From the NCBI RefSeq assembly GCF_009931655.1, contig NZ_CP047984.1:4109001-4173000 (forward strand): a DNA stretch of 64,000 nt. The letters run 5' to 3'. Origin of the DNA: Pontibacter russatus (lineage in GTDB: Bacteria; Bacteroidota; Bacteroidia; Cytophagales; Hymenobacteraceae). Under the pieces are notes generated by a model. That model saw nothing but the letters and a program-made list of their open reading frames with translations. It was not told the origin of the DNA and searched no databases. Positions 1 to 64,000 of the stretch are shown here, in pieces. The position numbers and the translations under genes are program-made. The first letter of the stretch is position 1, and every line of letters starts with the position of its first letter.

Positions 1-205
1 GCATCCAGCACATCTCCAACAGCAGGGGCAAACGGCGGTGAGGCGGGGGAAAGGCTCCTGAAGAAAACGATAGCCTACCGCACCTGTCATCCTGAAAGGA
101 TGGCAGAGATTGATCAATGCATCATCAGGAAAGCATTCTCAGCGGGTTCGGTTATATAGGTCTCGCTCAACTTACCTTCATTTATATATAGCCCCCTGCT
201 CTGGT

Positions 206-1665
206 TTACTCGCCCCGCAGCTGCAGAATCAGATCTATTTTATACTGGTGCAGGCTGCCTTCCAGACCGGCGGGGTAGCTGTGCGGGTTCAGGTAGCGTC
301 GGATGCTCTCGTGCAGCTTGTCGAGCTGGGCTTTGGTGCGGGCTTTGATGGCAGGCAGGTCCGGCAAATCATATATAAGCTCACCTGCTTCGAAAACCGG
401 CACCAGCAGCTCTTCGGAGGCGGTGCCCGGCGCGATGGTCTTGCGGCGGGTACTGTCGAGCGGGTCCACTATCTGGATATGATCCGGCAGGCTTTCCAGC
501 TCATTATAAATCATATCGGCAATAAACACCCCGTCCCGGAAGCGGCGCACCTGCAGCATACCGGGCGTGGAGGTCTTCGCCCTTTGTTCCGACAGCTTCA
601 CTTTGTATTCCCACTCGCCGCCCTGCCGCCGGAGCGCCGCCATTTTATACACCCCCCCAGGGCAGGCTGGTCGTAGGCAGTGATCATGCGGGTGCCCACG
701 CCCCACACGTTTATTTGCGCGCCCTCCTGCTTCAGGCTGGTGATGATGTGCTCGTCCAGGTCGTTGCTGGCCACAATGCTGGTGTCGGTGAAGCCTGCGG
801 CATCCAGCAGCTTGCGCGCCTCTTTGCTGAGGTAGGTCAGGTCGCCGGAGTCGAGGCGGATGCCCCCGAAGGTAAAGCCCGACGGCTGCAGTTGCTGCGC
901 CACTTTTATTGCGGTCCGCACGCCCTCCAGCGTGTCGAAGGTATCCACCAGAAAAACGGAGTCGTGCGGGAAAGTTTTCCCGTAAGCCAGGAACGCCTCT
1001 TCCTCAGTGGCGAAGGCCTGCACCCAGCTGTGCGCATGCGTGCCTTTTACAGGGATGTTGTACAGTTGCCCGGCCAGCAGGTTGGAGGTGGCCGAGGCAC
1101 CGCCTATATAGGCCGCCCGGGCCGCCGACAAAGAGCCGTCGATGCCCTGCGCGCGGCGCATCCCGAACTCTATCACCGGGTCGCCTTTGGCGGCGTCGGC
1201 AATGCGGGCCGCTTTGGTGGCAATCAGGGTTTCGAAGTTGATGATGGTGAGCAGCGGGGTTTCTACCAGTTGCGCCTGCAGCAGTGGCCCGCGCACCCGT
1301 ACCAGCGGCTCACCCGGAAACACCGCCGTGCCCTCCGGAATGGCGTCCACACTGCAGGAAAATTCCATATGACGCAGGTAGTTCACAAATTCCGCCTCAA
1401 ACAGCGGCTGCCCCTGGCTTCCTTTCAGGCCGGCTATATAGGCCAAGTCCTCCTCCCCGAACCGCAGCTCCTGCAGGTACTGCACGGCGTGCTCCAGGCC
1501 AGCGGCAATGGTATACCCCCCGTTGAAAGGGTTTTTCCGGAAGTAAAGGTGAAAAACCGCCTCCTGCTCTGCCATGCCGTTTTTCCAGTAGCCATAGGCC
1601 ATCGTCAGCTGGTACAGGTCGGTGAGCAGCGAGAGCGAGGTTGCGTATATATCTTTCAGAGCCAT
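206..1665 (-). CDS. pncB: Nicotinate phosphoribosyltransferase, with an apparent one-base frameshift
   Basis: Joins nicotinate to PRPP to give nicotinate mononucleotide in the cytoplasmic NAD salvage (Preiss-Handler) pathway. Seen: from ATG 1665 the N-terminal part carries TDLYQLTMAYGYW, a GIDGSLSAARAAYIGG stretch and the barrel motif GGIRLDSGDL. This frame runs off family at about residue 336, and the expected continuation (VYKMAALRR onward) lies in another frame ending at 206. The switch falls in a run of seven C (652-658; G on the coding strand). An eighth G would restore LGGVYKMA and a protein of 486 residues, the usual family length. It is either a sequencing undercall or a true frameshift; as written, the protein loses its last third. 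It is divergent from the next gene. Positions 1-205 downstream hold no gene I can support. Confidence 0.9.
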
Positions 1666-1813
1666 GCCCGTAAATTAAGCATTAAGCGTCAGAAAACGCA
1701 AAGGAACAAAAAAACCAGTGAAAGCCGCCCCCTTTTACAAGCCGACAATCAACCATAACGCAATTTGAAATTAAAGTCTTGCATCTTGATCTGCTCGTCT
1801 GCAATTTTAAGCC

Positions 1814-2884
1814 ATGCACAACCGACAGTTCATTCCCTTCGCCGAAGTTAAAAATCAGCGTGCCATTGTAGTAGACAGCACCCACCCCAACGGGGTGATG
1901 CTGTCGCACTGGCGCGGCGCGCCCACGCCGCCCGAGATACGCGTCGATACCAGCGCCGCCATTGTATTGCATGCCCTGCGGCTGCGCCTGCCCCAACTGG
2001 ACCTCCCTTGCGTGTCGGCGAATCATTTCAACATAGATGGCTTTGTGGGCGTGTGGGCGCTGCTGAACCCGGAAGTCGCGCTGGAGAACGAGGAACTGCT
2101 GCGGCAAATGGCCCTGATCGGCGATTTCCGGGAGCTGGACCTGAACCACCCGCTGGCGGGGGAGGCGCTGAAACTGGTTTGCTGGATAAACGCGAAAGAG
2201 CGGGAGCTTTTTTACAAGCCTTTTGCTGCCGACGAGACGGAGGAGAAGGAAGCGGCGCAGTGCGTGCAGAAGTTCCGGTACTTCCTGCGGGAGTTCGGGC
2301 GGGTGCTGCAGGACCCGGACTGGGAGCGGGGCGCCTGGGAAGACGAGGTGGGCAGCGTGCTGCTGGGCTACCGCGACATGTACAAGCCGCAGACCAAACT
2401 CACGCGCCACCCGGAGATCGGGCTCATCATCGTCGAAATTGAGCATCCCGTCCACTATTACGCACTCTTCAGCCGCACGCAGGGGTTTGATATGGTGCTG
2501 GCCTGCTACGGGCAGAACCGCTATGAGCTGGAGTACAAATACACCACCTGGGTCGACATCGCCTCGCGGCCCACGCTGCCCCGGCTCCCGCTGGCACCGC
2601 TGGCGGCCCACCTGAACCAGCTCGAAACCTCCGGCCGCCGCTGGACTTACGACTCTGTGACCGACACCGGCCCGCTGCTGCGCCTGGACGGCGACCAGCT
2701 TACCCGCACCGAGGCCTTCGACAACCCCACCGACCGGGCCATATATAGCTCCTCCATCCCCGTGCCGCAGCTGAAAGAGGAGGTGGTGACTTACTTTAGA
2801 AAGGCCTGCAGCGGCATCAAGCCAAAGTATAACTGGACCTGGAAGGAAGTGAATGCACTCGGTGAAGGACAGGTAGGAAAATAG
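1814..2884 (+). CDS. Uncharacterised protein, DUF6687-like
   Basis: Function unknown; 356 residues, soluble, no signal peptide or membrane segment. The N-terminal pattern (VVDSTHPNGVMLSHWRG, then NHFNIDGFVGVWALLNPE) resembles what I remember of the DUF6687 family, with an Asn-His-Phe-Asn-x-Asp-Gly core at about residues 71-77. I assign the family from memory, without a search. The C-terminal half is rich in Trp, Tyr and charged residues (YDSVTDTGPLLRLDG), suggesting a compact enzyme-like fold. It starts 148 bases from the divergent pncB and has no close downstream partner, so context gives no function. The long reading frames in other phases and on the opposite strand are shadows of its high G+C. 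Confidence 0.75.
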   Translation: MHNRQFIPFAEVKNQRAIVVDSTHPNGVMLSHWRGAPTPPEIRVDTSAAIVLHALRLRLPQLDLPCVSANHFNIDGFVGVWALLNPEVALENEELLRQMALIGDFRELDLNHPLAGEALKLVCWINAKERELFYKPFAADETEEKEAAQCVQKFRYFLREFGRVLQDPDWERGAWEDEVGSVLLGYRDMYKPQTKLTRHPEIGLIIVEIEHPVHYYALFSRTQGFDMVLACYGQNRYELEYKYTTWVDIASRPTLPRLPLAPLAAHLNQLETSGRRWTYDSVTDTGPLLRLDGDQLTRTEAFDNPTDRAIYSSSIPVPQLKEEVVTYFRKACSGIKPKYNWTWKEVNALGEGQVGK

Positions 2885-3013
2885 TATAAAACAGTATAAT
2901 AGCGGCCTTGCTTATGATTTAATCATCCGCCTTTTTCTGCCATTAGGGGGCCCGAAGGCGGTAAATATGGCGCATGCTGCCCGTAGGGCAATATTCATAT
3001 ATTAACTTTCTAT

Positions 3014-3021
3014 TAATTTTG
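3014..3021 (+). promoter_or_regulatory. Putative Bacteroidota -7 box (TAATTTTG)
   Basis: The sequence fits the TAnnTTTG -7 consensus of Bacteroidota and lies 68 bases before the universal stress protein start. No convincing TTTG -33 box precedes it, so this is weak. Confidence 0.3.
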
Positions 3022-3088
3022 AAACTTTGCGTATACAGCGAAAAAAGAGTCACCATCCCATGCTAAACCAAACAACACAACGCTATAT

Positions 3089-3952
3089 ATGGAAAAGATT
3101 CTATGTCCGACCGACTTCTCGAGCACATCGGCGAAGGCGGTAGACTATGCCGTCTATATTGCACAGCACGCGGGGGCGCATCTGTCGTTGATGCACGTGC
3201 TGCACCTACCCATAATTGACACCTCTGATACGGCTTTAGTGGCGAGCGAACTGCTGGGGGAGCAGATGCGCGAGGCCGCGGTGAAGCTGAAGGCCATGTG
3301 CCGGGATATGGAAGAGAAGCACGGGGCAAACCGCAACGGGGGCTTCTCCTGCGATTACATTCTGAGAGAGGCGCTTTTGACGGACCTCGCGTCCGAGTTA
3401 ACCTCGGGTGGTGGCTACGACCTGATTGTGATGGGAACAACAGGGCTGGACAACACCATGGAGGAACTGCTGATTGGCAGCAACACCGAGTCGGTGATAG
3501 AGGAGGTGAAGTGTCCGGTGATGTCGATACCCGCCTCAGCGCCGCCGCCATCGCTTGATAAAATCGTGTATGCCACCGACTACAGCCTAGAAGACCGGCA
3601 TGCCCTGCAGCAGGTCATCCATCTGGGGAGTTTCTTCGGGTCCCATATAGACGTGGTGCACGTGGTGAAACCGAGGGTGAAGAACAACAGTGAGGAGGCA
3701 CAGCATTTCTGGAGAGAGCTGCAGGAGCAGTTCCCGGGCGTGCCGCTCAGTTTCCAGGAGATACCCAGCAGGCACCGAGACGAGGGGCTGAAGAAATACC
3801 TGAAAGACGCAGGCGGCGATGTGCTGGCGGTGGTGCGCAGGAAAAAGGGCTTTCTGAAGGAGCTGTTCTCGCAGAGCCTGACGGAGCGGCTGACGTACCA
3901 GGCGGAGGTGCCGCTGCTGGTGCTGCAGGGCGAGATGCCCGCCACTACCTGA
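3089..3952 (+). CDS. Universal stress protein, two UspA domains
   Basis: Cytoplasmic stress-response protein of 287 residues made of two tandem UspA folds. Domain 1 (about residues 1-145) begins MEKILCPTDFS and carries the ATP-binding signature GTTG followed nine residues later by IGSNTE (about residues 115-133). Domain 2 (about 150-285) begins KIVYATDYS, but its C-terminal part (VRRKKGFLKELFSQSLTERL) lacks the Gly-rich signature, so it probably does not bind nucleotide the same way. This tandem form is common in Bacteroidota. The target process is unknown. A strong hairpin terminator follows directly, so the gene is probably transcribed alone. The ATG sits in a TATATATGG context. Confidence 0.9.
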   Translation: MEKILCPTDFSSTSAKAVDYAVYIAQHAGAHLSLMHVLHLPIIDTSDTALVASELLGEQMREAAVKLKAMCRDMEEKHGANRNGGFSCDYILREALLTDLASELTSGGGYDLIVMGTTGLDNTMEELLIGSNTESVIEEVKCPVMSIPASAPPPSLDKIVYATDYSLEDRHALQQVIHLGSFFGSHIDVVHVVKPRVKNNSEEAQHFWRELQEQFPGVPLSFQEIPSRHRDEGLKKYLKDAGGDVLAVVRRKKGFLKELFSQSLTERLTYQAEVPLLVLQGEMPATT

Positions 3953-3961
3953 AATTCATTG

Positions 3962-4000
3962 AAAGGAAGGCTCCGCTGCTGCAGCGGAGCCTTCCTTTTT
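3962..4000 (+). terminator. Strong intrinsic terminator after the Usp gene
   Basis: A perfect 17-bp stem (3962-3978 with 3982-3998), three-base loop CTG, followed by T residues. Its end overlaps the stop codon of the convergent lipoprotein gene, so it may serve both strands. Confidence 0.9.
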
Positions 4001-4391
4001 AGCGCACCAGGTCCTCGTCGAAAATATGGTCCAGGGCCCCGCTGCACTCCTGGCAATTGTAGCGCCCGAAGTCATCGATGGCCCGGTATAGCGTCATGTT
4101 GCGGAATGAGCCCTGGCACGCTCCCAGCACCGGGCAGTCATGCTTGGTATGGAAAACATCCGCCGACTCATCCACGCATATCCACACGCGGTTTTGCGCC
4201 ATATGTGGCGGGATGACAAAAAACTCTGGGGCTGGTCTGCCTGTTGTGCGGGCTTCTGCCACAGCAACGGTTGCGGCGGGAGAGGCCTGGGAGGCTTCAG
4301 TCTTTTCGTCGGTCTGCCGGCACCCGATGAAGCTGCAGGTGATGGCCAGCAATAGGGCCAGGCGGAGTCGTGCGGGTATGGTGCGTGTCAT
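3999..4391 (-). CDS. Small lipoprotein with a Cys/His module
   Basis: Predicted lipoprotein of 130 residues: a hydrophobic signal (LRLALLLAITCSFIGC) ends at a lipobox Cys near residue 24, then a Thr/Ala/Ser-rich linker. The C-terminal 60 residues hold WICVDESADVFHTKHDC, then VLGAC and NCQEC. The spacing (ICx, V[FY]H, DC, VLxxC, final Cys) matches the tail of the nuclease lipoprotein encoded just downstream on this strand at 4842-5687, so both carry the same small module. I recall similar Cys/His tails on other Bacteroidota surface proteins, but know no function; metal binding or disulfide formation is inference. Confidence 0.75.
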   Translation of the reverse strand: MTRTIPARLRLALLLAITCSFIGCRQTDEKTEASQASPAATVAVAEARTTGRPAPEFFVIPPHMAQNRVWICVDESADVFHTKHDCPVLGACQGSFRNMTLYRAIDDFGRYNCQECSGALDHIFDEDLVR

Positions 4392-4841
4392 GGGTGGAGG
4401 TTAGGATGGCTATATGGGAAGGTGAATATAACCATATATAGTTAAAATAGCAGCCTGCAGCGCGACGAACCAAAAATTATATAACCCAAGCCGCGGTTTA
4501 CTCCCGCCGTTGAGATATAACCTACCCCTCCAGGGGATGGGGCCTCCGGTTATCAGAATTCGGGCAAGTATATATAGCGCAGCCTGATTTATATACCTGT
4601 TTAGCCTGGTCATTTAACAGCTGCGCGGCAAGAGGCTATATATCAATGCCGTCATCTTCAGGAAAAGAGCGAAGCTGTTCCCGGTTTCTTACTTCGGAAC
4701 CTTGTCTGAAGCAGATTTCTTCATCCGCACAAATCCTTACAGGGGATTAGGAAATCCCAACGGCCACCTTCCGGATTAGGAAATCCGGAAGAGCATATAC
4801 TTATAGAGCATTTTCTTAGGTTGGCGGCACTGGGGAATCTG
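4392..4841. other. Intergenic stretch without a supported gene
   Basis: 450 bases between two minus-strand lipoprotein genes. A minus-strand frame of 67 codons at 4410-4613 has no family features and I do not call it. The stretch is rich in TATATA steps and contains the paired hairpins at 4743-4791. Confidence 0.6.
4743..4791. repeat. Two tandem hairpins with the same core and loop
   Basis: Hairpin one (4743-4758) has a 6-bp stem GGGATT/AATCCC; hairpin two (4768-4791) has a 10-bp stem CTTCCGGATT/AATCCGGAAG. Both share the loop AGGA and the core GGATT-AGGA-AATCC. They lie just downstream of the nuclease lipoprotein gene, so they may form its 3' end or be a small repeat family; no T tract follows on either strand. 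Confidence 0.6.
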
Positions 4842-5687
4842 TCAGGGCTGGCTGCAGGCCTTGTCCAGGCGGCGGTCATATACCTGAATGGCCGCCTCCT
4901 CCGTTATAGCCAATATTTCCTGTTTGCAGCGCTTCAGCACATGGCAGTCTCTGGTGAGGTGATAAACGCCGGAGCTGGTGCTGTTGCAGATATAAACGGT
5001 ACGTTTGGCGGCACCTGCAGGCAGCGGCGCCGGCGTCTCTTTTGCCGTGCCGCCGCTGCGTTTTTCCTTCCTGTAATCCCAGGGAGCCACTGGGTTGGCG
5101 TCCTGCCACAGCCCCCTTTTGTAGCGGCGGGCGTCGGTTTCCAGGTTCGCCAGCTTCAGGTCGTTGGAGTAGGCTTTGTAGTGCCAGGCGTAGCCGTTGC
5201 GCACCAGTTCCTCGTTAAGGCTGCGGCCATCGGGCAGTATGATGGTGCCCACCGTGCGGCCGTAGCGGTCGGTGTTGTTGACAATCAGGCGCACATTTTT
5301 GCCGAAGGCCAGGTCGGAGGTGAACTGCCTGGCCCGCTGCCCATATGCCTGCGCTTTCTCAGGGGCATCCACGCCGAAGAGGCGCACTGTCTCCGTCTTC
5401 CCGTTCCGGAGCAGTTCAACGGTATCGCCGTCTTTTATGCCGACTACTTTGTCTCCGGCGGTAGTCGCCGGTTTCGAGGGGTTTCCTTCAGCGGCTGCCG
5501 TTTCGGGAGTGGCCGCGGAAGGGCCTGCCTCGGGCGAATTGGATGTCTGTTGTTCCGCGTCCCGCTCCAGTACCGCTTGCTGCCGTTGCCTGAACTGCTC
5601 CTGGGCCTCCTCGCGGCTGCTCTGCTTACAGGCCAAGGCAGTACACAGCGTGAGGAAGAGCAGCAGGTGGTAGGTAAGTTTTCTCAT
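4842..5687 (-). CDS. Thermonuclease-fold (SNase) lipoprotein with a C-terminal Cys/His module
   Basis: Predicted surface or periplasmic lipoprotein of 281 residues. Signal and lipobox end at Cys20 (TLCTALAC). A Gln/Glu-rich then Ser/Ala/Pro-rich linker runs to about residue 80. The staphylococcal nuclease domain (about 80-205) shows IKDGDTVELL, RLFGVDAPEKAQAYGQRA, DRYGRTVG and LNEELVRNGYAWHY. These retain the Asp ligands and the Arg/Glu catalytic positions of the family, so phosphodiester cleavage of DNA or RNA is likely. The tail (VYICNSTSSGVYH, RDCHVLKRC, ACS) repeats the module of the upstream lipoprotein. Role could be nutrient scavenging or extracellular DNA turnover (inference). Confidence 0.88.
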   Translation of the reverse strand: MRKLTYHLLLFLTLCTALACKQSSREEAQEQFRQRQQAVLERDAEQQTSNSPEAGPSAATPETAAAEGNPSKPATTAGDKVVGIKDGDTVELLRNGKTETVRLFGVDAPEKAQAYGQRARQFTSDLAFGKNVRLIVNNTDRYGRTVGTIILPDGRSLNEELVRNGYAWHYKAYSNDLKLANLETDARRYKRGLWQDANPVAPWDYRKEKRSGGTAKETPAPLPAGAAKRTVYICNSTSSGVYHLTRDCHVLKRCKQEILAITEEAAIQVYDRRLDKACSQP

Positions 5688-5756
5688 CTGTATTATATAT
5701 GATGCAAATGAAGGGCAGAGGTCTATATAGAAGCAAGGCCGCCCCTGTGCCAGGCC

Positions 5757-5936
5757 CTAATGCTGCTGCAGCGATGCTGGCACTTCATTGCTCGCGGAGG
5801 AGGTGTCTTCGGTGCCGGATGCATCTGGCGTAGCGGTTTCTTCTGTGGTCTCCACTTCCTCCTGACTGCTCTGGCCACAGGAGGCACCGGTCAGGAGGCA
5901 AAAAGCAAAAAGCAGCTTGTATAGATTATTTTTCAT
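5757..5936 (-). CDS. Very small putative lipoprotein (59 residues)
   Basis: A short frame from ATG 5936 to TAG 5757. Residues 1-20 are a classic export signal (MKNNLYKLLFAFCLLTGASC) ending in a Cys usable for lipidation; the remaining 39 residues are Glu/Thr/Ser/Pro-rich with no fold visible. The composition mirrors the linker of the downstream nuclease lipoprotein. It is on the same strand, 69 bases before that gene, so they may be co-transcribed. Function unknown; it could be a small surface lipoprotein or the remnant of a longer one. Confidence 0.6.
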   Translation of the reverse strand: MKNNLYKLLFAFCLLTGASCGQSSQEEVETTEETATPDASGTEDTSSASNEVPASLQQH

Positions 5937-6059
5937 AGAGGCTCATATATGGTTTTAAGGTATATACGCATGCAGCGGGTTTAAAGTAGGCTGCTTACAG
6001 ATAGGGGCAGCAAATGCCTGAAGTTAAGCTTATATATAGCGCAACTGCCAAGTGTCGGG

Positions 6060-9000
6060 TCACCACCCTGTCACCTCCACGGTACTCACGCCACCGGCTT
6101 TTTTCTGCACGCGTATCTGCGTGCCGATGCGCTCTTTCAGCGCCTCCACGTGTGAGATGATGCCGATCATTTTGCCGCTGGCCTGCAGGTTCTCCAGGGT
6201 GGAGATGGCCGCATCCAGCGTCTCCGCGTCCAGGGTGCCGAAGCCTTCGTCGATGAACAGCGAGTTGATTTGGGTGCGGCGGCCGGCAAGGTCGGAGAGG
6301 CCGAGCGCCAGCGCCAGGCTCACCAGAAAGCTTTCTCCCCCCGACAAAGTGTTCATCGGCCGCACAGCCTCTGCCTGGTACGTGTCTATGATCAGCAGCT
6401 CCAGATCTTCTTCTGTGGATTTGAGGATACGGTAGCGGTCGTTGAGCTTGAGCAGGTGGCGGTTTGCCAGTTCCACCAGCCTGGCCAGCGTAAGCCCCTG
6501 CGCAAAGCGGCTGAACTTGTTGCCGTCGGCGGAGCCAATCAGGTCTGCCAGTTGGTTCCAGCGGTTGCACACTAGTTGCTGCGTTTGCAGTTTTTGGGCC
6601 AGTTCCCTGTTTTTGTCGCGCTGCTCGGCGTCCTGCTCCAGCAACTGCTGAATGCGCGCGCGTCGGGCAATCAGCTCCCGCTGCGCCTGTGTCTTTCCGG
6701 CATATAGTTGCTGCAGGCTGTCTTGGCTTTCGGAGGTCAGCTGCCTTGCCTGCGTCGTTTCCAGCTCGTGGCGCACGTCGCTGAGGCTTTTGCGCAGTTC
6801 GGTCAGGTGTTTCTCGGTTTGCGCCTTCAGGTTTGCCAGCCGGTCGGCCTCGTCCCGGTCGAGCAGCATCTGGCTGAGCGCTTCGATGGTGGCGATGCCT
6901 TTCTGCCGCAGCACCTGCAGCAGGCCGTCGCGCAGCGCATCCAGCAGCGACTTGCTTTTCTGGTGCGTAGCGGCGCATTCCGACTGGCGCCGACGTGCTT
7001 CCCGCAGTTCCTGCTGTTTTTGCAGATGGCTGGCCCGGGCTTCCTCAGCTTGTTGGGCGCGGCTGCGGAGCTCCTGCCGGGCCAGCTGCCGTTCCTGCTG
7101 CGGCTGCTTCTCTCCGAAAAGCTGTTCCCGCGCTTCTTTCACCTCTGTCAGTTTTATATGCTCCCGCCTCAGGTTTTCCTGCCGCTCCTGCCGCTCTTTC
7201 TGCTTCTCCTGCACCCGCGCGTTCAGGTGTTTCAATTCTGTGTCCGACTGAAGATACGCTTCTCGCTTCTGTACCAGGTCCTGCTGCTTCTGCTGATATA
7301 TAGCCGCCTGCTGCTCTAAGGTTTGCAAGAGTTGCTGCCGCTCTGTCGGCTTATATAGCTGGCCATATGCCGCCGCAAACGATTCGGCCGTTTCGGTATG
7401 GGCCTGCTGCTGTTCCTGCTCGTCCTGCAGGTTAAGCTGCAATTTCTCCAATTGCTCCTGTCGGTGCTGCGCCGCCTGCTGCAGCCTTTCCAACTGCGCC
7501 TGTACCCGCAACTGCGCCTCTCTGTTTTGTTGCGCCTGCTGGTTTATCTGCTCCAGTGCCCGACCCAGGACGCGGACCTGCGTAAGCGCCTCCTGCACCT
7601 GGCCCAGCGCCTGCCGCTGCGCCTGCAGGTTTTGCGCCAACTGCTCCGTCTGTTCAATGCCAACAGCTATACCTGCTGCAGTGCCCGAAAAAGCATGCTG
7701 CAGTCGGGCCAGTTCCTGCTCAGTTTCAGTTATAGCGGCAGTTGCCGCCTGTTGTTTTTGCTGCAGCGTGTTCAGTTGCAGTTGCAGCGCCTGCGCAGCT
7801 TGCTGCAGCTCCTTTACCAGCGCCTGCTGCCTGTCCCGTTTCTGTACTTCCTCTGAAAGATTGACCCTGTAATATCCTTCCACAAAAGGATGGTGTTCCG
7901 ACCCACACAGCGGGCAGGGCTGCTCCGGCTGCAGTGTGAGCCGTGCCTCTTCGTACTTCTGTATCTGCTGCTGCAACTGCACCAGCTTTTGCATGTCCTC
8001 CAGGCGTTCCGTGGCGGCGTTGTGTTTTTGCTGTGTAGTGGTTAGCTGCGTCTGCTGCGCTTTTATATCCTGTTCCTGCTGGCTGAGCAGTTGCAGGAGT
8101 TCCTGTTTCTTCTGTGTTTGCTGCCGATGCTGTCTGGACAGTTCGAGCAGTTTCTCGTAGCGCGCCAGTTGCAGCGGCTGCTCCTGCGCCGATTGCTCCA
8201 GTTCATCTACCGTTTTATCTGAGAGCAAGGCCTGTAATCGGGCCAGTTTTTCCTGTTTCTGTGTATGGAGTGCCTGCTGCTGCGCCTCGTGAAGCTGTAG
8301 TTTGCCCTGCAACTCTTCCTGCTGGGCGACTTCCTGCTGTTGTTGCGCCATCAAGTCCTGCTGCTCCTGCTGGCAACGCCGGATGCGCTGCTCCACTTCC
8401 TCCAGGGCCTTTACCGTACTTTTTAGCTCATACAGGTTCTCGGGCAGGTCCTGCAAGCGTTGCTGTGCGGCCAGCCAGTTCTTGATGCCGTCTGCCTCCT
8501 GCTTCAGTTCAGCTAAGTGCTGTTGCTCCGTTTGCTGCTGGTCTTGCTCCTTTTTCAGGGCCTCCTCCAACTGCACATAGGCCGCCTTGTCCTTTTGGTA
8601 ACTCTCCCGGATGGTATACAAGTGGTGATCCAGCTGCGTGACCTGCTCCAGCAGGGGCTCCAATTGGTGGAGCGCCTCTTCCTGCTGCTGGTGCGCCTTG
8701 CCTGCCGCTGTGGCTATTTGACCTGCCTGCTCCAGCTCCGCTTCCAGCGCAGGCACCTGCTTTTCCAGCGTCAGGAGCTGCTCCTGCGCTTCCACTACCT
8801 TGCTGCTGGCGCTGCGTATCTCGGCCAGCTCACCCACAAACTGGTGTGCCTGCTCGTGCTGCTGCAGCTTCCGGAATTCCGGCTGTAACTGTGCCAGCTT
8901 TTGCTCCTGCGCCTGCAGCGCCTCCTCGTGCTGCTGTTTTTTGAGCTTGAGTTGCTGCAACTGCTGTAGCCACTGCAACTGCTCCTGTACCGAGGTGATG

Positions 9001-9707
9001 TCTTTCTGCAGCAGTGTTTCCTGCTCCTGCAGCTCCGCTACGCTTTGCGCATATGCCTCGCGCTGCTCCTCCGGCAGCAATTGGCTGTCCTGCAGGCGGC
9101 GTTCCAGTTCCTCCTTTTTCAGACGCTCGATTTTTGACTTTTCGTAAGCTGATTTAGAGATATCGGAGTAGATGCCGGTGTCGGTGATTTTCTCCAGCAG
9201 GCTGCTGCGCTCGTTGGGGCTTGCCTTCAGGAAACGGGCAAAGTCGCCCTGCGACAGCATGACCGAGCGCAGGAACTGGCTGTAGTCGAGCCCGCACAGC
9301 TCCGCTACTTTATCAGGCACCTGGCTTGGCTTCAGGTCAAAAGGTTTATCGTCGGCGAGGTCGCAAAGTTCCATGATAACCGGCTGCATGTTGCCCTCTG
9401 CCTTGCCCCGGCTGCGGCGGATGTGCCACCGGGAGCGGTAGCGCCTGCCCTCCGCCTCAAACTCCACCTCCGAAAAGGCCTCGGCCGTGTAGCGCGTCAT
9501 CAGCTCCAGCGGCTTGTCGTTGCTGTGGCGGTGTACCAGCCCGTAGAGTCCCACCGTGATGGCATCCAGAATGGTGGTCTTGCCTGCGCCCGTCTGCCCC
9601 GTGATCGCGAAAAGCCCTGCATCCGCCAGTGGGCTCCGGTCGAAGCGGATCTCATGCTCGCCTTTCAGCGAGTTCAGGTTGAGGAAACGGACGGAGAGGA
9701 TTTTCAT
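6060..9707 (-). CDS. sbcC: Exonuclease subunit SbcC (Rad50-like SMC ATPase)
   Basis: ATPase and DNA-tethering subunit of the SbcCD (Rad50-Mre11) nuclease, which opens hairpins, cuts palindromes and clears DNA ends. 1215 residues. Walker A GQTGAGKTT is at about residues 37-45. Very long Gln/Leu/Glu-rich coiled coils lie on both sides of a zinc hook whose CPLC cysteines are residues 598 and 601, almost exactly mid-protein. The C-terminal half-ATPase shows NTLSGGESFLVSLALALGLSDL (signature and linker) and FIDEGFGTLD (Walker B). The start MKILSVRFLNLNSLKG matches the family. Encoded downstream of sbcD on the same strand, but with 139 bases between, filled by a palindromic repeat. Gln-rich codons (CAG) create long false frames on the other strand. 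Confidence 0.97.
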   Translation of the reverse strand: MKILSVRFLNLNSLKGEHEIRFDRSPLADAGLFAITGQTGAGKTTILDAITVGLYGLVHRHSNDKPLELMTRYTAEAFSEVEFEAEGRRYRSRWHIRRSRGKAEGNMQPVIMELCDLADDKPFDLKPSQVPDKVAELCGLDYSQFLRSVMLSQGDFARFLKASPNERSSLLEKITDTGIYSDISKSAYEKSKIERLKKEELERRLQDSQLLPEEQREAYAQSVAELQEQETLLQKDITSVQEQLQWLQQLQQLKLKKQQHEEALQAQEQKLAQLQPEFRKLQQHEQAHQFVGELAEIRSASSKVVEAQEQLLTLEKQVPALEAELEQAGQIATAAGKAHQQQEEALHQLEPLLEQVTQLDHHLYTIRESYQKDKAAYVQLEEALKKEQDQQQTEQQHLAELKQEADGIKNWLAAQQRLQDLPENLYELKSTVKALEEVEQRIRRCQQEQQDLMAQQQQEVAQQEELQGKLQLHEAQQQALHTQKQEKLARLQALLSDKTVDELEQSAQEQPLQLARYEKLLELSRQHRQQTQKKQELLQLLSQQEQDIKAQQTQLTTTQQKHNAATERLEDMQKLVQLQQQIQKYEEARLTLQPEQPCPLCGSEHHPFVEGYYRVNLSEEVQKRDRQQALVKELQQAAQALQLQLNTLQQKQQAATAAITETEQELARLQHAFSGTAAGIAVGIEQTEQLAQNLQAQRQALGQVQEALTQVRVLGRALEQINQQAQQNREAQLRVQAQLERLQQAAQHRQEQLEKLQLNLQDEQEQQQAHTETAESFAAAYGQLYKPTERQQLLQTLEQQAAIYQQKQQDLVQKREAYLQSDTELKHLNARVQEKQKERQERQENLRREHIKLTEVKEAREQLFGEKQPQQERQLARQELRSRAQQAEEARASHLQKQQELREARRRQSECAATHQKSKSLLDALRDGLLQVLRQKGIATIEALSQMLLDRDEADRLANLKAQTEKHLTELRKSLSDVRHELETTQARQLTSESQDSLQQLYAGKTQAQRELIARRARIQQLLEQDAEQRDKNRELAQKLQTQQLVCNRWNQLADLIGSADGNKFSRFAQGLTLARLVELANRHLLKLNDRYRILKSTEEDLELLIIDTYQAEAVRPMNTLSGGESFLVSLALALGLSDLAGRRTQINSLFIDEGFGTLDAETLDAAISTLENLQASGKMIGIISHVEALKERIGTQIRVQKKAGGVSTVEVTGW

Positions 9708-9747
9708 TTATATATATGTACTGAAAATGAGATACACTAGATGGTGA

Positions 9748-9847
9748 AGACCTCGCGGTGCCCGGGGGCTCTGCGAGCGTCTGATTTATATATAGCAGTT
9801 GCTTCGTAGCCCAGACGCTCGCGGGACCTTCGGACACCGCGAGGTCT
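9748..9847. repeat. Palindromic dispersed repeat (REP/MITE-like), copy 1
   Basis: Inverted repeat of about 100 bases that begins AGACCTCGCGGTG and ends CACCGCGAGGTCT, with inner GAGCGTCTG/CAGACGCTC arms. A second copy lies at 60651-60733 in reversed orientation: its left arm matches the reverse complement of this copy's right arm at about 31 of 33 positions. The element fills the sbcD-sbcC gap, and its last base is the first base (on the plus strand) of the sbcD stop codon. Confidence 0.75.
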
Positions 9848-11073
9848 CAATCTTCCTCCTCCTGCCCCATCAACTCCAGCAGTTCTGAGAAAGTAGTGAG
9901 CAGTTCGGTGTGGTCGCTGTCGGGGAAGGCGCTTTCGCAGCGTTTCCGGAACACGTCCTTTTCGCCCAGGGAGTGCAGATCGGCTTCTTCCCGCACCTGC
10001 TGCTCCAGCGTTTGCCGCGCTGTGCTGATGATGGGCGGACGGTGGATGAGCAACTGCAGCTCCAGTTTCAGCCGAAGCACTTCCTCGAGTTGCTGGTTCA
10101 GGTCGGGGAGGGGCGATTCCAGCTCCACCTGCAGTTCGGCCCAGGCTGTTAGCGTGTAGCCGCTGTTATCATATATAGCCAGCTGTTGCTTCACTTTCTC
10201 CAGCGGCCCTTTAAAGCGCAGCAGCTTGCGGCAGCAGGGTATCTCCAGCTCGCGCAGCTCAGCCAGCTTACCGCCTTCAAAGTCAAGTATATAGTTTACT
10301 TTTTTGTCTGTCACTTCGCTGAAACTAAGTGGAATGGGAGAGCCGGAATAGCGGATATGATGCTGGTTGTTCACCTTTTGCGGGCGGTGCAGGTGGCCGA
10401 GCGCCACGTAGTCAAACTCCCTTGGGAACTGCTCCGCGCCGATCTGCCCCAGGTTGCCGACGTGTATTTCCTTTTCGCTGTCGGAGGCGGTGGACCCGGC
10501 GGCAAACAGGTGGCCGGTGGCGACGATGGGTATATGCTGCTCTTTGTACTGCTGCAGGTGCGGCACAAAGGCCGCATAATGCGCGGCAATGCCTTGTTTG
10601 ATGCGCTGCTCCCGTTCCTCATAACGCTCGCCCGCCACCGAAAGCCGTACGTCGCGGTCGCGGAGGAAGGGCACGGCGCACACCACCAGCTCTATATCCC
10701 CCTGCTCATTTTTGAGCTCAAGCAGCTCATCCAGCGGGTCCTCTGTGGCTCCCCCAATCACATAAATATTGAAGCACTCCAGCAGTTCGCGTGGGGCGTT
10801 GAGGGTGGCGACGGAATCGTGGTTGCCGCCCGTGATGATGACATGGCGGCAGCAGGTGGCGCAGACCCTGCGCAGGAAATCGTAGTAGAGCTTGAGGGCG
10901 GTGTTGGAGGGGGCGCCGTTGTCGAACACGTCGCCAGCCATGATGAGCGCCTCTACCTGCTCCTGGGCAATGGTTTGCAGCAGCCAGTCCAGGAAGCGCT
11001 GGTGCTCTTCCGTCCGTTCGAGGTTGACGAGGCGCTGGCCAAGGTGCCAGTCCGAAGTGTGTAGTACGCGCAT
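9847..11073 (-). CDS. sbcD: Exonuclease subunit SbcD (Mre11-like phosphoesterase)
   Basis: Manganese-dependent nuclease subunit of SbcCD. 408 residues. The calcineurin-like metallophosphoesterase core shows MRVLHTSDWHLGQ (metal ligands Asp and His), MAGDVFDNG, ITGGNHDS and, further on, VATGHLF and YVALGHLHRPQ. The C-terminal part (about 280-408) is the capping and SbcC-binding region, Leu/Glu/Gln-rich. Family length is normal. It is the promoter-proximal gene of the sbcDC pair; whether the intercistronic palindrome changes expression of sbcC cannot be judged from sequence. The palindrome is notable because SbcCD itself cuts long palindromes. Confidence 0.96.
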   Translation of the reverse strand: MRVLHTSDWHLGQRLVNLERTEEHQRFLDWLLQTIAQEQVEALIMAGDVFDNGAPSNTALKLYYDFLRRVCATCCRHVIITGGNHDSVATLNAPRELLECFNIYVIGGATEDPLDELLELKNEQGDIELVVCAVPFLRDRDVRLSVAGERYEEREQRIKQGIAAHYAAFVPHLQQYKEQHIPIVATGHLFAAGSTASDSEKEIHVGNLGQIGAEQFPREFDYVALGHLHRPQKVNNQHHIRYSGSPIPLSFSEVTDKKVNYILDFEGGKLAELRELEIPCCRKLLRFKGPLEKVKQQLAIYDNSGYTLTAWAELQVELESPLPDLNQQLEEVLRLKLELQLLIHRPPIISTARQTLEQQVREEADLHSLGEKDVFRKRCESAFPDSDHTELLTTFSELLELMGQEEED

Positions 11074-11198
11074 TATATCCCAGTCCTTTCTTCCAATCCT
11101 GCTTCTAAGATACAGGAAGATATGGCCAAGCTACAAGCCGATGGGGAAGGTTTTATCAACAGGTTATGCACAATCAGCGGTGTGGCAGCGCTTTGGGT

Positions 11199-11600
11199 TT
11201 ACTCTGCGCTGCCCTGCTCGGTCGGAAACCCGGCTTCTTTCAAATCCTGGAAACCGCCCACGTTGTAGATGTGCCGGAAGCCCGCCTCCTTCAGCAGCTC
11301 CGCCGCTTTTCCGCTCCGGTTGCCGCTGGCGCAATAGAGGTAGTACACCTTGTCCTTGTCCCAGTTTTCTATTTCCCGGGCAAACGCTCCGCCGCGGTAG
11401 TCGGAGTTGACGGCGCCGTCAAGGTGGCCTTCGGCAAACTCCTCCGGCGTGCGCACGTCTACCAGAATCGTCTTGCGGCCCAGGCGCTCGCCTTTAAACT
11501 GCTGTGGCGTCAGGTTCTGCACCTGTGCCGGCGTGCTCTGCTGCGGCCCGGCGCAGCTCAGGAAGGCGAGAAATGAAACAGAAAGGAGGATGGCTCTCAT
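11199..11600 (-). CDS. Rhodanese-domain lipoprotein
   Basis: Predicted exported lipoprotein of 133 residues: signal MRAILLSVSFLAFLSC with lipid Cys at residue 16, a short linker, then one rhodanese domain. Seen: ILVDVRTPEEFAEGHLDGAVN and the active loop YLYCASGNRSGKAAELL, with the sulfur-carrying Cys followed by the ASGNRS cradle, so the domain should be catalytically competent for persulfide transfer. Substrate unknown. It lies 112 bases downstream of an ArsR-family regulator on the same strand, a pairing often seen in sulfur stress or metal response (inference). Confidence 0.88.
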   Translation of the reverse strand: MRAILLSVSFLAFLSCAGPQQSTPAQVQNLTPQQFKGERLGRKTILVDVRTPEEFAEGHLDGAVNSDYRGGAFAREIENWDKDKVYYLYCASGNRSGKAAELLKEAGFRHIYNVGGFQDLKEAGFPTEQGSAE

Positions 11601-11712
11601 ATCTATAAACCGATTTTATGTTGAGGCAATGAAATGTGTAAATGTAAGCATTTGCGCTGTCCGGTCTTCCGCATCCTCCATATAAAATTTATACAGGGCG
11701 CGGCGGTGAGCT

Positions 11713-12039
11713 TCAGTGAGGTTTGAAGTTGTGGATGCACGCGATGATGCTGGTGATGTTGGTGTCGGCCAGAAAGTAATAGATGTTTTTCCCTTCGCGG
11801 TGCGTGCCCAGGATGCCTTTGTCGCGCATGTTGGTGAGGTGGTGCGACAGCAGAGACTGTTCTATCTGCAGCACTTCCTGCAGCTGGCTCACGGTCAGCC
11901 GGTCGCGCTGCTCCAGCAGATCGATGATGCCGAGGCGCATGGGGTGCGCCATGCACCTGAGTACGTAGGCGGCCTGTTCCAGTTTCTTCTGCTCCACCCT
12001 TACTTTTAAGTTGCTCATGCTCTGGTTTGGTTTGTTCAC
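11713..12039 (-). CDS. ArsR-family winged-helix transcriptional regulator
   Basis: DNA-binding repressor-type protein of 108 residues. The fold is visible as AAYVLRCMAHPMRLGIIDLL, then LTVSQLQEVLQIEQSLLSHHLTNMRDKGIL (helix-turn-helix) and the wing THREGKNIYYFL. The metal box ELCVCDL typical of ArsR/SmtB is absent. Two Cys remain, at about residues 29 and 101, near the helix 2 and helix 5 positions that carry the redox pair in persulfide sensors such as SqrR/BigR; that reading is inference. An alternative start is Met8. It is upstream of the rhodanese gene and probably controls it. Confidence 0.88.
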   Translation of the reverse strand: MNKPNQSMSNLKVRVEQKKLEQAAYVLRCMAHPMRLGIIDLLEQRDRLTVSQLQEVLQIEQSLLSHHLTNMRDKGILGTHREGKNIYYFLADTNITSIIACIHNFKPH

Positions 12040-12390
12040 CTGTTATATATGGAGAAGTGTTCATATATAAATAATGATACAATTATCGGGCGGTGTGAGT
12101 TCCTGCAACCACAGTAAGGCCGTGTCTCCGGGTTCCTTTACGGCAAGCCTGCTGCTGTGCCCGTGTGCCGCTCTGCTTCTCCGCGCGCCATCTGCTTTCC
12201 CTGGTTCAATATACCAGGCTGTGTGATATAGGACGGAATGACTCCTGATATCAAATCTGCCTCTCATTCGTCCCCAGAGTGGCTGGTCAGGTTTCAGCGG
12301 ATGCTTGTATCTCAAAGGCTAGCTATATAGCTTACCCTCAAATAGAAAGGAGGCGGATGAAGGCAGGGCGCGGCGAACCAGGCATGCAAC
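12040..12390. other. Intergenic stretch without a supported gene
   Basis: About 350 bases upstream of the ArsR gene and downstream of the PhoD-like gene. A minus-strand frame at 12061-12315 has no signal, motif or conserved look. I see TATATA clusters but no clear terminator. Confidence 0.5.
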
Positions 12391-13422
12391 TCAATGGATT
12401 AGCTTCTCTTCGAGCAGCACCCGGTTGCCCTCGCCCCGGATTTGGAGAATGATAGCGGTGTAGGCGCTTTCCCAGTAGATGTCGAGGAGGCCGAAGTTCA
12501 GCGCGCCCACCTGCTCCCCGACCCGGTATATGTTGCCGCCCTTCCGGGCCCTGCGGTGGTGCGTCATGCCGCTGGCGGTAATCTCGTAGAGCGGGGCGTC
12601 ATATCCCTTTAGTTTGATTTTGCCCAACTCGCCCACGTGCCGGTCGCCGGAGAGGAGGATGGGGATGGCGGGTTGGGTTTGCTCCAGGAGGCGGAACAGC
12701 CGCTCGCGCGCCTGCGGAAAGGCTGACCAGTTGGTGTAAGCATGGCCCGTGGGCAGCACCTGGATGCCGCTGGCGATGAGGTGTACGCTGGCGTCGCTGT
12801 CGGTAAGTTCCCGCTCCAGCCACCGCCACTGCTCCTCGCCCAGCACGTCGCCGGTTTCGTTTGGCATATAGAAACCGAAGATGGAGTTCAGCCTGTCGCG
12901 GTGGTAGCGTACGTCCAGCAGCAGAATTTTTATTTTGCGGTTGCCCTCGCCCACGGTGTAGCTGCGGTATATGCCTTCCTGCTCCCGCACGGGGGCATTT
13001 TCAGGCACACCAATGAAGTCGAGGAAGAGCTGCTGGCTCTGCGCCTTCTTCTCAAACTCCTTGCCTGCGCCGTCATAGGCATAGTCGTGGTCGTCCCATA
13101 TGCCGGTGATGGGCGTGGTTTGGAGCAACTGGCGGTAGCCGGGGTGCTGTTGCTGCAGGCGGTAGTGCCGGGCCATCACAGCCATATCTCTGGTGTCGGC
13201 GTAGATATTGTCCCCCAGCCACACCCACAGGTCCGGTTTGGTGGCTACAATGCTTTGCCAGAGCGGCTGCTGTTGCAGTTGGTTGTTGCAGGAGCCGAAG
13301 GCAATGCGGGTGCGGGTACTGTCAGTTGCGGCGTCATGCTGCGCGGCGGAGGGCAAGGCAGCGCACAACAGACACAGCAGCAGCAGGGTGCCGCGCAGAG
13401 AATCGAGGAGTTTCAGGAGCAT
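12391..13422 (-). CDS. PhoD-like alkaline phosphatase, exported
   Basis: Metal-dependent phosphatase or phosphodiesterase of the PhoD family, exported by a signal peptide (MLLKLLDSLRGTLLLLCLL..PSAAQ). Motifs seen: IAFGSCNNQ, WVWLGDNIYAD, GIWDDHDYAYDGAGKEF, LLLDVRYHRD and the C-terminal LLSGDRHVGELG, covering the metal-binding Asp, Asn and His residues. About 343 residues from the chosen start. An in-frame ATG at 13491 exists, but the 23 residues before 13422 lack signal character, so I chose the later Met. Eukaryote-like and Cytophagales PhoD homologues of this short form often act on phosphodiesters; the substrate is not readable here. A 26-base palindrome lies upstream. Confidence 0.88.
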   Translation of the reverse strand: MLLKLLDSLRGTLLLLCLLCAALPSAAQHDAATDSTRTRIAFGSCNNQLQQQPLWQSIVATKPDLWVWLGDNIYADTRDMAVMARHYRLQQQHPGYRQLLQTTPITGIWDDHDYAYDGAGKEFEKKAQSQQLFLDFIGVPENAPVREQEGIYRSYTVGEGNRKIKILLLDVRYHRDRLNSIFGFYMPNETGDVLGEEQWRWLERELTDSDASVHLIASGIQVLPTGHAYTNWSAFPQARERLFRLLEQTQPAIPILLSGDRHVGELGKIKLKGYDAPLYEITASGMTHHRRARKGGNIYRVGEQVGALNFGLLDIYWESAYTAIILQIRGEGNRVLLEEKLIH

Positions 13423-13477
13423 ATGGCCCGTATACCCGATTGGTGGTGCAGGAGTTTTAAGGCAGGCTGACAGGAAA

Positions 13478-13503
13478 AGTACTTCCTGCACGCAGGAAGT
13501 ACT
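13478..13503. promoter_or_regulatory. 26-base palindrome upstream of the PhoD-like gene
   Basis: Two perfect 12-bp arms (AGTACTTCCTGC and GCAGGAAGTACT) around the centre AC. It lies about 56 bases before the chosen phosphatase start and no T tract follows. It could be an operator for a dimeric regulator or a repeat; I see no second copy in this window. Confidence 0.5.
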
Positions 13504-13699
13504 AGGGCTTAGAGGAGCAGGGGCCCCCTGAAAGGCCTCCAGAGAGACAGATGGTAGTTTTCAGTAGCTTGGAAAAGGCAGCAGCAATCGCTAAAACTAT
13601 GAAAGCATCCGGTCTTCGCCTAATGAAATAGATGAACGCCCGGATTTTACCGACCAGCCGGCCCCATATAACCCTGATTTCCCAAAACTGCCGCTATAT

Positions 13700-13736
13700 A
13701 AAAAGGGAGGCCACACAGCAGGCGACCTCCCTTTTT
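13700..13736. terminator. Bidirectional hairpin with A/T flanks
   Basis: An 11-bp stem AAAAAGGGAGG/CCTCCCTTTTT with a 15-base loop, with A and T tracts in the stem so it can work on either strand. It lies downstream of the catalase gene on the minus strand, beyond the large hairpin at 13764. Confidence 0.65.
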
Positions 13737-13763
13737 ACAGCTTCAATACCTGTATCCGGATAA

Positions 13764-13822
13764 AATCAACCTAAACCTGCATGGGAGAAGTGGCGCTTCT
13801 CCCATGCAGGTTTAGGTTGATT
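13764..13822. repeat. Perfect 27-bp hairpin downstream of the catalase gene
   Basis: Arms 13764-13790 and 13796-13822 are exact reverse complements, with the five-base loop TGGCG. On the minus strand it is preceded by a 10-bp hairpin and followed by GATTTTATCC, so it may terminate the catalase transcript, though the stem is much longer than a usual terminator. Confidence 0.8.
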
Positions 13823-13824
13823 AG

Positions 13825-13864
13825 ACACGACACAAAAAGGCTTGTGTTCTGGTATGTGTCGTGT
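13825..13864 (-). terminator. 10-bp hairpin directly after the catalase stop codon
   Basis: Arms ACACGACACA (13825-13834) and TGTGTCGTGT (13855-13864), loop of 20 bases that includes a run of five A/T. It begins nine bases beyond the catalase stop. Confidence 0.5.
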
Positions 13865-13872
13865 GCCTTTTC

Positions 13873-15531
13873 TTAATATGGCTTCGCAGAATGAGAGTCG
13901 GTCCGGGACTGCTCCAGGCCCTCCTTGGAAGAAGTGTTCGCCTGCGGCCCGTCCGTGCCCACCGTTTTCATCTTCTTCATCATCTCAGCCGCATTCCTGA
14001 TTCCCTCAGACACACGCCGTCCGTAGTCTTCATCGGCCTGGGTAAAGTATTCCAGCATCTTCTTTTGGATGCGCTCGTCGCAGCCAGCCAAAGTGTTCGA
14101 CAGGTTCATGATCAGCTCGTCTCGCTCCCAGTCCTCAAAGTTGCGGTAGGTCTCACCCGCCTGTTTGAACGGGTTTGGCCGGTCAATTGGCTGGCGCACC
14201 AGGTTGGCTTCGTAGCGCGGGGTGTATTCTTTGCCTGTCTTTGGCGCCTCCTGCAACCCGCCCAAAATAGACGGCTCGTAGTTTACGTGCTTGTTCTGGC
14301 CCGGGGCGAAGTCGGTTTTAAAGGCCATCTGGCCGCCGCGCTGGTTGGTGGCCACCTGTTTCTTCGGGGCGTTAATCGGCAACTGCAGGTAGTTTGCCCC
14401 TACGCGGTAGCGCTGGGTGTCGGAATAGGAGAAGGTGCGGCCCTGCAGCATTTTATCGTCCGAGAAATCAAGCCCGTCCACCAGCACGCCGGTTCCGAAG
14501 GCCGAGAGCTCCACCTCGTTGAAGTAGTCCTCTGGGTTTCTGTTCAGCGTCATCTTGCCGACAGGGTGCCACGGGAACTGCTCCTTTGGCCAGATTTTGG
14601 TGTCATCCAGCGGGTCGAAGTCCAGTTCCGGATGCTCGTCGTCGCTCATGATCTGCACGTTCAGTTCCCACTCGGGGTAGTCGCCGTTCTCGATGGCCTC
14701 GTACAGGTCCTGGGTGGCGTGGTTAAAATTCTTTCCCTGGATTTCTTCCGCCTCTTTCTGCGTCAGGTTACGGATGCCCTGCTTCAGCGGCTCCCAGTGG
14801 TATTTCACCAGCACGGCCTCCCCGTCAGCATTCACCCACTTGTAGGTGTTCACGCCGGAGCCCTGCATCTGGCGGTAGTTGGCCGGTATGCCCCACGGCG
14901 AGTACAGGAAGGTGACCATATGGGTGGCTTCCGGGGTGCCGGAGAAAAAGTCGAAGATGCGGTGCCCGCTCTGGATGTTGGTGATGGGGTCTGGTTTCTG
15001 GGAGTGAATCAGGTCCGGGAACTTCATGGCATCCCGGATGAAGAATATCTTCAGGTTGTTGCCCACCAAATCCCAGTTGCCGTCTTCGGTATAGAACTTC
15101 ACCGCGAATCCGCGCGGGTCGCGTAGCGTTTCGGGCGAGCCAGCCGGATGGCCTACCGTGGAAAAGCGCACAAACACCGGCGTCTGCTTTCCTTTTTCCT
15201 GAAACAGTTTGGCGCGGGTGTATTTGGCAATCGGCTGGTCGCCCACCTTACCATAGGCTTCGAACACGCCGTGGGCGCCGGCGCCACGGGCATGCACCAC
15301 GCGCTCCGGCACGCGCTCGCGGTCGAAGTGCGATATCTTCTCAATGAAATGGTAGTTCTCCATGGTGGCAGGGCCTCTGTTGCCAACGGTACGGGTGTTC
15401 TGATTGTCCCTCACCGGATGGCCTTGCCGGGTGGTCAGGATGTTGCCCTGCCCGCTCTGGCCGTTGCCGGAGTGCATGGCGCCTCCGCTTTTGCTTTGGT
15501 TGCCGTTTTCGCTGTTTTCTTTCATGTTCAT
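13873..15531 (-). CDS. Monofunctional heme catalase
   Basis: Breaks hydrogen peroxide into water and oxygen in the cytoplasm. 552 residues, with a Gly/Ser/Asn-rich N-terminal extension of about 45 residues. Seen: [20 protein letters not shown] with the catalytic His at residue 80; [39 protein letters not shown] with the distal Asn; and [15 protein letters not shown] with the heme-ligand Tyr at about residue 370. The C-terminus after residue 510 is a disordered Ser/Thr-rich tail. It is a small-subunit catalase without the large-subunit flavodoxin-like domain. Stands alone between long intergenic regions; no OxyR-type gene is adjacent. Symbol not assigned because katA/katE cannot be told apart here. 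Confidence 0.96.
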
Positions 15532-15940
15532 GCTATATATAGTTAGATTGATGGCCCGCTTGATCTACAATATACTCTATAAAGTCATTAGTTGGTTATA
15601 GATATTTCCTATAAAGCATCTGCATGCTTTATATAGGCTGCCAGGCACAAAGCAGGGGAGGTCTTCATGCGCTGAGGGACTTGCGCCGGAGAGGCTTGGT
15701 ATATGGTATACGCAGAGAAAGAATCGGGTGGCGGAAATTCCGGGTATATGACGGCAGCATTTTAGAGAAGGGCTTTCGGCAAATCGGTTTAGTGAAGCCA
15801 TGCTATGTAAATGCCATATAGCTGCACCGGCCGGATAGGTAAATCGCTGTGGCAGGAAGGGGCAGAACCTGATTAGAAAAACGTTGGCCGCTCAGGTTCG
15901 TTTATAGGGGTAGGAAATACTAAATAAAACTCACACAACT
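15532..15940. other. Divergent intergenic region, no gene seen
   Basis: About 410 bases between the catalase gene (minus) and the disordered-protein gene (plus), so it must hold both promoters. I find TATATA clusters but no clean TAnnTTTG box or hairpin. Confidence 0.5.
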
Positions 15941-16795
15941 ATGGAAAGAGACAACGAATATCATAACCGCCACAACAGCGACCGGCAGCGACGCCAGGAC
16001 AACGAGAAGTTTGAGAACTACAGAGACCGCTACACCAGCCGCGGCAACTACTACGGCATGCGCGACACGGACGCAGAATACCGCAACATGCGCAGCACCG
16101 GCAGCACCAACTACGGGTCAGGGCCGGTAGGCGGATACGACGCCAGCAGCTACAGGGGGGGCGGCGATCGGCATAACCAGAACCACTACCATTACGGCGA
16201 CCCCAACCCCTATATGGGCAACGACCGGAACGGGGGCTACGAGCGGACCAGGGGCACCGGCTGGCGCGACAACAACGACAGGTACAGCCACTACGGCAGC
16301 AACCGCACCGACGACCGGGAGCGTTACGACCGCCAGGATAACAGCTACCAGTACGGCGACCAGGGCCAGGGCAGGCGCTACAGCGACTTCGGCCGCGACG
16401 AGGGCCGCACTTACAACCAGCACACGAACCGGGGCTATAACGCCGCAACCGAGGACAGCTACTATGACCGCTCTGACTTTGACCACGACAGGTCAGACAA
16501 CGACTACCGTGGCAGCAGCCGCAACCCGCAGCGCAACCTCAGCCAGTGGCAGGACCGCTACAACGACAGCGACGACTTCCGCTACAGCGGCCGCATCCAG
16601 TCTTCCGGCAGCGACCGCGGTGATACCTATGCCACCGGGCTTTACGCCTCAAACCGTGCCTATAACAGCGACAATCCCTCTGACAGCGACGGAGATCGCA
16701 GCAGCAGCCGACAGCGCCGCAGCGGCCGTTCCGGCCCCGACTACTCCAGCCGCTCCTCTATCAGCGATTACGGGGCAAGGGAATACCGCGGGTAA
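15941..16795 (+). CDS. Intrinsically disordered Arg/Tyr/Asp/Gly-rich protein
   Basis: Unknown function. 284 residues made almost wholly of Arg, Asp, Asn, Gly, Ser and Tyr; I count about 32 Tyr, one Lys and no Cys. No hydrophobic core, no signal peptide, no membrane segment. Short motifs recur: RYxx, NYY, SYY, DRxxY and SSR. Such Arg/Tyr sticker patterns with polar spacers are known from proteins that form condensates or bind RNA; applying that here is inference. The frame is genuine: ATG at 15941, a clean stop and a perfect terminator 20 bases later, despite competing frames in this GC-rich repeat. Its placement next to catalase suggests a stress role. A run of seven G at 16155-16161 sits inside it. 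Confidence 0.8.
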   Translation: MERDNEYHNRHNSDRQRRQDNEKFENYRDRYTSRGNYYGMRDTDAEYRNMRSTGSTNYGSGPVGGYDASSYRGGGDRHNQNHYHYGDPNPYMGNDRNGGYERTRGTGWRDNNDRYSHYGSNRTDDRERYDRQDNSYQYGDQGQGRRYSDFGRDEGRTYNQHTNRGYNAATEDSYYDRSDFDHDRSDNDYRGSSRNPQRNLSQWQDRYNDSDDFRYSGRIQSSGSDRGDTYATGLYASNRAYNSDNPSDSDGDRSSSRQRRSGRSGPDYSSRSSISDYGAREYRG

Positions 16796-16815
16796 AGCAA
16801 TGTATCTTGTATAAG

Positions 16816-16843
16816 AAAAGCCCACCGAAACGGTGGGCTTTTT
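16816..16843 (+). terminator. Intrinsic terminator after the disordered-protein gene
   Basis: Perfect 12-bp stem AAAAGCCCACCG/CGGTGGGCTTTT, loop AAA, T tract. It separates the gene from the META lipoprotein. Confidence 0.92.
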
Positions 16844-16940
16844 GCTGCGCTGCACCCGGGCACCCGCTCCCGTGCATCGGCAGGCATCAGTTTTTGCGTA
16901 TATCCAAGGCAGAAATCGTATATACCCTAACAAAACACCT

Positions 16941-17432
16941 ATGAGTAAACTGAATACCTTATTGCCTGCTATCCTGCTGCTGCTCCTGGCCGGCGGCTCG
17001 TCATGCACGATTCAGCCCCACGACCTCCCGCTCGAAAAAGACGTTGTCCAAGATGCCTATTGGGTGCTGATGTCGGTAGGGGGGCAGGATGTGGAGGTGC
17101 TGAACAACACGCAGACCGCCTATATCCGGCTCGAGGAAAACGAGAATGACGTGAACGGCTTCACGGGCTGCAACAAAATATCCGGTAGTTACACCCTGGA
17201 TGGGGAGCGGCTGCAGTTCTCCAAACTCAGCAGCACCCGCATGGCCTGCCCCGACATGGAGGCAGAAAGCAAAATGATGGAGGCGCTGCGCCGCGTAGAC
17301 AACTACAAACTGTCCGGCGACTTGCTGACGCTTTTTGATGGCAAAGAGGCCGTGGCCACCTTCATGACCGGAAACCCGGAAATTATGCGGAAGCAGGTGG
17401 AGGACCGGCTGCACATCGAGATTACGGATTGA
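16941..17432 (+). CDS. META-domain lipoprotein (HslJ-like)
   Basis: Exported lipoprotein of 163 residues. Signal MSKLNTLLPAILLLLLAGGSSC ends in a lipid-attachable Cys at residue 22. One META domain follows, with LEENENDVNGFTGCNKISGSYTLDG and the signature KLSSTRMACPDMEAESKMMEAL; two conserved Cys can form the usual pair. In E. coli the META protein HslJ is tied to novobiocin resistance and heat shock; the exact role is unknown in most organisms. A longer frame opens at 16833, but it begins inside the terminator stem and lacks signal character, so ATG 16941 is chosen. Confidence 0.88.
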   Translation: MSKLNTLLPAILLLLLAGGSSCTIQPHDLPLEKDVVQDAYWVLMSVGGQDVEVLNNTQTAYIRLEENENDVNGFTGCNKISGSYTLDGERLQFSKLSSTRMACPDMEAESKMMEALRRVDNYKLSGDLLTLFDGKEAVATFMTGNPEIMRKQVEDRLHIEITD

Positions 17433-17535
17433 TTGGCAACGGGCAACACATCTGTGTAGTGTCCGGCCATATATGTTACCGGCTGCCTGCACATGGGGGC
17501 GACCTAAGGGCAGAAGTATCATATATGGCTGTACT

Positions 17536-17570
17536 CCTATACGCTGTGCAGAAGTGGTGCAGCGTATAGG
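17536..17570. terminator. Hairpin between two convergent genes
   Basis: 11-bp stem CCTATACGCTG/CAGCGTATAGG with a 13-base loop, followed by TTTATAAATA on the plus strand. It lies between the META lipoprotein (plus) and the helix-turn-helix gene (minus). Confidence 0.6.
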
Positions 17571-17707
17571 TTTATAAATAAGTTACCTGCGCCTTGGCTC
17601 CGAACCTGCGCCCACGTGAAAGTCAGCTGCCGCGGGAGTGTTTCTTTTCTTCCCCCTGACGCAGCGGAGGGCCATGTTCTGATACCGCCCGAAGCCAGTG
17701 CCCGGGC

Positions 17708-18133
17708 TTACTTCCCCTGCGATGTTTTCATGAGCAGCTCGTTGAAGTTCTCGAGCAGCGCGATGTATTTGCGCTGCAGTTTCACAAGTTCCTGCTCACA
17801 CTCCCGCATGTTGCCGGGCCTGTAGGGCTCCTGCGGCTCCCCGTCGAACGGCAGCAGCAGGCTGTTGGGGGCGGGGGCCTGCGGCTTGGGCGCCTCTTTC
17901 TTTACAGTTTTACCCAGATGCGGGAATTCCTGAGAGAAATCGTGGTGAATCACCTCGCCCAACTTCAGAATAAAGCTGTACGGGATGCTCGCCTCTTTGA
18001 ACTTATTGTAAAGCGTTTTGCGGCTGATGCCCATCTTCTCGGCCACCACACCCACTGCCACCCCGCTCGCCTTGATGGCCTCTTTTATCATTTCGCCTCT
18101 GTGGAGGCCTGCTTTTGTCTCTGTCTGCTGCAT
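17708..18133 (-). CDS. Helix-turn-helix regulator with C-terminal coiled coil
   Basis: Putative DNA-binding protein of 141 residues. Residues about 15-45 form a helix-turn-helix (VGVVAEKMGISRKTLYNKF), followed by a helix pair (IPYSFILKLGEVIHHDFSQEFPHL). A Pro/Ala-rich linker (about 80-105) leads to a C-terminal coiled coil (ECEQELVKLQRKYIALLENFNELL), likely for dimer formation. I know similar small proteins in Cytophagales but no regulon. Upstream lies a perfect 12-bp inverted repeat that flanks a -7 box, which suggests autoregulation. Confidence 0.8.
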   Translation of the reverse strand: MQQTETKAGLHRGEMIKEAIKASGVAVGVVAEKMGISRKTLYNKFKEASIPYSFILKLGEVIHHDFSQEFPHLGKTVKKEAPKPQAPAPNSLLLPFDGEPQEPYRPGNMRECEQELVKLQRKYIALLENFNELLMKTSQGK

Positions 18134-18156
18134 CTATCCTGTCTGTAAAGGGTTTG

Positions 18157-18202
18157 CACATTCACAAATATAGGTAAGCGGATGGTCCGTTTTGTGAATG
18201 TG
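18157..18202 (-). promoter_or_regulatory. Inverted repeat operator with -7 box for the HTH gene
   Basis: Arms CACATTCACAAA (18157-18168) and TTTGTGAATGTG (18191-18202) are exact reverse complements with 22 bases between. A TATATTTG -7 box reads on the minus strand at 18165-18172, overlapping the left arm and 32 bases before the regulator's ATG. That layout fits a repressor blocking its own promoter. Confidence 0.6.
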
Positions 18203-18478
18203 GACAAATTTTACACGATTACACACGCGTGGTTTTGGTCAGTGTTTTATATATAGCTTATATATAGGAACTTGTGAAACAGCGTTCCGGCTACAGCGGC
18301 TGTGAATGCGGCTTTTGTACACACTTTATCCACAGCGCCGACGCTTGCGCAAGTTGGTCCGGCCTGCGCATCGTGCCCCGGCCGGACCGTAGATACGGAA
18401 CATTTTGAAAGATTATGCAAACAATGGCAGCCAAAACCGTACTTCTTAGTGTTTGTTTTCCTCTAACTGAGTCGGGTT

Positions 18479-18760
18479 ATGTTAAAAAACTGTGCGAAGA
18501 AGGCGGTAGAAGATGTACTGAGCATCGAGTTGGGCGAGCAGGAGTCGCAGGAGTTGTATTACAGCATCTGCAACTACCTGATAGATCATGACGATACCTG
18601 CTATATTGGCGTCATCAGGTTTAAGTACACACTGCTCTGCGATGGCATCGATAGCAAAGTGAGCGACTACTTCATTATGGAGTATATGCTGGAGAAAATG
18701 AGGAAGAAACACCCGCTGATGCTGATGGCGCTCACCAACATCGTTATCAGTAAGTCCTGA
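18479..18760 (+). CDS. Small hypothetical protein (93 residues)
   Basis: Not recognised. Mixed alpha-type sequence with several Tyr and Cys (CAKKAVEDVLSIELGEQESQ, LYYSICNYLIDHDDTC, IMEYMLEKMRKKHP). No signal peptide or clear membrane span. The codon pattern resembles neighbouring real genes, and the start ATG follows a long non-coding region that could hold its promoter. It might be a small regulator or adaptor. Confidence 0.55.
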   Translation: MLKNCAKKAVEDVLSIELGEQESQELYYSICNYLIDHDDTCYIGVIRFKYTLLCDGIDSKVSDYFIMEYMLEKMRKKHPLMLMALTNIVISKS

Positions 18761-19185
18761 GGCCGCACAGAAACACGCCTGATGGCAGTGTCTTACAGTC
18801 GCAGTGGTTTCGGCCTATACGCCGGAAGCAGTATGCTGGCCGGGTAACCCGATATACTTCGTAACCTTTCGGAGAAAAAACAGTAATATCATAAATTTAT
18901 CAAGAACAGATGCTGTATCTGCCGCCCGTTTGAAGCTACTGAGGCTAGCGCTGAGTTACATATATAAATATAGAGCGATTTATATAGCCTTAGCTAGGCA
19001 GATTGGTGAGTACGCATGGTAATAAAACTTACTACAGGATGATGTGGCAAGGTTCCTGGGTATTTGTACGTATATCAGTAAGTATTTGTAACAAAAGTTC
19101 AGAGATTTAAGTTTTAATAAATGCATGTGCCTGTCCTGCATCAATTTGATCATGAATAACTGGATTTGCAGTAGAAAAGAAGGCC
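18761..19185. other. Intergenic stretch without a supported gene
   Basis: About 425 AT-rich bases with several TATATA clusters (around 18960-18985). A short plus frame at 18804-19022 has no protein-like composition. No hairpin of note. Confidence 0.5.
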
Positions 19186-19515
19186 ATGTATTTAGCCACA
19201 GAAGTATTGGGTAGCGTAATGGATGAGTTAGTTAATTTTTCGGAGAAGTTGTGCACCTGTGATTTTATTGCGATTACTCCGGTAAGCCAGCACCGCATGT
19301 ACTGTCGTTTTTATGCAGGCGGCCTGTACGTCGACAGGATGTTCATATCGCACCTGAGCCTGCTGGAGGACCTGATACTGCTGTGTAAGGATGATGAGGT
19401 GATTGAGGAGACGGCTGTCGAACGTCTTCGAGACAAATACGCAGCATTTTCCAAAGCAAGCGCAAACGGTGAGGAGAGCTGCACCGGGCCGGATGAGTTA
19501 GAAGAGCCTAAGTAA
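19186..19515 (+). CDS. Small hypothetical protein (109 residues)
   Basis: Not recognised. The sequence looks protein-like: LGSVMDELVNFSEKLCTCDFIAITPVSQHRMYC, an amphipathic middle (LLEDLILLCKDDEVIEETAVERL) and an acidic C-terminus. Four Cys occur in the first half. An alternative start is Met12. No family or context clue; it stands alone between two non-coding stretches and is not similar to the small gene before it. Confidence 0.55.
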   Translation: MYLATEVLGSVMDELVNFSEKLCTCDFIAITPVSQHRMYCRFYAGGLYVDRMFISHLSLLEDLILLCKDDEVIEETAVERLRDKYAAFSKASANGEESCTGPDELEEPK

Positions 19516-19718
19516 AAGGATACAAGCATCAGGTAGCGAGACACAAAACTAATTGGCGCCATATATAGCTTTATTTCAGCAACTTGTGATCTACGATGCT
19601 TCAAGGAATAGTGCAAATTATTTTTATCCGGGTACTCCGCATTGAGTGATGTAGCTTTGGCGCGGCACTGGTTTGTGCGACTGCCTTGGTTCCTTCCTGT
19701 TCCAAACTGTAGCCGGTA

Positions 19719-20003
19719 TTACCGCAACAGCTGCTGGTACTCGGTGTGCTGCCTCAAAAACTTTGCGACGACAGGGCAGGAGGCCGTAACCTTAAAGCCA
19801 TGCGCCTCTGCGTAGCGCAACCCCTCTTTTATAAGCTGATTGGCAATACCGCGCCCCCGCGCATCTTCCGGCACATAAGTGTGTGTGAAATCCAGCACGC
19901 CAGGCTCCGGGGTGGCATAGGCCAGCTCAGCCTCGTCCTCCCCAAGCGTTAACGTAAACTGCTGGTACTTTTCCTCGTGCCGGATGTCTGCCTTACTGTT
20001 CAT
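19719..20003 (-). CDS. GNAT-fold acetyltransferase, small YidJ/YjdJ type
   Basis: Putative acetyl-CoA-dependent N-acetyltransferase of 94 residues. It shows the compact core AELAYATPEPGVLDFTHTYVPEDARGRGIANQLIKEGLRYA, including the acetyl-CoA loop ARGRGIA, then GFKVTASCPVVAKFL with the conserved Cys-Pro. This is the short Acetyltransf_CG-type fold, found in all kingdoms with unknown substrate. The frame is open 57 bases further upstream (to 20060), but I favour MNSKADIRHEEKYQQ as the start because the extension does not resemble the family. Confidence 0.85.
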   Translation of the reverse strand: MNSKADIRHEEKYQQFTLTLGEDEAELAYATPEPGVLDFTHTYVPEDARGRGIANQLIKEGLRYAEAHGFKVTASCPVVAKFLRQHTEYQQLLR

Positions 20004-20198
20004 GTCCCCTTTTCTAATTTTGTTTTCTATACACCCAAGGCAGGTGTCTGCCTGCTCCATTGCTATATCGTATCTAGTAGCGGCTGGTCTATGGCAAGAG
20101 AATCCCTCCGGCGGCCAGAAATAAGTCGCCCGGATTGTAAACTATATAGTAGGGAAGTTGTTTAAAGATGTTGCAACTTCAAATTTGACAGAGATTGA

Positions 20199-21431
20199 AT
20201 GACGCGTAAACAGCATTTTATTATCATACTGCTACTCGGCTCCCTGGCCACTATCAGCCCTTTTTCCATCGACATGTACCTGCCGGGTTTCCCGGCAATC
20301 GCAGAAGACTTGAATACTTCCATTGAGCAGGTGCAGCTTTCGCTTACCAGCTACCTGGTCGGCATATCGGTCGGGCAGTTGCTCTACGGCCCGCTGCTCG
20401 ACCGGTATGGCCGGAAAACGCCACTCTATGCCGGGCTGGTGGTGTACCTGCTGGCCTCGCTGGCGTGTGCGTTCACGATGTCGGCGGAGTCGCTGATTGC
20501 GATGCGCTTTGTGCAGGCCATCGGCGGGTGCGCGGGCATGGTGGCGGCGCAGGCGCTGGTGCGCGACCTGTTCCCGGTGAACAAGACGGCCCAGGTGTTC
20601 TCCCTCATCACGCTGGTGATTGCGGTGTCGCCGATGATAGCCCCGACCGTGGGTGGTTACGTGACGGCGGCCTTCGGCTGGCATGCCGTGTTCCTCATCC
20701 TGGCTGGTATCACGGCCCTCATCCTGGTGGCCATCCATTTTGCCCTGCCCGAGGGGAAGCAGCCGGACCACACGATGTCGCTCCGCCCGAAGCCGGTGCT
20801 GCAGAACTTCCTGGCCGTGCTGCGGCAGCCGCAGTTTCTGGTGTATGCGCTGGTGGGCGGCGTCGCCACGGCAGCGCCCTTCGCCTATATAGCGGGCTCC
20901 GCGAACGTGTTCATGAACATATACCACGTGAGCGAGCAGGCATACGGGTGGATTTTCGCATTCCTGGCCTTCGCCATGATCGGGACCACACAGCTGAACC
21001 ATATCCTGCTGCGGCGGTTCACGAGCCAGCAGATCATCAACTTCACGCTCTTTTACCAGACGGCCGTGGGCCTGTTGCTGGTGGTGGGGTCGTGGTACGG
21101 CTGGTTCGGCATGTACAGCCTTATCCTGCTGATGTTCGTTTTCCTGACCGGGCAGGGCCTGACCAACCCGAACGCCACGGCGCTCTCACTGGCTCCCTTC
21201 TCAAAACATGCGGGCAGCGCCTCCGCCCTCATGGGGAGTTTCCGGATGGCGATGGGGGGGCTGGTGTCTGCCGCCGTCAGCATTTTCCATAACAGCACCG
21301 CCCTGCCCATGCTGAGCGTGATGATGGCCTGTGCGCTGGCCGGGCTGGTTATCCTGCTCATCAGCAAAAGGGACGCACGCTACCGCGCCAGCCAGCTGCA
21401 GGTGGAGGAGGACACCTCCGTGGTGATGTAA
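20199..21431 (+). CDS. Bcr/CflA-type drug efflux transporter (MFS)
   Basis: Inner-membrane proton antiporter of the major facilitator superfamily, DHA1 type, 410 residues and about 12 membrane spans. Seen: SPFSIDMYLPGFPAIAEDL (the Bcr/CflA start motif), LLYGPLLDRYGRKTPLY (MFS motif A, loop 2-3) and SPMIAPTVGGYV (antiporter motif C in span 5). Homologues export chloramphenicol, bicyclomycin or similar; the substrate here is unknown. Monocistronic: a hairpin follows at 21451. Seven G in a row at 21254-21260 lie within span 10 without breaking the frame. Confidence 0.93.
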   Translation: MTRKQHFIIILLLGSLATISPFSIDMYLPGFPAIAEDLNTSIEQVQLSLTSYLVGISVGQLLYGPLLDRYGRKTPLYAGLVVYLLASLACAFTMSAESLIAMRFVQAIGGCAGMVAAQALVRDLFPVNKTAQVFSLITLVIAVSPMIAPTVGGYVTAAFGWHAVFLILAGITALILVAIHFALPEGKQPDHTMSLRPKPVLQNFLAVLRQPQFLVYALVGGVATAAPFAYIAGSANVFMNIYHVSEQAYGWIFAFLAFAMIGTTQLNHILLRRFTSQQIINFTLFYQTAVGLLLVVGSWYGWFGMYSLILLMFVFLTGQGLTNPNATALSLAPFSKHAGSASALMGSFRMAMGGLVSAAVSIFHNSTALPMLSVMMACALAGLVILLISKRDARYRASQLQVEEDTSVVM

Positions 21432-21450
21432 ATTGCCGTAGCCATATATA

Positions 21451-21490
21451 AACAAGAAAAGCCCCTGCCCAAAGCATGGGCTTTCTTGTT
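21451..21490 (+). terminator. Terminator after the efflux gene
   Basis: Stem AACAAGAAAAGCCC/GGGCTTTCTTGTT with one bulged A and a short loop. It sits just after a CCATATATA stretch. Confidence 0.75.
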
Positions 21491-21642
21491 CAGGGGGATT
21501 TTCAGCAGGTTTTATGTTTTAATATTTGCGATACACCGTATAAACCGGCTACTTTAGGAATAGCGGAAGGCGGAGGTGTGCCCGGGCATATATAAACCGC
21601 TGCGCCCGCGCCCCTTGTTTTAACCAGAATCGTAACCCCCAC

Positions 21643-23163
21643 ATGAAGCAGCAGGCTATAATCGGCATGGATATCGGTACGACCAGTACCAAGGCGGTGG
21701 CTTTCGACAGCGCCGGGAATGTGCTTTTCCAGGCTGCCGTGGAGTATCCCATTATCAGCACGCAGCCATCCTATGCTGAGCAGGACCCGGAGGTGGTGCT
21801 GCAGGCGGTGCTGGACGCCTTCCGGACGGTGGTCCGCCGGATGCGCGATGCGGGCCTTGCCCCGGAGGGCGTCTGCTTCAGCAGTGCCATGCACAGCCTG
21901 ATTGCGGTGGATGCGAAGGGGCAGGCGCTCACCAACTGCATCATCTGGGCCGATACGCGCAGCATTGCGGAGACTGCCGGCCTGAAGGAAAGCGCCGCCG
22001 GGTTCGATATATACCTGCACACCGGCACGCCGCTGCACCCCATGTCGCCGCTGCCGAAGCTGTGCTGGCTGCGGGAGCACGAGCCGGATGTCTTCCACAG
22101 CGCCTCAAAGTTCATCGGCATTAAAGAGTACGTTTTCTTCATGCTTTTCGGAGAGTATAAGGTAGATTACTCCATCGCCTCGGCCACCGGGCTGTTCAAT
22201 ATCTTTTCGTTTGAGTGGCATCAGGAGGCCCTGGAGGTGGCAGGCATTACGGCGGAAAGGCTGTCGGAGCCCGTGCCGCCCACCTACGTGTTCCGGAACA
22301 TGCTGCCCGCCTACGCCACTCTGCTGGGCATTCCGGCCTCGCTCCCTTTCGTGATTGGCGCCAGCGACGGCTGCCTGGCCAACCTGGGCTCCAACGCTGT
22401 CAGGACGGGCGGTGCAGTGGTGACAATTGGCACCAGCGGTGCCATCCGGGTGATGGCGAAAAAACCGGCCACCGACAAGAAGGAGCGCATTTTCAGCTAT
22501 ATCCTCACGGAGCAGCACTTTGTGCTGGGCGGGGCCGTGAACAACGGGGGCGTGGTGCTGCGCTGGTGCCGCGATAACTTTTATACCCTGGAGGCCGCTG
22601 CCGCCCGGCTGAAGCACACAGATCCCTACGACCTGCTGAACGAGAAGGCCGCTGCCGTGCCGGCCGGGTCTGATGGCCTGGTGTTCCTGCCCTACCTGCT
22701 GGGCGAGCGGGCCCCTATATGGGACCCCCTGGCGAGAGCCTGCTTCTTCGGCGTGCATTACAACCACACCCGCGAGCACTTCCTGCGGGCGATGATGGAG
22801 GGCGTGATCTTCGGGATGTACAGCGTAGGGCTGGCGCTGGAGCAAACGGTGGGGCCGGTGGAGGTGATATATGCCAACGGCGGCTTTTCGCGCTCCAGCC
22901 TGTGGGTGCAGATGCTGGCCGATGTGTTCAACAAGAAAGTGCACCTCACCGACACCGTGGAGGGCTCTGCCTTTGGCGCGGCCATTATGGGCATGTACGC
23001 CCTGGGCCATATCCCCAGCCTCGAAGATGCCGCAGACATGATCCAGGTGAAGCAGACCTTTGTGCCCGACCCGCAGCTGCACACACGCTATATGCAAAAC
23101 TACGCACAGTTCGAAGCGCTTTACCCCGTCCTGAAAGACGACTTCCGGAATGCCGGACAGTAA
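21643..23163 (+). CDS. gntK: Gluconokinase (FGGY carbohydrate kinase)
   Basis: ATP-dependent phosphorylation of gluconate to 6-phosphogluconate in the cytoplasm, feeding the pentose phosphate or Entner-Doudoroff route. 506 residues, the size of FGGY kinases rather than of the small E. coli GntK. Seen: the N-terminal phosphate loop GMDIGTTSTKAVAFD, NCIIWADTRS, the metal/substrate region VIGASDGCLANLGS, the ATP-site IGTSGAIRV, and ANGGFSRSSLWVQMLADVF. Sequence could also suit xylulose or other sugars, but the gluconate permease 97 bases downstream makes gluconate the likely substrate. Probably an operon with that gene. Confidence 0.9.
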   Translation: MKQQAIIGMDIGTTSTKAVAFDSAGNVLFQAAVEYPIISTQPSYAEQDPEVVLQAVLDAFRTVVRRMRDAGLAPEGVCFSSAMHSLIAVDAKGQALTNCIIWADTRSIAETAGLKESAAGFDIYLHTGTPLHPMSPLPKLCWLREHEPDVFHSASKFIGIKEYVFFMLFGEYKVDYSIASATGLFNIFSFEWHQEALEVAGITAERLSEPVPPTYVFRNMLPAYATLLGIPASLPFVIGASDGCLANLGSNAVRTGGAVVTIGTSGAIRVMAKKPATDKKERIFSYILTEQHFVLGGAVNNGGVVLRWCRDNFYTLEAAAARLKHTDPYDLLNEKAAAVPAGSDGLVFLPYLLGERAPIWDPLARACFFGVHYNHTREHFLRAMMEGVIFGMYSVGLALEQTVGPVEVIYANGGFSRSSLWVQMLADVFNKKVHLTDTVEGSAFGAAIMGMYALGHIPSLEDAADMIQVKQTFVPDPQLHTRYMQNYAQFEALYPVLKDDFRNAGQ

Positions 23164-23260
23164 AATGGGGCAGGGGAGGTATCATATATAAATAAATTCT
23201 ATATATTATGATGCGGCATGCCGCTTTCACGGATTCTAAACACTACCTAACCGCTACACC

Positions 23261-24577
23261 ATGTCGCTCCTCATCGTCTTACTGGGCGTTATCGCACTGC
23301 TTGTCCTGACCATTGTTTTGCGGCTGAACGCCTTTATTGCGCTGGTGCTGGTGGCGCTGGGCGTAGGCGTGGCCGAAGGCATGGCCGTGCGGGAAGCACT
23401 GGCGTCGCTGCAGAAGGGAATGGGAGACACGCTGGGCTCGATAGTCCTGATACTGGGTTTTGGGGCGATGCTGGGCAACCTGCTGTCGGAGAGCGGCGCG
23501 GCGCAGCGCATCACGTATGGCCTGATAAAGCGCTTCGGCAAGCGCCATATACAGTGGGCCATGGTGCTGACAGGCTTTATCGTGGGCCTGCCGATGTTCT
23601 ACAACGCCGGTTTTGTGGTGATCATCCCGCTGGTGTTTGCCGTGGCCGTGTCTGCCGAACTGCCGTTGTTGTACGTGGGCATTCCGGCGGCGGCCGCCCT
23701 TTCCGTGACGCATGGCTTTCTGCCGCCGCACCCGGGGCCAACAGCCATCGCGGTCATCTTCGGGGCCGATATTACCCTCACGCTGTTATATGGCCTGTTG
23801 CTGGCGGTGCCCACCATCATCATAGCCGGACCAATTTTCTCGCGCTTCCTGACGAGGGTCAAGGTCGATCCGCCCCAGAACCTCTTTATCCTGAAGCCGC
23901 TGGCGGAGGACGAGATGCCGGGCTACGGCATCAGCATTTTTACGGCGCTTGTGCCGATAGGGCTGATGGCCACCTCGGCGGTGCTGTCCATCGTGCTGCC
24001 TCCTGAGTCGCCGGTGCGGCAGCTGTTCGAGTTCATCGGCGATCCGGTGATGGCGCTGCTGATCTCGGTGCTGGTGGCTATCGTAACGCTGGGGCTGGCC
24101 AGGGGAAAGGCCATGCCTGCCATCATGAAGATTTGCACGGACTCCATCGCCAGCATCGCCATGATTCTGCTGATCATCGGCGGCGGCGGCGCCCTGAAGC
24201 AGGTGCTGGTGGACAGCGGCGTCGGGAATGAGGTGACGGCCCTGCTCAGCGGCACGGATTTCTCGCCCCTGCTGCTGGCCTGGCTCATCACGGCGCTCCT
24301 GCGGGTGTGCCTCGGCTCGGCTACGGTGGCGGCCATCACGGGAGCCGGCATCGTGCTGCCGCTGGTGACCAGTGCGGGCGTGAGCCCCGAGCTGATGGTG
24401 CTGTCCATCGGTGCGGGCAGCCTTATGTTCTCGCACGTAAACGACCCCGGCTTCTGGATGTTCAAAGAGTACTTCAACCTGACAATCCCGCAGACCCTGG
24501 CCACCTGGTCTATCATGGAGACGCTTGTCTCAGTCATGGGCCTGATAGGCGTGCTCTTGCTGGAGCCCTATGTGTAG
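23261..24577 (+). CDS. gntT: Gluconate:H+ symporter (GntP family)
   Basis: Inner-membrane permease bringing gluconate in with protons. 438 residues with about 12 hydrophobic spans. Characteristic parts: LILGFGAMLGNLLSESGAAQRI, GLPMFYNAGFVVIIPLVF, LSVTHGFLPPHPGPTAIAV, and near the end LSIGAGSLMFSHVNDPGFWMFKEYF. These match GntP/GntT/IdnT proteins; the exact member (gntT or gntP) cannot be told. It pairs with the FGGY kinase upstream. No terminator is visible directly after it. Confidence 0.93.
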   Translation: MSLLIVLLGVIALLVLTIVLRLNAFIALVLVALGVGVAEGMAVREALASLQKGMGDTLGSIVLILGFGAMLGNLLSESGAAQRITYGLIKRFGKRHIQWAMVLTGFIVGLPMFYNAGFVVIIPLVFAVAVSAELPLLYVGIPAAAALSVTHGFLPPHPGPTAIAVIFGADITLTLLYGLLLAVPTIIIAGPIFSRFLTRVKVDPPQNLFILKPLAEDEMPGYGISIFTALVPIGLMATSAVLSIVLPPESPVRQLFEFIGDPVMALLISVLVAIVTLGLARGKAMPAIMKICTDSIASIAMILLIIGGGGALKQVLVDSGVGNEVTALLSGTDFSPLLLAWLITALLRVCLGSATVAAITGAGIVLPLVTSAGVSPELMVLSIGAGSLMFSHVNDPGFWMFKEYFNLTIPQTLATWSIMETLVSVMGLIGVLLLEPYV

Positions 24578-25025
24578 CAACGCCTCCACCTGCCGCACAG
24601 GTTTCCGGGACAGAATTTATATATAAAACAGGGGCAGGGTTGTGTAAAACCAACTTTAGCCACCCGGCGCGGCGGTTTGAGCGGCTTCGGGATATACTCC
24701 GGATATTTGCGCGCCTTGTAAAAAATTACTAATATGTTCCCCCAATGCGCCAGGAACTTTTCAGGATGAAGTAATCTTAAACAGCTTTCAGGCAGTTTGC
24801 CACCAAAACCAGAGCAAGTTTCTTAGCATATATGGCGTCAGTAGCTGATTCCGTTCCAGACAGGCTGCTACCGATGCCTGGACGCGCAAGTGGTTGTTAA
24901 GCGACGATTTTCTGGCAGTTGGTCACAAGCTGCATAAGTTGAAGCATTTTCCTGTTAGCGGCTCAGGCTGGCATATTTTACGCATAAAAAAGACACACCT
25001 TATATATAGCATACACATTACCCGC
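24578..25025. other. Intergenic stretch before the GMC pair, no gene seen
   Basis: About 450 bases. It must hold the promoter for the following two-gene unit. A GGATATTTGCGCG sequence near 24700 only partly fits the -7 box, so I do not call a site. A longer in-frame opening upstream of 25026 has no signal-peptide character. Confidence 0.5.
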
Positions 25026-25559
25026 ATGAACAGACGCGTAGTAATCAAACACATGGCGCTGGCCGTCACCGGCCTGGTGCTGCTGCCGGGCTGCGACCTG
25101 GGCAGCAAAAAAGCGGCGGCCCAGGAGATGCAGCCATTTCTCTCCCCAGACCAGGAAGGGCTGCTGGCGCAGGTGGTCGATACCATCATCCCGGCCACTG
25201 ACACGCCCGGCGCCAAAGAGTTGAATGTACACCTCTTCGTCCAGAAAATGGTGACGGACTGCTATGAAAAAGAGGCACAGGAAAACCTGGTAAACGGCCT
25301 GGATGCTTTAGAGGCGAAAGCGAAGAAAGCACACGACAAAGCCTTTGACGCCTGCAGCGCCGAAGAGCGCATCGCGCTGCTGCGGGCGATGGAGCAGTCG
25401 GGCGACACAGGTGAGCAGGAATTTTACAAACTGGTGAAGGGGCTGACCGTGCGGGGCTATATGAACTCGGAGTACGTGATGATGAACCTCACCCATTACG
25501 AAGCAGTGCCCGGCCATTACTACGGCTGCGTGCCTGTCGATTCCAAAACCCTTTCTTAA
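25026..25559 (+). CDS. Gluconate 2-dehydrogenase subunit 3 family protein (Tat lipoprotein)
   Basis: Small partner subunit of an exported GMC-type flavin dehydrogenase. 177 residues. MNRRVVIKHMALAVTGLVLLPGC has both a twin-arginine start and a lipobox Cys at residue 23, so it should be Tat-exported and lipid-anchored. The mature part shows FLSPDQEGLLAQVVDTIIPATDTPGAKELNVHLFVQKMV and TVRGYMNSEYVMMNLTHYEAVPG, both typical of the family. Its job is probably to chaperone and carry the signal-less flavoprotein encoded seven bases downstream across the membrane. The chosen ATG follows a TATATAGC sequence; earlier in-frame Met codons lack signal character. Confidence 0.9.
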   Translation: MNRRVVIKHMALAVTGLVLLPGCDLGSKKAAAQEMQPFLSPDQEGLLAQVVDTIIPATDTPGAKELNVHLFVQKMVTDCYEKEAQENLVNGLDALEAKAKKAHDKAFDACSAEERIALLRAMEQSGDTGEQEFYKLVKGLTVRGYMNSEYVMMNLTHYEAVPGHYYGCVPVDSKTLS

Positions 25560-25566
25560 GACAATA

Positions 25567-27279
25567 ATGGCGAACATAGCGGGAGACGCAGCAAAAAACA
25601 GGACCTACGATGCCATCGTGATTGGGTCTGGCATCAGCGGTGGCTGGGCAGCGAAGGAACTGACCGGCCACGGCCTCAAAACCCTTGTGCTGGAGCGTGG
25701 CAAAGACGTAAAGCATATAAAGGATTATCCCACCACCTCCAAAAACCCGTGGGAGTTTGAGCACCGCGGGCAACTGCCGGTCGAGGTGAAAAAACAGAAC
25801 CCGATTGTCAGCAAGTGCTATGCTTTTTATGAGGGCACAGAGCATTTCTTCGTGAAGGACGCCGAGCATCCCTATGTGCAGGAGAAGCCTTTCGACTGGA
25901 TACGGGGCTACCAGGTGGGCGGAAAATCATTGCTTTGGGCGCGGCAGACGCAGCGCTGGAGCGATTTCGACTTTGAGGGACCTGCCCGCGACGGCTTTGC
26001 CGTGGACTGGCCGATCCGCTACGCCGACATCGCGCCCTGGTACAGCTACGTGGAGAAATTCGCGGGCATCTCCGGTAACAGAGACGGCGTGCCCCAACTG
26101 CCGGACGGGGAGTTTCTGCCGCCGCACGAGATGAACTGCGTGGAGAGCTTTTTTCAGAAGCAGGTGGCCAGCAAGTACAAAGACCGCCAGGTGATTATGG
26201 GCCGCGCCGCGCATATAACCGCGCCGCAGCCCATACACCTGGAGCAGGGCAGGGCCAAGTGCCAGCACCGCACTATCTGCGAGCGCGGCTGTCCGTTTGG
26301 CGGCTACTTCAGCAGCAACGCCTCCACCATTCCGTGGGCAGCCAGAACGGGCCTCATGACCCTGCGCCCCGACTCGGTGGTGCATTCCATTATATATGAC
26401 GAGCAGAAAGGAAAAGCCACCGGGGTGCGCGTGATCGACGCCAACACCAAGGAGGAGATGGAGTTTTATGCCAACATCATTTTTGTGAATGCCGCCGCGC
26501 TGAACACGAACCTGATTCTGCTGAACTCCACCTCCAGCCGCTTCCCGAACGGCTTTGGCAACGACAACGGGCTGATGGGCAAGTACGTGGCCTTCCACAA
26601 TTACAAGGCCCGCATTTCGGCCGAGTATGACGGCCACCTCGACTCGACCACCGACGGACGCCGGCCGAACAGCCCCTATATCCCCCGCTTCCGGAATGTG
26701 TACAAGCAGGAGACAGACTTCCTGAGAGGCTACGCGGCCGGTTTCAGTGCCAACCGCAGAAGCGTCACCAACCAGGATGGCCTGGGCGCAGACCTGAAGC
26801 AGAGCCTGCTGAACCCGTCGCTGGGCGGCTGGTCGGTTGGCTCGCACATGATGGGCGAAACCATCCCGAAGGAAACCAATTACGTGGCCCTCGACAAGTC
26901 TCTGAAAGATCCTTACGGCATGCCGCAGCTCAAAATCTCTGTTGTTTATGACGAGAACGATGAGAAAATGACGAAGGATTACCTGGAGCAGATGACCGAA
27001 ATGTTCACGCATGCCGGCTTCACAAACATTCAGGCCACCAACACGGACCGGGCACCCGGCCTGGATATACACGAAATGGGCGGCGTGCGCATGGGCAAAG
27101 ACCCCAAGACATCGCTGCTGAACAAGTGGAACCAACTGCACGCCTGCAGCAACGTGTTCGTTACAGACGGCGCCTCCATGACGTCCACCTCCACGCAGAA
27201 CCCGTCCCTGACCTATATGGCCCTCACCGCCCGCGCCGCAGACCACGCCGTGCAGGAACTGAAGAAGAGGAATATCTAA
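25567..27279 (+). CDS. GMC family oxidoreductase (FAD-dependent sugar dehydrogenase)
   Basis: Flavoprotein of 570 residues that probably oxidises a sugar or glycoside hydroxyl. Seen: the FAD-binding AIVIGSGISGGWAAKEL (about residues 16-32), GYQVGGKSLLWARQTQRW, the Cys motif TICERGCPFGGYFSSNAS, and the C-terminal LDIHEMGGVRMGKDPKTSLLNKW and FVTDGASMTSTSTQNPSLTYMALTARAADH. The latter holds the GMC His/Asn active-site pair. No signal peptide: it would leave with the Tat subunit encoded seven bases upstream. Similar pairs include gluconate 2-dehydrogenase and glucoside 3-dehydrogenase; the cytochrome subunit of those enzymes is not in this window. Substrate remains open. Confidence 0.92.
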   Translation: MANIAGDAAKNRTYDAIVIGSGISGGWAAKELTGHGLKTLVLERGKDVKHIKDYPTTSKNPWEFEHRGQLPVEVKKQNPIVSKCYAFYEGTEHFFVKDAEHPYVQEKPFDWIRGYQVGGKSLLWARQTQRWSDFDFEGPARDGFAVDWPIRYADIAPWYSYVEKFAGISGNRDGVPQLPDGEFLPPHEMNCVESFFQKQVASKYKDRQVIMGRAAHITAPQPIHLEQGRAKCQHRTICERGCPFGGYFSSNASTIPWAARTGLMTLRPDSVVHSIIYDEQKGKATGVRVIDANTKEEMEFYANIIFVNAAALNTNLILLNSTSSRFPNGFGNDNGLMGKYVAFHNYKARISAEYDGHLDSTTDGRRPNSPYIPRFRNVYKQETDFLRGYAAGFSANRRSVTNQDGLGADLKQSLLNPSLGGWSVGSHMMGETIPKETNYVALDKSLKDPYGMPQLKISVVYDENDEKMTKDYLEQMTEMFTHAGFTNIQATNTDRAPGLDIHEMGGVRMGKDPKTSLLNKWNQLHACSNVFVTDGASMTSTSTQNPSLTYMALTARAADHAVQELKKRNI

Positions 27280-27316
27280 GCCAGGAAAAGGTATATAGTT
27301 CCTAAACCCATATGTT

Positions 27317-27862
27317 ATGCTTGATCGAAATTATGGAATGGGTTATCGAACAATACTGAAATCCAGCATTAGACTTTGTAGAAATAGTTTGGGAAACGTT
27401 CTCATTATAACTTCATTTCTGCTGGCTTCATGCAACTCGAAAGGTATAGAGCGGGAGCAGTATGAAAACGGGCGGGACTGGATTGTTGCTGAAACCTTGA
27501 ATGGTGAGCTTGACGGCAAAATGACAGTGTACTATGAAAATGGCGTTGTTAAGAATATCAGCCATTACAAAAATGATGTGCTGCATGGTGAGTCTAAGTG
27601 GTTTGATGAGAATGGTAATATTATCAGTATAGAGAATATGGTTGATGGTAAGGTAACAGGCGAGGCTATTGTATATTACCCCAATGGTAACACTAAGTCT
27701 GTGATACAGAAATGGGATAATAAGTTCCATGGCGCTTTCGTCAAGTTTTTCAGCAACGGGAAGAAGAAAATAGAAGGAACGATGCAACTTGGAAAACCAA
27801 TAGGTGAAATAACTTCTTATGATAGCCTTGGCAATGTTATCAGTGTATGCTTTTATATATGA
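27317..27862 (+). CDS. MORN-repeat (YwqK-like) lipoprotein
   Basis: Predicted lipoprotein of up to 181 residues: hydrophobic NVLIITSFLLASC with the lipid Cys at about residue 37, then four to five repeats of about 22 residues. The repeat core is GKMTVYYENGVVKNISHYKN, with variants HGESKWFDENGNI, TGEAIVYYPNGNTKS and HGAFVKFFSNGKKKIEG. These are the MORN_2 type of YwqK-like proteins, often found at cell surfaces and sometimes as antitoxin-like partners of polymorphic toxins; I see no toxin next to it. The gene is visibly more AT-rich than both neighbours. The true start may be Met8 (27338). Confidence 0.8.
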   Translation: MLDRNYGMGYRTILKSSIRLCRNSLGNVLIITSFLLASCNSKGIEREQYENGRDWIVAETLNGELDGKMTVYYENGVVKNISHYKNDVLHGESKWFDENGNIISIENMVDGKVTGEAIVYYPNGNTKSVIQKWDNKFHGAFVKFFSNGKKKIEGTMQLGKPIGEITSYDSLGNVISVCFYI

Positions 27863-27964
27863 TAGGTTCAGTACTTATATCTTAACATGATGGCGGGCTG
27901 CAAACCATGAGCGGGGCCGCTCGCGCCATATATCAAGTTTACTTCCAGAGGTTCAGCTACCACT

Positions 27965-28201
27965 TCAGAAGCGGCGTTTTTTCAGGGGCTCCAGCAGGTA
28001 AGAAAGGCCGTTGATCTTGATTTCGTAGAGGGTGGCCAGTTGCATGCCCAGCTTGCCCGCCGGGAAGCCCTCCCGCCGGAACCACTCGAGGTATGAAACG
28101 GGCAGGTCGCAGAGGAGCGTGTCTTTGTACTTGCCGAAAGGCATCCGGTGCTTCACCAGTTCCAGCAGAATTCCCGAGTCAGGTTGTGCGTGTTCAGCCA
28201 T
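27965..28201 (-). CDS. DUF3820 family protein
   Basis: 78-residue soluble protein of unknown function. The family core is plain: MPFGKYKDTLLCDLPVSYLEWFRREGFPAGKLGMQLATLYEIKINGL. DUF3820 members have been described as putative quorum-sensing-regulated virulence factors in Pseudomonas, with no biochemical role settled. It is followed on the minus strand by no other gene and lies 24 bases downstream of an acetyltransferase gene, so the two are probably one transcript. Confidence 0.88.
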   Translation of the reverse strand: MAEHAQPDSGILLELVKHRMPFGKYKDTLLCDLPVSYLEWFRREGFPAGKLGMQLATLYEIKINGLSYLLEPLKKRRF

Positions 28202-28224
28202 GGGAGAGAAGTTATATATAGTTG

Positions 28225-28689
28225 CTACAGCGATGCTGGTGCCGCCTTGGTCATTTCGATGTGGTCGATGCCGTCTTCGTCATATACCTCCCCGGACTGC
28301 ACAAAGCCGAAGGACTCGTAAAACTTCCGGGCATACAGCTGCGCGCCAATCTTGATGGGGCCGTTGCCATATAGCTGGTAGCAGGCGTCAATGGAGAAAT
28401 CCAGCAGTTGCCTGCCCACGCCTGTCCCCCGTACCTGCATGCTGGTGATGATGCGCCCAATCGACATATGGGAAGGGTAGGAGACGCCGGGGGGCACGAG
28501 CCGTGCATAGGCCACCAGGGTTTCTGCCTTGTAGAGCAGCACGTGGTGGCATTGCTGGTCTTTGTTGTCCGGGTCCAGGAACACGCAGTTCTGCTCCACC
28601 ACAAACACCTCGCTCCGCAGCCGAAGCAACACATACAGTTCCTGCAGCGTAAGCGCATCAAACTCTTTGCAAACTGTTGTAAGCGTCAT
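28225..28689 (-). CDS. ElaA-type GNAT acetyltransferase
   Basis: Acetyl-CoA-dependent acyltransferase of 154 residues. Seen: LYVLLRLRSEVFVVEQNCVFLDPDNKDQQCHH (the ElaA entry motif), ARLVPPG, the acetyl-CoA site RIITSMQVRGTGVGRQLLD, and ARKFYESFGFVQSGEVYDEDGIDHIEM. Substrate unknown. A -7 box (TATATTTG) lies 59 bases before the start. The DUF3820 gene follows on the same strand. Confidence 0.9.
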   Translation of the reverse strand: MTLTTVCKEFDALTLQELYVLLRLRSEVFVVEQNCVFLDPDNKDQQCHHVLLYKAETLVAYARLVPPGVSYPSHMSIGRIITSMQVRGTGVGRQLLDFSIDACYQLYGNGPIKIGAQLYARKFYESFGFVQSGEVYDEDGIDHIEMTKAAPASL

Positions 28690-28747
28690 GCTACATTATA
28701 TATAGACCTGCTGCGTCGGGCAGGCACCCGCGAGGTTTTCCCCGGTG

Positions 28748-28755
28748 CAAATATA
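28748..28755 (-). promoter_or_regulatory. Putative -7 box (TATATTTG) for the elaA-like gene
   Basis: Exact fit to TAnnTTTG on the minus strand, 59 bases before the ATG. No TTTG box is visible at the usual distance upstream. Confidence 0.4.
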
Positions 28756-28923
28756 CAGCCGCCGCTTTGCAGATGCTGCGTATCGGCTGGAAAGAAGCGG
28801 CAAAAGGGAAAAAATAAATTCGGCACGGCGATGGCTATATTTTTTCCCGGATACACGCATATAAATTATGTTTTTTCGGACATTTACGTAATTTCATGTT
28901 ATCACACACAATTAGACACTTTT

Positions 28924-29727
28924 ATGAACTTTAAGAAAATGAATCTCTTTGCCCTCTGCTTGCTGGTGCTGTGGGGGTTGAATGTTTTACCGGCCTATAG
29001 CCAGGCGAAAAAGGCCAGCTACCATCTCTTGAAAGTATATCACCTGGAAGATGAGAGCCAGGAAGCCGGTTTGGACAAATACCTGGAGCAGGCCTACCTG
29101 CCAGCGCTGCACCGTGCCGGTGTCAAGAATGTTGGCGTATTCAAGCCGGCCGAAAACTCACCTGCCAACGCCAGTGATACCACCCAACTGGTGTACGTAT
29201 TCATTCCGCTCACTTCTCAGAGCCAGTTTTTTAACCTGGATGAGACGCTCGCGAAAGACAAACAGTATCTTGCAGCCGGGAAAGAGTATATAAACGCAAC
29301 ACAGGACAAACCCCTTTATAGCCGCTTCGAGAATATCCTGATAGAAGGCTTTACCGGTATGCCGGGCACCAGCGTGCCCAAACTGAAAGGGCCAAAGAAG
29401 GACAGAATATATGAATTGCGCAGCTATGAGTCGGCCAGCGAAAAACTGCACCTGAACAAGGTGGACATGTTTAACAATGGTGAGGTCGAAATTTTTGACA
29501 ACCTCGGGTTCAACGCTGTTTTCTACGGACGTGTGCTGGCCGGTAGCAAAATGCCGAACCTGATGTACATGACTACCTTCGAAAACAAGGAAGAACGTGA
29601 TAAGCATTGGAAAGCGTTCAGCGCGGACCCTACCTGGAAAAAGATGAGCTCTGATCCGAAATACGCTAAAAATGTGTCTAAAAATGACACCTATTTTCTG
29701 TACCCTACAGATTATTCAGATTTCTAA
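28924..29727 (+). CDS. Exported NIPSNAP-domain protein
   Basis: Secreted or periplasmic protein of 267 residues with a signal peptide (MNLFALCLLVLWGLNVLPAYSQ). Two ferredoxin-like halves follow: one starts SYHLLKVYHLEDESQEAGLDKYLEQAYLPALHRAGV, the second KDRIYELRSYESASEKLHLNKVDMFNNGEVEIFDNLGFNAVFYGRVLAG, the NIPSNAP pattern. The C-terminal half carries the invariant TFENKEERDKHWKAFSADPTWKK. NIPSNAP proteins are dimeric alpha-beta barrels whose biochemistry is unsettled; in Bacteroidota they often sit near sugar-oxidation genes, as here. The start is chosen from the signal; the longer open frame upstream lies opposite elaA. Confidence 0.9.
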   Translation: MNFKKMNLFALCLLVLWGLNVLPAYSQAKKASYHLLKVYHLEDESQEAGLDKYLEQAYLPALHRAGVKNVGVFKPAENSPANASDTTQLVYVFIPLTSQSQFFNLDETLAKDKQYLAAGKEYINATQDKPLYSRFENILIEGFTGMPGTSVPKLKGPKKDRIYELRSYESASEKLHLNKVDMFNNGEVEIFDNLGFNAVFYGRVLAGSKMPNLMYMTTFENKEERDKHWKAFSADPTWKKMSSDPKYAKNVSKNDTYFLYPTDYSDF

Positions 29728-29853
29728 GCAAAGAAGCTACTGCTATTTTATATATAAAATTATATAAGTTGATTTTATATGTTAATTAGAAAGAGCTGGA
29801 TCAGGTAAGCTATATATACCAGGATTGCATTTTGTGTAATTTGATACTATGTA

Positions 29854-29886
29854 AAAGCCCGGGCTCCGTTGTAGAGACCGGGCTTT
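29854..29886. terminator. Bidirectional hairpin between convergent genes
   Basis: 9-bp stem AAAGCCCGG/CCGGGCTTT with a 15-base loop; T-rich on the plus side. It lies between the NIPSNAP gene and the convergent sugar isomerase-like gene. Confidence 0.7.
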
Positions 29887-29914
29887 CTCTTTATAGATGA
29901 AGTTTTGCCTGCGC

Positions 29915-30763
29915 CTATATACTCAGTTTCTGCAGGTAGTTGTAGTTGTGCTTCACACTCTCCATCGGGGCGCCGGCATATTCTTCCTGCTCCACAAAGA
30001 AGTACTTCATACCTGATTTGTCGGCCACCTGCAGCATTTTTTTGATGTCGATGGCGCCTTTGCCGAACTCCGTGCTCTCCTGTTTCGCCTTGTCCATGTC
30101 CTTCAGGTGCCACAGCGGGAAGCGGCCGGGGTAGCGGTTGAAATAATCCACTGGGTCGTTGCCTGTCAGGATGGCCCAGCCCAGGTCCATTTCCATTTTC
30201 ACCAGCTCGGGGTCGGTGTTGTCCAGCAGCACATCATAAAGCACCTGCCCGTTCTCTTTCTCAAACTCATACTCATGGTTGTGGTAGCCGAACACCATGC
30301 CCGCCTTTTTGCAGTCCTCAGCCGCCTTGGTAAACATATCCGCCACATGCTTGTAATTGGACACGGTCTGTCCGTTTGACGGCAGCGAGGAGCATATCAG
30401 GTAGTCCTGGCCTGTTTCGGCGGCGGCGGCCACGGTGCGGTCCCAGTCTTTGTCGATGTGTACGTGGCCGCTGCGCAGCGTCATGCCCAGGTCCTCGGTT
30501 ATCTTTTTGATTTCCTTCGGCTGCAGGCCATAGTACAGCCCCTTCTCGCTGCGCGCCGACTCCAGCTCCTTATATCCGATTTTGGCAAGCTGCCTCAGGG
30601 TGCCGGTGGCGTCGGCCAGCATCTCGTTCCGGACGGTGTACAGCTGGATGCCCACGTTTTTTATTTTGGTTTTCTCTGCTGCCACGGCCGCCAGGTTCGG
30701 GGCGAGGAGTGCGCCAAGGGCCAGGGCGCCTGAGCTTTTAAGAAAGTTGCGTCTTGTATTCAT
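29915..30763 (-). CDS. Tat-exported sugar phosphate isomerase/epimerase-like TIM barrel
   Basis: Xylose isomerase-like TIM-barrel protein of 282 residues. MNTRRNFLKSSGALALGALLAPNLAAVAAE is a twin-arginine signal. Mature motifs: NVGIQLYTVRNEM, VFGYHNHEYEF, VKMEMDLGWAILTGNDPVDYF, WHLKDMDK and YFFVEQEEYAGAPMESV; the Glu/Asp/His set that binds the divalent metal in the family is kept. It acts on sugars outside the cytoplasm, possibly on 3-keto or other oxidised sugars made by GMC enzymes (inference from known gene neighbourhoods). It lies 72 bases downstream of the propeller gene and is probably co-transcribed. Confidence 0.9.
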   Translation of the reverse strand: MNTRRNFLKSSGALALGALLAPNLAAVAAEKTKIKNVGIQLYTVRNEMLADATGTLRQLAKIGYKELESARSEKGLYYGLQPKEIKKITEDLGMTLRSGHVHIDKDWDRTVAAAAETGQDYLICSSLPSNGQTVSNYKHVADMFTKAAEDCKKAGMVFGYHNHEYEFEKENGQVLYDVLLDNTDPELVKMEMDLGWAILTGNDPVDYFNRYPGRFPLWHLKDMDKAKQESTEFGKGAIDIKKMLQVADKSGMKYFFVEQEEYAGAPMESVKHNYNYLQKLSI

Positions 30764-30835
30764 GGTTTCGGTTTTTGATTAGCTGCTATCGTTTTGGTTC
30801 TGTTATATAGGGGGGCGGTGCGGCGGCGGCCCCGG

Positions 30836-32386
30836 TTATTTGCTCTTTGCGGGAGATGTGTTCAAGGCTGCTTTGGTAAAGTCTGAGTTGCTGATGAAGG
30901 CCACCTTCTTGCTGTCAGGCGACCAGGAGGGCGTGTTGATGGTACCCTGGCCGCCATATACATAGGCAATCACTTTCGGCTCGCCGCCGCTCACGGGCAT
31001 CATGCGCAGGTACACGTGCTTGTAAAACGGGTGGTCGCCCGGCTCCACCTCCTCTTTCAGGAACGACAGGAACACCAGCCACTTGCCATCCGGCGACACA
31101 TGCGGAAACCAGTCGTGGAAGTCGCCGTTGGTGATGGCCTCCTGCTCGCTGCCGTCCGCTTTCATGCGCCAGATCTGCATCGGGCCATTGCGGTTGGAGT
31201 TGAAATAAATGTACTTGCCGTCCGGGGTGTACTCCGAGCCATCGTCCAGGCCTTTGGCTGTTGTCAGGCGCACTTCCTTGCCGCCTTTGGAGGGTATGCC
31301 ATATATGTCGAACTCTCCGTTGCGCTCTGCAGTATAGGTGAGCCATTTGCCGTCCGGCGACCAGCCGTGCAGGTAGGAGGGACCCTTCGGGGTGATTTGC
31401 TTGGGTGTTCCGCCTGTCACGGGCACGGTATATATAATGGAGCCGCCTAATTCCTCCACTCCGCTGCTCAGGCCCAGCATCTTGCCGTCGAAGGACAGCA
31501 CATGGTCGTTGTTGTTGTTCTTCACGGTGCCGGTGTTCAGTACTTTCGGTTGGCGGGTGGCAAGGTCGAAGGTGTACATCAGGCCGTCGCTGTTATATAT
31601 AAGGGTCTTGCCGTCCGGTGTCCAGTTGGGGGCCTGCAGTGATTTGGGCGAGGTATAGACAATCTCGCGGTCGCCGGTGCTTATGTCCAGGATCTCGAGG
31701 TTGCTGCCCAGGTACTGCCGGTACGGCACCAGATCGTCCGGGGCGGGCACCGTGATGCGCACGTCCTCAAAAATGCCTTTTTCCAGCACATCCTTGTTAT
31801 GCGAGCCCACAAACAGGCCCACATATACCTCGTCGCCGAGTTCCAGGTTTTGCACTTCCTCCGTCACGTACGGCTGCCCAAACTTCGCGACGCGCATGGT
31901 GTAGGTGTTGCCCTTCCGCTCCAGCTCAATCACATCCGCGCCTGTCAGGTCAGAACGCATCTCTTTGGTGCTGTCGCCTTTGGCCTCGCGGTACTGCAGC
32001 GAGGTAAGCCCGTCGCCATGCACCACGGCGTTTACATGCGGCGAGTTACCCGACAGGTCAGATCGCACCATCCAGCCCACTTTCCGGTGCGGGTCCACGC
32101 CCTCGCCCACCAACCTGGCGCGGGTGTAGAGGATAAAATCGCCGGGCATCTTTTTCCAGAGGTAGTGGAACTCGTCTTTGTCGAACCAGACGTTGTAGCC
32201 CGACCCGGCCACTTCGTAGGTGTCTGTTCCGGGTTTGTGGGTGGCGGAGCCCTTTTTCAGGACGGCGCCTATATCGGTGCTGCGGTCAAACGCGCCGATT
32301 TGCTTCTGCTGGGAGAAGGCCGGGGAACTTAGCAGGGCCAGCAAGGCCGCGCAGAGCAGGAATATACTGTAAGCGTTCTTTTTCAT
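30836..32386 (-). CDS. Exported TolB-like beta-propeller with N-terminal lectin-like domain
   Basis: 516 residues with a signal peptide (MKKNAYSIFLLCAALLALLSSPAFSQ). Residues about 27-215 look like a concanavalin-type (DUF1349-like) jelly roll: FHYLWKKMPGDFILYTRARLVGEG, KVGWMVRSDLSG. Residues about 230-510 are a PD40/TolB propeller with repeats of the type APNWTPDGKTLIYNSDG, LHGWSPDGKWLTYTAERNG, SEYTPDGKYIYFNSNRNG and PHVSPDGKWLVFLSF. It may bind a carbohydrate or its enzyme partner. It is upstream of the TIM-barrel gene on the same strand; the two look like one operon. Confidence 0.87.
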   Translation of the reverse strand: MKKNAYSIFLLCAALLALLSSPAFSQQKQIGAFDRSTDIGAVLKKGSATHKPGTDTYEVAGSGYNVWFDKDEFHYLWKKMPGDFILYTRARLVGEGVDPHRKVGWMVRSDLSGNSPHVNAVVHGDGLTSLQYREAKGDSTKEMRSDLTGADVIELERKGNTYTMRVAKFGQPYVTEEVQNLELGDEVYVGLFVGSHNKDVLEKGIFEDVRITVPAPDDLVPYRQYLGSNLEILDISTGDREIVYTSPKSLQAPNWTPDGKTLIYNSDGLMYTFDLATRQPKVLNTGTVKNNNNDHVLSFDGKMLGLSSGVEELGGSIIYTVPVTGGTPKQITPKGPSYLHGWSPDGKWLTYTAERNGEFDIYGIPSKGGKEVRLTTAKGLDDGSEYTPDGKYIYFNSNRNGPMQIWRMKADGSEQEAITNGDFHDWFPHVSPDGKWLVFLSFLKEEVEPGDHPFYKHVYLRMMPVSGGEPKVIAYVYGGQGTINTPSWSPDSKKVAFISNSDFTKAALNTSPAKSK

Positions 32387-32685
32387 ACGGAGGCGACTCG
32401 TTTATATACGCAATCAGGTAGAAGCGCAATTTTATTTAAGATAGACTATTTTTCCAGGATTCTATATATCAGACGACAAAATAGATGCATTACGCAAATG
32501 CCACGTTTCCGGCCTTGCATCCAACAATTTATATATCGCTTATATAGGACGGAACATGAGTACTGTTCTGAAGCAAGCCAGTCGAAATGCGAAAATATAA
32601 ACTCCGGCCATTTTGCTGCCAGTTCAGCGCTGCGAGTCGACTGCGTGGCAAACCTGAATAAACTAGCTGCAGTTTCCCAGGGATT

Positions 32686-35142
32686 TTAGCGGGACTTCCT
32701 GGCCTTTTTCTGAAAGAGCACGGCCTTTTGCCATATTTCTGCCCTCACAAATGTACCCGTAATGGTGGGATTGCCGGTATCAACCGTGGCTTCCGCATGC
32801 ACCAGAATGTTCCGGGGCCTGCTGTTTCCCGTCAGCTTCGCGAACAGCGCCCGAAACGCTTCACCCACACCCAGGCTGATCGGCACGCGCACCGTGTTGT
32901 CGCCCTGCGGCATACGGTAGGTCCGGTTGACGGTGGCGCTGGCGTCGAGAATGTTCTCCACACAGGCATCGTACGTCAGGTCGCGCACGGCAAGCTCCTG
33001 CACGTTCGCGTTTTGTACCTCTACCAGCGCCTCCAGCAGGAGGCCCCTGGTAAAACTGAAGCCCCGCAGCTTTACCTGCTGCAGCGCCACGACGGGTGTA
33101 TCGGGCGTGGCTACCTGCAGCGTGGTATGGAACGTGCTGCGCTGCCGGGGCAGGTCCTCCACCTGGTACACCAGCGTCACGCTTTGTTTCAGGCGCAGGC
33201 TGTCGTGCTGCTGCTGTTGGTGCAGGTACTGTTGCCAGCGCGCAGCGTTAACCCCCAGCCTGAGCCAGGCCGATTGGGAACTATCCGCAGGAAGCACCTT
33301 TCCGACGCTCTCCCGGCTTATGGCGAAGGTGTCATTGGCGTGGCTCAGCGTCAGCAGCAGGCTGTCTATTTTAAAATTTACCGGCAGGGGGTTCTTCACG
33401 TGGAGGTTGAGCTCAACCCAGGCCGTGTCGTGGTGGAGGTTGACATATAATGAATCGATACTTGTGATGCGCGGGGTGAGTTTTTTACCGCCCATGCCAT
33501 TCCCCATTTCCAATACTCCGCTAAACTCAAAGTCAAGGGTGGGAGAGCCGATCATGTCGTTGCTGCTCACCAGTTCTGCCGTGGCCTGCAGATCGTATTT
33601 CCAGTTTGGATCTCCCCTGAGCGCTTTGTCGACAAGCTGGTTCACAGCCTTGGCAGAAAGCTGGACAGGCACCTCCACCAGCGAATCCCCCCTGCCTATA
33701 TGGATGGGCTCCCGGGTATGCCCCGTCAGCACCAGGTTTTCCCCCAGGTCCAGGGTATAGTCAAGGTTGCGGAGGCGCAGGTCGGGCAGGTTGGAGTGTT
33801 GCACTTTCAGGGACAGGGTGAGGGAGGCGCCCTTCTGGGGGCTGAGTTCCTGAAGCGAAAGATCGGCTACCTGTATGCTTGCCTGCCCCTGCACCGGCAC
33901 CTGTACCTGCCGCTTCAGCTGTATGCGCTGCCGCTCTGCCCCGGGCAGGTCGTAGAGCAGGTTCAGCGCAATTTCTATATTTGCCGTATCCTGCCCCTGC
34001 ATGTTCTTCATAAATTGGTCATAGGCGCTCTCGTCCACCAGCAGCCCGAGGTGCAGCGTCTGGTTTGCTGATTTCTTCAGGACCGTCTCAAAGTCTTTTT
34101 TACCGCTGGCGATGACGTTGCCGTTGTGGCGGATAAAATAGGAGGCGCTGTCGATATAGAAAGGAATGGGAGCAGGGTTGTGTACCACCACTTCCGCCTG
34201 CAGCAGCGTCTGCTCCTCGCCCGAGTCGATTTCGAGGCGCTTCACCTGGCTGAGGGAGGGCATATAACCGGTCCCGGAGCCCATTTTGCCCACATCCAGG
34301 GCGCCTGCTTTTTCTACTGTCAGCTTAAAGCTGTCGAGCAGCCGGTGGCTGCTTTCGATCTGTGCCGTAACGCGTGCGTCGTAATCCCACTTGCCGCCTC
34401 CCGTCAGCATTTTTTTGATCAGGGCGACCGCGTCAGAAGTCTTTAGTTGCAGGGGTATCTCCAGCAGTCTGCTTCCACCCTGCTGCACGCGGAAAGTGGT
34501 ATCCACCCGCCCGGAAATCGTCAGCGTGTCGCCTACCTGTATGCTGTATGCAAAGTCTTTTATCCGGAGCTCGGGCAGGTTTTGGTTGGTGGCGTCAATC
34601 TTGAGCAGAAAAGAGTACCCTTCGTTCACGCTGAAGCTCCGCACCGTCACATCCTTCAGTTGCATCGAGGGGGCTTTGGGCACAGGCACGGTGAGGTGCC
34701 GGTTCAGGGTGACGGACCGGGGGCTGATCAGGGGCAAATCGAAGAAGACATCGGCTTTTACAGCCAGTTGGATGCTGTCCTTCTCCTGCTGATCCTGCAG
34801 GTGCCGCCGGTATTTGTCGAAGTGGAGCATCAGCCGGAAGTCCAGCACTTTGTCTGCCAGGGGCGGCAGGGTCTGGGCCTCCGTCATCTGGCCCCACCCC
34901 AGTAGCGTCCCCTTGTCGCTGATGGTATAATGGATGCTGTCGAAGGTGATGGGCAGCGGCAGCCTGTTCTGCACCTGCACGCCTGCCCTCACCAGTGCCG
35001 TGTCGTTTGTCAGCTCGAGCCTGAGGGAAGAGACATTCTCCACCTTTGGGTGGTATATTTTTTTCAGGAAGTAATACAGCCCGCCCCCGACAAGTGCCAG
35101 CAGCACTACCGCGAGAATCGCCCACTTGACTTTGTTATGCAT
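32686..35142 (-). CDS. Membrane-anchored protein with six LEA2 (WHy-like) domains
   Basis: 818 residues. One N-terminal membrane helix (WAILAVVLLALVGGGLYYFL) without a cleavage site, the remainder outside the cytoplasm. Six LEA2-type beta domains follow, arranged as three A-B pairs. A units start LRLELTNDTALVRAGVQVQN, LEIDSGEEQTLLQAEVVVHN and LYVNLHHDTAWVELNLHVKN. B units show NLPELRIKDFAYSIQVGDTL, NLPDLRLRNLDYTLDLGENL and NVQELAVRDLTYDACVENIL. LEA2 domains are linked to desiccation and stress in plants and occur in bacterial exported proteins of unknown role. No partner gene is obvious. Confidence 0.87.
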   Translation of the reverse strand: MHNKVKWAILAVVLLALVGGGLYYFLKKIYHPKVENVSSLRLELTNDTALVRAGVQVQNRLPLPITFDSIHYTISDKGTLLGWGQMTEAQTLPPLADKVLDFRLMLHFDKYRRHLQDQQEKDSIQLAVKADVFFDLPLISPRSVTLNRHLTVPVPKAPSMQLKDVTVRSFSVNEGYSFLLKIDATNQNLPELRIKDFAYSIQVGDTLTISGRVDTTFRVQQGGSRLLEIPLQLKTSDAVALIKKMLTGGGKWDYDARVTAQIESSHRLLDSFKLTVEKAGALDVGKMGSGTGYMPSLSQVKRLEIDSGEEQTLLQAEVVVHNPAPIPFYIDSASYFIRHNGNVIASGKKDFETVLKKSANQTLHLGLLVDESAYDQFMKNMQGQDTANIEIALNLLYDLPGAERQRIQLKRQVQVPVQGQASIQVADLSLQELSPQKGASLTLSLKVQHSNLPDLRLRNLDYTLDLGENLVLTGHTREPIHIGRGDSLVEVPVQLSAKAVNQLVDKALRGDPNWKYDLQATAELVSSNDMIGSPTLDFEFSGVLEMGNGMGGKKLTPRITSIDSLYVNLHHDTAWVELNLHVKNPLPVNFKIDSLLLTLSHANDTFAISRESVGKVLPADSSQSAWLRLGVNAARWQQYLHQQQQHDSLRLKQSVTLVYQVEDLPRQRSTFHTTLQVATPDTPVVALQQVKLRGFSFTRGLLLEALVEVQNANVQELAVRDLTYDACVENILDASATVNRTYRMPQGDNTVRVPISLGVGEAFRALFAKLTGNSRPRNILVHAEATVDTGNPTITGTFVRAEIWQKAVLFQKKARKSR

Positions 35143-35462
35143 GAAGCCTGTTTATATGCCTCTTTGCTTACGTAAACCACAGAAAGGGCGTTAGTATTGC
35201 ACCTTTTTCATATAGAAAGGATTGTCCCTCAAACAGAAAGATGCCTGGCGCTGAACGGGCGCAGGTGTTTCACTGATCAAGGCCCCGGCATGTTTTTGGT
35301 CCGCAGTTTGCACAGCTGAAGAGGAAATTAAAGCATTTGGCTCAGGCTATATACCAGACATTGGCGTGGCGCGGCAAACCGGCGGCTTTTTAGTAACTTG
35401 CGGGTATATCAGTAGCCACAAGGGCCGGATGCGACCCTTTTCAGAAACTATATATATCCTAC
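35143..35462. other. Divergent intergenic region, no gene seen
   Basis: About 320 bases between the LEA2 gene (minus) and dcp (plus), so both promoters must be here. I see AACTTGCGGGTATATC near 35397-35412, but no clean -7 box, and no notable hairpin. Confidence 0.5.
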
Positions 35463-37655
35463 ATGACAAATAAGTTTTTAGCGACCGGCAGGAAATCAAG
35501 CCTGTTCTTTTTCCTGGCCCTGGCGGGTTGCACTTCTACCCAGACGCAGCAGAACACCCAGACACAAACGACTATGGAGCAGGAAAAGGATATAACGAAC
35601 CCATTGCTCGCCGAGTGGACCGGCCCTTACGGCGGCGTTCCCGCCTTCGACAAGATGAACCTCGCGGACCTGCAGCCTGCCATTGAAAAAGGCATGGAGC
35701 TGCACCTGGCAGAGATAGAGGCCATCGCAAATAATCCGGAGCCGGCGACGTTCGAAAACACCATTGTGCCGATGGAAGCCGCGGGCGACGAACTGAACAG
35801 AGCCCTGACCTACTACGGCATTTGGAGCAGCAATGTATCCTCGCCGGAGTTCAGGGCGATCCAGGCGGACCTGGCGCCGAAACTATCGGAGTTCAGCTCG
35901 AAGATTTCGCAGAATGAGCAACTGTTCCAGCGCGTGAAAACGGTATATGAGCAATCTCTGAAGAACCCGCTGCCTGCGGACCAGCAGCGCGTGGTGGAAC
36001 TGGTATATGAAGACTTTGCGATGCAGGGTGCCGATCTGGACGCTGCCGCCAAGGAGCGCTATGCCGTTATCAACAAAGAATTATCATCTTTATATACCGC
36101 CTTCTCCAACAACGTGCTGGCCGACGAGGAGAACTACGTGGTGTACCTGACGAAAGACCAGCTCAGCGGCCTGCCGGAGTCGTTTGTTTCAGCGGCCGCC
36201 AAAGCCGCCGCCGACCGCGGCCAGGAGGGCAAATACGCCGTCACCAACACCCGCTCGTCCATGGACCAGTTCCTGACTTACTCTGATGAAAGAGAGCTGC
36301 GGGAGAAAGTGTGGAGAACCTACTACAGCCGCGGAGACAACGGCGATGAATACGACAACAACGAGAACATTGCCAAAATACTGAAGCTGCGCGACGAGCG
36401 TGTGGCCCTGCTGGGGTACGACAACTATGCCCAGTGGCGCCTGCAGAACCGCATGGCCAAAACGCCGGAGCGCGCCATGGAACTGATGAACGCCGTGTGG
36501 CCCGCTGCCCTGGCCAGGGTGGAGGAGGAAGTGGCCGACATGCAGGCTGTGGCCGACGCCAGCGGAGATAAAATCACCATCGCTCCCTGGGATTACCGCT
36601 ACTACGCCGAAAAGGTGCGACAGCAAAAATACGACCTCGACTCGAACGAAGTGAAGCAGTACCTGCAGCTCGATAACCTGACCCAGGCGCTATTCTTTAC
36701 GGCGGGAGAGCTGTTCAACTTCGCTTTCACGCCGGTGCCGGAGGGCTCGGTGCCGGTTTTCCATGAGGATGTGAAGGTGTGGGAAGTGACGGACAAAACT
36801 ACCGGGGAGCATATCGGCCTGTGGTACCTCGATCCCTTCGCGCGGCAGGGCAAACGCTCGGGCGCCTGGGCCACCACCTACCGCAGCCACACCACGTTTG
36901 ACGGGAAGGAAACAGTGCTGGCGTCCAATAACTCCAACTTCGTGAAGCCCGCACCTGGCGAGCCAACGCTTGTTTCCTGGGACGATGCCACCACGTTTTT
37001 CCACGAGTTCGGGCACGCGCTGCACTTCTTTGCCTCCAACGTGAAATACCCAACCCTGAACAGCGGCGTGCGGGACTATACCGAGTTTCAGTCGCAGTTG
37101 CTGGAGCGCTGGCTGTCTACTGACAAGGTCATCAACCAGTTCCTGAAGCACCACGAGACAGGCGAAGTCATTCCGGCTTCGCTGGTGGAAAAAATCAAGA
37201 AGGCCGCCACCTTCAACCAGGGGTTTGAGACAACAGAATACCTGGCCTCCGCCCTGGTGGACATGAAGTACCACACTGTGGACCCGGAAGGCATTGACCC
37301 GGATAAGTTTGAGCGGGAAACCCTGGAGGCGCTGAACATGCCGGAGGAAATCGTGATGCGTCACCGGTCGCCGCACTTTGGCCACGTGTTCTCGGGCGAG
37401 GGCTACGCCACCGGCTACTACGGGTACCTGTGGGCTGATGTGCTCACCTCGGATGCGGCTGAGGCATTTGAGGAGGCGCCTGGCGGCTTCTACGACAAAG
37501 AAGTGGCGGCACGGCTGGTGAAATACCTGTTTGCGCCGCGCAATTCCATGGACCCGGCCGAGGCCTACAGACTGTTCCGGGGCCGCGACGCGAAAATAGA
37601 CGCCCTTATGCGCGACCGGGGCTTCCCGGTGCCTTCAGAGCAGTCGAAGAAGTAA
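35463..37655 (+). CDS. dcp: Peptidyl-dipeptidase Dcp, M3 family lipoprotein
   Basis: Zinc metallopeptidase that removes dipeptides from peptide C-termini. 730 residues, the usual size plus an export signal: KSSLFFFLALAGC with lipid Cys at about residue 22. The N-terminal part (NPLLAEWTGPYGGVPAFDKMNLADLQPAIEKGM) matches Dcp. The catalytic motif FFHEFGHALHFF has HEFGH at residues 514-518, with the third ligand in the downstream GFETTEYLASALVDMKYH region. The C-terminal YYGYLWADVLTSDAAEAF is family-typical. Likely periplasmic or outer-membrane peptide turnover. A 20-bp terminator follows. Alternative starts in the Gln/Thr linker (Met38) would be cytoplasmic; the signal makes the long form likelier. 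Confidence 0.94.
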   Translation: MTNKFLATGRKSSLFFFLALAGCTSTQTQQNTQTQTTMEQEKDITNPLLAEWTGPYGGVPAFDKMNLADLQPAIEKGMELHLAEIEAIANNPEPATFENTIVPMEAAGDELNRALTYYGIWSSNVSSPEFRAIQADLAPKLSEFSSKISQNEQLFQRVKTVYEQSLKNPLPADQQRVVELVYEDFAMQGADLDAAAKERYAVINKELSSLYTAFSNNVLADEENYVVYLTKDQLSGLPESFVSAAAKAAADRGQEGKYAVTNTRSSMDQFLTYSDERELREKVWRTYYSRGDNGDEYDNNENIAKILKLRDERVALLGYDNYAQWRLQNRMAKTPERAMELMNAVWPAALARVEEEVADMQAVADASGDKITIAPWDYRYYAEKVRQQKYDLDSNEVKQYLQLDNLTQALFFTAGELFNFAFTPVPEGSVPVFHEDVKVWEVTDKTTGEHIGLWYLDPFARQGKRSGAWATTYRSHTTFDGKETVLASNNSNFVKPAPGEPTLVSWDDATTFFHEFGHALHFFASNVKYPTLNSGVRDYTEFQSQLLERWLSTDKVINQFLKHHETGEVIPASLVEKIKKAATFNQGFETTEYLASALVDMKYHTVDPEGIDPDKFERETLEALNMPEEIVMRHRSPHFGHVFSGEGYATGYYGYLWADVLTSDAAEAFEEAPGGFYDKEVAARLVKYLFAPRNSMDPAEAYRLFRGRDAKIDALMRDRGFPVPSEQSKK

Positions 37656-37690
37656 GCGGGTTATATATACCCCCGGCGTAAAAGGCCGGA

Positions 37691-37736
37691 ACAACAAAAA
37701 AGGAGCAGCTATAGATAGCTGCTCCTTTTTTGTTGT
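37691..37736. terminator. Strong bidirectional terminator after dcp
   Basis: Perfect 20-bp stem (37691-37710 with 37717-37736), six-base centre, with A6 and T6 tracts within the arms, so it can work on both strands. Confidence 0.88.
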
Positions 37737-37780
37737 GGTATTTGACAATCGACAGGGGCTTAATATAATATTCCTTGTAG

Positions 37781-37800
37781 GGACAAGTCGCGACCTGTCC
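37781..37800. repeat. 20-base imperfect palindrome (REP-like)
   Basis: GGACAAGTCGCGACCTGTCC is self-complementary except at one base pair. I recall similar GTCGCGAC-centred palindromes scattered in Cytophagales genomes; no second copy is visible in this window. It lies downstream of the GAF gene. Confidence 0.45.
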
Positions 37801-37862
37801 GCGCGACAGCAGATGAATACTGCGAGGAAGTGCTGTTACTTTATATAGCTGATATAGCCAAC

Positions 37863-38348
37863 CTACATCGACTGCCTGCTGTCGCGGATATAGCGGCTCA
37901 TTTCCTCCCCGATCTGCATCAGGCTTTGTGTTTCCTCCTCTGTGAAATCATACGGCACGGGCTTCGCAATGCCCACCACGCCATACAGTTCCCCGTCCAG
38001 CAGCAGCGGCGCGGCGATAGAGCCCTCTACCTTCGTCTCTTTGGCGGCAGGGCGCGCCACGCCCGACTCGTCAGTCTGCAGGTTGCACATTTCCACGGGC
38101 TCCCGGCGTTCGGCGGCGATGCCGGCCATGCCCTTCCCGATGGGGATGGACGTCATCTTCGGAAGCAGAAATTCGGGGATGCCCTGCTGCGCCTGCAGCT
38201 TCAGCAGGTTAGTCTGCGGGTCGAGGGTATGGATGGTGCCGGTGGAGCAGCCGAACGCAGCAATGATATCGGTCAGGAGTTGCTGCCAGTCAACGGTTGC
38301 CTGCTTGTTCTGCAGGTTGGAGAGAATGGATGAAACAGTAGAAGCCAT
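37863..38348 (-). CDS. GAF-domain protein
   Basis: Single GAF domain protein of 161 residues, cytoplasmic. Seen: LLTDIIAAFGCSTGTIHTLDP, IPIGKGMAGIAAERREPVEMCNLQ, VEGSIAAPLLLDGELYGVVGIAK and FTEEETQSLMQIGEEMSRYI. The pattern resembles stand-alone GAF proteins of Bacteroidota that may sense small molecules or redox; four Cys/Met residues near the pocket keep the latter possible. No output domain, so it must act through a partner, none of which is adjacent. Confidence 0.88.
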   Translation of the reverse strand: MASTVSSILSNLQNKQATVDWQQLLTDIIAAFGCSTGTIHTLDPQTNLLKLQAQQGIPEFLLPKMTSIPIGKGMAGIAAERREPVEMCNLQTDESGVARPAAKETKVEGSIAAPLLLDGELYGVVGIAKPVPYDFTEEETQSLMQIGEEMSRYIRDSRQSM

Positions 38349-38805
38349 AGCTTTATATATAGATGGTTTAAGTTCCCGGACAAAAATTAATGTATATGAT
38401 ACATAAACGCATTATACGTCTCAAGTTATAGAAAATAAGAAGGATATATAATACATAAGATCTTGCGTCTTAATACTCACCTCCTTTTACTTACATAGCG
38501 TTAATTGAGGGTACTGCAGAAACTGAAATCAAGGATGCGCCTTCTCCTGAAAAAAATGCCCCTCCAGGCTCTCAGAGCCTGATTTCTACTGTTGCGTATT
38601 GCACTTTTTCGGCTTTTTAAGCAGTGGTTTTACCGTTTAATTACTATTTATGCTTGACTTTGGCACTTTAATTGGCTAAATTAAGCTACGAACGAGTGCG
38701 CGAAGTATCTTCTTCGGACGATTTTCGCAGCTTTTTCTTTGGTGATTCCGTTAGATGGGAAGCACTTTTTTAAATAAATTTTTAACCCAATCCACAAAAC
38801 CACCT
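38349..38805. other. Intergenic stretch without a supported gene
   Basis: About 457 AT-rich bases. A short hairpin CAGGCTCT-C-AGAGCCTG lies near 38566-38582. The stretch holds the promoter of the following gene, but I cannot place one with confidence. Confidence 0.5.
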
Positions 38806-39309
38806 ATGGTACTAATGAAGAAAGGGAGTATTGCAGCCGCGTTTGTTGCGGCGTCTTTGTGCTTCGGCCCTGCGGCATTTTCTCAGCAGGCAACTGCTTC
38901 CTCGGCCACCACGGCACAGCAGCAAGCAGGACAGAAGTTCACCGATGATGAACTGAAGAGCTTTTTGGCGGCTAACACCAAAGCCACTGAAATACAGAAA
39001 GAGGCCCGCGAGGCAGTGATCGCCGCTATTGAAAACGAGAGCCTGACCATGGACCGCTTTAACGAGCTCGTGAAAGCGCACCAGCAGGATAAACTGAAAG
39101 AGGTAGCCGAAGGCCCGGAAGAGATCTCCTCATTCAGCAAAGCAGCGCAGGCAGTCGCACTGATACAGCCTGACAAAAGGGGTAAAATAGAGAAGGCCAT
39201 CAAAGACGAAGGCCTGACCCAGGAGAAGTATGACGCCTTGCTGCAGGCCTATGAGAAGGACAAGGCCGTGCAGGAGCGCATCAGCAGAATTGTTCACGCA
39301 AACAAGTAA
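38806..39309 (+). CDS. Exported DUF4168-like protein
   Basis: Secreted helical protein of about 167 residues. Signal peptide GSIAAAFVAASLCFGPAAFSQ, then two repeats of a helical unit: FTDDELKSFLAANTKATEIQKEAREAVIAAIENESLTMDRFNELVKAHQ and SSFSKAAQAVALIQPDKRGKIEKAIKDEGLTQEKYDALLQAYEKD. The motif LTxxxYxxLxxAxxxD recurs in both halves. DUF4168 proteins occur in cyanobacteria, proteobacteria and Bacteroidota with unknown role. I chose ATG 38806; 38815 also works. A very long perfect hairpin follows the stop. Confidence 0.82.
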   Translation: MVLMKKGSIAAAFVAASLCFGPAAFSQQATASSATTAQQQAGQKFTDDELKSFLAANTKATEIQKEAREAVIAAIENESLTMDRFNELVKAHQQDKLKEVAEGPEEISSFSKAAQAVALIQPDKRGKIEKAIKDEGLTQEKYDALLQAYEKDKAVQERISRIVHANK

Positions 39310-39332
39310 GCGCTGAATCATACCAGCGTTAC

Positions 39333-39390
39333 CCATATATAAAACCGGCGGCCAGACTTAGAAAAGTCTGGCCGCCGGTTTTATATATGG
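39333..39390. terminator. Perfect 27-bp hairpin with TATATA outer arms
   Basis: Arms 39333-39359 and 39364-39390 are exact reverse complements with a four-base centre. The outer part is CCATATAT/ATATATGG; the inner AAAACCGGCGG stem has A and T tracts. It lies between two convergent genes and can end both. Confidence 0.88.
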
Positions 39391-39443
39391 CTCGTAAAAA
39401 AACAGCATCAGGGGAGGTTGAACCGCTCCGCGGATCCATATCC

Positions 39444-40883
39444 TCACCAGACATAAGTGCCGACCGCGCCGCTGCCCAGCGTAGACGTAGCCTGCTGGTT
39501 GTTGTAACTGATGTTGAAGGTCTGGGGCATCTCGCTGTCGTTCAGCACGATGAGCACCCGCTGTCCGTTGGGCGTTCTGTAGGCCACGTTGGGCAGGCCG
39601 CCGGGCATGTTGCTGCCGATGCGGACAGAGCCGGGGCGCACAAACTTGGAGGCGTGGGCGATGATATAGTAGGCAGGGTTGCGGGTCACAGTGTTGTCGT
39701 CGAGGGTGAGGGCCCCGAGGCACTGGGTGCAGCCGCCTTCGGTGTGGGGGTTCTGGTTCGGGTCGGCGGCCAGGTTCCACTCCAGCACCGTTTTAGCCCA
39801 GTTGCGGGGTGCCTTTATCACGAGGTTCTTAATATGCCAGGCCAGGTCTCCGGCGAAGTTGCCTGGCGCGCCAATCCACTGCTCCGTAAAGTACAGGTTC
39901 TTGTCGGGGTAAGCGGCATGCACCTGCGACAGCGCCTCGATCTCACCGCCATATAAATGGAAGGCTGCACCGTCTATATACTTTCTTGCCTCCGGGTCGT
40001 TCAGCACCGTGATCGGGTAATCGGGGCGGTCGGCGTTGTGGTCGTAGATGATGATTTTCGTATCGATGCCCGCCTCCTCAAACGCCGGGCCCAGGCTTTG
40101 TCTGATAAAGGCGGCCTGCTCTTCCGGCAGCATCAGCAGGCTGGGGTTGTTGCCGGGGTGCAGCGGCTCGTTCTGGATGGTGATGGCATCGATACGGATA
40201 CCTTCTGCCGCCATGCCCTGTATATACTTTACGAAATACTTCGCGTAGGCATCGTAATATTCCGGCTTCAGGCTGCCGCCCTTGGAGTTGTTGTTTGTTT
40301 TCATCCAGGTGGGCGGCGACCACGGCGAACCCATGATTTTTATATCCGGATTAATGGCGAGTATTGCCTGCAGCATCGGGATGAGGTGCGTGCGGTCAGG
40401 AGCGAGGCTGAATTTCTCCATTTCCGTATCGGTCTGCCCGGCAGGCAGGTTGCTGTAGGAGAAAACGCTGTCGTCCAGGTCGGAGGCCCCGATGCTGACG
40501 CGCAGGTAGCTCACCCCGATGTTGTCGCCGCTGGTGCCGAACAACTCCTGCAGCAGGGCTTTCCGCGCCGGAGCGTCCATCCGGTGCAGCAACATGGCGC
40601 TGCCCCCGGTCAGGGTGTAGCCAAACCCGTCCATCTCCTGGAAAGTCTCGGTCTCCTTTACGGTGATGGTGGGGTGCTCTCCGGGATTGTCGCCGAAGGG
40701 CAGCGGCGTGGGCTGGAGTTCAAACAGCGCAGACTTGTCCGGGTTGGTCAGCCAAAGCTCTGCTGATGGCGCGGCGGAGAACGTGTCGACGGTGCTGGCA
40801 GGGGTTTTCCGGCAACCGGTAAAGAGGCCCAAAAGCAGCAGCAACGCTGCAATGCCAGGCAGTATTCGGAATGATTTTCTCAT
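39444..40883 (-). CDS. GH30 glycoside hydrolase (glucosylceramidase-like) lipoprotein
   Basis: Retaining glycosidase of family GH30, lipoprotein, about 479 residues from ATG 40883. Signal LPGIAALLLLLGLFTGC with lipid Cys near residue 23. Catalytic domain: FQEMDGFGYTLTGGSAMLL, SYLRVSIGASDLDD, MGSPWSPPTWMKTNN, and the two Glu motifs ITIQNEPLHPGNN (acid/base) and LYFTEQWIGAPGNF (nucleophile). The C-terminal beta domain ends with PNGQRVLIVLNDSEMPQTFNISYNN. Related enzymes split beta-1,6-glucans or glucosylceramide; the exact bond is unknown. The 10 residues before Met 40883 look untranslated. Confidence 0.93.
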   Translation of the reverse strand: MRKSFRILPGIAALLLLLGLFTGCRKTPASTVDTFSAAPSAELWLTNPDKSALFELQPTPLPFGDNPGEHPTITVKETETFQEMDGFGYTLTGGSAMLLHRMDAPARKALLQELFGTSGDNIGVSYLRVSIGASDLDDSVFSYSNLPAGQTDTEMEKFSLAPDRTHLIPMLQAILAINPDIKIMGSPWSPPTWMKTNNNSKGGSLKPEYYDAYAKYFVKYIQGMAAEGIRIDAITIQNEPLHPGNNPSLLMLPEEQAAFIRQSLGPAFEEAGIDTKIIIYDHNADRPDYPITVLNDPEARKYIDGAAFHLYGGEIEALSQVHAAYPDKNLYFTEQWIGAPGNFAGDLAWHIKNLVIKAPRNWAKTVLEWNLAADPNQNPHTEGGCTQCLGALTLDDNTVTRNPAYYIIAHASKFVRPGSVRIGSNMPGGLPNVAYRTPNGQRVLIVLNDSEMPQTFNISYNNQQATSTLGSGAVGTYVW

Positions 40884-40973
40884 ATTTGTCACCGGAGGAT
40901 ATATGCTAAACATCCTCTAATAAGCAGAAACCGCCGCAGTATTTCAAATTTCATCGGCTATAAAGGTTGTGGC

Positions 40974-41570
40974 TTATCCCCCGGAGGCGATATCCCCGAC
41001 AGGAGCGACTAGAGCAAAGCTTTCCACCTCCAGCACCTCCCCGGCAGCCATACCGGCAACCGTCATGCTCCCGATGCGGGCGCGCACCAGGCGCAGCGTC
41101 GGGAAACCGACGGTGGCGGTCATTTTGCGCACCTGCCGGAACTTGCCTTCAGTGAGCGTGAGGGATATCCAACTGGTGGGGCCGTGGCGCGCATCGCGGA
41201 TGTTGCGGGCGCGCTCGGGCAGCGCAGGAGCCTCTTCCAGTTTCCGCACCTGGCAAGGCCTGGTCTGGTGCAGTTCCTTCTCCGTGCGTATCTCAATTCC
41301 CTCCCGCAGTTGCCGCAAGGCCTCTTCCGGAATCAGGCCGTCCACCTGCGCATAATATTCCTTCTCCACGCTGCTGCTGCGTACCTGCTCGCTGATTTTG
41401 CCGTCGGTGGTCAGAAGCAGCAGCCCCTCGCTCGCCTCGTCCAACCGGCCAATGGCCATCGTCCCTTCCGGAAAATCATACAGCTCGCCCAGCACCTTTT
41501 TCTTCTTCGTCTCGCTCACAAACTGGCTGACGTACCCATAGGGCTTAAAGAGAATAAAGTGTCGGTGCAT
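40974..41570 (-). CDS. RluE/RsuA-type RNA pseudouridine synthase
   Basis: Isomerises a uridine in 23S or 16S rRNA to pseudouridine. About 198 residues from MHRHFILFKPYGYVSQF. Catalytic motif GRLDEASEGLLLLTTDG with the active Asp in RLD, then EKEYYAQVDGLIPEE and the closing LTLTEGKFRQVRKMTATVGFPTLRLVRARIGSM, which are typical of the RsuA/RluB/E/F group. It lacks the N-terminal S4 domain, as RluE does, so RluE is the best guess. A very good promoter lies 24 bases before the chosen ATG; the longer frame (to 41666) overlaps that promoter and is rejected. Confidence 0.92.
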   Translation of the reverse strand: MHRHFILFKPYGYVSQFVSETKKKKVLGELYDFPEGTMAIGRLDEASEGLLLLTTDGKISEQVRSSSVEKEYYAQVDGLIPEEALRQLREGIEIRTEKELHQTRPCQVRKLEEAPALPERARNIRDARHGPTSWISLTLTEGKFRQVRKMTATVGFPTLRLVRARIGSMTVAGMAAGEVLEVESFALVAPVGDIASGG

Positions 41571-41593
41571 GTGTGGGGTATGTAAGAACGTAG

Positions 41594-41625
41594 CAAAGGT
41601 ACCGGTAAAGGTGGTTTGCTCCAAA
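41594..41625 (-). promoter_or_regulatory. Bacteroidota promoter TTTG-N20-TACCTTTG
   Basis: On the minus strand a TTTG -33 box (41622-41625) is followed after 20 bases by the -7 box TACCTTTG (41594-41601). This matches the Bacteroidota primary-sigma consensus and settles the start of the pseudouridine synthase gene. Confidence 0.75.
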
Positions 41626-41769
41626 GGGAAGGCAACTGTGGCTTGGGTTTGAGGCGGAGGGTACATGCAAAGGCTATTTCATATAGGGCTTTCATTATAT
41701 ACGGCTTCCCAAGAAAAATGCTTGCTAATGATATATAGATTAATTAATATTAATGAGACCTGCATTTCT

Positions 41770-42495
41770 ATGAAGACAAAACTCCTGCTGCCCCTGCTGC
41801 TCCTGCTGTTGCTTGGCGGCTGTATTTCCGAGGAGGACGATTTTATCAGCAAATACTGCCCCGGCTCCTGCACGGTTGTCAAAGGCAGGCTCACCACCGG
41901 CGATGGTTCCGAGCCCATGGCGGGCGTAAAGCTGAACGTGTACTGGCACAGCTACGAGAGTTACTTTAAACTTGGCTATTCCCAGCGCCGCAAGGCCGTC
42001 GCCATCACTGACCAGATCGGCAACTATGAGCTGCGTTTCCTGCTCCGCGACGACGAACTAAACCTAAAAGGACGTTATGAAAACGGGTATATAGTGGTAG
42101 CGCCAGTGCTGGAAGAAGGCCGGTATATTACCTGCCGCGGGGAGACAACCATATATGAGGAGTTTGGACTGAGGCGCGACACAACGATTACGCTTGACTA
42201 CACCCTTCCAAAAGCCGCTTACCTCGACCTGACGCCTAAAAACACAGAGGCCATGCAGCCGGGCGACAGCTTTCGCGCCGAAGTGGATATAAGTGCGGGC
42301 CGTAGCAACACCGAACGATGCAACACAGGTGTTATCTGGCACCAGGGCTACTCAAGCGCCACCACTTTAAACATTCCTGCAAACAGGCCGCTGACGCTGC
42401 GCATCACCAGCATAAAGAACGGCACCGCCACCGAAACAGTAAAGACTATCCAACTGAAGCCCGGCGAGCGCCTCCCCTACGAACCTGCTTTCTAA
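41770..42495 (+). CDS. Hypothetical lipoprotein with carboxypeptidase-regulatory-like domain
   Basis: Exported lipoprotein of 241 residues. The signal MKTKLLLPLLLLLLLGGC has lipid Cys at residue 18. The next part (VVKGRLTTGDGSEPMAGVKLNVYWHSYESYF, then KAVAITDQIGNYELRFLLRDDEL) resembles the beta-sandwich CarboxypepD_reg-type folds common at Bacteroidota surfaces. The C-terminal half is unassigned (FRAEVDISAGRSNTERCNTG). The stop is followed after one base by the barrel gene's ATG, so the two are surely translated together. Possible role: a surface partner of that barrel. Confidence 0.72.
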   Translation: MKTKLLLPLLLLLLLGGCISEEDDFISKYCPGSCTVVKGRLTTGDGSEPMAGVKLNVYWHSYESYFKLGYSQRRKAVAITDQIGNYELRFLLRDDELNLKGRYENGYIVVAPVLEEGRYITCRGETTIYEEFGLRRDTTITLDYTLPKAAYLDLTPKNTEAMQPGDSFRAEVDISAGRSNTERCNTGVIWHQGYSSATTLNIPANRPLTLRITSIKNGTATETVKTIQLKPGERLPYEPAF

Positions 42496-42496
42496 G

Positions 42497-43168
42497 ATGA
42501 ATAAACTTTTCCAGCTACTCACTCTGCTTTGCTTCAGCGTCGTCGCCACAGCGCAGGACGCCCCGCCATGGCCAGCCACGCTTACACTCAGTGTAGGCCC
42601 TGCCTTTGCGATGGGCAGCTTTTCTAGCACCAGTTTCGACAGGGAATATCCGGCCTTCGCCGGCACCGGCACTTTATTTCAACTGAATTACAGCTATCCT
42701 GTTAGACCGTACATTGGTCTGGGTGCCACCGCAGGCTACCGCCAAAACCCGTTTCTGGAAGATAAGTTTGCCAAACCGGATGACGCACTGGTGCAGGAGA
42801 TGGAGAGCAGCCCCTGGCAAACAGCATACGTGCTGGCAGACGTGCAGTACCAGGTGCCGCTGCTCAACAGGGGAGGGCATGCTTACGTGCGCGGCTCGGT
42901 GGGCGGGGCCTTTAACCGCTCGGCTTTCCTGCAGGTGCAGACGCCCTTCGGCACCATCACCCGCAGCAGCGACAGCAGCTTTGCCCTGGCCTACGGAGCC
43001 AGCGCTGGCATCACGGAGGCATATAACCGGCTGTTGATTGGCGTGGAGACTAATTTGCGCTATATGCGTCCGGCGTTTGAGGTGGCGAGCCAGCAGGGGG
43101 ATATAAAGCGCTACAGGCAGCAGATGAACAGCTTCAGTTTCGGCGTCAGCGTGGGATATAAGCTGTAG
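42497..43168 (+). CDS. Outer-membrane beta-barrel protein (porin-like)
   Basis: Predicted eight-stranded outer-membrane barrel of 223 residues. Signal peptide LFQLLTLLCFSVVATAQ. Alternating beta strands follow: TLTLSVGPAFAMGSF, PYIGLGATAGYRQNPF, AYVLADVQYQVPLL, AYVRGSVGGAFNRSAF, ALAYGASAGITEAY, LIGVETNLRYM, ending FSFGVSVGYKL with the terminal hydrophobic-aromatic pattern used by the Bam machinery. It starts one base after the upstream lipoprotein's stop. Function unknown; the pair looks like a lipoprotein/barrel surface unit. Confidence 0.82.
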   Translation: MNKLFQLLTLLCFSVVATAQDAPPWPATLTLSVGPAFAMGSFSSTSFDREYPAFAGTGTLFQLNYSYPVRPYIGLGATAGYRQNPFLEDKFAKPDDALVQEMESSPWQTAYVLADVQYQVPLLNRGGHAYVRGSVGGAFNRSAFLQVQTPFGTITRSSDSSFALAYGASAGITEAYNRLLIGVETNLRYMRPAFEVASQQGDIKRYRQQMNSFSFGVSVGYKL

Positions 43169-43317
43169 CGTTTCAGATTCAGACCACCGGCCAAAGTTGC
43201 GGGTTTGTAATTCCAGCCCCGGATTAACCGTCTCTGCCTCTAAATGCGTATGTTTTGTGCAGGGCCTATATATACAAACGGCTTTCACTATTTTACTTCT
43301 ACAATTTAACGACAACT

Positions 43318-44289
43318 ATGGAATACAGAAGATTTGGCCGCACGGGCTGGAACGTAAGCGAAATCGGGTATGGCATGTGGGGCATGGCCGGGTGGACGGA
43401 GTCGGACGACAGGCAATCGGACCGCTCGCTGGACATTGCCGTGGACGGCGGCTGCAACTTTTTTGACACGGCCTGGGGCTACGGCGCCGGCAAGAGCGAG
43501 CAGATACTGGGCCGCCTGCTGAAACGCCACCCGGACAAGCGGCTGTACGTGGCCACCAAAATCCCGCCAAAGAACATGAAGTGGCCCTCGAAGCCGGAGT
43601 ACAGACTGGAGGATTGCTTCCCCGCCGACCATATCATCGAGTACACCGAAAAGAGCCTGAAGAACCTGGGGGTGGAGACCATCGACCTGCAGCAGTTTCA
43701 TGTGTGGGAAGACGCCTGGGCCGGGAACGAGGAATGGCAGCGGGCCGTGGAGCAACTGAAGGCCGACGGCAAGATACAGCATATGGGCGTGAGCGTGAAC
43801 CGCTGGGAGCCGGACAACGTGCTGAACACCCTGCGCACCGGCCATATCAGCAGCGTGCAGGTGATCTACAACATTTTTGACCAGGCGCCGGAAGACACGC
43901 TGTTCCCGCTTTGCCGGGAGCTGGACGTGGCCACCATTGCCCGCGTACCGTTCGACGAAGGCACCCTGACCGGAACCTTCACCAAAGAAACCACTTTTCC
44001 GGAAGACGACTGGCGCAGCACCTACTTTGTGCCCGAGAACCTGAACGCCAGCGTGGACCACGCCGACCGCCTGAAACCGCTGGTGCCGCAGGGCATGACG
44101 CTGCCGGAAATGGCGCTGCGGTTTATCCTCAGCAACCCTGACGTGGGCACCACCATCCCGGGCATGCGCAAAGAGCACCACGTGAAAGCCAACCTGAGCG
44201 CCAGCGACGGCAAAGGGCTACCAAAGGACCTGCTGGAGGAACTGAAGCAGCACCGCTGGGACCGGGAGCCAACCTCCTGGTCGCAGTAG
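43318..44289 (+). CDS. Aldo/keto reductase
   Basis: NAD(P)H-dependent TIM-barrel oxidoreductase of 323 residues. Catalytic tetrad is visible: Asp in NFFDTAWGYG, Tyr in the same motif, Lys in YVATKIPPKN, and His in IDLQQFHVWEDAW. The cofactor-binding end shows LPEMALRFILSNPDVGTTIPGMRKEHHVKANLSAS. Substrate unknown; AKR enzymes of this size reduce sugar aldehydes or ketones, and the sugar-oxidation cluster nearby makes that likely. Monocistronic: a perfect hairpin follows. ATG 43318 gives the family start MEYRRFGRTGWNVSEIGYG; an upstream in-frame Met lies in the 5' leader. Confidence 0.93.
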   Translation: MEYRRFGRTGWNVSEIGYGMWGMAGWTESDDRQSDRSLDIAVDGGCNFFDTAWGYGAGKSEQILGRLLKRHPDKRLYVATKIPPKNMKWPSKPEYRLEDCFPADHIIEYTEKSLKNLGVETIDLQQFHVWEDAWAGNEEWQRAVEQLKADGKIQHMGVSVNRWEPDNVLNTLRTGHISSVQVIYNIFDQAPEDTLFPLCRELDVATIARVPFDEGTLTGTFTKETTFPEDDWRSTYFVPENLNASVDHADRLKPLVPQGMTLPEMALRFILSNPDVGTTIPGMRKEHHVKANLSASDGKGLPKDLLEELKQHRWDREPTSWSQ

Positions 44290-44348
44290 CGGGTTCTTCA
44301 CCCCACTTCAAAGGCATATGGCTGCGGGCGGCGCTAACGCTAAACCCA

Positions 44349-44400
44349 TATATAGTCACAAAGGCCTCCGGTTTTAACCGGAGGCCTTTGTGACTATATA
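44349..44400. terminator. Perfect 25-bp hairpin between convergent genes
   Basis: Arms 44349-44373 and 44376-44400 are exact reverse complements with TT at the centre. The outer ends read TATATAGTCA/TGACTATATA. It ends both the aldo/keto reductase and the convergent T9SS-protein transcripts. Confidence 0.88.
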
Positions 44401-44434
44401 CGATACAGGTACCACAGCCTGACGTCAGGCTGTA

Positions 44435-47400
44435 TTACTCCACTACCAGCTTTGATTGCTTACTACTTCCTGATGCGGTACTGGCTTTGATAATATAGAC
44501 GCCCTTGCTCAGTCCAGTGGCTATATTCATATCTGCCTCGCCTGTGTCCTGCCCGTTGGTGACCAGCAGTATGGTTTTCAGCATACGCCCAACACCGTCA
44601 TGCAAAGTAACTGTGACAGCCTCGTTTGTGCCTGCGGTTTTGACCGCTATATATACTTTGTCGCCCGTGTTCGGGTTGGGATATACCTTCAGTTCCAGGC
44701 CATGCCCTTCATTTTCTTCAAAAGCCTTGATAGAAAGAGCGGATGAATCGCTGGCTACTAATGGCTTCGTTTCTTCCGACACTTTCTCCACTTCGATAGC
44801 TGCAAGAAGCGCATAGTTAACCACGGAGGTTAAGTCGATGTTGAGGGTGTCATCGTTTACCACAACCTGCCCGAACTCTTTTACCACGGCTTTGCCCGCT
44901 CCCGCTTCGCTGTAGAGATCGTAGTTGCTGAGCACCCGGTTTCCCTCCAGGTCCACATGGAAAACGCGGTCGCCTGATGCGCCTGATACTTCCCCGCCTG
45001 CAATGCCGAAGTAGGGTTCTATGAAATGGAGCCGCACCTGGTATGAGCCGTCATTCTCAACCGGAATGGCGTAGCGGAGTGGTTCTTGCGGAGAGGCATA
45101 CCGGTACCGCAGGTACAGGCTGTCGTCGGTGGTGCCCGCCACATCGAAAGACTTGGAGGAGGAAATGCCGCCGGAGAAATAGTTGTCTGCGCTCCAGGTG
45201 CGTGCCTGGCTATCTGTGAAAGCAGGGCCCCCGACATTGATGCGCGTTACTTTCTGCTGCTGGGGATATATGGCTATGGGTTTGTAAGCCTCAAACTGAA
45301 CGGTTTGTCCCTGTATAGTTGCTGTGACATTTCTGTCTGTCTCTGCCATGGTGACGATGCCATTGCTTAGCTGCAGCACAAAGCCGCAGTTGGCACTGAA
45401 GGTCGCGTCGGCGGAGCCGTCGCCGTCCAGGTCGATGGAATCTCCCTCACCCCCAGCCGCCGTTCTGCCTATATAGGTGTTGCCTGTTACTCTTCCTACT
45501 AAGGTTGAGAAGTCATTCCCCGAACTGCTGTAACTGTCCCGTACAGCCCCGGCACTGGGGTCCTCCGGCCCGCGCGGATATATAAAAGTGGTGTTGGTGG
45601 CAGCGCCGGAAACCATTCTCACGGGAAGGAGGTCGCCATAAGCGCTTCTCCTGACAACGTCTGTGGCCGTAATGGCTGGTGCGGGATGTAGGGCGATAAA
45701 GTTCTGCTCATCGGCTTCACCGGGGAAGGATACGCTGGCAGTGTGAGAGGTTAATTCGTTGCGGAGACTGGTGGCTCCATCAGAGGTTAGTACAGGCCAA
45801 GTAACGCCAAAGTCGGTTGCAGTCGCGCTGGAGGTAAGCGTGGAGCGAATGCCGTCTGGGGTAATTACGAAATCATTGGTGAAGGTGGGACCCTCCCGGC
45901 CGTTTTTGGGTTTATAAACTATGCGGCAGCGCACCAGCAATGGGTGCGTAAACTGAGTGGAGAATACCGCTTCGTAGCGATCCGGCAGGCTCGACAGCCG
46001 CACCCATTTATCGCCCTCCAGGAAAGTAGGCGCAAATGAAACTCCCAGTCCATATTTCGTTTCTCTTACCCCATCTGACGGTCCTAACCGGGAGTCCCAT
46101 CCTGTTTTGCCGAATCGCACAACACCCAAGGTAGTCCAGTAGATGCCATAGGCGGGCTTGGTTGCCCCCCGCAGGTTTACCTGCATGTGCATTCCGCCCG
46201 CGTTTGCGACGGCAGTCGCCAGGTTTCCGCCACTCACCAGCGTATAGCCTCCTATTTCGTTCGGGGCGGGTTGCTCGGGTATAGGAGAAATGTGGCGGAG
46301 GTAGTTCTCGGCCATATGGTACATCATATAGCCGTTGTAGTTGGTGAAGTGGCTGTAGATAGCGAATCCTACCCTGTCGGCGGGGTCGAAGTGGTTTTTG
46401 GTGACGGAGTAGGTGCCATCTTCCCTTCTCCACCGCTGCACGCTCTGGAAACCCAGCGCGGCGGCCCTGCGATACTGCCCTGCCAGGCGGGTCTCTCCGG
46501 CCTTATAGGCCATTTCAGCCATTGTCTCATAGCCGTTGGCCAGCACGATGTCGTTCCAGGTGTGGTTGCCGCTGCGCCCCCCGGCAACGCCCTGGCCCGA
46601 AGGGTCCTGCAGGAGCAGGCTGGACTGGCTTGCTCTTTCCAGGGTGTGCAGTATCTCGTCTCTGGAGGTGCCATCGTAGCCGTCTGCAATCATGGCCAGC
46701 AGGTTCCCCCTCGCCGCCGACTCGTACGGCCAGGTGTCCGGATCGCTGGTTTGGTCGTGGTAAAAATTCCAGGGGTTGTTGGTGAAGCGGGACTTTTGGG
46801 TGTTTATCCAGCTATCCTCCAGCCAATCAACAGCGCGGGCCTTGTCTATATACCCGTTCTTCGCCCGGTACCATTCGCCCTTCATCGCATACGTTCTCCA
46901 GTTGTGGGTGCGGCCCCTGAGGATAAGCTCCACCGGTTTTTCCATGCGGGTTTTCCAGGTTTCCAGCACCTCCACCGGCACATGCGGTGCGTAAAAGGGA
47001 ACAGCGTTAGCCAGCGGCGCCAGAAAAAACTCGCCGTGGTTATCAGGTATGGCACCTGCCCCCCTGGCTATTTTGCCGGTGGCGCTGTTCATGGCCGCCA
47101 CCCCCTCGTCCAGCAGGTCCATGGCGCGGCCCGAGGAGATCAGGGTTCCAACTGCAAAGGCGAAATAGGGTGTGCTGTACTGCACCTCGCCCCGCCGGTA
47201 CGGATCTATGATAGCCCCGCGCTGATTCTGAAAGGTAACGACCTCGCGCACAATTCCCTCCACCCGGTCCAGGTAGGCTTCACGCGGGATATTCAGGGGA
47301 TGCCAGGGCTTTGCCGTCAGGTGGTATTCTACATCGGGTAGATGGGAGGGCAACGAAACCTCCTGGGCGTGGACTTGAAGAATGACAGCAGCAAGCAATG

Positions 47401-47476
47401 CTGCCGTTGCAACCAGCACTCTCCCGGATCGAATTTTTCCAGTAATCAGGAGTGCAGCAAGGCGAGGTTTTCCCAT
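44435..47476 (-). CDS. Large secreted protein: alpha-barrel enzyme-like domain, malectin-like domain, T9SS sorting tail
   Basis: 1013 residues, secreted by a Sec signal (VLVATAALLAAVILQVHAQ) and exported by type IX secretion: the last 85 residues are the sorting domain (LKVYPNPNTGDKVYIAV, VTLHDGVGRMLKTI, LSKGVYIIKAST). Residues about 40-430 look like an (alpha/alpha) toroid: WHPLNIPREAYLDRVEGIVREV, YSTPYFAFAVGTLISSGRAMD, NYNGYMMYHMAENYLRHI; the next 250 form beta sheets (HMQVNLRGATKPAYG, VYKPKNGREGPTFTNDF). The layout recalls polysaccharide lyases but I cannot name a family. Residues about 745-905 are malectin-like (RINVGGPAFTDSQARTWSAD). Near 665-700 lies a repeat DSIDLDGDGSAD. Confidence 0.8.
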   Translation of the reverse strand: MGKPRLAALLITGKIRSGRVLVATAALLAAVILQVHAQEVSLPSHLPDVEYHLTAKPWHPLNIPREAYLDRVEGIVREVVTFQNQRGAIIDPYRRGEVQYSTPYFAFAVGTLISSGRAMDLLDEGVAAMNSATGKIARGAGAIPDNHGEFFLAPLANAVPFYAPHVPVEVLETWKTRMEKPVELILRGRTHNWRTYAMKGEWYRAKNGYIDKARAVDWLEDSWINTQKSRFTNNPWNFYHDQTSDPDTWPYESAARGNLLAMIADGYDGTSRDEILHTLERASQSSLLLQDPSGQGVAGGRSGNHTWNDIVLANGYETMAEMAYKAGETRLAGQYRRAAALGFQSVQRWRREDGTYSVTKNHFDPADRVGFAIYSHFTNYNGYMMYHMAENYLRHISPIPEQPAPNEIGGYTLVSGGNLATAVANAGGMHMQVNLRGATKPAYGIYWTTLGVVRFGKTGWDSRLGPSDGVRETKYGLGVSFAPTFLEGDKWVRLSSLPDRYEAVFSTQFTHPLLVRCRIVYKPKNGREGPTFTNDFVITPDGIRSTLTSSATATDFGVTWPVLTSDGATSLRNELTSHTASVSFPGEADEQNFIALHPAPAITATDVVRRSAYGDLLPVRMVSGAATNTTFIYPRGPEDPSAGAVRDSYSSSGNDFSTLVGRVTGNTYIGRTAAGGEGDSIDLDGDGSADATFSANCGFVLQLSNGIVTMAETDRNVTATIQGQTVQFEAYKPIAIYPQQQKVTRINVGGPAFTDSQARTWSADNYFSGGISSSKSFDVAGTTDDSLYLRYRYASPQEPLRYAIPVENDGSYQVRLHFIEPYFGIAGGEVSGASGDRVFHVDLEGNRVLSNYDLYSEAGAGKAVVKEFGQVVVNDDTLNIDLTSVVNYALLAAIEVEKVSEETKPLVASDSSALSIKAFEENEGHGLELKVYPNPNTGDKVYIAVKTAGTNEAVTVTLHDGVGRMLKTILLVTNGQDTGEADMNIATGLSKGVYIIKASTASGSSKQSKLVVE

Positions 47477-48446
47477 TTAGGAACGTGTGAAAAGTAGTAG
47501 TGGATTGAAAGATAGAGGGTTACTATATACCTTAATCTTAATACGATTATTTTTTATTGTTGTTGTTAACTGTAAAAATATCCATTGATAAGCTCATGGA
47601 CAAAATGGTTGACTCTATTATGCCATCCTGCAGGTTAGGAATTCAGAATTTCCAGGAAGATAAGTTCTCTTTACACACCAGATTAATTCTGTCCCGTTGC
47701 TCCTGATACAATGTTGTGGAAGAAGGCGCCGTTAACTATAATGCTGTGTGAGGATAGATGTTTATATGAGTGGCGGATGATAGTATGAAGTACAGGCGAT
47801 GATAAGCTGCAGAGTTACATGGGGATAAAATGGCGCTGAATGTTGTTGTGTAGGGCTTGGACCACCTATGCCACGCAAAAGGGAATCGTCCTGCTGAAAA
47901 GGAGCGGCAGGGAAGTTTCCCGTCGGGCCAATTATATACCGCACTTTCTACACCGCTGGAATGGAGAAAGGCAATGGCACAGGCTATAACTTCGTTTGTA
48001 GTCTAAGGAATATATAGCTGTGGAAGAAAAAGAAAAAATGGTTTATAAGTAAAAGGACATAGGCACCAAGACCCAAGGCATTTTGTGTTATACTTATCTT
48101 GCTTTCAATAACTTGAGGTGTGTAATTCTTTACTGGATAGTGCAATTTATCCGGGCACCTATATGCTAACTATGATGTCCACGTCTGAATTGGCCTGGGA
48201 TTCCTCTTCATCCCTTTTTACAAAGCGATTGGGGCATAATAAAAAAAACAGCAACATCTATGGCTTAAATTGAGCCAAACAACGTATCAGGCTTCGGGCT
48301 GCCGGAGCGCTCTTACAAGCTTAAAGTTATATAATCATATGTAACTATATAAACAAAAAACCGTATTGAGTCATGCTATGGTTTAGCAGCCATTCTACCT
48401 AATTTTATAACCCTTACCCGATTATCTTTAAACTAATTATTTATCC
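47477..48446. other. Long gene-poor AT-rich region
   Basis: About 970 bases between the T9SS-protein start and the lipoprotein gene. No reading frame has protein-like composition; a minus frame at 47762-47944 is the longest and looks random. I see TATATA clusters but no tRNA-like fold, rho-independent hairpin or repeat arms. A small RNA or a decayed gene cannot be excluded. Confidence 0.55.
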
Positions 48447-48935
48447 ATGAAAAAGTTTTTATTGTTTCCCCTGTTCCTGTGTCTGTTCCTGACTTCCTGT
48501 AAAGACGAAGAGATACCAGAGCCTGAGCAAAAGCCCGGTTTCGTTGACGCTGATATAAAGAAGCAAGTAAAATATTCGTCAGGCTTCATCGGTGAAAAGG
48601 CCGCGACAGCCATCATCCATATATGGGACGCTGACAGTGCAGATTTCGATGTGGAGGCCTCTGGTTCTGACCTGCGTATAGGTTATGCTTACGACAAGGT
48701 GTCAGGAGAATATAAAACGTCGAAATACGGATCCATCGGCAGCCGCATGAGTGAGCCCGTGGTGCCCGGCAAGTATTTTATATATGTCGTTTTGATGAAA
48801 TCATCCGACAGCGGCAGCATGGCTTATTCCTACACTTACTTCGACGTGGCGGAAGGGAAGGAACTGGAACTTAAAAAGACCTTTAGCCACGATGTTCCCT
48901 CAGAAGCCTACGAGCCGTGGGAGAAGAATAAATAA
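48447..48935 (+). CDS. Hypothetical lipoprotein (162 residues)
   Basis: Exported lipoprotein. Signal MKKFLLFPLFLCLFLTSC with lipid Cys at residue 18, followed by an acidic linker (KDEEIPEPEQKPG). The mature part has a beta-sandwich look (AIIHIWDADSADFDVEASGSDLRIGYAYDK, YFIYVVLMKSSDSGSMAYSYTYFDV) and ends in charged residues. No family recognised. It stands alone in an AT-rich zone, and its stop codon lies within a 22-base perfect palindrome. The codon use is like that of its neighbours, so transfer is not evident despite the surroundings. Confidence 0.75.
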   Translation: MKKFLLFPLFLCLFLTSCKDEEIPEPEQKPGFVDADIKKQVKYSSGFIGEKAATAIIHIWDADSADFDVEASGSDLRIGYAYDKVSGEYKTSKYGSIGSRMSEPVVPGKYFIYVVLMKSSDSGSMAYSYTYFDVAEGKELELKKTFSHDVPSEAYEPWEKNK

Positions 48936-48953
48936 GGCTATATATAGCCTTAT
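48932..48953. repeat. 22-base perfect palindrome over the stop codon
   Basis: ATAAGGCTATA/TATAGCCTTAT reads the same on both strands, includes the TAA stop of the lipoprotein gene and centres on CTATATATAG. It could end transcription weakly or be a protein-binding site. Confidence 0.6.
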
Positions 48954-49017
48954 GTCGGCCAGGGCAATACATAAAAGCATCTGCCCTTCGCCGCACTGAC
49001 GAGCTATAGAATAAACC

Positions 49018-49061
49018 AACCAATGCAGCCAGCCACAGCGATGTGGCTGGCTGCATTGGTT
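49018..49061. repeat. Perfect 20-bp hairpin in the gene-poor region
   Basis: Arms AACCAATGCAGCCAGCCACA (49018-49037) and its exact reverse complement (49042-49061) around GCGA. No T tract follows on either strand, so it is not a standard terminator. Confidence 0.7.
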
Positions 49062-49874
49062 AGAAGGAGCTTACCTATTGCCTTAGCCAGACGGCAAAGC
49101 CAGCTGTCTGTAAAGGTATCCGAAGAGTGGAACGAGCTGAGCCGGAAACAAAACGCTGAAATATAATGAGCTGAGATTCAATAAAAAGTACTTTCTGAAT
49201 TACATGGTACCATAGGAATTAAATTTGAATTAGTGATATAAACTTCTAAAATCTGTTCCTTAAGCCATCCCCGGAAAACAAAAAAGGATCGTAAATTCCC
49301 ATCTGCGAGCCTTTTTATATTTTATGTACCTTGGGTCGAACTTATTAAGGTTTTTAATAAATTTTTGCGCTTCAAAGCATGTGTTAGCTGTCTCTAAGAG
49401 CACTTGTTTACACGTTTTAATTAATGTAAACAATGTTCATCTGATATTTTGCCACCTAATCTGCCACCACGTATTCTTGACAGAGCGTATTTCGTTTCCA
49501 GGGAAGCAATAAAGTTGATCTTCATGGTTCATAGCAAAAGCCCTATTTTGCATAACATATGTTATAGCGCTTATAGAGCTGATCTAAGTGAATCTTTAAG
49601 GAACAACAATCCCAGAAGCGAGAGTTTAGCAACAACAGCTGTATGGCTTATCCTGTATAGCTTCAAAACCTGCTGGTAGTTCTTTGTTGCTTCATTTAGG
49701 CTATACACAGGTTTTTCAAACTATATCTCAGCTAACTTGCATACCCATTGACAGTACTATAAACAGTTTCATCATACGCCTTTTAATACCTGCCATCAGT
49801 TAAAACCTATTCTGCTGAGAGTAGTGTAGAGGTAGTTTATTAGGTATTTTAACCAACCCATATATTTTTTAAGC

Positions 49875-49882
49875 TACCTTTG
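49875..49882 (+). promoter_or_regulatory. -7 box TACCTTTG for the histidine kinase
   Basis: Exact fit to the TAnnTTTG consensus, ending 23 bases before the kinase ATG. No clear TTTG -33 box stands at the expected distance. Confidence 0.5.
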
Positions 49883-49905
49883 ATTACCCTCTAAGGCTTT
49901 AAACA

Positions 49906-52209
49906 ATGCACCCGGAACTACCACTTGATTTTGAGCTAATATTTAACAGAATACCTGGTAGCTTCCTGGTCCTGCAGCCAAACGCACCTCACTACACGAT
50001 ACTAGCCATCAGTGATGAACTCTTAGAGAACACCCGGAGGCAAAGAGAGGATGTGGTGGGCAGAGGCGTGTTTGAGGTATTCCCTGAAAACCCGGATGCT
50101 ATCACCGCCACCGGCCCCTCCAGCTTAAGAGCTTCGCTTCAGAACGCAACGGAGAATAGGGTGCCGGACCAGATGCCCGTGGTGCGTTATGATGTGCCGG
50201 TTGCTTCCGGAGGGTTTGAGGTGCGGTATTGGTCAGCCAACAGCCGGCCTATAACAGACAAAAATGGCAGCCTGCTTTACATTCTGCATACTACCCAGGA
50301 CATCACTGATAAAGTAATAGAAGAGAGAAGGGAGACTGAACTTAGAACAATCGAGAGGAAGTACAGCCTTTTCCTGCAGGCTCCTCTGGCAGTCTGTATC
50401 CTGACAGGGCCAGAGAACATGATTGAGTTGAGCAATGATGACATGCTCCGGTTCTATAACAAAACGAAAGACATCATCGGGCAGCCCCTTTTTGAAGCCA
50501 TACCGGAAGCAAAAGAACAGGGCTTTGCCGAAATGCTGGATCTGGTGCGCAAAACCGGCCAGACGTATACTGTTTCCGAGCATCCCACAAAACGAATGGT
50601 CGAGGGAAAAGAGTCGGTATACTACTATAACATCGTTTGCCAACCTTACTACGAGAACCCTTATGACAGCGAGCCATCCGGTGTATTTAGCGTAGCGCAT
50701 GACGTGACCGAGCTGGTTGTGGCAAAAAAACGCGTGGAGGAAAGCGAGGCCCGGCTGCAGGCCATCATAGAAGCTACGCCAGAGTGTATCAAAATTGTGT
50801 CACCCGAAGGCAAGCTCCAGTACATGAATCCCTCCGGACTCACCATGATAGAGGGTGATGAGCAATTGCTGGGCAAGGCCAGCGTGCTGGACGTAATTGC
50901 CCCGGAACACAGAACCACTTGGAAAAAGAATCATCGAAGTGTGTGCGAGGGCCATAGCCTGAGTTGGGAGTTTGATATCATTGGCCTCAAAGGCACGCGC
51001 CGCAGGATGGAAACCCATGCGGTTCCACTTCCTGGCGCAACAGGCAGATCGCATCTGGCCGTAACCCGGGACATTACCAGGCGCAGGGAATCCGAGTCAG
51101 CCCTTCGGGAAAGTGAGGAGCAGTTCCGGGTTTTTGCCAACAACATTGAAAACCTGGCCTGGATGGCAGACCCTGAAGGCAGTATCTTCTGGTATAATGA
51201 GCGTTGGTACGATTATACCGGCACTACGCAGGATGAAATGATAGGATGGGGCTGGGAGAAAGTGCATCACCCGGACCACGTTAAAAGCGTAGTAGCGTTT
51301 GTGCAGCAAGCCTGGCAGGCTGGGGAGACCTGGGAACTGACTTTCCCGCTTCGGGGAGCCAATGGAGAGTACCAGTGGTTCCTGACGAGGGCTTACGCGG
51401 TAAAAGATGAACAGGGCATGGTCTTGCGTTGGATCGGAACCAATACCAATATCAACAACCAAAAGAAGGCGGAGGCTTCGCTTGAAGCCAAGAATATGGA
51501 GCTCATCCGGATCAATAACGATTTGGACAACTTCATATATACGGCTTCCCATGACCTGAAAGCACCTATTTCCAATATTGAGGGCCTGATTGGGCTCCTG
51601 ACGGCAGAGCTCGCAGGGTTAGAATGCCAGCAATCTGATGTCAAGGATATCATCAGAATGATGGAGAGCTCTGCGGAGCGTTTTAAGCGTACCATCACCA
51701 GCCTGACTGACCTGGTGAAGCTACAGCAGGAAAATGCCAGTCCGGCTACCACAATTAACCTGCGTGAGCTAATAGAAGAAGTACTGCTGGATCTGCAGCC
51801 CCACCTAAAGGCTTCCGCTGCTATATTGGAAATAGAGGTAGACGATTGCATGCTTATCTATTTTTCAGAGAAAAACCTGCGAAGTGTGGTGCTGAATCTT
51901 ATCTCCAATGCCGTGAAGTATGCTTCACAGGAGCGGGTTCCGTTTATAAAAGTAAGTTGCCATGATCACCCGGACTACCATGTGCTCACTGTCACAGACA
52001 ACGGCTTAGGTATTTCGCCCAATAACCTGGAGCACTTGTTTACTATGTTCAAGCGCTTCCATGATCATGTGGAAGGTACAGGCATAGGTCTTTACATGGT
52101 GAAGAAAATGGTGGAAGGGTCCGGGGGCTACATTTCCGTATCCAGTGAGGAAGGGCGTGGCACTGAATTCAGGGTCTTTATCAGGAAAACACACTTTAAT
52201 TTAAATTAA
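49906..52209 (+). CDS. Multi-PAS sensor histidine kinase
   Basis: Cytoplasmic sensor kinase of 767 residues with no membrane span. Four PAS-type domains: about residues 5-135, 145-275, 280-400 and 405-525 (the last, LAWMADPEGSIFWYNERWYDYTG and TWELTFPLRGANGEYQWFLTR, is PAS_3 type). Then the dimerisation helix with FIYTASHDLKAPISNIEGLIGLL, whose His is about residue 546, and the ATPase domain with NLISNAVKYAS (N box), VTDNGLGIS (G1) and GTGIGLYMVKKMVEGSGG (G2). The type often senses redox, light or small ligands, the signal here unknown. A single-domain receiver gene follows 17 bases later. Confidence 0.93.
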   Translation: MHPELPLDFELIFNRIPGSFLVLQPNAPHYTILAISDELLENTRRQREDVVGRGVFEVFPENPDAITATGPSSLRASLQNATENRVPDQMPVVRYDVPVASGGFEVRYWSANSRPITDKNGSLLYILHTTQDITDKVIEERRETELRTIERKYSLFLQAPLAVCILTGPENMIELSNDDMLRFYNKTKDIIGQPLFEAIPEAKEQGFAEMLDLVRKTGQTYTVSEHPTKRMVEGKESVYYYNIVCQPYYENPYDSEPSGVFSVAHDVTELVVAKKRVEESEARLQAIIEATPECIKIVSPEGKLQYMNPSGLTMIEGDEQLLGKASVLDVIAPEHRTTWKKNHRSVCEGHSLSWEFDIIGLKGTRRRMETHAVPLPGATGRSHLAVTRDITRRRESESALRESEEQFRVFANNIENLAWMADPEGSIFWYNERWYDYTGTTQDEMIGWGWEKVHHPDHVKSVVAFVQQAWQAGETWELTFPLRGANGEYQWFLTRAYAVKDEQGMVLRWIGTNTNINNQKKAEASLEAKNMELIRINNDLDNFIYTASHDLKAPISNIEGLIGLLTAELAGLECQQSDVKDIIRMMESSAERFKRTITSLTDLVKLQQENASPATTINLRELIEEVLLDLQPHLKASAAILEIEVDDCMLIYFSEKNLRSVVLNLISNAVKYASQERVPFIKVSCHDHPDYHVLTVTDNGLGISPNNLEHLFTMFKRFHDHVEGTGIGLYMVKKMVEGSGGYISVSSEEGRGTEFRVFIRKTHFNLN

Positions 52210-52226
52210 CGATAACCCCATTCAAA

Positions 52227-52643
52227 TTGAAAAGACTCGCTAATATTCTCCTGATAGATGACGATCCGGTTGCCAACTTCGTGAACAAAAAGCTGATGGA
52301 GAAAATGGCTGTCGTTGATAAAGTCCTGATGGCCAACAACGGGAAAGTGGCGATTCAACTTTTGGAGGAGCAATCAGACACCGGACTACGCTTGGATTTC
52401 ATCCTTTTGGATATCAATATGCCGGTGATGAACGGAATTGAGTTTATGAAGGCATATCATGAACTTGAACTGAAGCAAAAAGATTCTATTACGGTCATTA
52501 TTCTGACAACGTCAAACCACCCTCGTGATCTGGAAAGTTTTGCTCAGTTGCCTGTTGCCGGCTTTCTGAACAAGCCCTTAACAATACCAAATATAACAGC
52601 CTTGCTGGAGGAGCATTTCACTGTTCCCTGTGCTGTCCCCTGA
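52227..52643 (+). CDS. Single-domain response regulator (TTG start)
   Basis: CheY-like receiver of 138 residues without an output domain. Acidic pocket DDD at residues 11-13, phosphoacceptor Asp62 in FILLDINMPVMNG, Thr94/Thr95 in IILTTSN, Lys116 in FLNKPLT. Likely partner of the PAS kinase upstream, phosphorylated by it and acting on a partner protein. No ATG or GTG precedes the acidic pocket in frame, so TTG at 52227 is the start; this is unusual here. A hairpin terminator follows the stop. Confidence 0.9.
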   Translation: MKRLANILLIDDDPVANFVNKKLMEKMAVVDKVLMANNGKVAIQLLEEQSDTGLRLDFILLDINMPVMNGIEFMKAYHELELKQKDSITVIILTTSNHPRDLESFAQLPVAGFLNKPLTIPNITALLEEHFTVPCAVP

Positions 52644-52650
52644 AAATAAA

Positions 52651-52683
52651 AAATCCTTGTAAGTTGTTAGCTTACAAGGATTT
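52651..52683. terminator. Hairpin between the receiver gene and tRNA-Leu
   Basis: 13-bp stem AAATCCTTGTAAG/CTTACAAGGATTT with a seven-base loop. It can end the receiver transcript on the plus strand and the tRNA transcript on the minus strand. Confidence 0.8.
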
Positions 52684-52697
52684 GTATAATGAATTTG

Positions 52698-52781
52698 TAC
52701 CTTGGGCCGGAGTCGAACCGGCACGAGTGTAACCTCATTGGTGTTTGAGACCAACGCGTCTACCAATTCCGCCACCAAGGC
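52698..52781 (-). tRNA. tRNA-Leu (anticodon CAA)
   Basis: Reads on the minus strand as GCCTTGG (acceptor), GGCGGAATTGGTAGACGCG D arm, TTGGT-CTCAAAC-ACCAA anticodon arm with CAA at positions 34-36, a long variable arm typical of class II tRNA, GCCGGTTCGACTCCGGC T arm and CCAAGGT. Acceptor strands pair over seven bases. CCA is not encoded. It decodes UUG codons. Confidence 0.96.
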
Positions 52782-52794
52782 AAGTGTTCCTCTG

Positions 52795-53328
52795 TCAGGA
52801 ACGGGATGCAAACTTAGATAATGTTTCCTGAATTCGCAACAGGTATTTTTTCTTCAGGTAGTAGGTTTTCACCTGCTGCAGGGCCTCTTCTTTGGTAATG
52901 CCGTGCAGCTCGGGGTAGCGCTGCAGCGTGGGCAGAATGTCGTTGTCGAGCTGCGATGTCAGGCCGCTGCTCCGCTCGCCCAACGCATGAAACCTGTCGG
53001 CGTCGAATTCGAACTCCAGCTCCATCAGCTTCTCGTTCAGGTCCATCATGTCCATCAGGAAGTCGGAGGGGAGCTCGTTGTTCTTGCCTTCCTCCAGCAG
53101 CCCGTGCTGTTTCAGGATGTACTGCATGCGCAGGTCCGGGTCGGAGAGGGTGCGGTAGGCGTTGGTGTTCTGTGTGGAGAGTTGCAGCACCTCCTGCTGT
53201 TTCTCCTGAGGCTCGTTGGCGTGAAAGTCGGGGTGATACTCCCGGCTGCGTTTGTAGAAGGTGTTTTTCAGCGCCTTCTCGTCCAGCAGAAAGCTTTCCG
53301 GTAAATCGTAAATCTTGAAGTAATTCAT
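52795..53328 (-). CDS. hscB: Fe-S cluster co-chaperone HscB
   Basis: J-domain co-chaperone that brings the scaffold IscU to the Hsp70 HscA in iron-sulfur cluster assembly. 177 residues. J domain: MNYFKIYDLPESFLLDEKALKNTFYKRSREYHPDF with the HPD triad, LSTQNTNAYRTLSDPDLRMQYIL. C-terminal IscU-binding bundle: LPSDFLMDMMDLNEKLMELE and LLRIQETLSK. No other isc/suf gene is in the window, so the gene stands apart here. Its -7 box and a small hairpin lie in the leader. It lies just beyond the tRNA-Leu gene on the same strand. Confidence 0.94.
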   Translation of the reverse strand: MNYFKIYDLPESFLLDEKALKNTFYKRSREYHPDFHANEPQEKQQEVLQLSTQNTNAYRTLSDPDLRMQYILKQHGLLEEGKNNELPSDFLMDMMDLNEKLMELEFEFDADRFHALGERSSGLTSQLDNDILPTLQRYPELHGITKEEALQQVKTYYLKKKYLLRIQETLSKFASRS

Positions 53329-53353
53329 TTATCAACTATCATTTAGCATTTAT

Positions 53354-53380
53354 CAGGAACTGCTATATAAGCAGTTCCTG
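53354..53380. promoter_or_regulatory. 11-bp hairpin in the hscB leader
   Basis: Arms CAGGAACTGCT (53354-53364) and AGCAGTTCCTG (53370-53380), loop ATATA, located between the -7 box and the hscB ATG. It could influence the transcript's stability or bind a dimeric protein. Confidence 0.5.
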
Positions 53381-53385
53381 CATAG

Positions 53386-53393
53386 CAAAGGTA
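53386..53393 (-). promoter_or_regulatory. -7 box TACCTTTG for hscB
   Basis: Exact TAnnTTTG fit on the minus strand, 58 bases before the hscB ATG; a TTG triplet lies about 22 bases further upstream, roughly at the -33 position. Confidence 0.6.
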
Positions 53394-53462
53394 CAGCAAA
53401 AGGGATTGAAATGTTCAAGACACCGGCGTAAACCCTTTGCTCTCACTGGTAATTGATAAATG

Positions 53463-53753
53463 TTAAATGCTTACTGCTATATAGGACCAGGCCTGGGGCT
53501 TGTCCGCAAAGTGGGCATTGGTGGCGGGCCACACCTGCCCGAACAGCGCCGAGCCGCGATAGGCATTCAGGTGCTCCTCCGACTCCCATAAGCTGTAGGT
53601 GCTATATATGTTGGGGTGGTGCAAGTCCTGCAACAGCTCCACATGCTGGCAACCATCAAACGCACGAATATGTGGTCTGGACCTCCGGAAAATCTCCAGA
53701 AATTCCCCCGTCTTCTCTAGCCGGAACGTCATCCGGACAATGCGAATAAGCAT
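53463..53753 (-). CDS. ABM-fold (antibiotic biosynthesis monooxygenase-like) protein
   Basis: Small ferredoxin-like barrel protein of 96 residues. From MLIRIVRMTFRLEKTGEFLEIFRRSRPHIRAFDGCQHVELLQDLHHPNIYSTYSLWESEEHLNAYRGSALF the layout and the HIRAFDGC and YSTYSLWES motifs are those of ABM-superfamily proteins. Some oxidise polyketide-like compounds; many simply bind small molecules. Substrate unknown. I chose MLIRIV because the 37 residues before it look untranslated and lie within an inverted repeat. Downstream of the SAM hydrolase gene on the same strand. Confidence 0.85.
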   Translation of the reverse strand: MLIRIVRMTFRLEKTGEFLEIFRRSRPHIRAFDGCQHVELLQDLHHPNIYSTYSLWESEEHLNAYRGSALFGQVWPATNAHFADKPQAWSYIAVSI

Positions 53754-53755
53754 AA

Positions 53756-53890
53756 TTTTGAATGAGTGGTTGAGTGAATGAGCGAATTTTAATTTTCGGA
53801 TAACTGAATGAGCCATATAGGATCGGAACAACAACGGTTGGCAAATCATATATGGCCCATTCACTCAACCACTCATTCGCTCATTCAAAA
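53756..53890. repeat. Nested inverted repeat between two minus-strand genes
   Basis: A 21-base core GAATGAGTGGTTGAGTGAATG (53760-53780) recurs as its exact reverse complement at 53858-53878; the outermost bases TTTTGAATGAG/CTCATTCAAAA also pair (53756-53766 with 53880-53890). A further copy of GAATGAGCCATATA (53805-53818) can pair with TATATGGCCCATTC (53850-53863) at 13 of 14 positions, so two alternative hairpins are possible. Confidence 0.7.
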
Positions 53891-53894
53891 TGAA

Positions 53895-54670
53895 CTAGCT
53901 TCCCGGGTAAAAGCGCACGTCTACATGCGAGTCGAAGCCGAGACCGAGGAGCTCGGCGGCGTGGCCCTTGTTGATGCCGATGCAAAGCTGTCCCTGGCTG
54001 TTGTAGATGCAGCAGCAGTCGCCGTCGTCCACCTGGGTATAGTTTGGGAAAATGCGGCCCACCGTCTCGCGCCCGAAGTGGACGGTGAAGGTGCGGCCGT
54101 GCGCGATGGTGTCGATGCTGTCGTGGGTGATGTTGGTGATCAGGTTGCCGAAACGGTCCACATGAATCACATGGCCCGTGATGGAGTGGTCGTTCAGGCG
54201 CAACTGGCGGTTCAGCAGCTGCCGGAAATTCTGGGTACGCTCGCCCAGCACCTCCATGTCGCCCCCCCGGCCAGGTACACCGCCGCCTGCGCCAGCAGGT
54301 CCTTCGCCGGGAAGGGCATCAGCGGCCTGTCCGTCTTCAACTCCACCACCAACTCCGGCTGCCCCTCGGTCAGGAGCGAGAGCAGGCCGTTGTCGGCCAG
54401 CAGAAAGTAGTGCCCCCGGTACAGGGCCGCCAGAAACCGGCCCTGCTTGCTGCCGTGCGTGTCCACGGCCACCAGGTGTACCGTGCCTTTGGGGAACTCG
54501 CCATATACTGCGCCCAGCACGTACTCGGCGTGCGCGATGTTGTAAGGCTCGATGGCGTGCGACACATCCACGATAGTGGCCTGCGCGTCCTGCGACAGGA
54601 TTCGGGCCTTGACGGCAGCCACATAATGGTCGGTATACCCAAAGTCTGATGTAAACGTAATAAGAGCCAT
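53895..54670 (-). CDS. SAM hydrolase (SAM hydroxide adenosyltransferase, DUF62), with an apparent one-base frameshift
   Basis: Hydrolyses S-adenosylmethionine to adenosine and methionine (fluorinase-related SAM_adeno_trans family). The N-terminal part, MALITFTSDFGYTDHYVAAVKARILSQ, DVSHAIEPYNIAHAEYVLG and VHLVAVDTHGSKQG, and the C-terminal part, GHVIHVDRFGNLITNITHDS with CIYNSQGQLCIGINKGHAAELLG, are family-typical but are in different frames. The switch falls in a run of seven C (54262-54268; G on the coding strand). An eighth G would make LAGGGDMEVLGERT and a 258-residue protein, the usual length. As written the first frame ends after about 152 residues. Same pattern as pncB. Confidence 0.87.
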
Positions 54671-54756
54671 AACACGAACTAAAAACAGAGTGAGTTTGTA
54701 TTAAATGTAATCATAATTTGCTTAATTTATAAAAGCATTACCCATATACTATATAT

Positions 54757-54763
54757 AGAGGAG
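54757..54763 (+). promoter_or_regulatory. Ribosome-binding site before the TTG start of phoH
   Basis: AGAGGAG lies seven bases before the TTG that starts phoH. A purine-rich site this strong is uncommon here and supports the rare start codon. Confidence 0.6.
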
Positions 54764-54770
54764 CAATAAT

Positions 54771-55811
54771 TTGGTAGAGAAAGTAATAACCTTGGAGAAC
54801 ATCTCTCTGATTGATTTTCTGGGGACAGAGAATCAGAACATCAAACAACTGGCCGCCGCTTTCCCAAGCAGCAAGATCATCTCCAGGGGCAACGAGATCA
54901 AGATTCAGGGCCAGACGCCCGAAATCACCAAGATCCACGAAATACTCGGCTCCCTGATTGACCATTACCACAAGTTCGGAAAGATTACGCACAGCAGCGT
55001 AAATAGATACCTGTCGGCCGACTCTTTTACGGACGAGGAAGTGATTGTGACGTCCCCGGATGTGATTGTCTACGGCAGCAAGGGCGGCGTGATCAAAGCC
55101 AAAACCCCGAACCAGCAGAAGTTGGTGGACGCGGTGGAGAAAAACGACCTGGTGTTTGCGCTGGGGCCCGCCGGTACCGGTAAAACCTACGTTTCGGTGG
55201 CGATGGCGGTGCGCGCCCTCAAAAACAAGGAGGTGAAGAAGATCATCATCTCCCGGCCCGTGGTGGAGGCAGGCGAGAGCCTCGGTTTCCTGCCCGGCGA
55301 CATGAAGGAGAAAGTGGACCCTTACCTGCGCCCGATCTACGACGCACTCGAGGACATGATTCCGGTGGAGAAGCTGAAATATTACCAGGAGAACAAGATT
55401 ATCGAGATAGCGCCACTGGCCTATATGCGCGGCCGCACGCTGAACAACGCGTTTGTGCTGCTGGACGAGGCGCAGAACACCACGCCGGCCCAGATGAAGA
55501 TGTTCCTGACGCGCATGGGCCCCAACGCCAAAGTGATGGTGAACGGTGACTGGTCGCAGGTGGATTTGCCGCGCAACCAGCGCTCCGGCCTGATGGAGGT
55601 GCTGAACATCCTGCGCGGTGTCAAGGGCATTGGGTTTGTGGAGATGAGCGCCGAGGACGTGGTGCGCCACCGCCTGGTGCGCGACATCGTGAACGCCTAC
55701 ACCAAACTGGAGGAAGAGCGCCGCGCCGCCCGCGAGGAGACCAAGGCCCTGGAAAATGGCGATGGCAGACCCACGTACGACAGGCGCAACAGCACAAGGC
55801 TGGTGGAGTAG
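54771..55811 (+). CDS. phoH: PhoH-family ATPase (TTG start)
   Basis: Cytoplasmic P-loop protein of 346 residues. N-terminal part (LGTENQNIKQLAAAFPSSKIISRGNEIKI) is a small RNA-binding-like domain; the ATPase core has Walker A GPAGTGKTYVSVAMAV (about residues 130-137), VEAGESLGFLPGDMKEKVDPY and Walker B FVLLDEAQNTTPAQMKMFLTRMG. Family members act in RNA metabolism under phosphate and other stress. No ATG suits the start; TTG at 54771 with a GAGGAG site gives MVEKVITLEN. The nearby minus-strand SAM hydrolase gene diverges from it. An intrinsic terminator follows. Confidence 0.93.
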   Translation: MVEKVITLENISLIDFLGTENQNIKQLAAAFPSSKIISRGNEIKIQGQTPEITKIHEILGSLIDHYHKFGKITHSSVNRYLSADSFTDEEVIVTSPDVIVYGSKGGVIKAKTPNQQKLVDAVEKNDLVFALGPAGTGKTYVSVAMAVRALKNKEVKKIIISRPVVEAGESLGFLPGDMKEKVDPYLRPIYDALEDMIPVEKLKYYQENKIIEIAPLAYMRGRTLNNAFVLLDEAQNTTPAQMKMFLTRMGPNAKVMVNGDWSQVDLPRNQRSGLMEVLNILRGVKGIGFVEMSAEDVVRHRLVRDIVNAYTKLEEERRAAREETKALENGDGRPTYDRRNSTRLVE

Positions 55812-55830
55812 TCAGCAGAGATCACGAAGG

Positions 55831-55859
55831 AGAGGCGCAATATTTTGCGCCTCTTTTTT
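55831..55859 (+). terminator. phoH terminator
   Basis: 10-bp stem AGAGGCGCAA/TTGCGCCTCT, loop TATT, then five T. Confidence 0.9.
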
Positions 55860-55981
55860 GCGTCAATACGGAGTCGTGGGTATATATGGCAAGGGCGCTC
55901 GCGCCATAGAGTAGGGGATACGGGTATAAGCAGAAGCGCCGGGGCATATATAAACTACATCAGAAAAGGTCTTACAGAAAC

Positions 55982-56410
55982 ATGATTGAGCTGAAGCGGG
56001 TAAAAGAGGGGCAGGATTTGAAGGCGGCCTTCCGGATACGCGAACAGGTGTTTGTGGAGGAGCAGCTGGTGCCGCGCGAGGCGGAGTACGACCAGTATGA
56101 AAGTACAGCCCGTCACTACTTGGCTATATATAACGGCGTGCCCTGCGGCGCGGCGCGCTGGCGCGTCACCGACAAAGGCGTAAAGCTGGAGCGGTTTGCC
56201 GTGCTGCCCGCATACCGCAACAAAAAGGTGGGGGCGGAGGTGCTGGCCGCGGTGCTTCAGGATGTGCAGCGGGAGCGCCCGGACGATTTGATTTACCTGC
56301 ACGCCCAGTTGCCCGCCGTCAATTTCTACAAGCGCCACGGCTTCGCAACCGAGGGCGGCCTATTCAGCGAGTGCGACATCCAGCATTATAAAATGATATA
56401 CAGGGGCTGA
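55982..56410 (+). CDS. GNAT-family acetyltransferase
   Basis: Acetyl-CoA-dependent acyltransferase of 142 residues. Seen: AFRIREQVFVEEQLVPREAEYDQYE, HYLAIYNGVPCGAARWRV, LERFAVLPAYRNKKVGAEVLAAVLQD (cofactor loop) and AQLPAVNFYKRHGFATEGGLFSECDIQHYKM, typical of the YjcF/ElaA-like group. Substrate unknown. Its stop TGA shares the A with the next gene's ATG (TGATG), so translation of comEC is probably coupled to it. Confidence 0.9.
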   Translation: MIELKRVKEGQDLKAAFRIREQVFVEEQLVPREAEYDQYESTARHYLAIYNGVPCGAARWRVTDKGVKLERFAVLPAYRNKKVGAEVLAAVLQDVQRERPDDLIYLHAQLPAVNFYKRHGFATEGGLFSECDIQHYKMIYRG

Positions 56411-58530
56411 TGCTGCAGTGGGCGCCATATCCGTTTATCCGAATCGCGCTTAGCCTGATAACGGGCATTCTGCTGTATTTTATCCTGGGCAAAGACTTCC
56501 ATTACAGCACGGAGGTCTTTGCTTTTTTAGTGCTGTTCTATATAGCTGCCGTAGTTTTCGCCCGCAAGGTGAAGACGGCCACCGCCACGGATGCCGCCGG
56601 TTTGCTCGGGCTGCTCTGCTTTCTGGGCTTGGGCTACCTGGCCACGCAGTGGCACACTGCCCCCAACAACCCGAAACACCTGCTGCATCTCTCCGAACCT
56701 CCGGCTTACTATATGGGGGTGGTGGAGGATTATATCCTCCAGAAGCCCGGCTACCAGAGCACCGTGCTGCAGGTGCAGCAGGTGCGGGTGAACGGCCAGT
56801 GGCAGCAGGCGGAAGGGGAGGTGCAGATATCCGTGCCGCACGACTCCGACAAGCCATATGAGCTGAACTACGGCGATGTGCTGTTGGTGAAAGGCGCGCC
56901 GCAGCGGGTAGAGGCCCCAGTAAATCCCAACCAGTTCGATTACCGGCAATACCTCGCCAACAAGGGCATCTACTTCCGTCATTACCTACAGCCATTTCAG
57001 TTTCAAAAAATAGCGACGGCACCGCCAAACCCGCTGTTGGCCGCCAGCATCCATCTCCGGCGCAACCTCGACCAGCTGCTGCGGGAGCGGGTGGGAGGCA
57101 AAAACGAGTACGCCATTTCCTCGGCCCTTATTCTGGGCGTGAAAGACGAGCTCGACAACGCCATCCGGAATGCCTATATCAACACCGGCACCATGCACGT
57201 GCTGGCGGTGTCGGGGCTGCACGTGGGCCTTCTATATGTGGTGCTGCTGTGGTTCCTGAATTTGTTTGGACCCATGAGGCGGCAACGGGTGCTGCAGGCG
57301 GTGCTGGTGCTGGCTTTTCTGTGGACCTACGCTTTCCTGACGGGGCTGTCGCCGTCGGTGCTGCGGGCGGTGGTGATGTTCAGCATGGTAGCCACTGCCG
57401 CAGCCATCCAACGGCAGACGAACATCTACAACACCATTGCCATTGCCGCCACCGTACTGCTGGTCTGCAACCCCTACACCCTGAAAGACGTTGGCTTCCA
57501 GCTGTCGTTCCTGGCGGTGCTCGGCATCGTGTACCTGCAGCCGAGGTTATATAGGCTGCTGGAAATTGATAACTGGCTGCTGGACAAGGTCTGGATTTAC
57601 TTCACCGTGTCGGTGGCGGCGCAACTGGCCACGCTCCCTATCGGGCTGTTCTACTTTCACCAGTTCCCGGTCTATTTCTGGTTCGCCAACCTGGTGGTGG
57701 TGCCCATTGCCACGGGCGCGTTATATACCGGGCTGGCGGCCATCGCGCTGAGCTGGGTGCCGGGGCTGGGCTGGCTGCTGTTCAAGGGCCACATCCTGAT
57801 TATATCGGGCATGAATGCCTTCAACCTGTGGGTGCAGGACCTGCCCTTTGCGCTGATAAACGGCATCGACATTACGCTGCTGCAAACGTGGCTGCTCTAT
57901 ATATGCTTCTTCCTCCTGCTTCTGTTTTTGGCGCTCCGGAAGCTGCGCTACTTTGCCCTGGCCACTGCCGTCGTGAGCGTGCTCTCGGTGCAGGCTATAT
58001 GGGAGACGCTGCAACAGCAGGAACAGCAACTGCTCACCATATATAGCCTGCGCGGCGCGACGGGTGTGGCGCTGGTGCAGGGGCAGCAGGCCACCGTGCT
58101 GGCAGACTCGGTTCTGCGACAGGACGAGAGTGATTATACCTACAACGTGCAGCCGCACCTCTGGCAACTGGGCGTGCAGCAACCGCAGTTCGCCGCCATC
58201 ACCGCTGATTCGGCAGTTCTGCCTATGGCTGCCTATACCATATTGCCGGACAGCAACAGCCTGCTGGTATGGCGGGGGCAGCGCATGCTCCTGGTGTCGC
58301 ACCCTCCCAAGCTGCAGGCCAAAACGCCGCTGCCAGTGGATTACCTGCTGCTGCGCCACAACGTCCGCCTCTGGCCGGATGATTTGAAAGCTTACGCCGC
58401 CGAAAAGGTGATTTTAGACGCCTCCAACAGCCGCTGGTACCGCCAGCGCCTGCGCCAGCAACTCGACACGCTCGGCATTTCTTATTATGATGTGGCAGAC
58501 TCGGGTGCGTTTGTGGTGAAGATGAAGTGA
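56410..58530 (+). CDS. comEC: DNA internalisation channel ComEC/Rec2
   Basis: Inner-membrane channel through which one DNA strand enters during natural transformation. 706 residues, about eight to ten spans. Domain order: N-terminal spans and OB-like DUF4131 domain (VVEDYILQKPGYQSTVLQVQQV); competence domain (ISSALILGVKDELDNAIRNAYINTGTMHVLAVSGLHVGLLYVV; TGLSPSVLRAVVMFS; CNPYTLKDVGFQLSFLAVLGIVYLQPRL); and a shorter C-terminal part (about 610-706) in place of the full beta-lactamase-like nuclease domain. Such short forms are common in Bacteroidota. No other com gene is in this window. The start overlaps the preceding stop by one base. Confidence 0.9.
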   Translation: MLQWAPYPFIRIALSLITGILLYFILGKDFHYSTEVFAFLVLFYIAAVVFARKVKTATATDAAGLLGLLCFLGLGYLATQWHTAPNNPKHLLHLSEPPAYYMGVVEDYILQKPGYQSTVLQVQQVRVNGQWQQAEGEVQISVPHDSDKPYELNYGDVLLVKGAPQRVEAPVNPNQFDYRQYLANKGIYFRHYLQPFQFQKIATAPPNPLLAASIHLRRNLDQLLRERVGGKNEYAISSALILGVKDELDNAIRNAYINTGTMHVLAVSGLHVGLLYVVLLWFLNLFGPMRRQRVLQAVLVLAFLWTYAFLTGLSPSVLRAVVMFSMVATAAAIQRQTNIYNTIAIAATVLLVCNPYTLKDVGFQLSFLAVLGIVYLQPRLYRLLEIDNWLLDKVWIYFTVSVAAQLATLPIGLFYFHQFPVYFWFANLVVVPIATGALYTGLAAIALSWVPGLGWLLFKGHILIISGMNAFNLWVQDLPFALINGIDITLLQTWLLYICFFLLLLFLALRKLRYFALATAVVSVLSVQAIWETLQQQEQQLLTIYSLRGATGVALVQGQQATVLADSVLRQDESDYTYNVQPHLWQLGVQQPQFAAITADSAVLPMAAYTILPDSNSLLVWRGQRMLLVSHPPKLQAKTPLPVDYLLLRHNVRLWPDDLKAYAAEKVILDASNSRWYRQRLRQQLDTLGISYYDVADSGAFVVKMK

Positions 58531-58590
58531 GAGGTTTGTATATAGATCGGGTTTATATAGCATCTGCCTTGCTCGGTTCCGCCCGATTAA

Positions 58591-58640
58591 TCCAACCACC
58601 CCTGCCCCTCCTTGTCCAAGGAGGGGCAGGGGTGGTTGGA
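58591..58640. terminator. Perfect 23-bp hairpin between comEC and thiL
   Basis: Arms 58591-58613 and 58618-58640 are exact reverse complements around GTCC. The CCACCCCTGCCCCTCCTT stem recalls a C-rich repeat I remember from Cytophagales genomes. No T tract follows, so it is a terminator-like repeat rather than a standard one. Confidence 0.6.
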
Positions 58641-58700
58641 CCCGGTGCAGCTATCAAACCTTCCCAAGCTGACCCTAAAGACTTCTTCCTTCAATTTCCG

Positions 58701-58708
58701 TATCTTTG
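58701..58708 (+). promoter_or_regulatory. -7 box TATCTTTG before thiL
   Basis: Exact TAnnTTTG fit, ending 21 bases before ATG 58730. It argues that thiL begins at that ATG and not further upstream. Confidence 0.65.
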
Positions 58709-58729
58709 CACATCAAAAAAGAGAACATA

Positions 58730-59754
58730 ATGAGCGACTATACCCCCTGAGTGAGTTGGGCGAGTTTGGCCTGATAAAGCGGATAAGCCAGAAGATTGTA
58801 TTGCGGAACACCTCCACCATCAAAGGCATCGGCGACGACGCGGCGGTGCTGGAGCCGCAGGAGAAGCAGATTGTCGTGTCTACGGACATGCTGCTGGAGG
58901 GCGTGCACTTTGACCTCACCTTCTGCCCGCTGAAGCACCTGGGCTATAAGGCGGTGGCTGTGAACGTGTCGGATATAGCGGCTATGAACGCGAAGCCGAC
59001 GCAGATAACCGTGAACGTTGCCCTGGGCGCGCGCTATACCGTCGAAGCCGTGGAAGAGCTGTATGAAGGCATCCGGCTGGCCTGCGAGAGCTACAACGTG
59101 GACCTGGTGGGCGGTGATACTACTTCTTCGAGGGCAGGTTTGGTTATCAGCGTGACGGCTATCGGGGAGGTGGCCAAAGGAGAGGCGGTGCTGCGAAGCG
59201 GGGCGAAGGTGAATGACCTCGTTTGCGTGACCGGCGACCTGGGCGCTGCCTACCTCGGTTTGCAGGTGCTGGAGCGGGAGAAGCAGGCGTTTCTGGCGAA
59301 CCCCGAGATGCAGCCTGAACTGGAGGAAAAGCAGTACATCGTAGGTAGACAGCTGCGCCCGGAGGCACGCATGGACGTGGTATATGAGCTAAAGGAACTG
59401 GGCATCAAACCCACCGCCATGATTGACATTTCGGATGGGCTGGCCTCGGAACTGCTGCACATCTGCAGCCAGTCGGGGGTGGGCGCCACCATCTACAAAG
59501 ACAACCTGCCTGCCGATGCGCAGATGCTGGAGACAGCCGTAGAGTTTAACCTCGACCCAATTACGTGTATCATGAATGGCGGCGAAGATTATGAGCTGCT
59601 TTTCACCATCCCGCTCACCGACTACGACAAAGTGAAGAACCACCCCGACATCACTGTCATCGGCAAGATAACGGAAGCCAGCGAAGGCGTGAACCTGGCC
59701 AACAAGCACGGCCAGTCGTTCCCGCTCAACGCGCAGGGCTGGAAGCATTTTTAA
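58730..59754 (+). CDS. thiL: Thiamine-monophosphate kinase, with an apparent one-base frameshift at its 5' end
   Basis: Phosphorylates thiamine monophosphate to thiamine diphosphate, the last step of cofactor B1 synthesis. Motifs: IKGIGDDAAVLEP (Mg-ATP), VVSTDMLLEGVHFD, AVNVSDIAAMNAKP, VGGDTTSSRAG, VTGDLGAAYLG, MIDISDGLASELLHI and NGGEDYELLFTI, the full set. The main frame has no ATG at its head. ATG 58730 reads MSDYTP and then meets TGA in a run of five C (58743-58747). A sixth C would give MSDYTPLSELGEFGLIKRIS, the family start, and 341 residues. The alternative, TTG 58612, lies inside a hairpin and before the promoter. No other thi gene is adjacent. Confidence 0.88.
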
Positions 59755-60018
59755 AGAAAGGAGTGATCTATATATAACTTGGAAGCTGTTTTAGAACTTA
59801 TTAAACTTGCTTTTTCATAACAGGCATAGAGATAAAAGAGGCCGTTTCCTTACTGCTAGAGGCAGTTTAAGTAACGTTTTAATTTTATATTTCCCTGCTT
59901 GTATAGGGTTTAAAACAGCTTCTGATGGAATATAACGAAAAATCTGCTCAGTTGTGACTTATGGGGCTGGGCAGTTTATATATAAAATTACGCTTCCCTG
60001 CAGCTTTGGCTATATAGG

Positions 60019-60570
60019 CTAGGTCGGCCACTCCCTGGGCAGTTTGGCTTTTTGCGCCTGTATGGGAGCCACCTTGTGGTGAAGCGTCTGCAGGATGTAG
60101 TTCACATCGGCCTCATACTCGATATATAAATCTTCGTGCAGCTTGCCCAGTTTCTGCAGCACAAACAGGGTGCGCTTTACCAGGTAGTCCTGCAGCGTGT
60201 CGGCACGGTAGAGGTGGGCCACAATAAAGGCAAGGTGCTCTTCGAGGTAGCGGCGCAGCAGGAGCAGGGTCAGCTGAATCTCGCCCTCTTTGTCTTTGGT
60301 GTATTTCACGTGCCGGGTGATGTCGCCGTTGAGCGCGCGCATGTCCATCATCAGGTAGCCCGGCGAGTAGGGCTCGTATTTCACCTGCTTCCCGACGGCG
60401 GCGGCCACGGCCTCTCGCCGCTCCTGCAGGGTGTCGCCCTGCTCCACCAACTCAAACTGCAGGCGCTGGCACAGGTCCGGGTCTTTCTTGAGCAGGCGGA
60501 ACAGCAGCTTGTCTTTCTCTGCAGAGGGCAGATGGGAAATGGCTTCCTTGAACTCAGAAGTTAGTTGCAT
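60019..60570 (-). CDS. Conserved hypothetical protein (183 residues)
   Basis: Not recognised. Soluble, helix-rich protein: FKEAISHLPSAEKDKLLFRLLKKDPDLCQRLQFELV, then DTLQERREAVAAAVGKQ, YLMMDMRALNGDITRHVKYTKD and LLLLRRYLEEHLAFIVAHLYRADTLQDYLVKRTLFVLQKLGKLHEDL. The sequence reads like a genuine conserved Cytophagales protein with coiled-coil parts. No signal peptide or membrane span. It stands alone, with a dispersed repeat about 80 bases upstream of its start. Confidence 0.75.
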   Translation of the reverse strand: MQLTSEFKEAISHLPSAEKDKLLFRLLKKDPDLCQRLQFELVEQGDTLQERREAVAAAVGKQVKYEPYSPGYLMMDMRALNGDITRHVKYTKDKEGEIQLTLLLLRRYLEEHLAFIVAHLYRADTLQDYLVKRTLFVLQKLGKLHEDLYIEYEADVNYILQTLHHKVAPIQAQKAKLPREWPT

Positions 60571-60650
60571 AAGGCATTCCAGTTGGCTTTACTGCATCTA
60601 CGGGTTTGCAAAGGAAAGCTTTGTATGGAAGTGAAATTGATTTGAAAACC

Positions 60651-60733
60651 AGACCTCGCGGTGTACGAAGGTCCCGCGAGCGTTTGAACCAAGAGCCCAG
60701 ACGCTCGCAGAAGCTGCGCATGCTGCGAGGTCT
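60651..60733. repeat. Palindromic dispersed repeat, copy 2
   Basis: 83-base inverted repeat AGACCTCGCGGTG...GCGAGGTCT. It is the second, reversed copy of the element at 9748-9847, with a shorter loop and a partly decayed right arm. Together they show a repeat family of this genome. Confidence 0.75.
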
Positions 60734-60863
60734 TTGCCATTTCTCCATATATAGATAGAGGCATTGCGAAGCGGGGCTTGCTGTTTCTCCTCCAGTCAAC
60801 CAAATAGCATGGATAAGATTACTTTTTTATGGTCATTACCCTATATGGCTTCTCTGCCTTAGA

Positions 60864-62108
60864 TTATCTAAACCCAAAAAGCAACGGAAACAAGAAGAGG
60901 ACAACCACGGCCCACAGGCCGTAAAAGGGCAGGAAAAGTGCTATTGTTTTCCCGACTTCGGCCAGGTCTGACTTCCGGGTGAGCGACCTGAAAAGCTGTA
61001 CGGTGATGAAAAGCAAATTTAGCAGGATCAGCAAATTACTGCCCAGCACAGCCAGCCTGTTGGGCGTAACGCCCCATTCCACGATCCGGAACAGAATGGC
61101 CGACAGCGCAATCCCATTAACCACTACCGTTACCGCTGATAACAGGAAGAGCACCCAGGTGGCCGTTATATTCCCGGTTGTTTTGGAGCTTTCTGCCACC
61201 GAAAAGAAAATGATGGCCATCACTCCGATCAGCAGCAGGTTGAAGATGATCAGGAACTCCCGGTCGTTGTATGGGTCTTTACCGGAATAGATGATGGCAA
61301 GCAGGTAGATGACGAGCATGAGCAACACCAGCGGGCTGAAGATGCGGGCTATCACCGGCGAGACTTTGTTTACCAACTGTGGGTTGGCCTGGGTGAGGTA
61401 GGTGCCGACGATGGGTGCCGCGGCCAGCCCGAAAATACCGACATACTGAAAGTACAGCTCCTCGATCTGAAACCCGATCAGCGAGAAGAGCCCGATCGTG
61501 AGCCCCGTCATGATTGCCCCGGAAATCAGGATAAGCGTTGTCATGACCACCAGCTCGCCGTTGTACCTTAAATAATCGAGCCGCCTGTTATAATCATTCA
61601 GGTTGTTACCCGAAAACGCAGTGCCTAAAAGTACCCACAGCAGCAAGGGCAAATGGATGCAGGCCAGTATCAGCGTGTCGCTGGTGGTGGATATGGGCAG
61701 GGCGTTTACATAGAGGAGCGAGACCAGCATCACACCGAAGACGACAGCAATCCGTTTGAGCTGCAAGTTGTTTTTCCAGGCGAAGTAGGCCGTCAGGAGC
61801 GGCAGAAAGATGAAGCCAATGTTTCTGGGGTAAAAAAAATCTTCGTCAATCTGGAAGACCGCCGGTATTTTCGCAATAAAACCGGCGAATAGCGCAGCGA
61901 TTGCGACATATAACAGCTCCCGGCCGGTGCCCCAGTTAATGTCTTCGCTTTCATAATGCAGCCTCTCGTTCCAGCAATCGGCGAGCAAGTTGCCCCTCAG
62001 CTCGGGGTAAAGCGCGCTGAACTCCCGCTTGAAGGGCGCCTTGTTGTTCCGGTATAATTTTTCGAGGTAACCGGGGTCGTTCAGATGGGAAAGTATTTCA
62101 TTTTTCAT
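60864..62108 (-). CDS. Polytopic membrane protein, possibly DUF4153-like
   Basis: 414 residues: a soluble N-terminus of about 65 residues (LNDPGYLEKLYRNNKAPFKREFSALYPEL) and then ten or eleven hydrophobic spans (LLYVAIAALFAGFIAKI, IAVVFGVMLVSLLYV, VMTTLILISGAIMTGLTIGL, LLLIGVMAIIFFSV and so on). The order of spans resembles DUF4153 proteins in my memory; I am unsure. It is the last gene of a run on the minus strand headed by a winged-helix regulator, so it may be controlled with its small neighbours. Role unknown. Confidence 0.72.
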   Translation of the reverse strand: MKNEILSHLNDPGYLEKLYRNNKAPFKREFSALYPELRGNLLADCWNERLHYESEDINWGTGRELLYVAIAALFAGFIAKIPAVFQIDEDFFYPRNIGFIFLPLLTAYFAWKNNLQLKRIAVVFGVMLVSLLYVNALPISTTSDTLILACIHLPLLLWVLLGTAFSGNNLNDYNRRLDYLRYNGELVVMTTLILISGAIMTGLTIGLFSLIGFQIEELYFQYVGIFGLAAAPIVGTYLTQANPQLVNKVSPVIARIFSPLVLLMLVIYLLAIIYSGKDPYNDREFLIIFNLLLIGVMAIIFFSVAESSKTTGNITATWVLFLLSAVTVVVNGIALSAILFRIVEWGVTPNRLAVLGSNLLILLNLLFITVQLFRSLTRKSDLAEVGKTIALFLPFYGLWAVVVLFLFPLLFGFR

Positions 62109-62182
62109 GGCTTGCTTGTTTCGCCTGTGGGAAATTCAGTTCTGATTTTGCTCAACATGGGTTATATATACTCACCTGGATC

Positions 62183-62473
62183 TTACAGCTTGTCAATCAT
62201 ATCCCCCAGGTCACTCACGCCCAACGTGAACATGATAATGACTATGCCCAGCAAGAGTTTTACCACAAGCGGAATCGGGAAACCTGCCTTTTTTCTGAAA
62301 ATGGCATTCGCCGGAGGAAGATAAACCAGGGAAAGCAGCAGGTAAACGATACCGGGAACAGGATGCACCAGGAGAATATTCAGGACACCGATTGTCAACA
62401 CAACCAGGCCGAAAGCCCAGCCGCTGATGCTCCAAACAGTTGGCTTGTTGTGCGTCAACATTTTATTTTCCAT
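62183..62473 (-). CDS. Small membrane protein, paralogue of the 62888-63154 product
   Basis: 96 residues with three hydrophobic spans. After a polar start (MENKMLTHNKPTVWSIS) it shows TIGVLNILLVHPVPGIVYLLLSLVYLPPANAIFRKKAGFPIP, then LLGIVIIMFTLGVSDLGDMIDKL. This aligns along its length with the smaller protein encoded two genes upstream (PxxNxIxRKxAGFxIP and LLGIxII). Function unknown. ATG 62473 is chosen; the longer frame upstream lacks protein-like composition. It lies 71 bases from the preceding gene in the run. Confidence 0.75.
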   Translation of the reverse strand: MENKMLTHNKPTVWSISGWAFGLVVLTIGVLNILLVHPVPGIVYLLLSLVYLPPANAIFRKKAGFPIPLVVKLLLGIVIIMFTLGVSDLGDMIDKL

Positions 62474-62544
62474 GCCTATATAAATTATATATGGATTAAA
62501 CTTCTTCGTAGTTCTCGTCTTTTCGTCAAGGGTGGCTTCCCCCG

Positions 62545-62835
62545 CTAACTCCCGGCAAACGGTGACCCAAAGATGCCGACTGCCAATTCTGCCCAAATGA
62601 GGAAGAGCGCCACCAGCATAACTGCGATGATGCCGATGCGGTAATTCATGTTTCGCACCTTCCGCAATACAAACTCGCATAGGAGGCCGGTACCGAGCAG
62701 CAGGGTGCCCATGACCACGAAATCAGGCAGGTCCCAATTCACTTCGTCTGTAAACAGCATCGCTACCAGCGGAATGAGCAACAGAAGTGCTACGCCGAGC
62801 ACAATACCAGTTAGTCTTTTGTTTTGCATTACCAT
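62545..62835 (-). CDS. Small membrane protein (96 residues)
   Basis: Three hydrophobic spans: LTGIVLGVALLLLIPLVAMLF, FVVMGTLLLGTGLLCEFVL and RIGIIAVMLVALFLIWAELAVGIFG. The middle part resembles small Bacteroidota membrane proteins with no function known. Sits between the two paralogues on the same strand. ATG 62835 or 62829 are both possible; the first gives MVMQNKRLTG. Confidence 0.75.
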   Translation of the reverse strand: MVMQNKRLTGIVLGVALLLLIPLVAMLFTDEVNWDLPDFVVMGTLLLGTGLLCEFVLRKVRNMNYRIGIIAVMLVALFLIWAELAVGIFGSPFAGS

Positions 62836-62887
62836 GATTTCTGATTTTTTAGATGGGTTTGTATATAAATGAGAGGTTATTGGGAGA

Positions 62888-63154
62888 TTATAAGTCATTC
62901 ACCATGAGTTCTATCTTGTCGAACAGCTCGCCCACGCCCATGGCTGCCCAGATGATGAAAATGCCCAGCAGGACCTTCAGGATTCCTATGCGGGGAATTG
63001 AAAAGCCGGCCCTTTTCCTTAGAATGGTGTTAACCGGAAGAAAGTAAATTAAGGAAAGCAGTAGTATAAAGACACCGAAGCCGGGGTCGTTCCCCCAGAA
63101 CGTGTTCACTACTCCAATAGCAAAAAATACCGTTCCAAATAGCCAGCTGATCAT
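62888..63154 (-). CDS. Small membrane protein, paralogue of the 62183-62473 product
   Basis: 88 residues with three hydrophobic spans: WLFGTVFFAIGVVNTFW, FGVFILLLSLIYFLPVNTILRKRAGFSIP and LKVLLGIFIIWAAMGVGELFDKI. It shares the LxLSLxYxxPxNxIxRKxAGFxIP block with its paralogue, so the gene was duplicated locally and the third small gene now lies between the copies. Function unknown. Confidence 0.75.
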   Translation of the reverse strand: MISWLFGTVFFAIGVVNTFWGNDPGFGVFILLLSLIYFLPVNTILRKRAGFSIPRIGILKVLLGIFIIWAAMGVGELFDKIELMVNDL

Positions 63155-63271
63155 GTTCAGCGCTGTAGATCCGTCGTTGCGCGCTGTTTCTTCCTGGGTT
63201 TAATTTTCGTCTTTCATCGTTTTGTATTTAAGTTTTCTAACTATATTCTCAATTCATTTTAGTTGGCTTGA

Positions 63272-63610
63272 TCAATCCCACATCGTGCCGTGCAGCCCTA
63301 AAACAGTACCGAGCCACAGCACCAGCAGGAACACCAGCAGGCTCAGTAGATAAGCGAATGCCGTTCTCCAACCACCCTGGTGGCGCAGAGGATCCATGTT
63401 GTAGTAAAACACGCCGCCCAGCGCGCCGGCTGCCGGAACAAGCAGCAGCGGTTTGATGATCCAGAGCTTTGGCCAGCCTGGGTCCGGCTCTCCGGCTCCA
63501 ACCAGAAAAAATAAGATAAGGATTAAACCGACCGCTGCGCCCTGCAGCATCCGCTTGCCCACGGGAGCCGGGTGAACCGGGTGGTTGGGTGATTCTTTTC
63601 TTTGCGCCAT
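63272..63610 (-). CDS. Small membrane protein (112 residues)
   Basis: A polar N-terminus (MAQRKESPNHPVHPAPVGKR) and three spans: AAVGLILILFFLVGAGE, IIKPLLLVPAAGALGGVFYY and AFAYLLSLLVFLLVLWLGTVLGL. No family recognised; it looks like a real conserved protein. First structural gene after the winged-helix regulator, 82 bases downstream. Confidence 0.75.
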   Translation of the reverse strand: MAQRKESPNHPVHPAPVGKRMLQGAAVGLILILFFLVGAGEPDPGWPKLWIIKPLLLVPAAGALGGVFYYNMDPLRHQGGWRTAFAYLLSLLVFLLVLWLGTVLGLHGTMWD

Positions 63611-63692
63611 GATAATTCTGTCTCAGTTATATAAAGTTTATAGTAGTCTTGTAAAGTACTTTGAATTACAAAGTTCATGTGTAAAAAAATAT

Positions 63693-64000
63693 TCAGGTGT
63701 CTTTCCTGTTGTTCAGAATAAGTTGCTCCAGCGCATCCAGGTGGCTGTTGAAGGCTTCGCGGCCAGCCTCGGTGGCATGGTAAGTGGTGTTGGGCTTGCG
63801 GCCCACAAACTGCTTTTCCACCTGCAGGTACTCGCCTTCCTCCAGCGCGCGCAGGTGGCTGGCCAGGTTCCCATCCGTCAGTTGCAGCGTGTCCTTCAGC
63901 GTGTTGAAATCGACCCGGTCTTCCACCATCAGCACCGACATAATGCCCAGCCGCGCCCTGCTCTCGAAGGCCTTGTTTATATTTTCAAGATAGTCTTTCA
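63693..64000 (-). CDS. Winged-helix transcriptional regulator (5' end outside the window)
   Basis: HTH_34-type (PadR/MarR-like) regulator, cut by the window edge. Seen in the part present: DYLENINKAFESRARLGIMSVLMVEDRVDFNTLKDTLQLTDGNLASHLRALEEGEYLQVEKQFVGRKPNTTYHATEAGREAF, i.e. the recognition helix, the wing and the C-terminal helix. The frame stays open to base 64000, so the true start lies beyond. These proteins usually head operons of small membrane proteins, as here. Confidence 0.85.
   Translation of the reverse strand, partial: KDYLENINKAFESRARLGIMSVLMVEDRVDFNTLKDTLQLTDGNLASHLRALEEGEYLQVEKQFVGRKPNTTYHATEAGREAFNSHLDALEQLILNNRKDT

Follow-up and report, generated by a model that had tools for sequence, protein, structure and literature searches.

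A secreted Pontibacter russatus protein with a predicted toroid and beta-sheet core is a candidate lyase of acidic polysaccharides

The window analysed here is a stretch of 64,000 nucleotides of Pontibacter russatus (NZ_CP047984.1, positions 4,109,001 to 4,173,000), itself part of a single 4.97-Mb contig. It carries an ATG-initiated open reading frame for a protein of 1013 residues, whose features are collected in Table 1. Behind an apparent signal peptide the product comprises a long core, a Malectin domain (96.4 bits against a cut-off of 23), which is probably a carbohydrate-binding module, and a C-terminal sorting tail above the cut-offs of both models that describe it (PF18962, 33.9 versus 27; TIGR04183, 34.2 versus 23). 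A preliminary description made from the sequence had called the protein a type IX secretion (T9SS) cargo with a malectin-like domain, and reading frame and domain matches both bear this out. The reading frame is real and under purifying selection: over 710 codons the core and its counterpart in Pontibacter sp. E15-1 (L009) give a dN/dS of 0.10 with 0 stops, and the latter compared with the core of Pontibacter pamirensis (L011) gives 0.106, again with 0 stops, while dS between the window core and that of P. pamirensis is saturated.

Table 1. Features of the open reading frame, in window coordinates (protein number = core number + 36)
Feature	Position	Strand	Basis
Whole reading frame, secreted multidomain protein	44435-47476	-	ORF call, relatives, dN/dS
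Signal peptide, about residues 1-37	47366-47476	-	By eye: basic start, hydrophobic stretch, small residues at end
Core, residues 37-746	45239-47368	-	About 700 residues; family-library matches insignificant
Predicted alpha/alpha toroid, core 29-358 (protein 65-394)	46295-47284	-	AlphaFold model; whole-domain alignment; repeated on homologue
Predicted antiparallel beta domain, core 377-692 (protein 413-728)	45293-46240	-	Two models, moderate to low confidence; whole-length matches
Malectin domain, protein 743-890	44807-45250	-	PF11721, E 2.3e-27
Por_Secre_tail / T9SS type A sorting domain, protein 931-1012	44441-44686	-	PF18962, E 4e-8; TIGR04183, E 1.8e-8
Asn192 (core N156), NW motif, candidate carboxylate neutraliser	46901-46903	-	Invariant in 8/8 A3 rows; role inferred from spacing
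Tyr239 (core Y203), candidate catalytic Tyr, 47 residues past Asn192	46760-46762	-	Invariant in 8/8; role inferred
His305 (core H269), GGRSGNHTWND loop, candidate catalytic His	46562-46564	-	Invariant in 8/8; role inferred
His147 (core H111), IPDNHGEFF loop, conserved toroid His	47036-47038	-	Invariant in 8/8
Tyr380 (core Y344), TNYNG loop, alternative candidate catalytic Tyr	46337-46339	-	Invariant in 8/8

The preliminary description had also drawn on GH30, sugar oxidase and permease genes of the region to argue for a carbohydrate role. These genes are present, but the GH30 gene (39444-40913; PF02055, E 7e-45) lies 3.5 kb from the reading frame with other genes between, and the GntP, FGGY kinase, GMC oxidoreductase and Gluconate_2-dh3 genes are 17-24 kb distant, with at most a weak link to it. 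Because of the intervening genes, neither the GH30 gene nor the gluconate-type genes were treated as one locus with the reading frame, and the neighbourhood argument is therefore weak within the window. A GH30-type gene does, however, adjoin the core gene in P. pamirensis, as described below.

Searches of Pfam, NCBIfam and PHROGs gave the core no significant match, PADLOC returned zero matches for it, and a profile of 8 members (A2) searched with hmmsearch against all PDB chains retrieved zero matches at E values up to 10, the solved members of PL33, PL35 and PL39 included. Lyase_8_N of PL8 (PF08124), Hepar_II_III (PF07940) and Hepar_II_III_C have no Pfam match in the window protein or the 8 A2 members, and hhalign of the core gave no signal against 3 PL8 genome members (E 0.9) and an insignificant E value of 0.35 against 15 Hepar_II_III genome members. 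Matches to DUF444/PRK05325 spanning some 34 residues (one of the 8 members in Pfam, E 0.43; NCBIfam E 0.05-0.07) and, in the E. coli member only, to a functionally unassigned PHROG (12 residues, E 0.013) were taken as chance; the NCBIfam GlucurArabfur model (E 8.7e-21) covers only residues 740-996 of the Malectin-tail part and scores far under its cut-off. Elsewhere in the same genome, all 13 other whole-protein matches fall within residues 734-1013, that is, the Malectin domain and tail. A search of open-licence papers found no title or abstract start on the core family. Judged by these comparisons the core appears to be a sequence family of its own, absent from the libraries searched, and may already bear a CAZy number. 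The earlier failure to name a family is thus upheld, and no match to a non-carbohydrate family was significant.

The core family is rare in the genomes searched. With the window's own genome counted, and in samples that overlap, the carriers number 3 among 50 genomes at genus level, 3 among 150 at family level, 2 among 291 at order level, 1 among 295 at class level and 2 among 395 at phylum level; around genome G401 it was found in 2 of 114 genomes of that genome's order and 2 of 244 of its class. A scan of genome contigs restricted to close relatives yielded 4 loci, one each in Pontibacter sp. E15-1 (69% in its best segment, with query residues 37-1013 aligned) and P. pamirensis (72%, residues 14-1013) and two in Paraflavisolibacter caeni (L010 and L012). 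G401 (L016) has a stand-alone version of 733 residues that is about 44% identical, and in G558 the gene is split across two contigs (L018 and L019). Among 72,556 plasmid records, tblastn found a single one, E. coli p13QT31-2, in which 74% of the query aligns at 26% identity (E 2e-39), and among the matches listed for 5426 E. coli genomes only FAM21845, on its chromosome, has at least 80% of the plasmid gene; the other 19 of the 20 listed rows cover 2% only, corresponding to the end of the neighbouring insertion sequence. Viral contigs gave 14 pattern matches, 0 of 14 confirmed, and phages zero matches with the E. coli member as query. The partners of the core vary: a Malectin domain and tail in the window, two Malectin domains and a tail in P. 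pamirensis, an F5/8 type C domain without a recognised tail in both Paraflavisolibacter proteins, and no recognised extra module in G401 and E. coli. The core, joined to varied C-terminal modules or to none, is therefore an independent working part.

Gene contexts of the relatives, in which a selection of neighbours was scanned with profiles and the rest read by eye, involve sugar acids. In P. pamirensis the order is SusC (L020:9921-12971), SusD, a GH29 fucosidase, an AraC regulator, a Zn-dependent dehydrogenase, a dehydratase, GH30_2 and the core. The GH30_2 gene (PF14587, a Pfam family unlike that of the window GH30) directly precedes the core gene, and the dehydratase, which is galactarate/altronate-dehydratase-like, lies in two frames. 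Dehydratases of the galactarate/altronate type act on sugar acids, and may serve fuconate as well as hexuronate, as in Campylobacter. G401 has the order ADP-ribosylglycohydrolase, core, RraA-like protein, enolase-superfamily dehydratase and SBF transporter, the dehydratase being nearest to galactonate dehydratase at 249 bits, under the cut-off of 311. Neighbours in Pontibacter sp. E15-1 are a short-chain dehydrogenase and a ThuA/sugar-dehydrogenase fusion, with a SusD-like gene about 5 kb off.

The E. coli homologue belongs to an ABC-transporter capsule locus with glycosyltransferases and rml (dTDP-rhamnose) genes, and a UDP-glucose 6-dehydrogenase gene lies directly downstream; the gene order is identical on plasmid p13QT31-2 and the FAM21845 chromosome. 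The locus-tag prefix BHT24 identifies the FAM21845 locus as the TBA_3 group 3B cluster of PMC10433991, in which the cluster is listed with udg and rml genes. Acidic capsules were inferred there from udg for 5 of 7 new clusters, among which TBA_3 may or may not belong; within the available text of that paper no function is given for the homologous gene and the word 'lyase' occurs 0 times. In FAM21845 no ATG occurs in frame from the preceding stop codon to the annotated start, and the plasmid homologue starts within the terminal part of an IS630-like transposase gene, so that both copies may have lost their 5' end. Given the missing ATG, the E. coli genes may be decaying.

We modelled the core with AlphaFold (AF2), both for the window protein and for the G401 homologue, the two models resting on the same 8 sequences. 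In the window model (pLDDT 67.6, pTM 0.56) some twelve helices form the toroid, mostly at pLDDT above 75 with loop dips to 38-55, and the beta domain is mostly at pLDDT 50-80, with core residues 372-444 unreliable. The homologue model is better (pLDDT 72.5, pTM 0.78). Both predict an alpha/alpha toroid followed by an antiparallel beta domain, the toroid with high and the beta domain with moderate confidence and with loose superpositions on known structures, which agrees with the toroid-like N-terminal half and beta-sheet middle first proposed from the sequence. The polysaccharide-lyase layout put forward at the same time also gained support, since Foldseek places lyases first over the whole length of both models. 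For the homologue model lyases hold ranks 1-44 of the best 50 (PL35, PL39, PL12, PL8, PL15, PL17, PL21 and PL33), although these 44 superpose only loosely (TMq 0.26-0.46, rmsd 7.8-17.3); for the window model the top match is 3a0o (PL15, E 2e-7).

The best Foldseek matches of the homologue model are the PL35 enzymes GAGase II (8khv, E 1.6e-9, TMt 0.51) and GAGase VII (8khw, E 3.9e-8, TMt 0.52), which share the toroid with antiparallel beta domain and have an Asn and a Tyr about one helical hairpin apart, as do the candidate residues of the core. They differ in showing 10-11% identity with no sequence match and in lacking the Malectin and T9SS modules, while the core is without a His at their usual beta-domain spacing. 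Alginate lyases of PL15, PL17 and PL39 and glycosaminoglycan lyases of PL8, PL12 and PL21 have the same two-domain fold by Foldseek but are 8-13% identical, with neither the Pfam matches nor the hhalign signal sought above. In the VIA comparisons, whose tables concern mainly the toroid so that a family's absence there does not rule that family out, chondroitinase 9o3q covers the toroid of the homologue model together with a portion of its beta domain (Z 18.6, 475 residues, rmsd 5.2). Human dermatan sulfate epimerase 1 (DSE, 6hzn), an epimerase and not a lyase, aligns at 8% identity across the toroid and a large share of the beta domain, reaching beyond the toroid in the homologue model (Z 19.3, 531 residues, rmsd 6.2) and giving Z 19.7 over 473 residues (rmsd 8.0) with the window model. 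The toroid alone is best fitted by AGE-type sugar 2-epimerases and the unsaturated glucuronyl hydrolases of GH88 and GH105 (Z about 19-24; about 18-24 for all matches of these groups), but their matched chains are toroid-sized, without a following beta domain, and 6-12% identical. A common fold need not mean common chemistry.

Candidate catalytic residues were sought in the A3 alignment of 8 rows, which includes the 26%-identical E. coli row and disregards, in the L018 row only, the part that this fragment lacks. Invariant residues of the toroid (core numbering here and below) include D55, E61, Y64, H111, N156, W157, E165, R194, Y203, R265, H269, D273, N325, R332, Y344 and H351, and those of the beta domain D432 and Y577. 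The table of toroid-beta lyases in PMC12088678 lists Asn, His, Asp, Glu or Arg as neutraliser with the Tyr 51-63 residues on (53-63 for Asn), and a His that either follows the Tyr by 130-166 residues or, for PL8 and PL23, precedes it by 7-9. Closest to this spacing is the pair N156-Y203, 47 apart; the alternative pair H269-Y344 is 75 apart. A His 130-166 past the Tyr is absent: H475, the sole conserved His of the beta domain across the 7 Bacteroidota rows, lies 272 away and is Asn in E. coli. Nor is there a His 7-9 residues before Y203. Invariant residues of all kinds are not concentrated in one set of toroid loops (22 of 106 positions, a value reached by 2681 of 20000 shuffles); invariant polar residues, a subset picked after the all-residue test had failed, lean to one toroid end (17 of 82 versus 4 of 51, Fisher p 0.038). 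With a rough Asn/Tyr fit, no His in the third place and mixed clustering, these residues are candidates only.

On balance we lean, with modest confidence, towards a secreted lyase of acidic (uronate) polysaccharide that founds a family unnamed in the libraries searched, which may have a CAZy number. Several observations point this way: the Foldseek ranking of lyases in both models, together with 9o3q and 6hzn extending beyond the toroid in VIA; the predicted order of toroid then beta domain, as in the lyases described in PMC12088678; the sugar-acid and uronate contexts in P. pamirensis, G401 and the E. coli capsule loci; and a core that carries varied C-terminal modules and keeps N156 and Y203 invariant. 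Against them stand zero significant sequence or profile links to lyases, the loose whole-length superpositions, the empty His positions, the better fit of the toroid alone to AGE-type epimerases and glucuronyl hydrolases, the dependence of both models on the same 8 sequences, and the possible decay of the E. coli genes. The secreted polysaccharide-degrading enzyme first suggested is accordingly favoured, as a predicted activity, by fold searches and relatives' contexts. In such a lyase the toroid cleft would bind the acidic polysaccharide, and a polar residue, perhaps Asn192 of the protein, would neutralise the uronate carboxylate; Tyr and/or His would abstract the proton at C5 and donate one to the leaving oxygen, so that the product ends in an unsaturated uronyl residue. 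Anchoring on the substrate would fall to the Malectin domain, and the type IX tail would send the enzyme to the cell surface or medium.

The main rival, which we regard as possible but rather unlikely, is a glycoside hydrolase with a catalytic toroid and an accessory beta domain, cleaving through Asp or Glu. It would account for the toroid matches to GH88/GH105 unsaturated glucuronyl hydrolases (Z about 18-22), for the Foldseek entries of GH105, GH88, GH154 and GH146 with the window model and of GH146 with the homologue model, and for the acidic residues D55, E61, E165 and D273, which are invariant across the 8 rows; the glycoside hydrolase neighbours in P. pamirensis suit it equally. Lyases nevertheless dominate the whole-length ranks of either model, GH146 entries superpose with rmsd above 20, and the matched GH88/GH105 chains are about 330-400 residues long. 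Enzymes of GH88 and GH105 are not known to have the large beta domain.

Less probable by far is a uronyl C5-epimerase acting at the polymer level, like dermatan sulfate epimerase of the same fold, which would tailor capsule in E. coli and degrade or tailor polysaccharide in Bacteroidota. It would explain why 6hzn is among the few VIA rows extending past the toroid and why the E. coli homologues sit in capsule biosynthesis loci adjoining UDP-glucose dehydrogenase. The beta-domain Tyr577 is invariant, and DSE, as described in PMC8006597, uses a second Tyr, Tyr473. Secretion by T9SS with a binding module and a catabolic locus instead suggest degradation, and lyases outnumber DSE in Foldseek, where it ranks 18 for the window model and falls outside the best 50 for the homologue model. 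A non-catalytic carbohydrate-binding or structural protein on an enzyme fold, which would fit the lack of a catalytic set mapped with certainty, is very improbable, as catalytic-type polar residues are kept at 26% identity and lean to one toroid end.

Taking the preferred lyase and the epimerase together, the core family might tentatively be read as a new one of uronate lyases or lyase-fold epimerases that act at opposite stages in the life of a single type of polymer, in secreted degradation in Bacteroidota and in a built-in tailoring or trimming step in E. coli group 3B-type capsule loci. Should this somewhat doubtful extension hold, the capsule, built from UDP-GlcA and dTDP-rhamnose, would hint at what the enzymes naturally act on. 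The lyase reading, if right, would supply an enzyme family missing from the searched libraries, with a substrate clue in the E. coli capsule-locus genes, a possible tool enzyme for work on acidic polymers of capsule-like or exopolysaccharide type, and one protein family common to loci for capsule synthesis and for polysaccharide utilisation.

Scans for promoters and terminators gave about as many hits as chance would (6 versus 4.5 expected and 5 versus 5.6 expected, respectively). The G+C content of the window gene, 0.55-0.58, is similar to that of its left neighbours, so its composition carries no sign of recent import. Across the genome as a whole Por_Secre_tail gave 39 matches, 31 of them above the cut-off.

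Four Glyco_hydro_88 matches, three of them above the cut-off, were found in the P. russatus genome, and this is the kind of enzyme that would act on lyase products. On the same genome's contig (G000:C1:2682488-2684283), a Glyco_hydro_88 match comes immediately after a Malectin/tail protein that shares 53% identity with the C-terminal part of the putative lyase. Elsewhere on this contig, a Hepar_II_III_C match (G000:C1:3974978-3975625) carries a single TAG in frame and is neighboured by T9SS-tail proteins at 3.952-3.970 Mb.

Within the window, the GH30 gene scored 402 bits against the NCBIfam model of the BT3312 endo-1,6-beta-glucanase, under the cut-off of 700, and a separate row of consecutive genes constitutes a gluconate/sugar-acid set.

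Sugar-related features of the window
Feature	Position	Strand	Description
GH30	39444-40913	(-)	Similar to endo-1,6-beta-glucanase BT3312
Consecutive genes	20199-27279		MFS transporter, FGGY kinase, GntP permease, Gluconate_2-dh3 subunit, GMC oxidoreductase

In the capsule locus of the E. coli plasmid, ISEc33 (IS630-like) directly adjoins the homologue (L026:8485-11722), whose annotated start falls within the end of the transposase gene. At the P. pamirensis locus (L011:3846-5497), an altronate/galactarate-dehydratase-like gene is divided between two overlapping frames.

Pfam searches of window ORFs 41665-42495, 48447-48935, 15941-16795 and 60864-62108 returned no match at the limits applied. 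An 818-residue protein (window 32686-35142, minus strand) contains five LEA_2 (late embryogenesis abundant) stretches in Pfam.
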